From Nevskia sp. (GTDB lineage: Bacteria > Pseudomonadota > Gammaproteobacteria > Nevskiales > Nevskiaceae): 42,234 bases of DNA. A program made the position numbers and the translations under genes. Below the pieces are notes generated by a model. That model was not told the origin of the DNA. It did no database searches and saw only the letters and a program-made list of their open reading frames with translations. The stretch is from positions 1 through 42,234 of the forward strand of contig JAQGNU010000095.1 in assembly GCA_028291645.1 (NCBI GenBank), written 5' to 3'. Below, piece by piece: positions 1 through 42,234 of this stretch (within the stretch, counting starts at the first letter, position 1; each line of letters opens with the position of its first letter).

Positions 1-287
1 TGCGGCACGCTGATGCCGGACGGCAGCGCGCAGACATCGTTGCGGCCGCTGCTCTTGGCCAGGCGGTAGGCGAGCCAGGCGTAGTAGAACGTGCTCAGGC
101 ACAGCATCAGGCCGGTGGCCGGCAGGATGTGGCCGAAGATGATGTCGTCCGGTAGCTTCAGTACGTAGCGCAGCAGCGCGGTCAGCGTCAGCATGTTGAC
201 CAGAATATTGGTGCCGAAGCCGAAGAAGGCATTCCAGTCGCCAGGTGCCCAGATCTTGGGTTTGAAATTCTCTGCAATCGCGTTCAT
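1..287 (-). CDS. NCS2-like permease, N-terminal part (runs off window)
   Basis: The first 95 residues are present, starting at the ATG complementary to 285-287 and leaving the window in frame. The visible protein has a short cytoplasmic N-terminus, a hydrophobic helix (around ILVNMLTLTALL), a loop, a second hydrophobic helix (ILPATGLMLCLSTFYYAWLAY) and the motif CALPSGISVP. A small polar motif of this kind after the first helices is typical of NCS2/xanthine-uracil-type permeases and their relatives. The gene lies 51 bases after the biuret-hydrolase-like gene on the same strand, so the two are probably co-transcribed and the permease may import that enzyme's substrate. The family is inferred from a fragment only, and the substrate cannot be assigned. 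Confidence 0.65.
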   Translation of the reverse strand, partial: MNAIAENFKPKIWAPGDWNAFFGFGTNILVNMLTLTALLRYVLKLPDDIIFGHILPATGLMLCLSTFYYAWLAYRLAKSSGRNDVCALPSGISVP

Positions 288-338
288 GTGTTGCCCCCTT
301 GCGTGCGCGTGCCGGTGGGCAACGCGCGGTGTCGTCGA

Positions 339-1031
339 TCAGTAGCTACTGATCGCCCCGAGTACCTGTGACGAATGGCCGACCCAGCCGAAGATGCCAC
401 CCTGCGCCTGGATCATCTGCAGCCCCATCGTCTGGAATTGCGGAAAGTAGGAGCCGACGCAGTCTTCCGGCACCAGGCAGTCGTAGCCGCGGTCGTTGGC
501 TTCGCGCACCGTGCTGTTGACGCAGACTTCGGTGGTAACGCCGGTGACGATCAGCTGTGTAATGCCATGCTGCTGCAGGATTAGATGCAGATCGGTTGCA
601 TAAAAAGCGCCCTTGCCCGGCTTGTCGATCACCGGTTCGGAGGGCAGCGGATACAGCTCCGGAATGATGTCCTGACCCGGTTCGCCGCGAACCAGGATGC
701 GGCCCATCGGACCTAAGTCGCCGATGCAGGTCTGGCTGCGGCCGCGGATTTTTTTTGCCGGCGGCAGATCGCTCAAATCCGGCCGATGGCCTTCGCGCGT
801 ATGGATCACCATTAACCCTGCCGCACGCCAGGCCGCGAGCAGTACACGGTTGGGTTCGATCGCGCGCCGCAACTGCGCAACGTCGTTGCCCAGCATCTCG
901 CCGAAGCCGTCGGGTTCGAGGAAATCGCGTTGCATATCGATGATTAGCAGCGCACAGCGCGCCGGGCGCAACTCGAAGGGGTAGGGCTGCGCCGGCACCA
1001 GCGCAGTGAAATCGGAATCCCGGATCGGCAT
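339..1031 (-). CDS. Cysteine hydrolase, isochorismatase superfamily, biuret amidohydrolase-like
   Basis: A 230-residue isochorismatase-fold amidohydrolase, a normal length for the family. The expected triad is visible: Asp32 in LLIIDMQRDF, Lys137 in [10 protein letters not shown] and Cys170 in TGVTTEVCVN. The Lys-Cys spacing of 33 equals that of biuret amidohydrolase (BiuH). The motifs [24 protein letters not shown] and TTEVCVNSTVREANDRG are those of the BiuH/ureide group, so a biuret- or carbamoyl-type amide is the likely substrate. I place the start at MPIRDSDF because an in-frame extension to 1205 is Arg/Ala/Ser-rich and lacks counterparts in the paralogue at 2724-3428. The permease gene follows 51 bases downstream. 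A run of eight A in the coding strand (the Lys-Lys codons near residue 93) leaves the frame intact. Confidence 0.85.
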   Translation of the reverse strand: MPIRDSDFTALVPAQPYPFELRPARCALLIIDMQRDFLEPDGFGEMLGNDVAQLRRAIEPNRVLLAAWRAAGLMVIHTREGHRPDLSDLPPAKKIRGRSQTCIGDLGPMGRILVRGEPGQDIIPELYPLPSEPVIDKPGKGAFYATDLHLILQQHGITQLIVTGVTTEVCVNSTVREANDRGYDCLVPEDCVGSYFPQFQTMGLQMIQAQGGIFGWVGHSSQVLGAISSY

Positions 1032-1482
1032 GGCAGGTGCGCTCGTGAGTTCTGCGGACGTTGTCTCCGCACCCTGCCTCAACGCGGACGACGGGCGGCA
1101 CGGCGCCGCCCTCTCCGACGAAGCAAGAGCGCTGCCAGCCGGCGGCACGAGCCGCCGGGATAAGCCTGCGCCGCTGGGCGCGATGCGCGTCATCAAATCA
1201 TGCACCCCAAGTTGAATACAAGATTGGGTTCATGATCGCAAACCGCATGCCAAGCGCGATTTCGGTGCGGCTGCGCGCAAATTGGTGCGGCTATGCCGGG
1301 GATCGTGGGCGCGGCGGAGGCGTGTTCCGGTAGCTTTGGATTGACCACTCCTTACAAGGAGCAACTGCGCGCTCGCGCCGCTTCTTCCTAAACTCCTTAA
1401 CTTTCAAAAGGTCTTAGAAAGACGCGAGCCTTGCGACTGGCGGATCTTGCTGCACCGGTCGCAGCGCCGCTGCTGAAGCGCT
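1032..1482. other. 451-base non-coding gap between GntR and hydrolase genes
   Basis: No convincing gene is visible. Short open frames here are continuations or shadows of the neighbouring genes. The part at about 1335-1425 is relatively AT-rich and contains CTCCTT-AC-AAGGAG, a 6-base inverted repeat at about 1348-1361. A TTGAATACAA site lies at 1212-1221. The length and these elements suggest a separate promoter for the hydrolase-permease pair. Confidence 0.4.
1212..1221 (+). promoter_or_regulatory. Candidate GntR operator TTGAATACAA
   Basis: The near-palindrome TTGAATACAA (reverse TTGTATTCAA) lies about 180 bases upstream of the hydrolase start at 1031. The core TTGNATAC recurs at 2219-2226 and 3448-3455, upstream of the other genes of this module. 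Short palindromes of this kind are typical targets of FCD-type GntR regulators, and one is encoded at 1483-2187. Binding is inferred from recurrence and position only. Confidence 0.35.
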
Positions 1483-2187
1483 TCAGCGCGTGCGGGTCTT
1501 TGCTGCAGGCCGCTGCATCGAGGCGCGCGCTTCGTGCAGCATGTGCAGGGTGATCTTGCGCACTTCGCTCTTGCTCTGCGTGATATGCGAGCGCAGCAGG
1601 ATCGAGGCTTCGGTGCTCTTGCGCCGCAAAATCAGCCGCAGCAGCTTGCCGTGCTCTTCGTAAGTCGCATCGACGCGCTGTTCCTTCAGAAAATCGAGGC
1701 GCCGAATGATGCGGATCTTTTCGGTTAGCTCGACATGCACACGCAATACTTCGCGGTTGCCGGCCGCTTCTACCAGTGCGCAATGGAAAGCCTCATCGAG
1801 TTCGGCAATATGGCGCGAATCGGTTTCGCGCTCGGCCGCAGTCACTAACCAAGTCTTCTTCAGCGCGGCCAGCGAAGGTTCCGCATCCAGCTGGCAGAGC
1901 CGTTCGATCGCGTTGATCTCGATCAGAATGCGCAAGTCGTACAGCTCGTCGAAGCGGACGAAATCGAACGGACACACGCTCCAGCCGCTGCGAAAGCCGA
2001 CTTCCAGATAGCCTTCGCGCTTGAGCCGGTACAGTGCATCGCGCACCGGCGTGCGCGAGACGCCATAGCGTTCGGCCAGCGCAGTTTCGGTGAAACGGTC
2101 GCTCGGCAACAGATGGAAATCGAAAATTTCATCCTTGACGCGCAGATAAACCTGCTCTGCCAATGCGTTCGCGGTTTGTTGTGCCAT
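1483..2187 (-). CDS. GntR-family transcriptional regulator, FCD (FadR/VanR) subfamily
   Basis: A 234-residue protein. Residues about 10-75 form the winged helix-turn-helix, with the diagnostic stretch ALAERYGVSRTPVRDALYRL followed by EGYLEV. The rest is an all-helical FCD ligand domain with acidic and histidine positions of the usual metal/ligand site (DEAFHCALVEAAGN, then HITQSK near the end). Such proteins are usually repressors released by a small carboxylate or related metabolite. The gene sits between the AtzH-like gene (51-base gap) and a 451-base gap before the second hydrolase. It is therefore the natural local regulator of the ureide module and probably of itself. The ligand is unknown. 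The ATG at 2187 gives the domain a normal N-terminus. Confidence 0.9.
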   Translation of the reverse strand: MAQQTANALAEQVYLRVKDEIFDFHLLPSDRFTETALAERYGVSRTPVRDALYRLKREGYLEVGFRSGWSVCPFDFVRFDELYDLRILIEINAIERLCQLDAEPSLAALKKTWLVTAAERETDSRHIAELDEAFHCALVEAAGNREVLRVHVELTEKIRIIRRLDFLKEQRVDATYEEHGKLLRLILRRKSTEASILLRSHITQSKSEVRKITLHMLHEARASMQRPAAKTRTR

Positions 2188-2216
2188 TTACATTCAGGGG
2201 CGCGCTGGATTCATCC

Positions 2217-2227
2217 GTGTATGCAAC
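2217..2227 (-). promoter_or_regulatory. Candidate GntR operator (TTGCATAC core)
   Basis: The minus strand reads GTTGCATACAC here, between the AtzH-like gene and the regulator start at 2187. It shares the TTGNATAC core with sites at 1212-1221 and 3448-3455. Its position about 30 bases upstream of the regulator start suggests autoregulation. The evidence is motif recurrence only. Confidence 0.35.
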
Positions 2228-2238
2228 ATTGAACGAGT

Positions 2239-2646
2239 CTAGCAGTAGCGCCGGATGGTTTGCGGATCGACCAGGCTGACGTGCGCGGCGACGATTTTCC
2301 AGTTGCCGGCGAAGCGCACCCAGGTTTGCGTCTGCCGGCCGAGCAAGCTGCTGTCGGGCGCGACGAATTCGGTGCAGACACTGGCGCTGTCGGTACCGAA
2401 GGTGGTGATCTGTGTATCGCGCAGTTCGCGTTCGGGGTGCACCGGCGTCATCGCGGCGCGCGAGCGGCGTACTGCATCGGCGCCCCGGGCCTGTTCGGCA
2501 ACGCCATAGCGCAGCACGCGTGCATCGTCCCAAAAGAACCGGTCCAGCGCGGCATCGTCGTGCGCACGCAGCGCCGCTTCGTAGCGCTCGAAGGCTATAC
2601 GCACCTGCGCCAGCACTTCGGCACGGTTGATCTGATCAGGAGCCAT
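2239..2646 (-). CDS. AtzH-like (DUF3225/HpxZ-type) small protein
   Basis: A 135-residue protein of the NTF2-like cone fold in the AtzH/HpxZ group. The recognised landmarks are RYEAALRAHDDAALDRFFWDD near the N-terminus, the middle segment RYGVAEQARG, the phrase QITTFGTDSASVCTEF and the end GRQTQTWVRFAGNWKIVAAHVSLV. These match the oxalurate-catabolism protein HpxZ and AtzH of the cyanuric-acid pathway. Those relatives sit next to amidohydrolases that break down ureides or s-triazine intermediates, as here. I start the gene at MAPDQINR (2646) because upstream residues do not look like this family. It lies 77 bases after the upstream hydrolase and 51 before the GntR gene. The catalytic role is uncertain, but family membership is clear. 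Confidence 0.8.
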   Translation of the reverse strand: MAPDQINRAEVLAQVRIAFERYEAALRAHDDAALDRFFWDDARVLRYGVAEQARGADAVRRSRAAMTPVHPERELRDTQITTFGTDSASVCTEFVAPDSSLLGRQTQTWVRFAGNWKIVAAHVSLVDPQTIRRYC

Positions 2647-2723
2647 GAAAATCGCAAGGAGAACGGAAAGGCCCAGTTTAGCGAGGCTGCGACCGCGATG
2701 GCTTGCGGCAGCCGATCGCGCGA

Positions 2724-3428
2724 CTAAGCAGCGACGAGCTGGGCCGCCGCGATCGTACTCAACACGGTGGAAGAATGAGCCACTGCGCCGAACACGCCGC
2801 CCTGCATCTTCACCATCTTCAGCGCGGCCAGATGGTTGCCGGGGTCGGTGGCGCCGCAGCAATCCTCCAACAACAGGCATTCGAAGCCGCGATCGTTGGC
2901 TTCGCGCATGGTCGTATGCACGCAGACATCGGTGGTGATGCCGCTCAGCAGAATGTTGTTGATGCCGCGCGTGCGCAGGATCAGTTCCAGATCGGTGGCG
3001 CAGAACGAGCCCTTGCCGGGTTTGTCGATGACGATCTCACCGGGCAGCGGTGCGAGTTCCGGAATGATCTGCCAGCCCGGCTCGCCACGCACCAGAATCT
3101 TGCCGCAAGGTCCGGCGTCGCCGATGCCGGCGCCGATGCGGCGCGAGCGCCAGCGCTTGTTCGCCGGCAAGTCGGACAGATCGGGACGATGGCCTTCGCG
3201 CGTATGGATGATGGTGAAGCCGAGCGGCCGCAGCGTCTTCAGCAGCGCCTGGATCGGCGCGATCGGTGCGCGCGTCAGCGACAGGTCGTAACCCATCGCA
3301 TCGACATAGCCGCCGACGCCGCAGAAATCGATCTGCATGTCGATCACGATCAGCGCGGTATCGGCCGCGCTAAAGCGGTCGTTGTACGGCCACGGATAGG
3401 GATCGGCGGCGACGGTTGAATACGACAT
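2724..3428 (-). CDS. Cysteine hydrolase, isochorismatase superfamily, second biuret-hydrolase-like paralogue
   Basis: A 234-residue paralogue of the hydrolase at 339-1031. The triad is Asp30 in [10 protein letters not shown], Lys136 in [10 protein letters not shown] and Cys169 in [10 protein letters not shown], with the same 33-residue Lys-Cys spacing. It shares [14 protein letters not shown] and KILVRGEPG. It differs in a Gly-rich stretch after the catalytic Asp ([14 protein letters not shown]) and in the C-terminal loop ([10 protein letters not shown]), so the two enzymes probably act on related but different amides. The start at [11 protein letters not shown] (3428) is preferred over the ATG at 3476, which adds unrelated residues. 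It is the first gene of the minus-strand module. A TTGCATAC motif lies 20-27 bases upstream. Confidence 0.85.
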
Positions 3429-3447
3429 GGGCGATCTCGGCGCGAAC

Positions 3448-3455
3448 GTATGCAA
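3448..3455 (-). promoter_or_regulatory. Candidate GntR operator TTGCATAC
   Basis: The minus strand reads CTTGCATACG, 20-27 bases upstream of the hydrolase start at 3428. It is the third copy of the TTGNATAC core in this module. Two further TTGCA copies lie close by at 3463-3475, one on each strand. The position fits an operator over the module promoter. Confidence 0.35.
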
Positions 3456-3574
3456 GTTTGGGTGCAAAGCTTGCAAGTGATATGCCAGCGGTTGTGAATT
3501 TCTGAAGACTGCTGCCGATCACCCTCTTTCATGCTTACCTCTTCCGCGTGCGGGCGAGGTCGGCGCGCAGCGCC

Positions 3575-3634
3575 GGGAGAGGGCGCGCGGGCGAAGGCCC
3601 TCTCCCCCAACTCCTCTCCCGCGAGCGGGAGAGG
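3575..3634. repeat. GGGAGAGGG palindromic element with two hairpins
   Basis: GGGAGAGGG (3575-3583) pairs with CCCTCTCCC (3598-3606). Immediately after comes the perfect hairpin CCTCTCCCGC / GCGGGAGAGG (3613-3622 and 3625-3634). Elements of this type are common dispersed intergenic palindromes in GC-rich proteobacteria. It lies 19 bases after the stop of the LuxR-type regulator and may end its transcript. No T-run follows on either strand, so classical intrinsic termination is not shown. Confidence 0.55.
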
Positions 3635-3652
3635 GCAACGCCTAGCCGGAGA

Positions 3653-6388
3653 TTAGATGATGCCCATCTGCCGCGCCGCATTGATCGCCTGCACGCGGCT
3701 CGATACGGCAAGCTTCGAGTAGATGTTCTTCAGATGGAACTTGATGGTGTTCTCCGACAGGAAGATCTGCCGCGCCATCGCCTTGTTCGACACGCCGTTG
3801 CTGAGATAGGCGAGGATTTTCTTTTCCTTCTCGGTGAGCGGATCGAGCGGCTGCAGCTCGCCCTGCGCGTGCGAGCGATTGACGTCGATGCCAGCAGCCT
3901 CGACCAGCTCTTCGACGAACAGCATCGCGGAACTGGGCACCTCGTCCTCTGCCAGATGCGCGCGGTTCGTCAGCATCTCTTCGCGTAACAGTTCGACGAC
4001 GCTGTCGCCCTCTTCGATAAAAGGGCGGATGAAGCGGCCCGGTTCGGCCAGTTCGAGCGCGGCGCGCAGACTGCGCCGCGCGCTGCTGCTGGCGCCGTTG
4101 CGCAGGTGAGCGAGCGCATTCAGTACCAGCAGCTTGATGCGTCGATGTACGCGGCGCTGGCTCTGTGGCGCGGCCAGCGCCTGGTCGAGCAGGCGCACCG
4201 CTTCCTCGCAGTCGCCACGATGTATGCACAGCCGGATTTCGCCGATGACATCGCCTTCGGCATCTTCGGAGAACAGTATCCATTCGGCGGAGTCATCGAC
4301 CGGCCGGTCTTGCTGCAGCCGTACCGCGATCGACTGCGCGCGATCGGTTTCGCCGCGCATCAGTGCGCGCCGTACGCGTTCCCAGTTGACGATGCGGATC
4401 AACCGCGGCCACTTGTTGATGTAGCCGATGTTCTCGGCTTCGTCGAGCAGCTCCAGCGTTTTTTCCGGCCGGTTGCGCGCATCGTGGATGCGCCCCATCG
4501 ACAGATATGCCACCGCCAGGAAATCCAGCAGCACCGAATCCGAAATCATGTCGTGGTACTGCGCGAACAGCGATTCGGCCTCGTCGAAGTCGTTGGCCTG
4601 ATACAGCGCCCAGATGTAGCAGGACACCATCGAGGCCGACGCGAAGGATTTGTCGAAGTGGGTTTTCTGCTCGGCCATGCTGGCGCGAAAGCGTTCCAGC
4701 GCTTCGCGCAGCAGACCCTGGATCAGCAGATTGGCGCCGATCACGCCGATCGAGTAGCCGCCGCTGAAGGTCGCGTTCATGCGGTCGCTGTAGGCGCGCG
4801 CTAGCGCCAGGCATTCGCGCGCATCGTCGAAGTGACCGAGTGCCATTGCCATGTAACCGCTGAGATTGGCCGCGGCGCCGAGCTCGAATGCGTCGAACCC
4901 TTCCGGATCCTGATTGCGCACGTTGACGGTGGAGATGATCTGGAACGCCAGGCGGATGTCGTCGTTCATGATCGCCGCCATCGCACGCACCACGTCCGGA
5001 TTGACCAGGCGCCGTACCCCGGTGAAGGGCGCGCGCTCCAGCATCTCCATGACCGGCTTGAGCTTCTTGTGGCGGCGCAGAAATACCAGCGCGTAGGCCG
5101 TCTTCACCAGCAGCGCCGGATGCTGGCGCAGCTGTTCCAGCGGGATGTGATCGGACCAGCGTTCGACCGTCATCAGATAGCCGTCGGCGGTCAGCCGCGA
5201 CGCCCAGGTGTTGAGCACGTCGGCGGCGAACGCATAGTCATGCACCTCGATGGCATGATAGATCGCCTCCTCGTGGAAGCCGTTGTGGCGGTGCCATTCG
5301 GCGGCGCAGCGGTGCACCACCTCGGTCGATTCCTCGGACGCTTCCCGGAACTGTTCCGACAGGAAGGATGAGAACAGGTTGTGGTACTTGAACCACTGAC
5401 GGCCCGAGTCGAGGCTGCGCAGAAACAGACCCGATCGCTCCAGAAACAGTAGCATCTCCTGCGAGTTGTGCCAGCCGGTGACCGCATCGCACAGCGGCGC
5501 GCACAGGCGCGTCAGCAGCGAGGTCTTCAGCAGGAAGTCCTGAATCCGCGGTGGCTGCAGGGTGAGGACGTTGTCGGCCAGATACTCGGCCAGTTCGCGC
5601 GGACGATAGCTGCCGAGATCGCCCAGCGACTTGCGCACCGCCGGGCTGATCAGCGACAGCCGGAATAGCTGCAGCGCGGCAGGCCAGCCTTCGGTCTGCT
5701 TGTAGATGGCATCGAGTTCGTCGCTGCTGATCCACAGATCGCTGGCGCCGGAAAAGAATTGTTTGACTTCGGCCAGCGTGAAGCGCAGGTCGTCGGCGTG
5801 CAGAATCATGGCCTGATGGTTGACGATCAGCCGCGCCAGGCCGACTTCGGGCGTCGAACGCGAACCGATGAACACCATCACCCGTTCCGGAATGCGATCG
5901 AGCAGTTCCTTGAAGAATGACAGGATCGATTTGTTCTTCAGCGTCTGGAATTCGTCGAGGAACAGCGCGACCGGACGATCGAGCTGCAGCAGACGGTTGA
6001 TGAACCAGTCGGAGCGGCGCCGGCGCGCGCTGGTTTCCGCATCCTCGGCCGGCATCGCGTCTTCGTCCAGCGCATCCTCGCTGACGCTGCCGAGCAGCGC
6101 CTGCATGTGCATCGAGAAACGCCGCAGATCATTGTCGGCCTCGTCGAAGCTGAGCCAGCCGGTCGCCGCACCGCGCGCCTCGCAGCCCGATTTGGCCTGC
6201 TGCAGCAGCGTCGATTTGCCATGTCCGGCCGGTCCTTGCAGGACCACGATGCGTGGCGCGCCATCGGCGAAAATGCGGTTGAGCACGACGTCGCGACGAA
6301 CGGCGCCGAGATAGTCCGGCGGCGCAAACAGCTTGTGCGCGCCCAGCTCGCTCATTGTTACGGTCTTAGCCGTCCTTGCGCCACTCAT
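3653..6388 (-). CDS. LuxR-family ATP-dependent activator, MalT/LAL type
   Basis: A 911-residue regulator with MalT architecture and length. An N-terminal STAND-type ATPase has the P-loop GPAGHGKST at residues 52-60 and Walker B ALFLDE at 141-146. A long helical TPR-like middle follows (about 350-830). The C-terminal LuxR helix-turn-helix is residues 848-911, with LTEKEKKILAYLSNG and LSENTIKFHLKNIYSKL. LAL proteins oligomerise on binding ATP and an inducer and then activate promoters with poor -35 boxes. The start at 6388 has GGAGGAG about ten bases upstream. It is divergent from the RND/YCF48/DUF1302/DUF1329 operon, which is its likely target. An 18-base inverted repeat 42-59 bases upstream may be an autoregulatory site. 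The inducer is unknown. Confidence 0.92.
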   Translation of the reverse strand: MSGARTAKTVTMSELGAHKLFAPPDYLGAVRRDVVLNRIFADGAPRIVVLQGPAGHGKSTLLQQAKSGCEARGAATGWLSFDEADNDLRRFSMHMQALLGSVSEDALDEDAMPAEDAETSARRRRSDWFINRLLQLDRPVALFLDEFQTLKNKSILSFFKELLDRIPERVMVFIGSRSTPEVGLARLIVNHQAMILHADDLRFTLAEVKQFFSGASDLWISSDELDAIYKQTEGWPAALQLFRLSLISPAVRKSLGDLGSYRPRELAEYLADNVLTLQPPRIQDFLLKTSLLTRLCAPLCDAVTGWHNSQEMLLFLERSGLFLRSLDSGRQWFKYHNLFSSFLSEQFREASEESTEVVHRCAAEWHRHNGFHEEAIYHAIEVHDYAFAADVLNTWASRLTADGYLMTVERWSDHIPLEQLRQHPALLVKTAYALVFLRRHKKLKPVMEMLERAPFTGVRRLVNPDVVRAMAAIMNDDIRLAFQIISTVNVRNQDPEGFDAFELGAAANLSGYMAMALGHFDDARECLALARAYSDRMNATFSGGYSIGVIGANLLIQGLLREALERFRASMAEQKTHFDKSFASASMVSCYIWALYQANDFDEAESLFAQYHDMISDSVLLDFLAVAYLSMGRIHDARNRPEKTLELLDEAENIGYINKWPRLIRIVNWERVRRALMRGETDRAQSIAVRLQQDRPVDDSAEWILFSEDAEGDVIGEIRLCIHRGDCEEAVRLLDQALAAPQSQRRVHRRIKLLVLNALAHLRNGASSSARRSLRAALELAEPGRFIRPFIEEGDSVVELLREEMLTNRAHLAEDEVPSSAMLFVEELVEAAGIDVNRSHAQGELQPLDPLTEKEKKILAYLSNGVSNKAMARQIFLSENTIKFHLKNIYSKLAVSSRVQAINAARQMGII

Positions 6389-6981
6389 GAATCCGTTCTC
6401 CTCCGGCTCGCTGTATTTAGTGAGGCGTTACATGCGAGTTAGCATGTCGTTTCCATCGATTGATGATTATCAACCCGAAACGCGGGTCTCGTCGCTAGTC
6501 TGGCCGATCTGGCCGAAACCGGGGTCTACCCGTCCGACCCCCCGGAAAACTACCCATTTGTGTAGTGCGGAGTCGAGGGGCCACCCGCTCTAATCGCTGC
6601 AACAGCCGGGCATGCCGCACGTTTCTTCCTGCGAAGAAATGTTGCAGTGCGCTACAGGCACATTTGAAAAAAATATAGAGACGAGGAGGAGACAATAGTG
6701 CAAGCCCACGCGGCCGCGGCATCCAATCATCCACGAGTTATCGGTCAACGCTAGGTTTCAAACCAGCAAACCCGGCTGTTCGGCGCGTGTCGCAAACAGC
6801 CCAGTCCCGGCTGTACGTCAGCCAACGCCGGAGTAGCGCGGCGCGGCAGGGACCACCCTACATCAACTGAGGGTGCGTCCTGATTGAACGGGAGTAGGGC
6901 GATTACCCATAGTGCGTTCGTTCGAATTCGCTGTCTGCAGGCTCCGGAAGATCACTTCCACAGGGTGCAAGGAATATTTTG
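6389..6981. promoter_or_regulatory. Divergent control region between LAL regulator and RND operon
   Basis: This 593-base region separates divergent genes. It contains three clear inverted repeats: ACATGC-6-GCATGT (6430-6447), ACTAC-8-GTAGT (6549-6566) and TTTCTTC-4-GAAGAAA (6622-6639). CTACCC occurs twice, 24 bases apart (6526 and 6550), with a related TTACCCAT near 6903. A TATAGA at 6674-6679 in an A-rich patch is the best plus-strand -10 and has no good -35 partner. That pattern fits an activator-dependent promoter. Assigning a repeat to the LAL protein is inference. Confidence 0.45.
6698..6754 (+). CDS. Possible 18-residue leader peptide
   Basis: A GTG-started frame of 18 codons ends at the TAG at 6752. 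It has a near-consensus ribosome-binding site, GAGGAGGA at 6683-6690, seven bases before the start. This is the strongest such site in the long leader of the RND operon, and no other reading frame explains it. The peptide (VQAHAAAASNHPRVIGQR) has no recognised features. If the -10 at 6674 is real, the transcript would begin on top of this site, which argues against translation. The call is tentative. Confidence 0.25.
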   Translation: MQAHAAAASNHPRVIGQR

Positions 6982-9405
6982 ATGCGATACAGAATCGCCA
7001 AGTGGGTCATGCAGCACCGGGGGCTTTCCACCGGCTTTTTCGTGATCGTCACCCTGTTTTTTGCCGCGGGCTTGCGCAACGTCGAGTTGAAAACGGTGTT
7101 CTCCGATCTGCTGCCGAAGGACGATCCCTTCGTGCAGGTGTTCAAGGATCATCCGAACTTCGGCAATCCGCTCACCGTGACCATCATGGTCAAGCGCAAG
7201 GGCGGCGATATCTACAATACCGAGACCCTCGCCAAGGTCTGGAAACTGACCCGCGACATCGATCTGGCACCGGGCGTCGACCACGATCAGATTCTGTCGA
7301 TCGCGACCGAGAAGGCGCGTTACGCCGAAGCCACGCCGGACGGTATCGACATGCGGCCCTTGATGGGCGATCACATTCCGTCGACGCCGGAAGAAGTGGC
7401 AGCGTTCAGAACCAATGTCGAGAAGTCGCCGAACGCGCGCAACTTCCTGGTCTCCGCCGACGGTTCGGCGACGCTGATCAATGCCACCTTCATCGAGCAG
7501 CGCCTCGATTACGGTGAAGCTTTCAAGTACGTGCACGACCTGGTGATGAAGAATCAGGACGAGCATCACAAGGTCTATCTGGCCGGCCAGCCCGCGCTGA
7601 CCGGTTGGGTCTACCAATATGAATCGCAGATGTTCACGATCTTCGCGGTCACGCTCGGCGCGCTGATCCTGGCGCTGGCGCTGTACATGCGCAACGTCGT
7701 CGGCGTGGTGACGCCGATCGTCACCAGCCTGACTGCCGCGATCTGGGGCTTCGGCTTCGTCGGCTGGCTGAAGTCGCCGATCGAACCCTTGCTGATGATC
7801 GTGCCGTTGCTGCTGGTGGCGCGCTCGTTCTCGCATTGTGTGCAGTTCACCGAGCGCTATTACGAAATCTATTCGCACGTCGGCGACCGCGTGAAGGCCG
7901 CCGAGATCACCATGGGCGTGATGATGGCACCGTCGGTGCTCGGCATCTTCACCGACATCGTTGCGATCTTTCTGATTGCGGTCGCGCCGATTCCGGCGAT
8001 GGAACGCTTCGCACTGTTCTGCGGCTTCTGGGCGATCTGGCTGATCCCGACCGGCGTGCTGCTGATCTCGCTGCTGCTGGCCGCACTGCCGGCACCGAAG
8101 AATGTCGACCGCCTGGTCGGCAAGGGGCCGCCGACGCTGTTCATGCGCGGCTTCAAGGCGGTGCTGATGTTCGTCGCCAGCCTGACTTACGGCAAGCGCG
8201 CGCGGGTGACCACGGTGGTGACGATTCTGGTCGCAATCTTCGCGCTGTATACCGCACTGCAGATCAAGATCGGCAACCCGACCGAAGGCAGCAACCTGTT
8301 GTGGGACGATTCCGAATTCAATACTGCGGTGCGCCAGATCAACCGCAACTTCCCCGGCGTCAATACGCTGGAGATCATTTTCGAGAACAAGGATCCGCGC
8401 GATCCGGAACGCCTGGTGCATCAGGCCGACGCCATCCTGACGATGCTGACCCTGCAGAACATGATCGAGCACAACGCCGCGCCGCCGCGCGCAACGCTGT
8501 CGTTCGGCGACTATCTGATGGAAGGCAATCGACTGTTCGCCGGCGGCAATCCGAAGTGGATGCCGCTCGATCCGACCAATTCGGGTGTCAACGCCGCTGC
8601 ACAGGCGGTGATGCTCGGCAGCAGCCCGAAGGCCTTCTCCAACGTGATCGATTTCGAGCAGGAGAACGGCACCGTATCGCTGTGGTTCAAGGACAACAAG
8701 CAGGGCACGGTCGATACCGCGCTCGAAGAAGCACGTGCGGCGATCAACAAGGTCGGCGCCGATCACAAGAGTTTCCGCATCCGTCTCGGCACCGGTACGA
8801 TCGCGCTGCAGCAGGCGATGAACAACGTCGTCGAGCGTTACCACTGGGTCATCATCGGCCTGCTCAACATCGTGATCCTGTGCGGCTGCAGTTTCGCCTA
8901 TCGCTCGGTGGTTGCCGGATTGATCCTGCTGGCGCCGGTGAACCTGGCGAACTTCATCCTGAATGCGTCGATGCATCTGATCGGCATCGGTCTCGACATC
9001 AACTCGCTGATGGTCGCGGCGATCGGTGTCGGCGTCGGCATCGACTACGGTATCTACCTGCTCAGTAGAATCTGCGAGGAATACCACGTCCACGATCGCG
9101 ACTGGGGCCGCACCATCACTGCGTCGCTGACCACTACCGGCAAGGCGATCCTGTTCACCGCGTCGATCATGTTCATCGGCATCGTGCCCTGGTACTTCCT
9201 GTCGGAACTGAAGTTCATGGCCGACATGGGTCTGCTGCTGATGCTGACGATGTTGATCAACATGGTGCTGGCGCTGGTAGTGCTGCCACTGCTGGTCTAT
9301 CTGGTCAAGCCGCGCTTCGTCGCGCGCAAGGATCTGCTGGTCGGTGAGGGTGTGGACCTGTCGGCGTTCACCACCACCGACGAAGAAATCGCGAGGGCCG
9401 CATGA
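6982..9405 (+). CDS. RND superfamily transporter, MMPL/HpnN-like
   Basis: An 807-residue inner-membrane protein with the duplicated RND plan. Each half has one N-terminal helix, a periplasmic loop of about 200 residues and a cluster of five helices. The first helix is at about 15-35. The first helix cluster includes the segment PIEPLLMIVPLLLVARSFSH, and the second includes the conserved IGVGVGIDYGIYLLSRI with its Asp near residue 688. This is the proton-relay region in MMPL proteins. Such proteins move lipids or other hydrophobic compounds using the proton gradient. The ATG at 6982 is chosen over an adjacent TTG because AAGGA lies eight bases before it. It is the first gene of the operon and overlaps the next by four bases. 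The direction of transport and substrate are unknown. Confidence 0.88.
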   Translation: MRYRIAKWVMQHRGLSTGFFVIVTLFFAAGLRNVELKTVFSDLLPKDDPFVQVFKDHPNFGNPLTVTIMVKRKGGDIYNTETLAKVWKLTRDIDLAPGVDHDQILSIATEKARYAEATPDGIDMRPLMGDHIPSTPEEVAAFRTNVEKSPNARNFLVSADGSATLINATFIEQRLDYGEAFKYVHDLVMKNQDEHHKVYLAGQPALTGWVYQYESQMFTIFAVTLGALILALALYMRNVVGVVTPIVTSLTAAIWGFGFVGWLKSPIEPLLMIVPLLLVARSFSHCVQFTERYYEIYSHVGDRVKAAEITMGVMMAPSVLGIFTDIVAIFLIAVAPIPAMERFALFCGFWAIWLIPTGVLLISLLLAALPAPKNVDRLVGKGPPTLFMRGFKAVLMFVASLTYGKRARVTTVVTILVAIFALYTALQIKIGNPTEGSNLLWDDSEFNTAVRQINRNFPGVNTLEIIFENKDPRDPERLVHQADAILTMLTLQNMIEHNAAPPRATLSFGDYLMEGNRLFAGGNPKWMPLDPTNSGVNAAAQAVMLGSSPKAFSNVIDFEQENGTVSLWFKDNKQGTVDTALEEARAAINKVGADHKSFRIRLGTGTIALQQAMNNVVERYHWVIIGLLNIVILCGCSFAYRSVVAGLILLAPVNLANFILNASMHLIGIGLDINSLMVAAIGVGVGIDYGIYLLSRICEEYHVHDRDWGRTITASLTTTGKAILFTASIMFIGIVPWYFLSELKFMADMGLLLMLTMLINMVLALVVLPLLVYLVKPRFVARKDLLVGEGVDLSAFTTTDEEIARAA

Positions 9406-10400
9406 TGCGCCAGTCAAGCACCCTGCGCACGGCTGCCGATCGCGTGATGCAAAGCATGCTGATCGCGACGTTGAGTGTGCTGCTGCCACTCGGGGCCAGC
9501 GCGGCACCCACCCAGCCACCGGAAGCTTTGCGGGTGTTGATATCGGGCACCGCGCATGAAGCCCTGTTCGCCGTTGCATTCAGCGGCAGCAAGGGAATCG
9601 CGGTGGGTTCCGCCGGCGCGATCCTGGCGTCGTCGGATTCAGGCAAGACCTGGAAACACGAGGCCACCGACGCGGCTGCAGTGACTTTGCTGGGCGTCGA
9701 TATCTCCGGCGAACACGCCATTGCCGTAGGCCAGCAGGGCTTGATCCTGCGGCGTGAAGGCGGCAAATGGATCAAGTCCAATTCGGGCAGCGAGGGCCGC
9801 CTGTTCGCGGTCAGCGTCAATTCCAAGGGACAGGCGCTCGCGGTCGGCGCATTCGGTGTCGTGCTGAAGTCGGACGATAGCGGTGCGAGCTGGCAATCGG
9901 TGCCGCCGACCTGGACTACTTATTCCGATGTCGGTGTCGATCCGCATCTCTATGCCGCGCAGGTCGACGAAGCCGGTGCGCTGACGCTGGCCGGCGAGTT
10001 TGGATTGATCCTGCATTCGACCGACGGCGGCAAACACTGGGCGCCAGAACATAAGGGCGATGCATCGATCTTCGCGCTGCAGCTGCGCGAAGACGGCGTC
10101 GGCTACGCGGTGGGTCAAAGCGGTCTGGTGCTGCGCACTGCCGATCACGGCGTGACGTGGACCACGCTGACCTCAGGCAGCACCGCAATTCTGCTCGGTG
10201 TGGACGCGCTGCCGAATGGTCACGTCGTTGCCAGCGGTATGCACGACATGATCGAGAGCAAGGACGACGGTAAGACCTGGACGCATGTCATCAGTCCAGA
10301 TGCGAGCACCTCCTGGTACGAAGGTGTGGGAACAGCGACCGAGTCGGGATCATTCATAGCGGTCGGGCATTCGGGTCGAATCGTCGACGTCGGAGGATGA
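9402..10400 (+). CDS. YCF48-like periplasmic beta-propeller protein
   Basis: A 332-residue protein with a signal peptide of about 34 residues ending ASA before APTQPP. The mature part has repeated blades with BNR/Asp-box-like phrases such as ILASSDSGKTW, VLKSDDSGASW, LILHSTDGGKHW and LVLRTADHGVTW, each preceded by an AVG(x)xG strand. This is the YCF48/BNR propeller fold. In photosynthetic organisms YCF48 is an assembly factor. In heterotrophs such proteins recur beside RND transporters and DUF1302/DUF1329 genes, with an unproven role. The ATG overlaps the stop of the RND gene as ATGA, which implies translational coupling and a shared complex or pathway. An enzymatic role is unlikely because no catalytic residues are evident. 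Confidence 0.85.
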   Translation: MMRQSSTLRTAADRVMQSMLIATLSVLLPLGASAAPTQPPEALRVLISGTAHEALFAVAFSGSKGIAVGSAGAILASSDSGKTWKHEATDAAAVTLLGVDISGEHAIAVGQQGLILRREGGKWIKSNSGSEGRLFAVSVNSKGQALAVGAFGVVLKSDDSGASWQSVPPTWTTYSDVGVDPHLYAAQVDEAGALTLAGEFGLILHSTDGGKHWAPEHKGDASIFALQLREDGVGYAVGQSGLVLRTADHGVTWTTLTSGSTAILLGVDALPNGHVVASGMHDMIESKDDGKTWTHVISPDASTSWYEGVGTATESGSFIAVGHSGRIVDVGG

Positions 10401-10459
10401 AGCGACAGCGTTGAAAGTGGCCAACGAAAACACTGAGCGAAAGCGGAGTGGAGGAAGTA

Positions 10460-12544
10460 ATGAAAATTGTCTGGGGACCTAAAATGATAATTACGCGAAT
10501 TGCGTGCATCGTCGCAATCAACTTTGCGCTGGGGTTAAGCACCGCGAGCTACGCACAGGAAGCGGGCAGCAGTGGTGACAGCGGCGCCAGTAGTGGAAGC
10601 GGCGACAGTAGCGGCGGTGGCGACAGCAGCGCCAGCAGCGGCGGCGATAACGAAGCGCCCGGCGGCTTCTTCAGGGACTTCGATTTCAGTCTCGGCGGCT
10701 TCGTGCGACTTGAATCGGCCGTATCGACGACGGGCTCCCTGGAGAACCCGAACAATAGCCGCGGCAATCCGTTCAACGGCGTCGCCTCGCATCGCGTGCC
10801 CGGCGTGCCGACAGCGGGTCTTCCGGGCGCATTCGTCGTGCCCAATCCTTTGCTGCAGAGCGATGTCGTGCGTCCGGTGCCGCAGTCGAACAATCTATTC
10901 AACTACCACACTGTCCGCAGCGAGCTGGAAGCCAACATCAAGTTCAATTCGAACTGGAACATGATCTTCCGCATGCGCGCGCTGTTCGATCCGGGACAGT
11001 ACAGCGATTTCAACGCGGCTTCGCTGAACGGTAGTAACGAAGGCGGCATTGCCGGCGGCGATCCGGCGCTGTACGGCGGCGCGCCGAATCTGTTCCAGTA
11101 TCGCGTCGAACGCTCGAAGCATCCGAATCCCTTGGAGCTGGCGGGTCCGAACTATCTGATCCAGTTGCCGGTGGCGGTGCTGAACTATCAGAACGGTCCG
11201 CTTAATGTGCGCCTCGGCAATCAGCAGATCGCCTGGGGCCAGTTGATCTTCTTCCGCGTGCTCGACGTGCCCGATGGTCTCGATCTGCGGCGCCATCTGG
11301 TGCTGGGCAAGGCGACCGAGGAATACGCCGACTCGCGCGTGCCGGCACCCTCGATTCGCATCAACTATCAGATCAACGACGAGTTCACCGCCGACGGCTT
11401 CGTGGAGAAATTCCAGCCGACGATCTATCCGAATCCGAACACGCCGTATAACGTCATTCCGTCGCAGTTCACCGTGCATGACAATTACGAGAACTACGAT
11501 ACCAAGCTGAACTACGGCATCAAGCTGAAAGCCAATTTCGGCGATTTCGGCGCACAGCTGATCGCGGTGCGGCGCTATAACCCGGACGGCATCTTCCGCT
11601 GGACGACGTCGGGTGTGGACAAGAACTATCCGGTGGTCAACTCCACCGGCGGCGTCAACGAGCTCGGCATCGTCGAGAACGGGCTAGCGACGGCGGCCGG
11701 TACGCACTCCGGTGCGCTGCTCGCGCAAACACCGGTGGAAACCTCGCCGGGTGGCGTCTACTCCGCCAACGAGTGGTTCCACTACGCGGCGATGGCGCGA
11801 CTCAATGGCATCGGTGCCTTGAACAAACTGGTCACCGACTTCGCGCCGGCAACGACGCGCATGCTGGCCGATCCGGTATCGACGTACTCCGCGGCGCATA
11901 ACGAGCTGGATACGTTCTTCACCGCTGCCGGCGACAGCCTGCGTGGTCACATTAAGCGCGATTACTTCAGGGAGGATGTGTTCGGCGGCGGCGCCAGCTA
12001 CGTCACCACTGCGGAACCCGGTTCGATTCTCGACCAGATCATCATCAATGTGGAGGCGACTTATGTGCCGAACCGCACCTTCACGCCGGTCGACCTTGGC
12101 GTGAATCCGCTGCGTCAGCATGAATGGACCATCGGTGTGGTGGCCGAAAAGTATCAGCGCTTCTCGACCGAGTTCCCGGCGACGTACATGGTGGCGCAGG
12201 CGCTGCACAAGACCAAGAGCGATCTGTTCGGACGTTCGCTGCGCGGCTATGGCGGCAGCGATACCGAAGCCGCGCCGGGCGTGCAGGGTGGTTCGACCTA
12301 CGTCGTGCTGGCAGCGATCCAGCCGTTCCCGGCATCGATCTGGGAAGCCTATGGCGCCGTGCTGGGCGACATCCGCGGCGGCATCCTGGCGCAGCCGGGC
12401 TTGCGCTGGAAGCCGCGTGGATCGATGACTGTCGAAGGCTTCTATACCTACATCAACGGTCACCTCGGTCCGCCGAACAAGAACGCATTGTCGACGCTCG
12501 ATTTTGCGGACGAGTTCAGTCTGCGTCTGACGTATCAGTTCTGA
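10460..12544 (+). CDS. DUF1302 family outer-membrane protein
   Basis: A 694-residue protein with a signal peptide of about 32 residues ending SYA before QEAG. A Ser/Gly/Asp-rich low-complexity linker of about 30 residues (35-63) follows. The rest is alternating strands rich in Tyr, Asn and Phe, finishing with the outer-membrane signature LRLTYQF. The content (FDFSLGGFVRLESA near the start, RLGNQQIAWGQ in the middle) matches DUF1302, large beta-barrels often found with DUF1329. The ATG at 10460 follows GGAGG by five bases, and an in-frame GTG at 10448 is less likely. It probably lets a hydrophobic compound cross the outer membrane. That role is inferred from fold and neighbours. Confidence 0.85.
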   Translation: MKIVWGPKMIITRIACIVAINFALGLSTASYAQEAGSSGDSGASSGSGDSSGGGDSSASSGGDNEAPGGFFRDFDFSLGGFVRLESAVSTTGSLENPNNSRGNPFNGVASHRVPGVPTAGLPGAFVVPNPLLQSDVVRPVPQSNNLFNYHTVRSELEANIKFNSNWNMIFRMRALFDPGQYSDFNAASLNGSNEGGIAGGDPALYGGAPNLFQYRVERSKHPNPLELAGPNYLIQLPVAVLNYQNGPLNVRLGNQQIAWGQLIFFRVLDVPDGLDLRRHLVLGKATEEYADSRVPAPSIRINYQINDEFTADGFVEKFQPTIYPNPNTPYNVIPSQFTVHDNYENYDTKLNYGIKLKANFGDFGAQLIAVRRYNPDGIFRWTTSGVDKNYPVVNSTGGVNELGIVENGLATAAGTHSGALLAQTPVETSPGGVYSANEWFHYAAMARLNGIGALNKLVTDFAPATTRMLADPVSTYSAAHNELDTFFTAAGDSLRGHIKRDYFREDVFGGGASYVTTAEPGSILDQIIINVEATYVPNRTFTPVDLGVNPLRQHEWTIGVVAEKYQRFSTEFPATYMVAQALHKTKSDLFGRSLRGYGGSDTEAAPGVQGGSTYVVLAAIQPFPASIWEAYGAVLGDIRGGILAQPGLRWKPRGSMTVEGFYTYINGHLGPPNKNALSTLDFADEFSLRLTYQF

Positions 12545-12631
12545 TTGATGAATGTAGACACGTCGAGATGGGTGCAAGATTCAATCGAATCGCATGCATT
12601 GCATCCGGCCATAGGCCTGGAGGCTTGAGCA

Positions 12632-14011
12632 ATGCATATCACCCGTTTCGATCGTGGCTACAGCCGCCGTCACTTCCTGCGTAACGCGGGGCGCGGCATC
12701 GCCGGTGCCGGGGTGCTCGCGCCTTTGTGGGATGTGATCGCGGATACGGGCGACGTCACCAAGGCCTATCCCGACGAACTGCTGTCGATCGAGAACTACA
12801 CGAAGGGCAAGCTCAAGGCCGGCGACGAGATCAACGCGTCGAATGTCGAGGCGGTGAAGGATCTGCTCGAGCCGATCAAGTACCTGCAGATCGTCAAGTA
12901 CGGCCGCAAGCTGAAGCTGGTGAAGACCACCACCGACATCATGCGTCTGAGTCCCTGGGAGTACACGGAAGCGACGGTACGCAACCGCGGCCAGGCCAAG
13001 TTCGATGAACGCGGCAATGTCGTCACGCTGGGCGGCAAGCCGTGGATCGGCGGCAATCCATTTCCGGACGCGCGCAGCGCGGTGGAGTTGTTCGCCGGAC
13101 TGACGCTGTCGTGGGGACGCCACGACGCCTCCTTTTATGCAATCAAGGAAGAGGACGTCAATGCTGGCGGCGAGGTCCTGTTCCAGTACGAAGCCGGCTG
13201 GGCGGAGATGTCGCCGATCGCCCGCGTCAGCATGGATCCGAAGCCTTACTGGGTCGGGCAGGAAAGCAAGCTGCGCTTCCAGTCGATCTTCTTCCAGACG
13301 CCGGAGAGCGTCAAAGGCACCTCGTTCCTGAACGTCTGGGCCTACGATCAGAGTACGTTTCCGGAACTCTATGGCTATGTGCCGGCATTCAAACGCATCC
13401 GCCAGTTTCCGACCGACCAGCGCTTCGAGCCTTTGATTCCCGGATCGAGTCTTTATCTGTCGGACGCCTGGGCGGCCGGCGATCCGCTGTATACCTGGGG
13501 CAACTACCGCATCATTTCGCGCGGACCTTTGCTCGCCGGTGTTTCGGGCGGCTGGAATCCGGATCACCCGAACTGGGAGCACAAGACGCACGGCGGACCC
13601 AAGGGTAAGACGTTCTGGGACACCGAGGTCGAACTGGTGCCGGAAGCGATCGTGGTGGATGCCGAGCCGGTGAAGTTTCCGCGTGCGCCGGTCAGCAAGA
13701 AGCGCGTCTGGTTCGATGCGCGGACGTCGCTGCCGATCGCGATGGTGTCGTACGATCGCCGCGGCGAACCGTATCGTTCTTTCGACGGCGCCTACGGGCT
13801 ATACGAGTCCAAGGGTAAATCGTTCATGGATGGCAAGCATCCGTACTGGTCGTGGGCGCACGTGCATTGCTTCGACAGCCAGACCGAGCGGATGACGCGT
13901 CTACAGCAGGTGCGCAGCATTACCGGCGGCTACGCGACCAGTGTCAATCGGCCGGATACCTACGAAAACTATCTGACCAGTTCGGCCCTGATGCGGCTCG
14001 GCAGCGCCTGA
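12632..14011 (+). CDS. DUF1329 family protein, Tat-exported
   Basis: A 459-residue protein with a twin-arginine signal, SRRHFLR at residues 11-17, followed by a Gly/Ala-rich hydrophobic stretch. It should therefore fold in the cytoplasm before export to the periplasm. The body matches DUF1329: KAYPDELLSIENYTKGKLKAGD near the N-terminus, a central GGKPWIGGNPFPDA and a C-terminal KKRVWFDARTSLPIAMVSYDRRG. The family resembles lipoprotein-localisation folds and is almost always paired with DUF1302, so it may carry a lipophilic ligand between inner and outer membrane. GGAGG stands upstream of the ATG. The gene lies 87 bases after the DUF1302 gene. Use of the Tat rather than Sec route may reflect a cofactor or rapid folding, but no cofactor motif is visible. 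Confidence 0.87.
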   Translation: MHITRFDRGYSRRHFLRNAGRGIAGAGVLAPLWDVIADTGDVTKAYPDELLSIENYTKGKLKAGDEINASNVEAVKDLLEPIKYLQIVKYGRKLKLVKTTTDIMRLSPWEYTEATVRNRGQAKFDERGNVVTLGGKPWIGGNPFPDARSAVELFAGLTLSWGRHDASFYAIKEEDVNAGGEVLFQYEAGWAEMSPIARVSMDPKPYWVGQESKLRFQSIFFQTPESVKGTSFLNVWAYDQSTFPELYGYVPAFKRIRQFPTDQRFEPLIPGSSLYLSDAWAAGDPLYTWGNYRIISRGPLLAGVSGGWNPDHPNWEHKTHGGPKGKTFWDTEVELVPEAIVVDAEPVKFPRAPVSKKRVWFDARTSLPIAMVSYDRRGEPYRSFDGAYGLYESKGKSFMDGKHPYWSWAHVHCFDSQTERMTRLQQVRSITGGYATSVNRPDTYENYLTSSALMRLGSA

Positions 14012-14019
14012 GGCGTGGC

Positions 14020-15141
14020 ATGAACCCGCACCGACGCGTCGGCATTGTTTTCGAGCTTGAGCGCGAGCGCGTGTCTCTGTCCTCCTACGCGTCCACGCTC
14101 CTTCGCCGGTGGCATGGTCCCCCGCCACCGGCGACTTTTTTGTTGCCTTGGTTGCTGGTCGGATTGCTCAGCGGGCTGCTGCTGGCAGCGCCGCTGGCAG
14201 TGCGTGCGGCGGAGCTCGATCGACAGCTCGAACTGAAGATCGACATCGAAGGCCAGCAGACCTGGAAGAACGCTCTGCAGTCGTCGAAAGGCTCTACCAA
14301 GCAGCACTACGAGCTGGTCACGCGGCTGCGCACCGACGGCAAGCTGCAAGGCGCCAACCTGCTCGATCCGGACTTCGACCGACGCATGGCGATCAAGCAG
14401 GAATTCCTCAAGCGCAAGGGCCTCGAACAAGCCAAGCGCAATGGTGCGGTGATGAACGTGCCGCATACCGAAGAGGAGAAGCGCCTGGCGTCGGCGCAGG
14501 TGCAACAGGACATGTACAAATGCAATGGCGATCCCGACTGCATGTCCTCCGTGGTCGAGCGCTACTCCGCAATTTTCGCGCAAGCCGCCGAGGATTCAGA
14601 AAAGCCCGGCAAGCCGAACATCGGCGCCCAACTGCTCGACCAGCCCGGACGTTATCTGTTCTTCTTCGGCTACGACGGCTGTCCGAATCGCATCCATGCC
14701 GTGCAGACCACCCACATCGAAGGCGAGCAGGCTTTCGACAAGGCCAAGAAGAATCTGGTGCCGTTCTCGCTGCAACGCGACGCCGATTCGAGCGGCAATG
14801 CCGCCGATCAGAAATCGCTGTGCCGGCGCTACACCATCGTCGTCGACACCGAGGACAACAAGATCTTCGTCGAGAACGTCTATCTGCCATCACCGCTCGG
14901 CGTCAGTGTCTCCACGCTCAACGGCCATAGTGATCGCCAGGAACGCGAACTGCCGCTGGTCGAAGAGTTGCTCGACTGGCTGACGCAGACCTTGAAGACC
15001 GCGAAGGCATCCGGCAACGCGAGTGCAACGCTCAGGCTCACCCGGCCGTTCGACGGCAATGCGAGCGTCGGCGGCTTGTTCGACGGCGCCGCAAAGGTGA
15101 CGTTGAGCTGGTCATTCCTGCCAGTGACAACGACGCCTTGA
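14020..15141 (+). CDS. Exported protein of unknown function with four cysteines
   Basis: I do not recognise this 373-residue protein. A basic N-terminus with several Arg (residues 1-31) is followed by a hydrophobic segment (40-64, LLPWLLVGLLSGLLLAAPLA) and a likely cleavage after VRA. The mature part begins with a charged helical region (70-160), then holds four Cys (168, 174, 221, 268) in MYKCNGDPDC, GYDGCPNR and KSLCRRY. These could form two disulfides in the periplasm. A strand-rich C-terminus follows. The start at 14020 has GAGG six bases upstream and lies nine bases after the DUF1329 stop, so it is the last gene of the operon. It may be an accessory of the envelope system. No enzyme motif is visible. 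Confidence 0.7.
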   Translation: MNPHRRVGIVFELERERVSLSSYASTLLRRWHGPPPPATFLLPWLLVGLLSGLLLAAPLAVRAAELDRQLELKIDIEGQQTWKNALQSSKGSTKQHYELVTRLRTDGKLQGANLLDPDFDRRMAIKQEFLKRKGLEQAKRNGAVMNVPHTEEEKRLASAQVQQDMYKCNGDPDCMSSVVERYSAIFAQAAEDSEKPGKPNIGAQLLDQPGRYLFFFGYDGCPNRIHAVQTTHIEGEQAFDKAKKNLVPFSLQRDADSSGNAADQKSLCRRYTIVVDTEDNKIFVENVYLPSPLGVSVSTLNGHSDRQERELPLVEELLDWLTQTLKTAKASGNASATLRLTRPFDGNASVGGLFDGAAKVTLSWSFLPVTTTP

Positions 15142-15194
15142 GATCGACCTATCGATAGCTGGCGAAGACCGTTGTCATAGAGATAACTTTCTGC

Positions 15195-16388
15195 TCATCC
15201 TTGATTCGTCAACCGTGCAAATTTGCTGCGGTAGCGCTGCTGCTGGGTCGTGTCCGGCGTGAGTTCGATGGCGATTTGCATGCTCTTGTACGCGAGTTTT
15301 TTTTCGCCGAGCCGGTCGAGCAATACGGCCATCAGGAAGAAGAAGCGAGGTTCCTTGCGATACATCTCGATCGCATGGCGCGTCTCGTCGTAGGCTAAGG
15401 AATCATTGTGCTCGCGGAGTGCCGCGAGCGCGAGTTGGTAGTGGTAGTAGGGATTCTGGTCGATGAAATATTGAGCGCGCTCGTGGAAATAGGCGGCGAG
15501 ATGCGCGTCGCCGAGTTTGTCGTAAATCAGCGCGGCGGTGTCGTAGCTCAACATGCGCGATGTATCCAGCGTCAGCGCCTTCGTAGCCGCAATGCGCGCG
15601 GCGCGCAAACTGTCGCTCTGCAGATACAGGCTCGCCAGGTTGGTCCATAGGTAGGCCGCATCCGGATCGAGCGCCAAGGCGCGGATCTGGTAGCGCACTG
15701 CATCCGCGTAGTGCCGTTGCAGTCGAAGCTCGACCGAACGGTTGTTGTAGAACTGCGCCTGCGCCGCGGCGTCGGAAATGGGACTTTGCGGGAAGCTGGG
15801 ATCGTATTCCTCGCCGTTGACATCGACGATCTGGAAAAAGGGTGGCGTTAGATCGACGCGGGCGTTGATATGCAGGTACAGCAGCGACGTGTTGTCGTCG
15901 CCAAAATCCCAGATCGGCGGGATTTCCACTTCATTGAATTTCGCCGGAATGCCCAGTTCGCGTGCAAGGGCGACAAACAGCATCGTGTATGACAGGCAGT
16001 TGGCGCGCCGCTGCTTGAAAGCCTCTTGGGCAGTCAGCGTGGCCTCGGCGTCGAACTGCAAGTTAAGGCCTTTCTTCCCGCTCAAGGCGAGTGCCAATGC
16101 GCTTGCTTTGCCGTCGACGCTGGTCGCGGCGCGTGTGGCCTCTTGCGCAAACCGGCGCATCTCATCGCTAACGTGCATCAGCGAGGGCGAATCTTCAATC
16201 GGCGCGCCGCTCGATGCGGACAGCATGCCAGCCCCAGCGGCGACCCAGACAAGATCGTCGGCCGAAACCGGTGCTTGCTGCGGCAGACTGGCGCAGCTGG
16301 AGAGCATGTATAGAAGTAGCGAAGAACAAGCCAGTGTTAGTCGCGGCCGCGACCCCCGGGTAGCGCGGTTAATACGTGCGATTCCCAT
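15195..16388 (-). CDS. Lipoprotein with transglutaminase-like and TPR domains
   Basis: A 397-residue protein. The N-terminus ends in a lipobox, L29-S-S-C32, so it is probably lipid-anchored. Residues about 100-220 resemble a transglutaminase/cysteine-protease-like core: Cys in RRANCLSYTMLFVALARELG, His in LYLHINARV and Asp in IVDVNGEEYDP. The C-terminal half is TPR-like helical repeats (for example YNNRSVELRLQRHYADAVRYQ and the repeats after it). The start at 16388 has GGAGGA seven bases upstream, which decides against the ATG at 16427. It is convergent with the envelope operon and separated from it by 53 bases. A role in envelope protein processing or scaffolding is possible, and the link to its neighbours is unproven. 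Confidence 0.75.
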   Translation of the reverse strand: MGIARINRATRGSRPRLTLACSSLLLYMLSSCASLPQQAPVSADDLVWVAAGAGMLSASSGAPIEDSPSLMHVSDEMRRFAQEATRAATSVDGKASALALALSGKKGLNLQFDAEATLTAQEAFKQRRANCLSYTMLFVALARELGIPAKFNEVEIPPIWDFGDDNTSLLYLHINARVDLTPPFFQIVDVNGEEYDPSFPQSPISDAAAQAQFYNNRSVELRLQRHYADAVRYQIRALALDPDAAYLWTNLASLYLQSDSLRAARIAATKALTLDTSRMLSYDTAALIYDKLGDAHLAAYFHERAQYFIDQNPYYHYQLALAALREHNDSLAYDETRHAIEMYRKEPRFFFLMAVLLDRLGEKKLAYKSMQIAIELTPDTTQQQRYRSKFARLTNQG

Positions 16389-16546
16389 GTCGGTTCCTCC
16401 GGCGGCTTCAATGGCTGCCGACTCCACTGAATGAGTCTATACCTATGGCCTGATAATGAGTGAGGTGCCGATACCACGCATCGGTCAGTACCGGTGGCCA
16501 ACAGTGAGTTCTGGTGTTGGGGTAGGTGGGGCCGTGCAGACGGCTA

Positions 16547-16576
16547 TTGATCCCGCGATTCTGAGAACGTTATAAT
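16547..16576 (+). promoter_or_regulatory. Candidate sigma70 promoter
   Basis: TTGATC (16547-16552) and TATAAT (16571-16576) are 18 bases apart. They lie upstream of the alpha/beta hydrolase and SDR genes. The palindrome at 16573-16590 overlaps the -10 box and the expected start point, as expected for repression. Confidence 0.45.
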
Positions 16577-16590
16577 CATATATATGATTA
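16573..16590. promoter_or_regulatory. Perfect 18-base palindrome, putative operator (site 1)
   Basis: TAATCATATATATGATTA is a perfect palindrome. It resembles the imperfect palindromes at 21628-21642, 24698-24714 and 25953-25969, all close to gene starts in the catabolic locus. It covers the -10 region of the promoter candidate. The binding protein is not known, and the GntR at 28133-28927 is the candidate. Confidence 0.5.
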
Positions 16591-16713
16591 ATGGCCTTGT
16601 CCTATAATGCGTCGGTTGACAGGCGGCCTGGTCACTCTTGAAATGGCGTTCCCACGATCTGCAAGGCGGGGATGTTGACCTTCCAGGCCGCAGCGGACTG
16701 TAAGGCCTTTGGA

Positions 16714-17574
16714 ATGAACATCCTGACGGAATCTCGTCGTTATCCTTTGCCCCACGGCATTACCGTCACTGCGGATGTCGGAGGGGATCCGCGCGCACCA
16801 GCGGTGATCTTATTGCATGGTGGGGGGCAAACCCGGCATTCCTGGGGCGCAGCCGTGCAGGAGATGCTGGCGCAGGGCTATCACGTCATCAACCTCGACG
16901 CCCGCGGTCATGGCGAAAGTGATTGGGCCGCGGATGCGGACTATTCGCTCGAGGCGCAGGCCACCGATCTGAAGGCAATGATCGCCACTTTGCCCGCTCA
17001 ACCGGCATTGGTCGGCGCATCGATGGGCGGCGCGGCTGCACTTTTCGCAGTGGGCAACACGCCGGCATCGATTGCCCGAGCACTCGTGCTGGTGGACGTG
17101 GTGCCACGGGTGGAAACCCAGGGCGCAGAAAAAATCGGCGCCTTCATGCGGGCGCGGCCCGACGGTTTTGCGACACTCGACGAAGCCGCGGATGCCGTGG
17201 CTGCGTATTACCCACAGCGTCCACGTCCGCGCGATCCGAGCGGCCTGATGAAGAACCTGCGCCTGCGCGACGACGGTCGCCTGCATTGGCATTGGGATCC
17301 GCGATTCACCGACTCGCCGCGGCGTATGGAACCGCCGCAGTTTGCGGCGGCGCTCTGCAGTGCCGCGCAACGCGTGCGCATTCCCACCTTACTGGTGCGC
17401 GGCCTGCAGAGCGACATCGTGTCCGCAGCCGGCGTGGCCGAATTGCGTGAGCACTTGGCCGGGCTCGAGGTTTTCGACGTCGCTGGCGCGGGTCACATGG
17501 TGGTGGGCGACAAGAACGACGCCTTCAATCAAGGTGTCATCGGCTTTCTGCGGCGGCACCATCCGCTGATGTGA
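16714..17574 (+). CDS. Alpha/beta-fold hydrolase
   Basis: A 286-residue hydrolase from the ATG at 16714. The oxyanion-hole region is LLHGGGQTRHSW (33-44) and the nucleophile elbow is GASMGG with Ser103. A late Asp in RGLQSDIVS and His in GAGHMVVGD complete the triad, so it is a serine hydrolase rather than an epoxide hydrolase or dehalogenase. The substrate may be an ester, lactone or C-C bond. Family resemblance alone does not decide. The start at 16714 has TAAGG eight bases upstream, while an ATG at 16672 adds 14 residues without a well-spaced ribosome site. The gene is followed by an SDR on the same strand (144-base gap) and lies behind the 18-base palindrome. Confidence 0.8.
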   Translation: MNILTESRRYPLPHGITVTADVGGDPRAPAVILLHGGGQTRHSWGAAVQEMLAQGYHVINLDARGHGESDWAADADYSLEAQATDLKAMIATLPAQPALVGASMGGAAALFAVGNTPASIARALVLVDVVPRVETQGAEKIGAFMRARPDGFATLDEAADAVAAYYPQRPRPRDPSGLMKNLRLRDDGRLHWHWDPRFTDSPRRMEPPQFAAALCSAAQRVRIPTLLVRGLQSDIVSAAGVAELREHLAGLEVFDVAGAGHMVVGDKNDAFNQGVIGFLRRHHPLM

Positions 17575-17718
17575 ACGCGGATCGCGTACTTCGCGTGTAG
17601 ACAGGATTTTTGATTTTTGTCTCGCCCCGGGTGTCCTCAAGACGCCAGCGTCGTTTTGTCATCGTCTGCGGGCACGCTGCCCAGAACCATTCTTTACAAC
17701 TCGGCCTAAGGAAAACAG

Positions 17719-18426
17719 TTGAACGACGAACAAGCAGTATTCCTGGTCACCGGCGCGGCTGGAGCACTCGGCCGCTCAGTGGTTAAACGCTTTGTGCGAC
17801 GCGGCTGCAGACTTGCGCTGTTGGATCGCGACGTCAAACTGCTCGCCGCGGCATTTCCGGAGCTTGCCGCGAATAAGGATCATGTATTCCTCGCTGCCGA
17901 TGTGACCTCAAGCGACGCAGTTGCAGAGGCGGTGAAGGCATCTGCTGCCTTGGGGCCATGCGCCGGTTTGATTCACATCGCCGGCGGTTTCGAAATGGGC
18001 GCGAATGTGCAGCAACTTTCGCGGGAAACCTGGATGCGCATGATGGACTTGAATGCCTGGTCGTTCGTCTGCGCCGCGCGTGCCGTTCTGCCGCAACTGG
18101 AACAAACGCGTGGTCGCATCGTGGCTATCAGTGCCAGAGCTGCGGCGAACGGTGCTGCGCAGATGTCGGCCTATTGCGCTGCGAAGAGCGCGCTGCAACG
18201 CTTGGTGGAATCACTGTCGCACGAGGTTCGCAGTTCGGGCATCAACGTCAACAGCGTTGCGCCGAGCCTGATCGATACACCGGCGAACCGTCAGGTCATG
18301 CCGAACGCGGATCATTCGACGTGGGTGTCTGCCGACGATCTGGCAGAAGTCATCGCTTTCCTGGCCTGCGATGCCGGCGCGTCGCAGATTCATGGACAAC
18401 ATTGGACGGTTGACGGTCTGGTCTGA
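17719..18426 (+). CDS. Short-chain dehydrogenase/reductase
   Basis: A 235-residue classical SDR. The cofactor motif is TGAAGALG (11-18), with Asp36 or Asp38 near the end of the second strand suggesting NAD(H). The active-site residues are Ser138, Tyr152 and Lys156 (YCAAK). The start is a TTG with AAGGA six bases upstream, and no ATG would preserve the N-terminal strand. It probably oxidises or reduces a hydroxyl/keto group in the catabolic pathway. It is the second gene after the alpha/beta hydrolase and ends convergently with the crotonase gene, with a hairpin between them. The substrate is not assignable. Confidence 0.85.
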   Translation: MNDEQAVFLVTGAAGALGRSVVKRFVRRGCRLALLDRDVKLLAAAFPELAANKDHVFLAADVTSSDAVAEAVKASAALGPCAGLIHIAGGFEMGANVQQLSRETWMRMMDLNAWSFVCAARAVLPQLEQTRGRIVAISARAAANGAAQMSAYCAAKSALQRLVESLSHEVRSSGINVNSVAPSLIDTPANRQVMPNADHSTWVSADDLAEVIAFLACDAGASQIHGQHWTVDGLV

Positions 18427-18439
18427 GCTGCTGGACGAG

Positions 18440-18456
18440 CCCTATTTTGAATAGGG
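18440..18456. terminator. Hairpin between convergent genes, possible bidirectional terminator
   Basis: CCCTATT (18440-18446) pairs perfectly with AATAGGG (18450-18456) around a three-base loop. It sits in the 40-base gap between the ends of the SDR and crotonase genes. There is no long U-run, so termination strength is uncertain. Confidence 0.45.
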
Positions 18457-18466
18457 AATCGCAGCG

Positions 18467-19267
18467 CTATCTGACGTCGAATGTTTTCGATTTGCCCATG
18501 ATGGCCCAGCGATCGACCTGCGCCATCCCGATGGGATTGCCGAGCTGCGTGTATTTCAACGCGGTCTGCAATGCGATCGAGCGCGGCGTATCGAGCGATT
18601 CCCAGATCGCGCGGACGGTGCCCTGGATTGCGGCCGGCGGCTTCGCCGCGATCTTGGCGGCGAGTTCGTGTGCACGTGTCCACAACACATCCGGCGCCAG
18701 CACTTCGGTGACGAGTCCGATGCGCAGCGCCGTGCTGGCGCAGATGCGTTCGTCGTTGCCCAGCAGCGCCATGCGCATGACGTCGCCCAACGGCATCCGG
18801 TAGGTCATGCCGATCGGCTCGATCGCGGCGGTCATGCCGTAGGTCACGTGCGGCTCGAAGAATTGCGCGTCGTCGGAACAGATGATGAGGTCGCTTTCGT
18901 TGAGCCAATAGAACGCGCCGGCGGCGCAGAGGCCGTGCACGGCGGTGATCACCGGCTTCCAACAGAGATTCGCCTTCGGGCCGAGCTTGTCGCCGGGATC
19001 GGCGTGCACCCAGAGGTTCGGATGCGGATCGGGGAAGGATGGATCTTTCACATCGACGCCGGTCGAGAACGCACGCCCTGCTGCGGCACGCAGCACGACC
19101 GCGTGAATGGCGTCGTCCAGGCGAATGTGCTGCCAGAGCAGATCGAATTCATCGACCATCTGCTTGTTGAACGAGTTCATCGCAGCAGGACGATTCAGCG
19201 TGATCGTCGCCACATGATCGTCGCCCACCTCGAACAGCACAGTCTCCAGCCGATCCCAGTTGCTCAT
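18467..19267 (-). CDS. Crotonase-fold enzyme lacking both canonical hydratase glutamates
   Basis: A 266-residue crotonase-superfamily protein. The conserved parts are ITLNRPAAMNSFN, the first oxyanion-hole region AFSTGVD and the second VHGLCAAGAFYWL. Aligned with rat enoyl-CoA hydratase through the conserved Asp and AQF, the two catalytic glutamates (144 and 164) correspond to Tyr120 and His140, which keep the 20-residue spacing. Ordinary hydration of an enoyl-CoA is therefore unlikely. Isomerisation, hydrolysis, decarboxylation or retro-Claisen cleavage are possible, since the fold supports all of them. Glu124, Glu138 and Glu150 are nearby alternatives. The gene follows the fused acyl-CoA dehydrogenase by 49 bases on the same strand and probably uses its product or a related CoA ester. 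Confidence 0.85.
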   Translation of the reverse strand: MSNWDRLETVLFEVGDDHVATITLNRPAAMNSFNKQMVDEFDLLWQHIRLDDAIHAVVLRAAAGRAFSTGVDVKDPSFPDPHPNLWVHADPGDKLGPKANLCWKPVITAVHGLCAAGAFYWLNESDLIICSDDAQFFEPHVTYGMTAAIEPIGMTYRMPLGDVMRMALLGNDERICASTALRIGLVTEVLAPDVLWTRAHELAAKIAAKPPAAIQGTVRAIWESLDTPRSIALQTALKYTQLGNPIGMAQVDRWAIMGKSKTFDVR

Positions 19268-19316
19268 AGGTCTACTCGTCAGATGTCAGGAGTACAGGTA
19301 CGGGGCACAGTGTTGC

Positions 19317-21533
19317 TCAGGTGCGGCTGCGCGGCATCTGCAGCGCGCTCTCGGAAATGATGCTGCGGTGGATTTCGCTGGTGCCGCCATAGATCGTGCT
19401 GGGCAAGCCGCGACGGTACTCGATCTCGATCCAGCCGGCGTCGGTGGGGCCGCAGGCCAGCGTGTCGGGTGCAGCGAGGTCCATCAAATCGCTGGCGCTG
19501 GCGAGCCAGGCCTCGCTGCCGAACAGCTTGGACATCGAGCCGTACCACTTCTGGCTCAGCCCTTCTTCGCCGGCCCAGATGCTGCGGCGGGTCAGCCCGT
19601 CGGCGACCTGGATGTTGCACATCAGCCGCGCCAGCCGCGCCTGCACTGTATTCGAATCGATCATCAGGCGACCGTCGCGTCGCGTGCTGCGCGCCCAGTG
19701 CAGCGCATGTTTCAGCAATCGCTTCATCGGTCCAACGTTATATAAGCCGACGCCTTGTTCGAGCTTCAGCGCCGCGCCCATCAGCTTGCTGCCGCTGTTG
19801 ACCGCGCCGAGCCGGTAGCGGTCCGGCACTTTCATATCGGTGTAGTAGGTGATGTTGGTGCGCTCGTTGCCGATGGTCTTGACTTCGTGCGACGCGTAAC
19901 CGGTCTGCCGCAGCGGTGCTACGAACAAGGTTAGCCCCGCATGCTTGGTCGCTTCCGGGTCGGTGCGTACCAGCATCAGGGCGTAGTCGGCGAGATGGCC
20001 CTGCGTGGTGAACATCTTCTGTCCGTTCAGAATCCAGTCGCCATCCTGCAGTACCGCGCGCGTCTTCGCGGCGAACACGTCGGAGCCGCCGGAAGGCTCG
20101 CTGTAGCCGAGACTGCAATAGGCGCTGCCGTCGGCGAGTTTCGGCAGCAGTTCGTTCTTCGCTTCCTCGCTGCCGAATTCGAGCAGCATCTTGCCGACCA
20201 TGTCGGTAACGACTGGCACCAGGATCGGGAAATCGAAATCATTGAACACTTCCTGCAATGCCGCAGTCTCGAGCCCGCTGCAGGCGCGTCCCAGATACGC
20301 CGAGGGCCACTCCGGATAGAGCAGGCGCGCCTGCGCCAACTTGCGGAACAGCTCGGGATGATGTGCATCCTCCGAGTGATAGGCGAAATCGCGCAGCTCC
20401 TCGCCGAGATTCTCGCGGAAGAACGCGCGCGCTTCGTTTGCCAGTTGCAGCGCCGATGCGCCCCAGCTGAAATCCATGCCGATCTCGCCCGCATCCGGCA
20501 GCGGCGTTTTCGCGTCACCCCAGAGCCGCGCACCGGCGTGCTGCAGTTCATCGAGCGGATCGCCGGCGACAACCGACCAGGCGCGGCCGCGGCGGAAATA
20601 CAGCTGAATGTCGTACTCCATGCTCATACCGTAGCCGCCGAATACGCGGATCGCGCGCGTGACTGCGCGCGTCAGCGCCTGTGTCGCGAACCAGTAGGCG
20701 AGCGATACCGTTGCGGCCGCGTCGTCGTCGCGGCGCGCGATGTCGCAGATCGCGCGCCAGATCAGCAGGCGTGCGCCGTCGTTGTCGGTGATCGAATCGG
20801 CCAGCGGATGCGCCACGCCCTGGAAGCCGCCGATCGGCTTGCCGAATGCGTGGCGCTCGCAGGAATACGCGGCGGCTAGACGCAAGGCTTCGTGCGCCGC
20901 ACCGGTCAAGGCCGCGGCGGTCAGCAGTTTCCATTCCTCGATCGCGGCGAGATAGGCGTCGCGCACTTGTGGTCCTCGCGCGAGCACGATCGCTGCGCCA
21001 TCGTCGGGCGCAAGCCGCGCTTGCGGCAGTGAGCCCATGAAGGTTTGCGCCCGCGAATCGGCTGCCGCGTACTCGCGCAGGATCAGCGCATCGCCCTGCA
21101 GGAACAGTACGGCCGCAGCGATGCGCGCGCCGGGAACCCACTGGGTTTCACCGGTGCGGCCCTCGTGCAGAGCGAGCGTGATCGGTGCGATGTCGCCCGC
21201 AACAAGCCGCTCGAGCCAGGCAGCGCCGGCTTCGCCGCCGGCCAGTGCCAGCAAGCGTGCGGCGACGATGCACTCAATCAGCGGTGCGGAAACCAGATGG
21301 CGTCCCGCTTCCTCGGCGACGATCGCCGCATCGAGCAGGCTGAAGCCGCCGCCGCCGGCGGCTTCCGGCACACGCATCAGCGGCGCGCCACTCTGCACCA
21401 GTTGCTCCCATAGCGCGGCGTCGTAACCGCTGGCTTCCGCCGCGCGTATCCGTGCCGGACTCGATTCCTGCCGGAACAACTTTGCGAACATGTCCTGCAG
21501 CATCTGCTGCTGCTCCGACAAGTGCAGATTCAT
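19317..21533 (-). CDS. Fused two-domain acyl-CoA dehydrogenase (FadE34-like architecture)
   Basis: A 738-residue protein made of two acyl-CoA dehydrogenase units in tandem. The N-terminal unit (1 to about 360, from MNLHLSEQQQML) keeps the helical domains and GGYGM but lacks the usual substrate/FAD loop motifs. Its catalytic Glu position reads Ala (SVVAGDP). The C-terminal unit (about 370-738) has GYSEPSGGSD, WILNGQKMFTTQG and YGGTSEIHRSIISE. Fused units of this size are known for mycobacterial FadE34 (ChsE3), which acts on sterol side-chain CoA esters. Separate alpha2beta2 pairs are known for other sterol steps. The start MNLHL has AGGAG nine bases upstream, and the ATG at 21563 is disfavoured. 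It is divergent from the DUF35/thiolase-like pair across an operator-like site. Confidence 0.88.
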   Translation of the reverse strand: MNLHLSEQQQMLQDMFAKLFRQESSPARIRAAEASGYDAALWEQLVQSGAPLMRVPEAAGGGGFSLLDAAIVAEEAGRHLVSAPLIECIVAARLLALAGGEAGAAWLERLVAGDIAPITLALHEGRTGETQWVPGARIAAAVLFLQGDALILREYAAADSRAQTFMGSLPQARLAPDDGAAIVLARGPQVRDAYLAAIEEWKLLTAAALTGAAHEALRLAAAYSCERHAFGKPIGGFQGVAHPLADSITDNDGARLLIWRAICDIARRDDDAAATVSLAYWFATQALTRAVTRAIRVFGGYGMSMEYDIQLYFRRGRAWSVVAGDPLDELQHAGARLWGDAKTPLPDAGEIGMDFSWGASALQLANEARAFFRENLGEELRDFAYHSEDAHHPELFRKLAQARLLYPEWPSAYLGRACSGLETAALQEVFNDFDFPILVPVVTDMVGKMLLEFGSEEAKNELLPKLADGSAYCSLGYSEPSGGSDVFAAKTRAVLQDGDWILNGQKMFTTQGHLADYALMLVRTDPEATKHAGLTLFVAPLRQTGYASHEVKTIGNERTNITYYTDMKVPDRYRLGAVNSGSKLMGAALKLEQGVGLYNVGPMKRLLKHALHWARSTRRDGRLMIDSNTVQARLARLMCNIQVADGLTRRSIWAGEEGLSQKWYGSMSKLFGSEAWLASASDLMDLAAPDTLACGPTDAGWIEIEYRRGLPSTIYGGTSEIHRSIISESALQMPRSRT

Positions 21534-21627
21534 GCCTGTAAGCTCCTGTTGTCCGCGAGGCACCCGATAGAATCGCCGAAAAGGCGCCGAACAATGATCG
21601 CTCGCCCCTTATTTCGAATGTTGTGAT

Positions 21628-21642
21628 GATAGTATAGATCAG
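21628..21642. promoter_or_regulatory. Putative operator (site 2), GATAGTATAGATCAG
   Basis: This imperfect palindrome matches site 4 at 12 of 15 positions. It lies in the 137-base divergent gap, 28 bases before the DUF35 start and about 95 before the fused dehydrogenase start. It could control both. It sits inside the 17-base spacer of a weak plus-strand promoter (TTGTGA, TAGACA). Confidence 0.45.
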
Positions 21643-21670
21643 TTAGACAATCATTCACGAGGATGGCGAA

Positions 21671-22132
21671 GTGGTCACGAGTGCTAGTGAGCTTGAGAAT
21701 CCGGCGCCGAAGCCCGCCATCGTGCCGACCGAACGCAACCGCTTTTTCTGGGAGGGTGCCCGGCACGGTCGCCTGCTGATCGCACGCTGCGGCGATTGCG
21801 GTCTCTACCTGCATCCGCCGATGCCGATCTGCAGTCGTTGTCATTCCAGCCATATTGCACCGGCCGAGGTCAGCGGTCGCGGCATCGTCTACACCTACAC
21901 CATCGTACGCCGCACGTTTCATCCCGGCTTCGCCGCCGAAGTGCCCTATGTCGTCGCGATGATCGATCTGGTCGAGCAGGAGGGCCTGCGCCTGATCAGC
22001 AACCTCGTCGATTGCCCGCACGAGCAGCTCGCGGTGGGGCTCGCGGTCAAGGTCCGCTATCAGCCGCATGGCGCATGGATGCTGCCGGTATTCAGTCTCA
22101 GCAGCAACGCGACCGCGGAGACAGCGCGGTGA
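21671..22132 (+). CDS. DUF35 protein with zinc ribbon and OB-fold (ChsH2-C/acyl-CoA-associated type)
   Basis: A 153-residue protein with an N-terminal helix (NRFFWEGARHGRLLIARC), a rubredoxin-like zinc ribbon of four Cys (C40, C43, C54, C57) and an OB-fold from about residue 60 (VSGRGIVYTYTIVRR, then VPYVVAMIDL). DUF35 proteins pair with thiolase-fold enzymes and often form a joint CoA-binding site, as in the Ltp2-ChsH2 aldolase of cholesterol degradation. The start is GTG with GAGGA about seven bases upstream. The stop overlaps the GTG of the next gene, so the two proteins are probably made in equal amounts and form a complex. No enzymatic residues are expected here. Confidence 0.88.
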   Translation: MVTSASELENPAPKPAIVPTERNRFFWEGARHGRLLIARCGDCGLYLHPPMPICSRCHSSHIAPAEVSGRGIVYTYTIVRRTFHPGFAAEVPYVVAMIDLVEQEGLRLISNLVDCPHEQLAVGLAVKVRYQPHGAWMLPVFSLSSNATAETAR

Positions 22133-23289
22133 GCGCGCCTAGAAAAGCGGCCATCGTCGGCTACGGTTTTTCCGATGTGTTCCGCGGTCCGGGCCTGGAT
22201 GTGGAAGCGTTGACCGCGCAGTCCTGCCTGGCGGCGATCGCCGATGCCGGCGTGCGCGCGGCCGACATCGACGGCATCTTCGAATACCAGATCGGCGCGG
22301 AATCGCCGAAATGCCTGTACGTGCAGCGGCTGCTGGGCACCGGCGATCTGGCCTCGTATACCGACATCATGGGCAGCGGTGCTTCGGGTTTCGCTGGCGT
22401 GGTCGCCGCCCTCAGCGCGGTCGAGTCGGGCGCCTGCGAAGTCGCGCTGGTGTTTCGCAGCATGCAGCAGCAGGCCGGCAACACCGGTTCGGCCAGCGGC
22501 GATCCGGTGGCGCAGGCAGGCTATTCGCCGCTGCATGACGAAATCGTCGCGCCGTACGGCATGTTCGGCATCATTCCCGCGACCGCGCTGCGCATGTGCC
22601 GTCGCCAGGTCGAGTACGGAACCCGGCCGCAGGATTACGGCTACGTGGCGATCAATGCGCGCCGTTGGGCAGCGCTCAACGAGCGCGCGGTGCAACGCAA
22701 CGCACTGACGATGGAAGGCTATCTGAGCGCGAAGCTGCTGTGCGATCCGCTGCGCCTGCTCGATTGCGACTATCCGGTGAGCGGCAGCTGTGCGCTGATC
22801 ATCACCACGCAACAACGTGCGCGTGACCTACGGCATAAGCCGGTGATGGTCGCCGCGCATGCGCAGGCCACCGGTTCCGGCGACTGGCTGCACGGTGCCG
22901 ATTTTCTGCACGGCGGCACCATCCGCTGCGCGGAGCGCCTATGGCGCCGCTCGGGTTTGGAGCCGAACGATATCGATTTCGCCCAGGTCTACGACGGCTT
23001 CACCTATTCGGTACTGACCTGGATCGAAGCGCTCGGCTTCTGCGGCCTCGGCGAAGCCGGCGACTGGATCGAGCAGGGACGCAGGATCGGTCCAGGCGGA
23101 TCGCTGCCGCTGAACACCAATGGTGGACAGCTTGCAGAAGGTCGTCTGCATGGACTGGCTGCCGTCGCGGAGTCGGTGATGCAGTTGCGCGGCGATGGCG
23201 GCAGTCGCCAGGTCCGCGATGCGGAGACCGCGGTGGTGACGGTGTCCTGGGGTCCGCAATGCGCCGGTATGGTGCTGATCTGCCCCTAG
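22129..23289 (+). CDS. Thiolase-fold protein without catalytic Cys, Ltp2-like (probable aldolase)
   Basis: A 386-residue thiolase superfamily protein that starts with a GTG overlapping the DUF35 stop. The nucleophilic-Cys region reads MGSGASGFAGVVAAL, with no Cys, so normal thiolysis is not expected. The usual GHPxG His motif is replaced by LPLNTNGGQLAEGRLHG (326-342). YDGFT with Tyr288 and the following hydrophobic helix match the Ltp/SCP-x-related group. In Ltp2, tyrosines carry out retro-aldol cleavage of the sterol C17 side chain, releasing propionyl-CoA, with a DUF35 partner. The same genetic arrangement here supports an aldolase that cleaves a beta-hydroxy-acyl-CoA with a tertiary hydroxyl. 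The exact substrate is inferred from context only. Confidence 0.83.
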   Translation: MSAPRKAAIVGYGFSDVFRGPGLDVEALTAQSCLAAIADAGVRAADIDGIFEYQIGAESPKCLYVQRLLGTGDLASYTDIMGSGASGFAGVVAALSAVESGACEVALVFRSMQQQAGNTGSASGDPVAQAGYSPLHDEIVAPYGMFGIIPATALRMCRRQVEYGTRPQDYGYVAINARRWAALNERAVQRNALTMEGYLSAKLLCDPLRLLDCDYPVSGSCALIITTQQRARDLRHKPVMVAAHAQATGSGDWLHGADFLHGGTIRCAERLWRRSGLEPNDIDFAQVYDGFTYSVLTWIEALGFCGLGEAGDWIEQGRRIGPGGSLPLNTNGGQLAEGRLHGLAAVAESVMQLRGDGGSRQVRDAETAVVTVSWGPQCAGMVLICP

Positions 23290-23317
23290 CGTCTTAAGCA
23301 AAGCCGCATGCCGCGCA

Positions 23318-23743
23318 TCAGGTGCTCGGGGCTATCAGCGCACCTTCGGCATCCAGCGGCATGTGCGGACTCCAGACGATCTCCCAGTTGTTGCCTTCGG
23401 GGTCGCAGAAGTAGCCGGTGTACAGGCCTTCGTCGCGCTCGCGCACAGGACTGCTGACGCGTGCACCCGACGCCAGCGCGCGGCGATAGAGTTCGTCGAC
23501 TTTCTGCTTCGATTCGACGAACACCGCGAGCGAAGTCTTCGAGCCCGCGCTGAGCGGTTCGCCGCGCTGCTGCGCGAGATAGTCGCCATGCAGAAAGACC
23601 AGCACCGAATGGCCGACCCGGTAGCCGACCGCGAATGCCGACGGCGCCGCCCAGGGCACCCAGCCCAAACCATTTTCATAGAACGCGCGCAGGCGGGGAA
23701 TATCCCGCGCGCCGGTCATGATCATGCTGACCCGTTGGTCCAT
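23318..23743 (-). CDS. VOC (glyoxalase/bleomycin-resistance fold) protein
   Basis: A 141-residue protein with the paired beta-alpha-beta-beta-beta modules of the vicinal oxygen chelate superfamily. The N-terminal module ends in AVGYRVGHSVLVFL. The second contains GYFCDPEGNNWEIVWSP, with the Glu typical of metal sites. Members include glyoxalases, extradiol dioxygenases, epimerases and non-catalytic binding proteins. The start MDQRVSMIMTG (23743) is chosen because upstream residues are Arg/Ser-rich and unlike the fold, and GAGGA lies about eight bases upstream. It follows the SDR at 23775-24647 by 31 bases on the same strand. The metal site looks incomplete, so its reaction cannot be stated. 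Confidence 0.78.
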   Translation of the reverse strand: MDQRVSMIMTGARDIPRLRAFYENGLGWVPWAAPSAFAVGYRVGHSVLVFLHGDYLAQQRGEPLSAGSKTSLAVFVESKQKVDELYRRALASGARVSSPVRERDEGLYTGYFCDPEGNNWEIVWSPHMPLDAEGALIAPST

Positions 23744-23774
23744 GCCTGCATCCTCGCTACGTCGTTGCGGGCGC

Positions 23775-24647
23775 TTATGGCGCCAGCTCTTCCATGATTT
23801 TCTTCTGCACGTCGAGCGTGGAGAAATGCTGCGGACCCGCGCCCTGCGGCCATTGACGATCCATCGCCTCGACGATTTCCTTCGCACGCTGCACCGCGAC
23901 CTCCTTCACATGCGGATGCGTGAAGATGTAGAACTCCTCGTTGCGGACGCAGCCGACCACATGGCGGCCGACTTCTGCGGGATCGAGGCCGTACTGGATC
24001 GCTTTCTCGGCCACCGGATCGCCCTTGAACTGGCCGCCGAATTTCTCCGGGCGATGACGACCAGCGTCCCATAGATTGGTCCTGACCATGCCCGGACAGA
24101 GCACGCTGAAACCGATCTGGCCCTGATACTCGCTGCGCAGCGTGTCGGTGATGCCGAGCACGGCGTGCTTCGAGCCGCAGTAGATCGCGGTGCCGATGCT
24201 GGCGACGCCGATCGAACTTTCGGAACCGGTGTTGCAAATCCAGCCCTTGACGTTCTTCTGCAGGAAGCGGCGCGCGAACGCCACCGAGCCGTACCAGACG
24301 CCGAAGGTATTCACGTCGAACGACCACTGCAGATCCTTGGTGCTGGTGTCGACCGCGCGTCCGAGCGCGACGATGCCGGCGTTGTTGAACACCAGCTCGA
24401 CGTGGCCCATGTATTCCCAGGCGAAATCGGCGAGCGCTTCCACCGAAGCTTCGCTGGTGACGTCGCACTCGAAGGCGACTGCGCGGCGCCCCAGCGCTTC
24501 GACTTCTTTGACGACGCGCTGCGCATTCGCCACGTCGACATCGGCGACCACCACGTCCGCATCTGCGCCGGCCAATGCCAGCGCGATGCCGCGGCCGATG
24601 CCACTGCCGCCGCCGGTTACCACTGCTACCTTGTTTTGAATCTCCAT
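23775..24647 (-). CDS. Short-chain dehydrogenase/reductase
   Basis: A 290-residue classical SDR with TGGGSGIG (11-18), Asp36 at the end of the second strand (NAD(H) preference), NNAG (88-91) and the catalytic set Ser142, Tyr156 and Lys160 in NTGSESSIG and YCGSK. A C-terminal extension of about 50 residues after the fold (HPHVKEVAVQRAKEIVEAM onward) is longer than in the minimal SDR. GAGGAG stands upstream of the ATG. It is divergent from the epoxide hydrolase across operator-like site 3, and the two may share control. Oxidation of a diol or secondary alcohol formed after epoxide opening is plausible but unproven. Confidence 0.87.
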   Translation of the reverse strand: MEIQNKVAVVTGGGSGIGRGIALALAGADADVVVADVDVANAQRVVKEVEALGRRAVAFECDVTSEASVEALADFAWEYMGHVELVFNNAGIVALGRAVDTSTKDLQWSFDVNTFGVWYGSVAFARRFLQKNVKGWICNTGSESSIGVASIGTAIYCGSKHAVLGITDTLRSEYQGQIGFSVLCPGMVRTNLWDAGRHRPEKFGGQFKGDPVAEKAIQYGLDPAEVGRHVVGCVRNEEFYIFTHPHVKEVAVQRAKEIVEAMDRQWPQGAGPQHFSTLDVQKKIMEELAP

Positions 24648-24697
24648 CGCTGCTCCTCGCTGCCGGGTATTGACCGATTGAATTATTTGGATGCAAT

Positions 24698-24714
24698 GAT
24701 CATATAGATGATAC
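24698..24714. promoter_or_regulatory. Putative operator (site 3), GATCATATAGATGATAC
   Basis: An ATCAT...ATGAT palindrome in the 96-base divergent gap. It lies about 30 bases before the epoxide hydrolase start and 51 before the SDR start. It contains TATAGA, usable as a -10 box, so binding would block transcription. It is one of four related sites. Confidence 0.5.
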
Positions 24715-24743
24715 TAATGTAGTAACAGCCCGGAGATCGATCG

Positions 24744-25913
24744 ATGCGCGCCGAACCATTCGTCGTCGACATAGACAGTCAGGCGCTTGCCGACTTGAGC
24801 CGCCGTCTTGAACAGGTGCGCTGGCCTGCGGACTTCGCCAATGAAGACTGGCGCTACGGCACCAACGCTTCGTATCTGAAAGATCTGGTCGATTACTGGC
24901 GACAGCACTACGATTGGCGCCGGCACGAGCGGGCGATGAATGTCTATCCGCACTTCCGCACGGTCATCGACGGCGTGCCGATCCATTTCATCCATCAGCG
25001 CAGCCGCGCACCCAAGGCGATTCCGCTGGTGCTCACGCACGGCTGGCCGTGGACCTACTGGGACTTCAACAAAGTCATCGGTCCGCTTGCAGATCCGGAA
25101 GCCTACGGCGGCAATGCCGCGGATGCGTTCGACGTCATCGTGCCGTCGCTGCCGGGCTTCGGCTTCTCGTCGCCGCTGACCACGCCCGGCATCAGCTTCA
25201 CCCGCACGGCGGATCTGTGGTTGGCCTTGATGAACGAGGTGCTCGGTTACCCGCGCTTCGGCGCGCACGGTTCCGACTTCGGCCTGGTCGTCACCGAACA
25301 GCTCGGGCACCGCTATGCGGAGCAGATGATCGGCGTGCATGTGCAGGGCGCGTCGCCATTGGACTTCTTCAGCGGCGGCGCTGCGCTGGCTTCCGACTAC
25401 GCGCCGGAAGATGCCGAGCGCGTCGCGCGCAATGCGCATTTCGCACGCTCCGAAACCGGCTACATGGCGCTGCAGACGACCAAGCCGCAGACCATCAGCT
25501 ACGCGCTGCACGACTCACCGGTCGGTCTGTGCGCCTGGATCCTGGAAAAGCGCAGGGCCTGGAGCGATTGCGGCGGCGATGTCGAAAAACGTTTCTCGAA
25601 AGACGACCTGCTGACGACGGTGATGCTGTACTGGCTCACCGAAACCTACGGCACGTCGGCACGCTTCTATTACGAGTCCGCGCATCAGCTTTGGCAGCCG
25701 AGCCATGCGCGCACGCCGGTGATCGAAGCGCCCACCGGCGTCGTGCTGTTCGCCAAGGACATCATCGGCATGCCGCGCCGCTGGGCCGAGCGCTACTGCA
25801 AGCTGCAGCGCTGGACTTCGGTGCCGCATGGCGGCCATTTCGGTGCGATGGAACAGCCCGAAATCCTGATCCACGAATTGCGCGAGTTCTTCAGGCCGTT
25901 GCGCACCGCTTAG
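24744..25913 (+). CDS. Epoxide hydrolase, EHN-domain (microsomal/juvenile-hormone type)
   Basis: A 389-residue epoxide hydrolase. The N-terminal EHN-type arm is recognisable (SRRLEQVRWPADF through YWRQHYDWRRHE). The alpha/beta core has the oxyanion motif HGWP (99-102), the nucleophile elbow GSDFG with Asp178, and the late His365 in HGGHFGAMEQPE. Asp rather than Ser as the nucleophile identifies an epoxide hydrolase or close relative, which attacks an epoxide through an alkyl-enzyme ester and releases a trans-diol. GGAG is upstream of the ATG at 24744. The epoxide could come from the P450 encoded further along the same strand. The physiological substrate is unknown, but EHN enzymes accept bulky lipophilic terpenoid epoxides. 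Confidence 0.88.
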   Translation: MRAEPFVVDIDSQALADLSRRLEQVRWPADFANEDWRYGTNASYLKDLVDYWRQHYDWRRHERAMNVYPHFRTVIDGVPIHFIHQRSRAPKAIPLVLTHGWPWTYWDFNKVIGPLADPEAYGGNAADAFDVIVPSLPGFGFSSPLTTPGISFTRTADLWLALMNEVLGYPRFGAHGSDFGLVVTEQLGHRYAEQMIGVHVQGASPLDFFSGGAALASDYAPEDAERVARNAHFARSETGYMALQTTKPQTISYALHDSPVGLCAWILEKRRAWSDCGGDVEKRFSKDDLLTTVMLYWLTETYGTSARFYYESAHQLWQPSHARTPVIEAPTGVVLFAKDIIGMPRRWAERYCKLQRWTSVPHGGHFGAMEQPEILIHELREFFRPLRTA

Positions 25914-25952
25914 CCCGCGCACTTGCATGCCGATCAAAGCGACGATAAGCTA

Positions 25953-25969
25953 GATCGTATAGATGATCA
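25953..25969. promoter_or_regulatory. Putative operator (site 4), GATCGTATAGATGATCA
   Basis: An imperfect palindrome 15-31 bases before the ATG at 25985, between the epoxide hydrolase and the first acyl-CoA dehydrogenase pair. It contains TATAGAT as a possible -10. Its presence suggests that an internal promoter starts here and reads into the GntR, P450 and downstream genes. Confidence 0.5.
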
Positions 25970-25984
25970 TAAAGAGGGGCTGCG

Positions 25985-27124
25985 ATGGAGTTTGCCTGGA
26001 GTGAGGACGAGGTCGAGTTTCGACAGACCTTACGGGCGTTCATCCGCGAGCATGTGCGTGACGAGGATCAGCTGCTGGTGCCGGGCGAAGATCCGTACTC
26101 GGATTCCAGTATCGAGTTCTGCCGCAAGCTGGCTGCAAAAGGCTGGCTGGTCCCGCATTGGCCGAAGGAGTACGGCGGCAGTGATGCTTCGTCCTGGATC
26201 TTCGCCATCACCAGTGAGGAGTTGTGGGCGGCGGGGGAACCACGCGGCTCGCAATACATGAATGTGAACTGGATTGGCCCGGCGATCATTGCGGCGGGCA
26301 CGCCGGAGCAGAAAGCCCAGCATCTGGGCCGCATCGCCAGCGGTGACGTGCTCTGGTGTCAGGGTTTTTCCGAGCTGGACGCCGGCTCCGATCTGGTGGC
26401 GATGCAGACGTTCGCCAAGAAAGACGGCGACCACTACGTGGTCAACGGGCAGAAGATCTGGACCTCGTATGCGTCGAAGGCCGAGTATTGCTTCCTGCTC
26501 GCCAAGACCCGTCAGGATGGCGATCCGCAGCACAGCATTTCCATTTTCCTGGTGCCGATGAATACGCCTGGCGTACGCGTCGAAGTGGTGCCGACGATGC
26601 TCGACATTCACACCGTGCACCGTCTCACTTTCGAAAACGTGCGAGTTCCGGCGAGCTGTCGCATGGGCGCCGAGAATGCCGGCTGGCCGATCGTGCGGGA
26701 TGCGCTGTCCGACGAACGCGTCGGCACGCCGCGCTATGCCCGCGCCGAGGAGGTTCTCAACCGTGTCGTCGAGATTGCAGCGGAGCGCGGTCTGTTTGCG
26801 GACGGCCGCCTGCAGCGCATGGCGTCGCACGCAAGTGCCGCTTGCCGCGCCGCACGGCTGCTGTCTTACCAAGTGCGGCAGAGCCGGTCGAAAGGCGCAG
26901 GTGCTGGACCAGAGGCCTATATCGGACGCGTAGCCATCGTCCGTGCCGAGCGCGAAGTCGCCGAGTTCGCGGTTGAAGTGGTGGGCGAGGAAAGCCTGCT
27001 CGGCGGATCGCTGGTCGACGGCGAATTCCGCACCGCGATGATCGCGGGTCTGGGCGGGGGCAGTTACGAGATGCAGCTCAACCTGATCGCGAGATTGTGG
27101 TTGCGGCTGCCGAAGGGGGCTTGA
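25985..27124 (+). CDS. Acyl-CoA dehydrogenase, larger member of a pair
   Basis: A 379-residue flavin enzyme oxidising acyl-CoA to 2-enoyl-CoA. Recognisable parts are KEYGGSD (early helical domain), CQGFSELDAGSDLVAM (FAD/substrate loop), YVVNGQKIWTSYA (beta domain) and the C-terminal GLGGGSYEMQLNLIARLWL. In a simple alignment with medium-chain dehydrogenase the catalytic-Glu position of the YEGT motif is Gly, as in other GGT-type members that place the base elsewhere. It is followed after three bases by a shorter, degenerate dehydrogenase, as in the alpha2beta2 pairs of sterol degradation. GAGGGG lies upstream of the ATG, and operator-like site 4 stands just before it. Confidence 0.88.
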   Translation: MEFAWSEDEVEFRQTLRAFIREHVRDEDQLLVPGEDPYSDSSIEFCRKLAAKGWLVPHWPKEYGGSDASSWIFAITSEELWAAGEPRGSQYMNVNWIGPAIIAAGTPEQKAQHLGRIASGDVLWCQGFSELDAGSDLVAMQTFAKKDGDHYVVNGQKIWTSYASKAEYCFLLAKTRQDGDPQHSISIFLVPMNTPGVRVEVVPTMLDIHTVHRLTFENVRVPASCRMGAENAGWPIVRDALSDERVGTPRYARAEEVLNRVVEIAAERGLFADGRLQRMASHASAACRAARLLSYQVRQSRSKGAGAGPEAYIGRVAIVRAEREVAEFAVEVVGEESLLGGSLVDGEFRTAMIAGLGGGSYEMQLNLIARLWLRLPKGA

Positions 27125-27127
27125 TCG

Positions 27128-28123
27128 ATGGACTTCACATTGAACGAACGGCAACTGCAGCTGCGCTCCCTGATACGGGGGATTCTTGCGCAGCAGGAAC
27201 GTCCGGATAAGGCGGGCGCGCCGGTGTTCGATGCTGCGCTGATGGCGGCGCTGCGCTCGAAAGGGCTATACCGGAAGCGTGCTCCGGGCGACGACCTGCT
27301 CGACGCGGCGATGATCACCGAGGAGGTGTCGCAAGCCAATCGTCTGGCGCCGGTCGGGCTGCAGCTGTTTCTGTGCGCGGCGCTGTTCGACCAGATCCCG
27401 CAGGAGCCGATTGCGATCCAATATGAAGGCAGCCGGGTGCCGCTGCGTTATGCCGCGTCGGCTTCGACCCTGGTTATCCTCGGCGACGTCGAAGCCAACG
27501 CCTACCGGGTTGATCCCGCAAAGGCGGAGCTGGCGCCAAGCAATTACGTCTATCCATTGGCATACCCGGCGCCCGCTTCAGGCAAGCCGATCGGAACATG
27601 GCCGGTCGCGGTGGTGCGCCGCAGATGGCAGCTCGCACTCGCCGCCGAAATCGTCGGTGCGATGAGTGCCGCGCTCGCTCAGGTGGTGAGTTACCTGAGC
27701 GACCGCAAACAGTTCGGCAAGCGCATCGGATCGTTCCAGGCGGTGCAGCATCGCCTCGCCGAATTGGCCGTATCGGTGGAATGTGCGCGTTTACTGGTGC
27801 ACGAGGCGGCCTGGCGCGACGACGACGCGCTGGCTGCTTCCGCGGCCTGCTATGCGGCGACGGCGGCGCGGCAGGTCTGTCTGGACGCGCATCAGCTGAG
27901 CGGCGCCCGCGGCTTCACGCTGGAGTTCAAATTGTATCTGTCGACACTGCGCCTGCAGGCGCTGAGTCTGGAGGGGCGCGGTGCAACGCAGCATGGCGCT
28001 TGCGCTGCGAACGAGCATTGGTCGGTCGCGATGACTCAACTGCTAGGATGCGAAGCCGGTAATCAGAGTATTCAAGGGGGCCGCACGCGCCGCTCTGAGC
28101 CGAGTTCACATTCACCATCCTAG
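27128..28123 (+). CDS. Short acyl-CoA dehydrogenase-like subunit (partner)
   Basis: A 331-residue, reduced member of the acyl-CoA dehydrogenase family. The N-terminal helices (DFTLNERQLQLRSLIRGIL) and the C-terminal helical domain (SDRKQFGKRIGSFQAVQHRLAEL, then HQLSGARGFTLEF) are clear. The middle beta domain is short, and the EPxxGSD and WxxNG motifs cannot be found. The region of the catalytic Glu reads LSLEGRG and cannot be aligned with certainty. Such a subunit probably supplies part of the FAD site and is inactive alone, needing the protein encoded three bases upstream. The last 20 or so residues are Gly/Arg/Ser-rich and atypical. It ends 9 bases before the GntR gene. Confidence 0.8.
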   Translation: MDFTLNERQLQLRSLIRGILAQQERPDKAGAPVFDAALMAALRSKGLYRKRAPGDDLLDAAMITEEVSQANRLAPVGLQLFLCAALFDQIPQEPIAIQYEGSRVPLRYAASASTLVILGDVEANAYRVDPAKAELAPSNYVYPLAYPAPASGKPIGTWPVAVVRRRWQLALAAEIVGAMSAALAQVVSYLSDRKQFGKRIGSFQAVQHRLAELAVSVECARLLVHEAAWRDDDALAASAACYAATAARQVCLDAHQLSGARGFTLEFKLYLSTLRLQALSLEGRGATQHGACAANEHWSVAMTQLLGCEAGNQSIQGGRTRRSEPSSHSPS

Positions 28124-28132
28124 GGTCAGACC

Positions 28133-28927
28133 ATGCCGAGAACTCCAAAAGCATCCAATCCGCAACCGACGCCGATCGGTGCCGATCGTTCCCTCTTCGT
28201 GCGCGCGAAGAAAGTCCCGGAACTGATGGCGAGCGATATTCGCAAGCGCATCGTTCGCGGCGACCTTCGCGAAGGCGACACGCTGCCGCCGGAAGCGGAG
28301 CTGATGATCCAGTACAGCGTCTCGCGGCCGACCTTGCGGGAAGCGCTGCGCATCCTCGAATCCGAATCGCTGATCGTGATCCGTCGCGGCGGTATCGGCG
28401 GAGCGATGGTGATGCGTCCGATGCTGGATGCGACCGCGCGGCATTTCGGCATGATCCTGCAGGATCGTGGCGCAACCGTGCAGGACGTCTACAAGGCGCG
28501 CATGGTGATTGAACCGCCGGCGATGGCCGACCTCGCGCGTGCGGCGACCAAGGCGCAGGTCGCAGAGATCAAGAAGCGGCTCGATGCTGCGGAAGAGTTG
28601 GTCGGCTCATCCGCCAAGTACGCGCATGCGATTACCGAAATCCGCGAATACATGATCAGCCTCGCGGGCAACATCACGGTATCGCTGCTGACGCGGCTGG
28701 TCGATGAAATCCTCGAACGTTACTCCGCCCGCATCGGTGAAGCCCGCGGCGAAGAGTGGGCACAGCTGCAGCGCAAGAGCCAGCGGTCGTTGCGCAAGCT
28801 GGTCGGGCTGGTCGAGGCGAAAGATTTCGTCGGTGCGGAAAAATACTGGCGCACGCATCTGCAGGAGGCGGCGAACTATCTGCTCAGCACCGGCAGCGCC
28901 ACGACCATCCTGGATCTATTCGATTAA
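28133..28927 (+). CDS. GntR-family regulator, FCD (FadR) subfamily
   Basis: A 264-residue regulator. After about 25 polar residues comes the winged helix-turn-helix (about 28-95): ASDIRKRIVRGDLREGDTLP, then SVSRPTLREALRILESESL and the wing IRRGGIGG. The remaining helical FCD domain includes ARMVIEPPAMADLARAA and the C-terminal THLQEAANYLL with its His. FCD regulators commonly respond to carboxylates or CoA esters. It is the only regulator within the catabolic locus, so it is the first candidate for the four GATCRTATAGATGAT sites. No copy of the site stands directly before this gene, which probably reads from site 4. This would give feedback if it is a repressor. Confidence 0.9.
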   Translation: MPRTPKASNPQPTPIGADRSLFVRAKKVPELMASDIRKRIVRGDLREGDTLPPEAELMIQYSVSRPTLREALRILESESLIVIRRGGIGGAMVMRPMLDATARHFGMILQDRGATVQDVYKARMVIEPPAMADLARAATKAQVAEIKKRLDAAEELVGSSAKYAHAITEIREYMISLAGNITVSLLTRLVDEILERYSARIGEARGEEWAQLQRKSQRSLRKLVGLVEAKDFVGAEKYWRTHLQEAANYLLSTGSATTILDLFD

Positions 28928-28978
28928 AGGAGTCGCGCGCCAAGCACGCCGGTTCCGCACGTAGGAGAAAAGCTTGAG

Positions 28979-30208
28979 ATGAACGTTCAAGAATCGGCGC
29001 GCGTTGATACTGCATCGGTACCGGCGCATGTTCCGGCGGATCGGGTCGTGCCTTACGACCTGCTGCGGATATCGGGTTCGGATCAAGATCCGTTCAAGGT
29101 GATGAACGCGCTGCGGACCAAGGCGGATATTTTTTACACGCCGGTCCATTTTTCGAACAGCGCCGGCGCCTGGGTGCTGACCCGCGCGGAAGACATCCGG
29201 CATGTCTTGCAGAACCCGCAGCTGTTCTCGAGCCAGGGCGTCTCCGGTTTCTCCAAGCTGCTGGGCGAGACCTGGGACATGATCCCGCTCGAACTCGATC
29301 CGCCGCGCCACACGCAGTTCCGGGCGATACTCAATCCGCTGCTGTCGCCGGTCAAGATCGCGCAGATGCAGGAAGGCATCCGCGCCTCGTGCATCGAGCT
29401 GATCGACGCGGTTGCGAACCAGGGCGGCTGCGACTTCGTCGAAGCCTTCGCCAAGCCTTTCCCGGTGCGCATCTTCCTGCAGCTGATGGGCTTGCCGCTG
29501 GAACTGTTCGACCAGTTCCTCAAATGGAACAACTCGCTGCTGTTCGGCGAGAGTATGGAAGAGCGAATCGCCGCCGCGGCGGCGATTCGTGACTACTTGC
29601 GGCAGCTGATCGCCGAGCGCAAGAAAAATCCGGTCAAGGATCTGGTCAGTTCCGCGGTGCAGGCGCGGGTCGATGGCGAACCGATCACCGACGACGAGAT
29701 CCTCGGCATCTGTTATCTGCTGTTTGTCGGCGGTCTCGATACGGTGGCGGCCTCGCTGTCGTTCTATTTCCGGCATCTGGCGATGCATCCGCAACAGCAA
29801 CAGCAGCTGCGTGAAAATCCTGCGCTGATTGCAGAGGCGGTCGAGGAGTTGCTGCGCACGCACGCGGTGGTGATGGTTAGCCGCTTCGTGACTGCGGATA
29901 CCGAAGTCGCTGGTGTTGCGATGAAGCAAGGCGACTGCATCGCCATTTATACCTCGTTCGCAAGTTTCGACCCGGCCGAAATCGATCATCCAGAAGTCGT
30001 CGATTTCAATCGTTCCTTAAACCGCCACATCGCGTTCTCGTACGGACCGCATCGGTGCGTGGGTTCCCACCTCGCAAGACGCGAATTGATCACGGCGCTG
30101 GAGGAATGGACGCGCCGCATGCCGGAATTCCGCATTCCCAGCGGCGCCGCAGTGAAGATGCACGGCGGCGTGGTGTTCAGCATCGATCGGCTGCCGCTGG
30201 TTTGGTGA
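28979..30208 (+). CDS. Cytochrome P450, CYP101-like (class I, ferredoxin-dependent)
   Basis: A 409-residue soluble bacterial P450. The heme-binding loop is FSYGPHRCVG with Cys360. The I-helix reads LFVGGLDTVAASL with the acid-alcohol pair Asp254-Thr255, and the K-helix ExxR is in EELLRTH. Long stretches parallel P450cam (CYP101), including the I-helix segment and the C-terminus RLPLVW. It probably hydroxylates or epoxidises a hydrophobic cyclic substrate using electrons from a [2Fe-2S] ferredoxin. A putidaredoxin-like ferredoxin is encoded at 38750-39070 on the same strand. No ferredoxin reductase is in the window. The gene follows the GntR gene by 51 bases and precedes the CoA ligase. The substrate is not deducible from sequence alone. 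Confidence 0.93.
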   Translation: MNVQESARVDTASVPAHVPADRVVPYDLLRISGSDQDPFKVMNALRTKADIFYTPVHFSNSAGAWVLTRAEDIRHVLQNPQLFSSQGVSGFSKLLGETWDMIPLELDPPRHTQFRAILNPLLSPVKIAQMQEGIRASCIELIDAVANQGGCDFVEAFAKPFPVRIFLQLMGLPLELFDQFLKWNNSLLFGESMEERIAAAAAIRDYLRQLIAERKKNPVKDLVSSAVQARVDGEPITDDEILGICYLLFVGGLDTVAASLSFYFRHLAMHPQQQQQLRENPALIAEAVEELLRTHAVVMVSRFVTADTEVAGVAMKQGDCIAIYTSFASFDPAEIDHPEVVDFNRSLNRHIAFSYGPHRCVGSHLARRELITALEEWTRRMPEFRIPSGAAVKMHGGVVFSIDRLPLVW

Positions 30209-30273
30209 TACGTGGTTCGCCGGACCCAGTACAAGACCGCGTCGAGTACGCAATCAAACAGGAGAGATGTTTC

Positions 30274-31896
30274 GTGGCTATAACGCATGGCTGGTCTGCT
30301 GGCGACCAGGATTCAATAAATGCGGCACTGGCGCGTGCGGTTGCCGCCTGGCCGGATCGGGTGTTCGTCGATATCGATGGCCGTGAAGTGAGCTACGCCG
30401 AGTTCGATCGCGAGTCCAATCGCGTCGCGCATGGACTGGCGGAACTGGGCGTCAAGGCCGGTCACACCGTCACCACGATTCTGGACAACAATCTCGACGC
30501 GCTGCTGGTCTGGTTCAGCATCAACAAGCTCGGCGCGATCAGCGTGCCGGTCAACACCGCCTACAAGGGCGAGTTCCTGCGTCATCAGCTTGCCGATGCG
30601 CGATCGGCCGTGGTGGTCGCCGAGGCGGACTATGCGGAGCGTGTTGCCGGCGTTGCCACCGGTCTGCCCGAACTGAAAGCTCTGCTTTATCGGGATGCGG
30701 CGCCCGCGACCGCGCTCCAGCACAAGTTGGTCGCGCCGCTCGATGCACATCGCCACAGCAATACCGGCCCGACCGGCCACCAGGTCAAGCCCGGCGATCT
30801 GGCGATGCTGATCTATACCGCCGGCACCACCGGTCCGTCGAAGGGCTGCATGGTCAGCCACAACTACGCGATCAACCTGGCGCGGCAGATCATCGCTGCG
30901 TCCGGCCGCACGCAGGACGACGTGCAGTGGACCGCCTTGCCGCTGTTCCACATGAATGCGACGTCGACGACGATCCTCGCCAGCATGCTGAAAGGCGGCA
31001 AGGCAGTCGTCTACAAGCGTTTCTCGGTATCGAATTTCTGGCCCGAGATCGAGCGCACCGGTGCGACCATCGTCAGCCTGCTCGGTTCGATGATTCCGCT
31101 GCTGGTCGAAGCGCAGGACAACGAAGCGGCCAAGCGCTGTTTCAACCAACTCCGCGTGGTGCTCGGCACGCCGTTCCCGCAGCCGCTGCAGGAAAAGTGG
31201 AAAGCGCGTTTCGGCTCGGAGATCCTCGGCGCCAATTCATTCGGCATCACCGAAGCTTCGGTCGTCACCACGCTGCCCTGCGGCGTGCAGGCCAAGCCGA
31301 ATTCCTCGGGCGTGCGCTCGCCGGACTTCGACGTGCGCATCGTCGATGACGAGGATCGCGAACTGCCGCCGGATACGCCGGGCGAGGTCATCGTGCGGCC
31401 GCTGAAGCCGCACGTGATGTTCGAAGGCTACTGGAACCGGCCCGCCGACACGCTGAAGATCATGCGCAACCTGTGGCTGCACACCGGCGACATCGGCAAG
31501 TTCGACGCGGACGGATTCTTCTACTTCATCGACCGCAAGAAAGACTACATGCGGCGCCGCGGCGAAAACATCTCGAGCTACGAAATGGAGACCACGTTCC
31601 GTGCGCATCCCGCGATCGAAGATCTTGCGGTGCACGCGGTGCTGTCCGATCTGACCGAGGACGACGTCAAGGTGACCGCGGTGCTGAAAGCCGACGTCGC
31701 GCTGACCGAAGAAGAACTGTGCCGCTGGGCGATCGATCGCCTGCCGTATTTCGCGGTGCCGCGCTACATCGAATTCCGCCGCGAACTGCCGCGTAACCCG
31801 GTCGGCCGCATTCTCAAATACCAGTTGCGCGACGAGGGCTGTACGCCGGCAACCTGGGATCGCGACAAGGCCGGCCTGCAGCTGGCCAAGCGCTAG
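30274..31896 (+). CDS. Acyl-CoA synthetase (AMP-forming CoA ligase)
   Basis: A 540-residue ANL-superfamily ligase that activates a carboxylic acid through an acyl-adenylate. Motifs in order: LIYTAGTTGPSKG (about 180-191), NSFGITE, LHTGDIGKFDADGFF with the ribose-binding Asp, RKKDYMRRRGENISS at the hinge, and NPVGRILKYQL with the catalytic Lys515. The start is GTG at 30274 with GGAGAG seven bases upstream. The long upstream extension of the open frame overlaps the P450 gene in another frame and is rejected. It probably charges the oxidised substrate or its acid product with CoA, feeding the dehydrogenases that follow. It resembles the steroid and terpenoid ligase branch in general form only. 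Confidence 0.9.
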   Translation: MAITHGWSAGDQDSINAALARAVAAWPDRVFVDIDGREVSYAEFDRESNRVAHGLAELGVKAGHTVTTILDNNLDALLVWFSINKLGAISVPVNTAYKGEFLRHQLADARSAVVVAEADYAERVAGVATGLPELKALLYRDAAPATALQHKLVAPLDAHRHSNTGPTGHQVKPGDLAMLIYTAGTTGPSKGCMVSHNYAINLARQIIAASGRTQDDVQWTALPLFHMNATSTTILASMLKGGKAVVYKRFSVSNFWPEIERTGATIVSLLGSMIPLLVEAQDNEAAKRCFNQLRVVLGTPFPQPLQEKWKARFGSEILGANSFGITEASVVTTLPCGVQAKPNSSGVRSPDFDVRIVDDEDRELPPDTPGEVIVRPLKPHVMFEGYWNRPADTLKIMRNLWLHTGDIGKFDADGFFYFIDRKKDYMRRRGENISSYEMETTFRAHPAIEDLAVHAVLSDLTEDDVKVTAVLKADVALTEEELCRWAIDRLPYFAVPRYIEFRRELPRNPVGRILKYQLRDEGCTPATWDRDKAGLQLAKR

Positions 31897-31908
31897 CCCA
31901 AAGCCGAA

Positions 31909-33117
31909 ATGGACGCCTTCATCTACGACCACGTGCGCACGCCGCGCGGGCGCGGACGACCGAACGGTGCACTGCACGAAGTGCCGCCGGTCGATCTGGC
32001 TGCGCAGGTACTGGTCGCGTTGCAGCGGCGTAGCGGTTTCGCAAGCGAGCAGCTTGATGATGTGCTGCTCGGCGTGGTCACGCCGGCCGGCGAGCAGGGC
32101 TGCAACATCGCGCGCACCGCGCTGCTGCGCGCCGGCTATTCGAACTCGGTGCCGGGCGCGCAGCTGAACCGCTTCTGCTCGTCGGGGCTCGATGCGGTCA
32201 ATGCCATCGCTGGACAGATCATGGCAGGCCAGATCGATCTGGCGATCGCCGGCGGCGTCGAGTCGATGTCGCGCGTGCCGATGAGCGCCGACGGCGGCGC
32301 CTGGTACAGCGATCCGGTGCTGGTGTACGACAACTATCTCGCGCCGCAGGGCATCGGCGCCGATCTGATCGCGACCCTCAACCACTACTCGCGCGAGGAT
32401 GTCGATCGCTATGCGCTGGCGAGCCAGCAACGCGCCGTGCGTGCCTGGGACGAAGCGCGCTTCGCGAAATCGGTAATACCGGTCGTCGATGAACTCGGCA
32501 TCGTGCTGCTGGATCGCGACGAACACATCCGCGCCGATACCAGTGCCGCATCGCTCGCCGGACTCAAGCCGGTGTTCGACGTGATGGGCGAGAAGGACGG
32601 CTACGACGCAGTCGCGCTGCAACGCTATCCCGAGGTGTTCAGGATCGAGCACGTGCACACCGCCGGCAATTCCAGCGGCATCGTCGACGGCGCGTCGGCG
32701 GTCCTGCTGGGCACGCGCGAGATGGGTGAACGCCTCGGCCTGCGGCCGCGTGCGCGCATCCGCGCGTTCGCATCGGCCGGCAGCGATCCGACCATTCAGC
32801 TGACCGGTCCTGAACCGGCCACGCGCAAGGCGCTCGCACGCGCCGGCATGGCGGCGGCCGATATCGATCTGTACGAACTCAACGAAGCCTTCGCGTCTGT
32901 CGTGCTGTGGTTCATGCAGCGGCTCGGCGTCGATCACGACAAGATCAACGTCAACGGCGGCGCCATCGCGATGGGCCATCCGCTGGGTGCCACCGGCGCG
33001 ATGATTCTCGGCACCGTACTCGACGAACTCGAACGCAGCGGCAAGGGCACCGCACTCGTCACCGCCTGCGTCGGACTCGGCATGGGCACCGCGACCATCA
33101 TCGAGAGATTGCAATGA
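31909..33117 (+). CDS. Thiolase (acetyl-CoA C-acyltransferase)
   Basis: A 402-residue thiolase with the full catalytic set: nucleophile Cys90 in [11 protein letters not shown], His357 in [11 protein letters not shown] and Cys387 in [11 protein letters not shown], with NEAF near the active site ([12 protein letters not shown]). It cleaves a 3-ketoacyl-CoA with CoA to release acetyl-CoA or propionyl-CoA. This contrasts with the Cys-less thiolase-fold protein at 22129-23289. It starts 12 bases after the ligase gene. Its stop overlaps the ATG of the bifunctional hydratase/dehydrogenase as ATGA, a FadA/FadB-type pairing in reversed order. It is likely to form a multienzyme complex with that protein. 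Confidence 0.92.
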
Positions 33118-35300
33118 GCGCCGCGCAAGCCGCCCTGAAATGCGGCGACAGTCTTGAACTGAGCGTCGATGCCGACGGCATCGCGACCTTGCGGATGGAC
33201 GTGCCGGGCCGCTCGATGAATCTGGTGACGATCGCCTTCGGTCGCCAGCTGTCGGCAGCGGTCGAGCGCATCGCCGCCGATCCCGCAATCCGCGGCGTGG
33301 TGCTGAGCTCGGGCAAGGCCGACTTCATGGCCGGCGGCGACATCCACGGCATGGTCGCCAACTTCGACAAGCTCGGCGACGCGGCGACGGTTTACCGCGA
33401 AATCGCGCGGCCGGTGTCGGAACTGCTGCGCCGCATGGAAACCTGCGGCAAGCCGTTCGTGGCGGCGATCAACGGTTCGGCGCTGGGCGGCGGATTCGAG
33501 CTCGCGCTGGCCTGCCACTATCGCGTCGTCGCCGATCTGCCGCGACTGATTCTCGCGCTGCCCGAAGTCACCATCGGCCTGATTCCCGGCGCCGGTGGAT
33601 CGCAGCGCCTGCCGCGCCTGATCGGCATCGAAGCCGCGTTGCCGCTGTTGCTGAAGGGCACGCGGCTGTCGCCGGCCGCAGCACTCAAGCTCGGCGCAGT
33701 CGATGCGGTCGTGCCGGCGGAGCAATTGCTCGATGCCGCCAAAACCTGGCTGCTGCAGACCGGCAATCAGCAGCAGCCTTGGGACCAGAAGAATTACCGC
33801 ATTCCGGGCGGCGCCGGTTTCTTCGATGCGCGCATCACGCGCCAGTACAACGCAGGCGCAACGGCGTTGACGGTCGGCAACCAGCACAACTTGCCGTCGC
33901 AGATCGCATTGCTCAGCGCGGTGGCGCGCGGCACCGCGGTGCCGATCGACGCCGGCCTGCGCATCGAAGCGCGCGAATTCACGCGACTGATCAGGAGCCC
34001 GGTGTCGCGCAACCTGATGCGCACGCAGTTCGTCTCCAAAGGCGAGTGCGACAAACTCGCGCATCGTCCCGCCGGCATCGAAGCGGCGAATCTGGGCGTC
34101 ATCGGCGTGATCGGCGCGGGCCTGATGGGCGCCGGCATTGCGCAGGTCTGCGCCGCCGCCGGGCTTGAGGTCGTCATGCTCGATGCGACGCTGGAGCGCG
34201 CCGAGGCGGGCAAGCAGCGCATCGCCGATGCTTTCGGCAAGCGCATCGCGAAAGGAACCCTGGATGCGGCGAAGTCCGCCGCCGCGCTGGCGCGCATCAC
34301 GCTGGCCGATGCATACCAGGCCCTCGCCCATTGCGATCTGGTGGTCGAAGCGGTATTCGAAGACCGCGCGGTCAAAGCTGAAGTGTTTCGCAAACTCGCC
34401 GCGGTGCTGAAACCGACGGCGATCATCGCCAGCAATACTTCGGCACTGCCGATCCAACAGTTGGCGGCGAGCGTCGCACAGCCCGCGCAGTTCGTCGGCC
34501 TGCATTTCTTCTCGCCGGTGGATCGCATGCCGCTGGTCGAAGTGATCTCCGGTGCGCAGACCTCGGCGCGCACGCTGGCGCATGCGCTCGACTTCATCAA
34601 ACGGCTGCGCAAGACGCCGATCCTGGTCAAGGATGCGCCGGGCTTCTTCACCACGCGCGTGATCATTGCCCATCTGTTCGAAAGCGTCGGCATGGTCGGC
34701 GACGGCATCTCGCCGGTGCTGATCGACAACCTCGCGCGGCAGGCCGGATTCGCGATTGGTCCATTGGCCTTGATGGACGACCTGACGCTCGATCTGACTT
34801 ATCACGCGCACTGCAAGCGGCGCGATGAAGCTGGCAGCGCCTGGCGTGAACCGTATGGCTTCCCGGTGTTCGAGAATTTCGTTATGCGGCTCGATCGCAA
34901 AGGCCGCCGCTACGGCGCCGGCTTCTACGATTACGTCGACGGCAAGCGGCAGCCGTGGTCCGGACTTGCGCAGATCTATCCGGCTGATGGCACGCACACG
35001 CAGCCGACGCACGACGACATCAAGCAGCGCCTGCTCTACATCCAGGCGCTCGAAGCCGCGCGCGCATACGAGGAAGGCGTCATCACCAGCGCCGGCGAAG
35101 GCGATGTCGGCTCAGTGCTCGGCATCGGTTTCCCGGCACACACCGGCGGCGTGTTTTCGTTGATCGACACGGTCGGTGTCGCTGAATTCGTCGCCGCCTG
35201 TGAGTGCCTCGCCGATCGCTACGGCGAACGCTTCCGTCCGAGCGCCTGGCTGAAGGCGCGTGCGCAGGCCGGTCAGCGTTTCTATCCGGCCGCGGCCTGA
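33114..35300 (+). CDS. Bifunctional enoyl-CoA hydratase/3-hydroxyacyl-CoA dehydrogenase (FadB/FadJ-like)
   Basis: A 728-residue beta-oxidation enzyme. The N-terminal crotonase domain (1 to about 190) keeps both hydratase glutamates, in [11 protein letters not shown] and [15 protein letters not shown] linker leads to a Rossmann domain beginning [20 protein letters not shown] (about 331-350), with the catalytic His in [17 protein letters not shown]. Two C-terminal dehydrogenase domains follow. It hydrates 2-enoyl-CoA and oxidises the product with NAD. The start is the ATG overlapping the thiolase stop. The upstream extension of the open frame lies inside the thiolase gene and is rejected. It supplies the regular hydratase activity, so the unusual crotonase at 18467-19267 is probably needed for something else. 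Confidence 0.93.
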
Positions 35301-35309
35301 ACACGCGCA

Positions 35310-36437
35310 ATGAACTTCGATTTCTCCGAAGAACAGCAAGCGCTGCGCGAGCAGGCGCGGCGTCTGTTCGCGGATGGCCGCAGCCGCGCGCGCCGCTTGC
35401 TCGATAGCGGCGACGCGCACGATGCGTCGCTGTGGACGCAACTGGTCGAGATGGGGCTCAGCGCGGCGGCGATTCCCGAGCCGCTTGGCGGCGTCGGGCT
35501 CGGTGCGCTGGAGCTTTGCGTGGTCGCCGAGGAAGCCGGCCGCAGTCTTGCGCCGGTGCCGTTCGCATCGTCGGTGCTGTACGCGACCGAAGCGCTGAAG
35601 CTGGCCGGCGGTGCTGCCGCGACGCGCTGGCTGCCGAAGCTCGCCGACGGTTCGGCGATCGGCACCGTCGCCTTCACCGAGGGTCATGGCACCTGGGATG
35701 CGCGGCCGACCGCGCGCGTGGAAAACGGCCGGCTGTTCGGATTCAAGGAACCGGTGGCCGATCCGGCGGCCGATTTCGCGATTGTGTCGGCGACCTCGAA
35801 AGCCTTGAATGGCGGTTACGACTGGTGGCTGGTCGATCTGCACGCCGAGGGCGTCGTCGTGCAGGCGATCGATACGCTCGATTGCCTGCGCAGGCACGCG
35901 CGGATCGAATTCGACGGCGCGCCGGTGGCGGCTCTCGGACAACTCGGCGATGGTGCGCGACTGGCTTCGCGGATGCTCGACATCGCCGCAGTGCTGACTG
36001 CGTTCGAGCAGCTCGGCGGCGCCGAAGCGCAGCTCGAAGCCTGCGTCGACTACGCGAAGACGCGGCGCGCGTTCGGCAGCCTGATCGGCGTCAACCAGGG
36101 CGTGAAGCATCGGCTCGCCGACATGTACGCGAAGATCCAGCTCGCGCGCGGTCATTGCTATTACGCGGCCTGGGCGCTGTCGACTACCGCCGCGCAGTTG
36201 CCGCTGGCCGCTGCCGGTGCGCGTCTCGCCGCGACCGATGCGTTCTCGTTCGCGGCCGAGGAAGCGATCGAACTGCATGGCGGCATCGGCTTCACCTGGG
36301 ACAACGACTGCCATCTGTATTACCGCCGTGCGCGCCTGCTCGCGCTGACGCTCGGCAATCGCAGCCGCTGGTCCGACCGGCTGGTGCGCGCGCTGTGCCT
36401 GCGCCGCGCCAATGCGTCGAGCGAAGCCGCCGCATGA
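35310..36437 (+). CDS. Acyl-CoA dehydrogenase, partner subunit lacking the catalytic Glu
   Basis: A 375-residue member with N-terminal helices (NFDFSEEQQALREQARRLF) and C-terminal helices including RRAFGSLIGVNQGVKHRLADM and HGGIGFTWDNDCHLYYRRA. Compared with medium-chain dehydrogenase, the YEGT Glu position is Leu (ALTLGNRSR). The middle domain lacks EPxxGSD and reads AFTEGHGTWD. This is the pattern of the non-catalytic subunit in paired dehydrogenases. The ATG of the next dehydrogenase overlaps its stop as ATGA, so the two are probably made as a 1:1 complex. It begins 9 bases after the FadB-like gene. The whole is similar in layout to the N-terminal half of the fused enzyme at 19317-21533. 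Confidence 0.87.
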   Translation: MNFDFSEEQQALREQARRLFADGRSRARRLLDSGDAHDASLWTQLVEMGLSAAAIPEPLGGVGLGALELCVVAEEAGRSLAPVPFASSVLYATEALKLAGGAAATRWLPKLADGSAIGTVAFTEGHGTWDARPTARVENGRLFGFKEPVADPAADFAIVSATSKALNGGYDWWLVDLHAEGVVVQAIDTLDCLRRHARIEFDGAPVAALGQLGDGARLASRMLDIAAVLTAFEQLGGAEAQLEACVDYAKTRRAFGSLIGVNQGVKHRLADMYAKIQLARGHCYYAAWALSTTAAQLPLAAAGARLAATDAFSFAAEEAIELHGGIGFTWDNDCHLYYRRARLLALTLGNRSRWSDRLVRALCLRRANASSEAAA

Positions 36438-37642
36438 ATTTCGAAGACAGCGCTGCGGAAGCGGCGTATCGCAAACAGGTCAGCGCCTGGCTCGCCGAGC
36501 ATGCACCGGCCTGGTCGACCGCGGGTGCACGCCGCGACAGCGAAGCCGAGATCGTTCGTCTCGCGCGCGGCTGGCAGGCCTGCAAGGCGGCGGCCGGTTA
36601 TGTCGGCATCACCTGGCCGTGCGAGGTCGGCGGACAAGGCGGCAATGCGATCCAACAGGTGATCTTTTCGCAGGAGGAAGCGCGTCACCGCGTGGCGACG
36701 ATGCCGTTTCAGGTCGGCATGGGCATGTGCATTCCGACCGTGTACAGCTTCGCCTCGCACGCAGTCGCTCAGCGTTACGTCGGCCCGGCGATGCGCGGCG
36801 AGGAAATCTGGTGCCAGCTGTTTTCCGAACCGGCGGCGGGTTCCGATCTCGCCGGCATCCGCACGCGCGCGCTGCGCGACGGCGATCGCTGGATCGTCAA
36901 CGGCCAGAAAGTCTGGACCTCGTGGGCGCATCACTCGGACTACGGCCTGCTGCTGGTGCGCAGCGATGCGGGCCTGCCCAAGCATAAGGGCCTGACGATG
37001 TTCTATGTCGATATGCGTGCGCCCGGCGTCGACGTACGCCAGATTCGCGGCATGACCGGCGAGACCGATTTCAACGAAGTGTTCTTCACCGATGTCGTCA
37101 TTCCCGACAGCCAGCGGCTTGGCGACGTCGGCCAAGGCTGGAAGGTCGCGATGACGACGCTGATGCACGAGCGCTTCGCGATCGGACGTCCCGCCGACGC
37201 GCCGAGCGTCGACGAGCTGGTCGCGCTGGCGCGCTCGGTGCGCAGCAGCGAACAGACGCTGCTCGACAACGCCGCGGTGCGCGAAGCCATCGCCGGCTTC
37301 TACGTCCGCGACGCCGGTCTCGACTTCATCCGCATGCGCGTGCAGACCTCGCTGTCGAAAGGTCGCGCGCCGGGTCCGGAAGCCTCGGTCCTCAAGCTGG
37401 TGATGGCGAAGACGCGGCAGGACATCGGCGCGTTCGCGATGGACCTGCTCGAATCCGGCGCGATCCGCGACACCGACAGCACACCGCTCGACGGCTTCCG
37501 CTACTACCAGCTGTTCGCGCCGGGCTTGCGCATCGCCGGCGGCACCGATGAGATCCTGCGCAACATCATCGCCGAGCGCGTGCTCGGCCTGCCGCCCGAC
37601 CTGCGCGTCGATCGCGATCTGCCCTTCAACGCGCTCAAGTAG
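36434..37642 (+). CDS. Acyl-CoA dehydrogenase, catalytic partner subunit
   Basis: A 402-residue flavoenzyme with FSEPAAGSDLAGI (FAD/substrate loop), WIVNGQKVWTSWAHHSDYG (beta domain), FNEVFFTDVVIPDS and the C-terminal GLRIAGGTDEILRNIIAERVLGLP. The YEGT Glu position is Gly, as usual in the GGT-type group, where the base must come from another helix. Starting at the overlap with the preceding gene removes a long shadow extension of the open frame. With the upstream partner it should dehydrogenate a bulky acyl-CoA. The gene ends with FNALK, 26 bases before the nitronate-monooxygenase-like gene. Confidence 0.88.
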   Translation: MNFEDSAAEAAYRKQVSAWLAEHAPAWSTAGARRDSEAEIVRLARGWQACKAAAGYVGITWPCEVGGQGGNAIQQVIFSQEEARHRVATMPFQVGMGMCIPTVYSFASHAVAQRYVGPAMRGEEIWCQLFSEPAAGSDLAGIRTRALRDGDRWIVNGQKVWTSWAHHSDYGLLLVRSDAGLPKHKGLTMFYVDMRAPGVDVRQIRGMTGETDFNEVFFTDVVIPDSQRLGDVGQGWKVAMTTLMHERFAIGRPADAPSVDELVALARSVRSSEQTLLDNAAVREAIAGFYVRDAGLDFIRMRVQTSLSKGRAPGPEASVLKLVMAKTRQDIGAFAMDLLESGAIRDTDSTPLDGFRYYQLFAPGLRIAGGTDEILRNIIAERVLGLPPDLRVDRDLPFNALK

Positions 37643-37668
37643 CGCTTAACTGACGACGGACTTCACCG

Positions 37669-38721
37669 ATGCGTAACCGAATCACCGAAATGCTGGGCAT
37701 CCGCTATCCGATCGTGCAGGGCGGCATGATGTGGGTCGGCCGCGCGGAACTCGCAGCGGCCGTGTCCAACGCCGGCGGTCTCGGCATCCTCACCGCGCTG
37801 ACGCAGCCGACACCGGAAGCGCTCACCGCCGAAATCGTACGCTGCCGCGGCATGACGTCGCAGCCGTTTGGTGTGAACCTGACGATTCTGCCGTCGGCGA
37901 CGCCGCCGCCGTATGCGAGTTATCTCGATGCGATCATCGGCTCCAGCGTGAAGATTCTCGAAACCGCCGGCAGCAGTCCGCGCGAATTTATCGCCAGGGC
38001 AAAGGCGGCCGGCATGATCGTGATCCACAAATGCACCTCGGTGCGGCATGCGGTCTCGGCCGAACGCCACGGCGTCGACATCATCAGCATTGATGGTTTC
38101 GAATGCGCCGGACATCCGGGTGAGGACGATGTGCCGGGACTGGTGCTGATTCCTGCGGCCGCGCGCAAGGTCTCGATTCCGCTGCTGGCGTCGGGCGGCA
38201 TCGCCGATGGCCGCGGCATGGCCGCGGCACTCGTCCTCGGCGCCGAAGGCGTCAACATGGGCACGCGTTTCTGTGCGACGCAGGAAGCGCCGATCCACGA
38301 CAACATCAAGCAGATGCTGGTGTCCAAGACCGAACGCGATACGCGGCTGATCTTCCGCACTTTGCACAACACCGGCCGCGTGCTGCAGAACTCGATCTCG
38401 GATGAAGTCGTCGCGATCGAGCGGCGTCCGGGCGGTGCCAAATTTTCCGATGTGCAGCATCTGGTGCGCGGCGCGCGCGGGCGTCAGGCGCTGGAGAGCG
38501 GCGACATCGAAGGCGGCCTGGTGTGGGGCGGCCAGGTGGTCGGCCTGATCGACGATGTGCCGAGCTGCGCGCAGCTGATCGAGCGCATGGTCGCCGACTG
38601 CCGCCAGCGGCTTGCCAGCGCCAGCGCGTCCTTCGGCGAGTCGCCGGCGATGCCGCAAGCGTCCGCGATCGTTCGCTCGTCCGAACGGCACGTAGAATCC
38701 CCGGCGGCTTCTTCCCTTTGA
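37669..38721 (+). CDS. Nitronate monooxygenase/2-nitropropane dioxygenase family flavoprotein
   Basis: A 350-residue FMN-binding TIM barrel. The N-terminus RYPIVQGGMMWVG and VSNAGGLGIL, the central GFECAGHPGEDD with His149, the phosphate loop LLASGGIADGRGMAAAL and GAEGVNMGTRF are the family signatures. True nitronate monooxygenases share them, but so do flavin oxidoreductases in steroid degradation such as IpdC, which acts on CoA esters derived from rings C and D. In this locus a dehydrogenase role on a CoA ester is more plausible than nitronate oxidation. The last 40 residues are Ser/Ala-rich and probably disordered. It lies 26 bases after the dehydrogenase pair and before the ferredoxin. 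Confidence 0.85.
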   Translation: MRNRITEMLGIRYPIVQGGMMWVGRAELAAAVSNAGGLGILTALTQPTPEALTAEIVRCRGMTSQPFGVNLTILPSATPPPYASYLDAIIGSSVKILETAGSSPREFIARAKAAGMIVIHKCTSVRHAVSAERHGVDIISIDGFECAGHPGEDDVPGLVLIPAAARKVSIPLLASGGIADGRGMAAALVLGAEGVNMGTRFCATQEAPIHDNIKQMLVSKTERDTRLIFRTLHNTGRVLQNSISDEVVAIERRPGGAKFSDVQHLVRGARGRQALESGDIEGGLVWGGQVVGLIDDVPSCAQLIERMVADCRQRLASASASFGESPAMPQASAIVRSSERHVESPAASSL

Positions 38722-38749
38722 ATTTCCTGACTGACGGGCCTTGACCTTT

Positions 38750-39070
38750 ATGACTCAGATTACTTTCATCGAACACGATGGCACCGAATACGCCGTCGAC
38801 GCCACCGACCAGCAGAGCGTGATGCAGGCGGCGGTCGACAACATGGTGCCCGGCATCGTCGCCGACTGCGGCGGTGCCTGCAGCTGCGGCACCTGCCATG
38901 GCTATGTCGACGCGCAATGGGCCGGCCAGCTGCCGGCACCGGCGGCCGACGAAGCCGCCTTGCTCGAAGGCCTGCTCGACACCAAGGACAATAGTCGCTT
39001 GACCTGCCAGCTAAAAGTGAGCCCGGCCCTCGAGGGTATGATCGTGCGGCTGCCGGCTTCGCAGCTCTAG
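38750..39070 (+). CDS. [2Fe-2S] ferredoxin, putidaredoxin-like
   Basis: A 106-residue ferredoxin, the same length as putidaredoxin. The cluster ligands are Cys40, Cys46, Cys49 and Cys86 in DCGGACSCGTCH and RLTCQLKV, giving the C-x5-C-x2-C-x36-C spacing of adrenodoxin-type ferredoxins. An additional Cys44 sits inside the cluster loop where putidaredoxin has Ala. The start MTQITFIEHDG at 38750 fits the family, and a TTG at 38741 would add only three residues. It should deliver electrons to the CYP101-like P450 encoded 8.5 kb upstream on the same strand. No reductase gene is in the window. Confidence 0.93.
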   Translation: MTQITFIEHDGTEYAVDATDQQSVMQAAVDNMVPGIVADCGGACSCGTCHGYVDAQWAGQLPAPAADEAALLEGLLDTKDNSRLTCQLKVSPALEGMIVRLPASQL

Positions 39071-39121
39071 ATCGATCGCAGCCCTTCTTACGATGGCGGT
39101 TTCCTCAACAGCGCGAACGCC

Positions 39122-40261
39122 ATGATCCTGACTGCCGAGCAAGAAATGATTCGCGATGCGGTGCGCGATTTCGTCAAGGCGCAGATCGCGCCGTTTGCCG
39201 CCGCCTGGGATCGCGATCATCAGTTTCCGCGCGAAGCGCTGCGTGGACTGGCGGCACTCGGCGTGCTCGGCATGACGGTGCCGGAAGAATGGGGCGGCGC
39301 CGGGCTCGACATGATGTCGCTGGTACTCGCGATCGAAGAGATCGCCGCAGGCGATGGCGCCACCTCGACCATCGTCAGCGTGCAGAACTCGCTGCCCTGC
39401 GGAATCCTCAATCGTTACGGCAGCCCGGCGCAGAAAGAGCGTTGGCTGCGTCTGCTGGCGACTGGCGAAGCGCTCGGTTGCTTCTGCCTGACCGAGCCGC
39501 AGGCCGGTTCCGATGCGGCGAACCTGCGCACCTCGGCGACCGCGGTCGATGGCGGCTGGGTGCTCGACGGCGTCAAGCACTACATCACCACCGGCAAGTA
39601 CGCCGACCTCGCGATCGTGTTCGCGGTGACCGATAAGTCCGCCGGCAAGCGCGGCATCTCGGCATTCCTGGCGCCGACCGCGACGCCGGGCTATGTGGTT
39701 GCGCGCATCGAGGAGAAGATGGGCCAGCACGCCTCGGATACCGCGCAGATCGTTTTCCAGAACTGCCGCGTGCCGGCCGACGCGATGATCGGCGCGCCGG
39801 GCGAGGGCTACCGGATTGCATTGTCGAATCTGGAATCCGGCCGCATCGGCATCGCTGCACAGTGCCTGGGCATGGCGCGCGCGGCGCTCGCCGCGGCGAT
39901 CGAATACGCCGGACAGCGACAGGCATTCGGCGTGGCGATCGTCGAGCACCAGGCGGTCAGCTTCCGGCTCGCCGACATGGCGACGCGACTCGAAGCCGCG
40001 CGGCAACTGGTCTGGCATGCTGCCAGCCTGAAGGACGCCGGTCGCCCCTGCCTGACCGAAGCCTCGATGGCCAAGCTGTTCGCATCGGAGATGGCGGAAG
40101 CGGTCTGCTCTGCCGCGATCCAGATTCACGGCGGTTGCGGCTATACGCGCGAAACCCAGGTCGAGCGCTATTACCGCGACGTCCGCGTGGCGCAGATCTA
40201 CGAAGGCGCCAGCGATATCCAGCGGCTGCTGATCGGACGATCCTTGAAGGAGATTTCGTGA
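39122..40261 (+). CDS. Acyl-CoA dehydrogenase, classical (short/branched-chain type)
   Basis: A 379-residue enzyme with complete motifs: VPEEWGGAGLD, CLTEPQAGSDAANL, YITTGKYAD, the adenine-site segment HGGCGYTRE and the catalytic Glu361 in IYEGASDIQRLLIGR. It should act alone as a homotetramer, in contrast to the paired and fused members elsewhere in this locus, probably on a small or branched acyl-CoA produced late in the pathway. The ribosome site before 39122 is weak. The gene lies 51 bases after the ferredoxin. Its TGA overlaps the start of the following SDR. Confidence 0.92.
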   Translation: MILTAEQEMIRDAVRDFVKAQIAPFAAAWDRDHQFPREALRGLAALGVLGMTVPEEWGGAGLDMMSLVLAIEEIAAGDGATSTIVSVQNSLPCGILNRYGSPAQKERWLRLLATGEALGCFCLTEPQAGSDAANLRTSATAVDGGWVLDGVKHYITTGKYADLAIVFAVTDKSAGKRGISAFLAPTATPGYVVARIEEKMGQHASDTAQIVFQNCRVPADAMIGAPGEGYRIALSNLESGRIGIAAQCLGMARAALAAAIEYAGQRQAFGVAIVEHQAVSFRLADMATRLEAARQLVWHAASLKDAGRPCLTEASMAKLFASEMAEAVCSAAIQIHGGCGYTRETQVERYYRDVRVAQIYEGASDIQRLLIGRSLKEIS

Positions 40262-41052
40262 TGTCGACGCGTTACGCCGGCAAGGCGGTGTTCGTCACTG
40301 GTGCGGGTGCCGGCATCGGCCGCGCGTACGCGCAGGCGTTCGCAGCCGAAGGTGCTGCGATTGCAGTCACCGACATCGACAGCGGCGGCGCAGTCGAAAC
40401 CGCACAGATGATCAACGATGCCGGCGGCCGTGCGCTGGCCTTGACGCTCGATGTTTCCAATGAGGAAGACGTGCAGCGTGCGGTTGCGCAGGCACAGGCC
40501 GCGTTCGGCGAACTCGATGTGCTGATCAATAACGCCGGCATCGCCTATGGCGAGATCTATCAGCTGACGTCGATGTCGCCCGAGCGTCTGCGGCGCATGT
40601 TCGAAGTCAATGTGCTCGGCATGCTGTACTGCGCGCGTGCCTGCCGCGACACGCTGCGGCGCCGCGCCGGCGTCGTCCTCAACATGTCGTCGATGGCCGC
40701 GTATATGGCGAACGGCGCGTACAGCCTGACCAAGGCCGCGGTCAACAACCTGACGCTGGTGCTGGCCGACGAATTCGCCGACGACGGCATCCGCGTCAAC
40801 GGCATCGCGCCCGGACTGATGGCGTCGCCGGCGGCGCTGCAGAACGTCAACGCAGTATTCCAGCAGCGCATCCGCGATGCGCAGCTGGTCGCGCGCGGCG
40901 GCGAGATGTCGGACGTAACCCATCTCGCGCTGTTCCTGGCCTCCGCCGAGGCCAGCTTCATCAACGGCCAGACGCTGCTGGTCGACGGCGGCTTCCTACG
41001 TCATTCGGCACGCGCGATTCCGGTGCCGCTGGCGCTGCTGCCCAATCATTGA
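40261..41052 (+). CDS. Short-chain dehydrogenase/reductase
   Basis: A 263-residue classical SDR with TGAGAGIG (13-20), Asp38 at the end of the second strand, NNAG (90-93) and catalytic Ser143 or Ser144, Tyr154 and Lys158 in LNMSSMAAY and YSLTK. AAGGAG lies nine bases before the ATG at 40261 and six before an in-frame GTG at 40258, so either start is possible. Both overlap the dehydrogenase stop. It may oxidise a hydroxyacyl intermediate. It is the last gene of the long plus-strand series and faces the aldo/keto reductase gene. Confidence 0.87.
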   Translation: MSTRYAGKAVFVTGAGAGIGRAYAQAFAAEGAAIAVTDIDSGGAVETAQMINDAGGRALALTLDVSNEEDVQRAVAQAQAAFGELDVLINNAGIAYGEIYQLTSMSPERLRRMFEVNVLGMLYCARACRDTLRRRAGVVLNMSSMAAYMANGAYSLTKAAVNNLTLVLADEFADDGIRVNGIAPGLMASPAALQNVNAVFQQRIRDAQLVARGGEMSDVTHLALFLASAEASFINGQTLLVDGGFLRHSARAIPVPLALLPNH

Positions 41053-41101
41053 TTGGCGACGGACTGGCGATTGCACGAGCCGTGCGACCGCGCGCTGAGC
41101 G

Positions 41102-42187
41102 TCAGTAGATCTTGTCGCCCTTTTCCACCGCGAAAGGCGACGGCGGAGCGTGGACGCCGTTCACTGAGGTGCCGCCGTTGTGGATGGCTGGAAACATTGG
41201 CTGCATGCTTTGGGGGAAGCCAAACGTCGGCTTCGTCAGCGCGTCGAGCCGGCCAAGTTCCTCGGCCGAGAGTTTGACCTCGAGCGCCTTCAGGTTGTCG
41301 TCGAGCTGTGCGAGCCGTCGCGCGCCGATAATCGTCGAGGTCACGCCGGGCTGCGCCTGAACCCAGGCCAGCGCGATGCGCGCGACCGTGCTGTCGTGCG
41401 CCTTGGCGATAATGTCCAGTTCGTCCACGATCGCGTAGGCCTTCTCGGTAAGGAAGGTGTCAGCGAAGGCGCCGCGATCTGGCTTGATCTTGCCGGCATT
41501 GTGTCGCGTGTATTTGCCGCTGAGCACGCCACTCTTGAGGGGCGACCACGGCGTAATGCCGAGACCAAGCTCGTGCGCCATCGGCACGAGCTCCTGCTCG
41601 ACGGTGCGCTCGAGCAGCGAGTATTCGATCTGCGTCCCGACAAACGCGGACCAGCCACGGAAGCGCGCGGTGACGTTCGCTTCGGCGATCTTCCACGCAG
41701 GTGTGTCGGAAACGCCGAGGTAGCGCACCTTGCCGGCGCGCACCAGATCCTCGAGCGCGGCCATGGTCTCTTCAATCGGCGTGTGCACATCCCAGTTATG
41801 CAACCAGTACAGGTCGATGTAGTCGGTCTGCAGCCGGCGCAGCGAGTTTTCGCACGCGGCAATGATTGACTTGCGACCCGATCCGCCGCCGTTGGGGTCT
41901 CCCGGATACAGGTTGCCGCTGAATTTCGTCGCAATAACCAGCCGCTCGCGCCGGGCAGGGTGGCGTCCCACGTGATCTCCGATGATCTTCTCGGAATGGC
42001 TTTTCGTGTAGAAATTGGCGGTATCGATGAAATTGCCGCCGAGCTCGATGAACCGGTCGATAATCTGCTGCGACTCCTCGACGCTGGATCCCCAACCGAG
42101 ATCCTCACCGAAGGTCATCGCTCCGAGACAGAAAGGGCTCACGCGCAGGCCGGAACGGCCGAGGGTAGTATAGTGGTCGAGGGACAT
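41102..42187 (-). CDS. Aldo/keto reductase
   Basis: A 361-residue NADPH-dependent aldo/keto reductase. The catalytic tetrad is visible: Asp55 and Tyr60 in FIDTANFYTKSHSE, Lys88 in ATKFSG and the His of LYWLHNWD. The cofactor loop is in TSTIIGARRLAQLDDNL. The start MSLDHYTTLG at 42187 has GGAG seven bases upstream, which is better than the ATG at 42220. It is convergent with the catabolic operon and has no copy of the shared operator upstream, so it may be a general carbonyl-detoxifying enzyme rather than part of the pathway. Its substrate is not assignable. Confidence 0.9.
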   Translation of the reverse strand: MSLDHYTTLGRSGLRVSPFCLGAMTFGEDLGWGSSVEESQQIIDRFIELGGNFIDTANFYTKSHSEKIIGDHVGRHPARRERLVIATKFSGNLYPGDPNGGGSGRKSIIAACENSLRRLQTDYIDLYWLHNWDVHTPIEETMAALEDLVRAGKVRYLGVSDTPAWKIAEANVTARFRGWSAFVGTQIEYSLLERTVEQELVPMAHELGLGITPWSPLKSGVLSGKYTRHNAGKIKPDRGAFADTFLTEKAYAIVDELDIIAKAHDSTVARIALAWVQAQPGVTSTIIGARRLAQLDDNLKALEVKLSAEELGRLDALTKPTFGFPQSMQPMFPAIHNGGTSVNGVHAPPSPFAVEKGDKIY

Positions 42188-42234
42188 GGCGTTCTCCAAA
42201 AAATTGAAATTCTGGTACAATGTTGGGATAGTTC

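Follow-up and report, generated by a model that had tools for sequence, protein, structure and literature searches.

FadR-subfamily operators follow, in the consensus surveyed in PMC4494728, a pattern of TKGT and ACMA boxes placed 2-3 nt apart, and one site usually serves both operons of a divergon. The exceptions listed there are BioR (TTATMKATAA) and NanR (direct TGGTATAW repeats), so that an off-consensus site in this group is not unheard of. NanR is also described as holding its zinc through Asp172, His176, His222 and His244 (PMC8012715).

The window analysed here is the whole 42,234-nucleotide stretch of Nevskia sp. contig JAQGNU010000095.1. Within it, short gaps ahead of operons of a CoA-ester/beta-oxidation locus contain four TA-centred palindromes (Table 1). 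A sequence-only reading had placed palindromes at 16573, 21628, 24698 and 25953, where all four strings are indeed present, and had treated them as one related set. S1, S3 and S4 match ATCATNTANATGAT at 0-1 mismatch; S2 is the weakest of the four and was quoted about 9 bp out of register: with a matrix built from the four window sites, the quoted 18-mer at 21627 scores 13.8, and the 18-mer on the minus strand at 21636-21653 reaches 19.7. When the matrix is trained without it, S2 scores 17.9, a value reached by 3 places in the 400 kb sampled from the same genome. Under an eight-site matrix, S2 (20.9) is outscored by C77:46271 (21.4), which falls within an ORF on another contig of the genome. 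S2 shares the flank CTATACTAT with a further site, B, on contig C107.

Table 1. Putative operators and genes of the window locus, by position in the window.
Feature	Position	Strand	Remarks
Operator S1 (putative)	16573-16590	.	TAATCATATATATGATTA, perfect 18-bp palindrome, ahead of alpha/beta hydrolase gene
Alpha/beta hydrolase	16672-17574	+	Behind S1; 58% reciprocal best match in Massilia locus
SDR	17719-18426	+	144-bp gap; possibly cotranscribed from S1
Enoyl-CoA hydratase	18467-19267	-	Leftward from S2, second in line; Massilia reciprocal best match at 63%
Fused double acyl-CoA dehydrogenase, 748 aa	19317-21563	-	Leftward from S2
Operator S2 (putative, weak)	21636-21653	-	TGATTGTCTAACTGATCT read on minus strand, divergent gap
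ChsH2-like OB-fold/Zn-ribbon protein	21671-22132	+	Rightward from S2
Thiolase/lipid-transfer protein	22141-23289	+	Start 22141 chosen by family coverage of ORF 21796-23289
SDR	23775-24647	-	Leftward from S3
Operator S3 (putative)	24697-24714	+	TGATCATATAGATGATAC, divergent gap
Epoxide-hydrolase-like alpha/beta hydrolase	24744-25913	+	Rightward from S3
Operator S4 (putative)	25952-25969	-	AGATCGTATAGATGATCA = TGATCATCTATACGATCT on minus strand; ahead of gntR operon
Acyl-CoA dehydrogenase	25985-27124	+	First gene behind S4
Acyl-CoA dehydrogenase-like	27128-28123	+	Second gene behind S4
GntR-FCD regulator (gntR)	28133-28927	+	Third in the S4 operon, with intergenic gaps of 3 and 9 bp
P450, AMP-ligase, thiolase, FadB-like, acyl-CoA dehydrogenase, nitronate monooxygenase-like, acyl-CoA dehydrogenase, SDR	28979-41052	+	

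All four sites fall between ORFs, as had been proposed, with 24.5-90.5 bp separating the dyad centre from the closest start codon, and two of them (S2 and S3) occupy divergent gaps. Read from the ORFs, six transcription units start between 16.6 and 26 kb, each with a site ahead of it; given the shared strand and a 51-bp gap to the P450 gene, the genes at 28979-41052 may continue the S4 transcript, with later internal promoters possible. The claim that other gaps of the window lack a copy was borne out, the next best separate place reaching 12.3 by the window matrix and 11.3 when all eight sites make up the matrix. At up to three mismatches, ATCATNTANATGAT occurs 11 times in the window against 5.8 times in shuffles, a count reached in 1 of 100 shuffles; because this excess is modest, only the three sites with at most one mismatch stand out individually.

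The sites take a common form of 16-18 bp with a central TA and a half-site that mostly reads TNATCAnnT. Their 16 half-sites comprise TCATAT (6), TCAGTT (4), TCATCT (3) and one each of TTGTCT, TCGTAT and ACATCT. This agrees with the earlier view that the operator is unlike the FadR-family TNGT(N2-3)ACNA: none of the 16 carries TNGT in register, and GT is kept in only four (TCAGTT). When three core 14-mers were searched for on one strand in the literature, the sole match was an unrelated adipocyte paper.

The motif is found well outside the window. The sequence-only reading had suggested scanning the genome with a matrix of the four sites; against 400,000 sampled bases, whose best place scores 18.8, the motif stood out beyond chance, and four sites, A-D, on contigs C107, C10 and C168 scored above the entire sample (20.9-24.4). 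All eight sites (8/8) lie in gaps ahead of related genes. Those behind the outside sites encode an amidohydrolase, ALDH, P450, MmgE/PrpD and two OYE proteins, an SDR pair and, twice, DUF1302/DUF1329, and fit one programme of catabolism and uptake. At one mismatch or fewer, the core originally proposed, GATCRTATAGATGAT, has a single place outside the window (C107:1496, about 60 bp ahead of the amidohydrolase gene), and TGATCATMTARMTGATC has 4 places in this genome, compared with a combined 13 across the order's remaining 84. Seven other places in the scanned loci of this genome, scoring 18.5-21.4, were not counted as sites; five are inside ORFs, and C58:33528 (between convergent ORFs) and C77:27319 lie outside them. 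The eight sites form one gene-control network reaching well beyond the window. The idea of a single regulon is supported by this shared motif ahead of linked operons, and its reach is wider than claimed, with four of the eight sites on three other contigs.

The regulator encoded at 28133-28927 combines an N-terminal GntR wHTH (PF00392, 4.4e-17, residues 34-86) with a C-terminal FCD domain (PF07729, 1.6e-10, residues 118-244). Described earlier as the only regulator in the locus, it is also the sole regulator gene among the scanned neighbours of all eight sites. Among the scanned neighbours of the four outside sites, including ten added later, no HTH protein was found, and two of all these neighbours had no family match; the scan covered ORFs of about 90 aa and longer and, left of 1171 in L053 before site A, the aldo/keto reductase alone. 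The genome holds no second gntR copy at E<=1e-3, and a search of genome contigs for close relatives returned no close orthologue. By E-value, the best other matches were 27% identical among 60 relatives, 35% across 368 further genomes of the class (G333) and 36% across another 397 of the phylum (G856); searching 150 genomes of the family of G333 added only G520, and 394 of the family of G856 added nothing. A contig search with the acyl-CoA dehydrogenase-like protein encoded at 27128-28123 returned 28 distant loci.

Comparison of orthologous loci gave a mixed picture. On plasmid NZ_CP019037.1 of the soil bacterium Massilia putida 6NM-7, which encodes a GntR protein 35% identical to that of the window together with orthologues of ECH, thiolase, FadB, ACAD, hydrolase and NMO at 58-67%, the motif is strongly conserved. 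The own-genome matrix finds nine places scoring at least 18.5, all within 200139-257660 of the record and none elsewhere in the 224,904 bases scanned of its 457,181; all nine (9/9) are in gaps, which make up 5.2% of the region. One Massilia palindrome, found without the own-genome matrix, differs from S1 by one base, and S1 in turn scores 36.5 with a Massilia-derived matrix, higher than every Massilia site. The NMO-gntR unit is flanked by two of the nine sites (34327 and 36672 of L226), a Massilia-trained matrix adds a weak site directly ahead of gntR itself (35652 of L226), and a weak place scoring 15.8 with the own-genome matrix precedes DUF1302 (36512 of L227). A search of titles and abstract openings returned nothing on this plasmid regulon.

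Around most other GntR relatives, by contrast, the motif did not rise above shuffles. This was the case for proteins closer in identity than that of Massilia, from Sphingomonas paeninsulae (41% and 39%, two loci), Mycobacterium branderi (39%) and Rhodococcus (39%); Streptomyces (38.5%, L225) has one marginal place (16.4 against a shuffle maximum of 15.8) and Novosphingobium (33%, L229) one weak place (18.2 against 15.9). Listed by locus, nothing exceeded shuffles in five loci of four genomes (G333, G520, two of G956 and G856, with its GntR at 36%) or in L221, L222, L223, L228, L230 and L234-L237. Among these, L234 and L235 speak for GntR as owner, since they encode an S1-hydrolase orthologue (54-56%) but no GntR match at E<=1e-3 within their 31 and 41 kb; L236 speaks against it, with such an orthologue (53%), two distant GntR genes and no site. 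G333 and G520 (GntR 34-35%) carry a different repeated palindrome, ACNTAGNTANCTANGT, whose column-wise likeness to the present motif is no better than that of permuted columns (fraction 0.28), and a general half-site for this GntR branch, TNAGTTAACTNA, was discarded, as its three gap matches came from a single locus of six. At E<=1e-40, 23 of the order's 85 genomes, this one included, encode the fused acyl-CoA dehydrogenase; in the 11 of its loci compared, from 10 genomes, the gene order differs and no site exceeds 14.1, which makes them unusable for footprinting. Five loci with motif matches in other genomes of the order were scored and two inspected closely; that in G588, in coding DNA beside CRISPR genes, and that in G589, ahead of a DeoR gene, were taken as chance or unrelated.

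These data suggest that the palindromes are probably operators of the GntR protein, itself probably a repressor, which would regulate the operons of the pathway. As the sequence-only reading proposed, GntR appears the likeliest owner, with its gene third behind S4, no other regulator gene among the scanned neighbours of the sites and the motif co-conserved in Massilia. TetR repressors, which bind even palindromes of this size, offer another candidate: the sites could belong to such a regulator encoded elsewhere, with gntR merely a target. The size and symmetry of the motif, its absence near closer GntR relatives and the TetR genes elsewhere on the Massilia plasmid all lend themselves to this reading. 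Yet in neither genome was any regulator gene other than gntR found adjoining sites, five Massilia TetR genes (L226:17843 and L231:12545, 24641, 25375 and 27420) have no site scoring at least 14 beside them, and the scanned neighbours of the outside sites yielded no HTH protein, two of them lacking a family match; we consider another owner rather improbable. That the palindromes are chance AT-rich intergenic strings is very hard to credit. The modest excess of the 14-mer at up to three mismatches and the weakness of S2 would allow it, but eight of eight sites lie before related genes, window and outside sites predict one another, Massilia has nine, and TGATCATMTARMTGATC has its 4 places here against 13 over 84 other genomes; chance is ruled out for S1, S3, S4 and the outside sites.

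It is unlikely that GntR binds these sites and activates, or does both depending on the promoter. In favour of this, a TTGACA box lies directly downstream of the site that precedes the fused acyl-CoA dehydrogenase gene in Massilia, and sites B, C and S2 each sit, by eye, between a weak -35-like and a weak -10-like box with a spacing of about 19 bp. On the other side, S1 overlaps a TATAAT -10-like box (16571-16576), and start codons are 24.5-58.5 bp away from S3 and S4, which suits occlusion; this argument is weakened by promoter-like boxes here being no commoner than in shuffles (3 found, 2.8 expected). Under repression by GntR, a dimer would occupy and silence the promoters of genes that take up, activate and beta-oxidise one lipophilic substrate, until a pathway intermediate bound the FCD domain and released it, inducing the operons together, the gntR operon behind S4 among them. 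We infer binding, repression, an inducer drawn from the pathway and self-regulation, the last being consistent with S4 and with the weak site ahead of Massilia gntR.

A broader proposal, which we hold in even balance, is that an as yet unnamed FCD-GntR branch with an off-consensus operator (TAATCATATATATGATTA / GATCAnnTAnnTGATC) acts as a pathway-wide switch for degradation of an isoprenoid- or steroid-like substrate, controlling DUF1302/DUF1329 outer-membrane uptake, P450 and CoA-ester enzymes together, here and on a large catabolic plasmid, and that sister branches beside comparable enzymes changed operator (for example to ACNTAGNTANCTANGT). If so, this group would provide a natural series for operator evolution. 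Through the shared switch, the DUF1302/DUF1329 proteins, of unknown function in Pfam, become linked with a defined catabolic programme. Furthermore, a searchable operator could assemble a pathway scattered across contigs and plasmids, and the inducer of the GntR sensor would reveal the substrate.

In relation to described systems, the GntR wHTH with FCD domain and the location of palindromic operators in promoters and between divergent operons resemble the FadR subfamily as surveyed in PMC4494728, while the half-sites differ, being mostly TCAT(A/C)T in place of its TKGT/ACMA boxes. NanR of Escherichia coli is the best solved relative by sequence (E 3e-11) and has the GntR-FCD repressor architecture in common, but its operators, as described, are direct repeats, whereas those here are palindromes. 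Since Ile and Arg align with Asp172 and His176 (His222 and His244 fall outside the alignment), the metal site described for NanR is unlikely in the present protein. The plasmid regulon of M. putida shares the motif, a related GntR, orthologous enzymes and DUF1302/DUF1329 behind a weak site, and differs in the low identity of its GntR (35%) and in having sites also ahead of methylcitrate-cycle, pyruvate carboxylase and alcohol dehydrogenase genes. In summary, the regulon and its operator are new, and the kind of system is one already known.

The four palindromes picked out by the sequence-only reading are present in the window at the positions quoted. As a family they span 16-18 bp, centre on TA and follow the consensus GATCAnnTAnnTGATC; S1 represents the AATCATATATATGATT variant. 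S2 exists, while the register quoted for it was wrong: the correct reading lies about 9 bp further right, on the minus strand, where it has TAACTGATCTATACTAT in common with one of the sites found on other contigs. S1 overlaps a TATAAT box, and the centre of the S4 palindrome is 24.5 bp away from the start codon of the gene behind it.

Outside the window, the core originally proposed has a single place in the genome at no more than one mismatch, upstream of an amidohydrolase gene. A whole-genome scan with the patterns ATCATNTANATGAT and TNATCATNTAACTGATC brought up further sites, among the matches listed. A matrix trained only on S1-S4 gave sites A-D on other contigs 20.9, 24.4, 23.4 and 23.1, respectively (the highest background score was 18.8, from 20 sampled stretches of the same genome totalling 400,000 bases), scores that are not fully independent since the patterns that found A-D derive partly from window sites; their location upstream of related genes is independent of that derivation. 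When each of the eight sites was left out in turn, six of the eight exceeded every sampled base, with A equalled by one and S2 by three.

Palindrome sites in the Nevskia genome, with loci of the different ACNTAGNTANCTANGT motif in other genomes
Feature	Position	Genes or context
S1	window 16573-16590	alpha/beta hydrolase
S2	window 21636-21653 (-)	divergent: fused acyl-CoA dehydrogenase + enoyl-CoA hydratase vs ChsH2-like OB-fold protein + thiolase
S3	window 24697-24714	divergent: SDR vs epoxide-hydrolase-like protein
S4	window 25952-25969	two acyl-CoA dehydrogenases + GntR, then P450, ligase, thiolase, FadB, more dehydrogenases
A	C107:1497	~60 bp upstream of amidohydrolase; then, same strand, ALDH, P450, MmgE/PrpD, two OYE genes
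B	C107:12338	gap between divergent SDRs
C	C10:4359	upstream of DUF1302 + DUF1329 genes, YCF48-like gene after these
D	C168:8054	between molybdopterin oxidoreductase and DUF1329-DUF1302 pair; starts as read ~230 and ~390 bp away
ACNTAGNTANCTANGT loci	L097/L098 (G333:C14), L100/L101 (G520:C3)	39 and 35 kb; GntR relatives 34-35% identical to the Nevskia GntR

These genes point to a lipophilic, CoA-activated substrate. At 3653-14011 of the window, a MalT-type LuxR gene adjoins a YCF48/BNR-DUF1302-DUF1329 cluster; the DUF1302/DUF1329 clusters of C10 and C168 have an operator copy, and this one has none. Aldo/keto reductase genes lie at the end of contig C76, the window (41102-42220), and at the start of C107 (L053 1-579).

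The GntR-FCD gene (28133-28927) is the third behind S4, with gaps of 3 and 9 bp; the genes scanned around the eight sites included no other regulator, and the LuxR gene (3653-6388) is distant from all of them. We consider this GntR the probable owner of the operators. It is rare: the best other match by E-value had 27% identity in a set of 60 relatives and 36% in 397 other genomes of the phylum. Exact TGATCATMTARMTGATC was likewise not found in the 84 remaining genomes of the order, a co-absence that is weak evidence because those genomes did not show the locus in this arrangement either.

Comparison with plasmids gave the strongest evidence. A PLSDB tblastn search with GntR gave 574 records, every one below 60% identity, and we examined H1, H2, H3, H5 and H7 from the best 15 of these, together with twelve further regions located with other queries or by accession. 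In H7, the Massilia putida plasmid NZ_CP019037.1, a matrix-free palindrome search of gaps found TAATCATATATATGTTTA, one base different from S1, upstream of a double-length acyl-CoA dehydrogenase gene, whose better match is the single Nevskia dehydrogenase at 25985 (35%), not the fused one. Across 224,904 plasmid bases the Nevskia matrix found nine places scoring at least 18.5, all within 200139-257660 and all nine in gaps, which make up 5.2% of that region; two distant 50-kb stretches held no such place, one having a place at 16.9. Massilia sites also lie upstream of prpB and alcohol dehydrogenase, with weaker ones upstream of DUF1302 and of gntR itself; scores from a Massilia matrix are not independent, as it was trained on sites that the Nevskia matrix had found. 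Reciprocal best matches with the window are ECH (63%), thiolase (67%), FadB (59%), dehydrogenase (61%), hydrolase (58%), NMO (67%) and GntR (35%), the remaining pairs being weaker. On this plasmid (unnamed2; L226/L227/L231/L233) a large catabolic block holds two methylcitrate clusters, a gene of the bile acid:sodium symporter family and, in the parts covered, two MMPL/YCF48/DUF1329 transporter clusters.

The sequence-only reading had proposed a comparison of orthologous loci, and the outcome is mixed: in Massilia putida the motif is kept alongside a GntR gene. GntR relatives nearer than Massilia's (38.5-41% identity) lie in comparable catabolic clusters, one directly adjoining a 68% orthologue of the Nevskia ECH, and around them the motif does not rise above shuffles, bar one marginal Streptomyces place. 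Either operators drifted within the GntR branch, as the different palindrome ACNTAGNTANCTANGT around two other relatives suggests, or another regulator, common to the Nevskia genome and Massilia, owns the motif. ACNTAGNTANCTANGT occurs there in 7 and 8 copies at up to two mismatches (0.2 in shuffles), some upstream of gntR and of a transporter-like gene, and points to a further regulon within this branch. The motif is absent from two loci with an orthologue of the hydrolase behind S1 and no GntR match, which favours drift a little; it is absent too from a third locus with such an orthologue, which has two distant GntR genes. Separately, a Sphingomonas paeninsulae plasmid (L228) has two near-identical GGTTATATAACC palindromes (3783 and 17832), one in the gap where an ECH gene diverges from a GntR relative, and a chance-like motif match (L151 1500-1517, G588) falls within coding sequence that is GIY-YIG-like by eye and is flanked by cas3 and cas5 genes.

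With GntR as owner, a dimer would bind a 16-18 bp operator that overlaps or adjoins the promoter, and a pathway intermediate would release it. NanR has four metal ligands, and the two inside the alignment are not kept in the Nevskia protein, which makes a small acid held by a metal an unlikely effector. By its domains the regulator belongs to the FadR subfamily of GntR proteins, and would work alike. Its putative operator departs from the subfamily consensus, as had been proposed; a few known members likewise do so, according to PMC4494728. The novelty is the regulon and its operator, not the kind of system.
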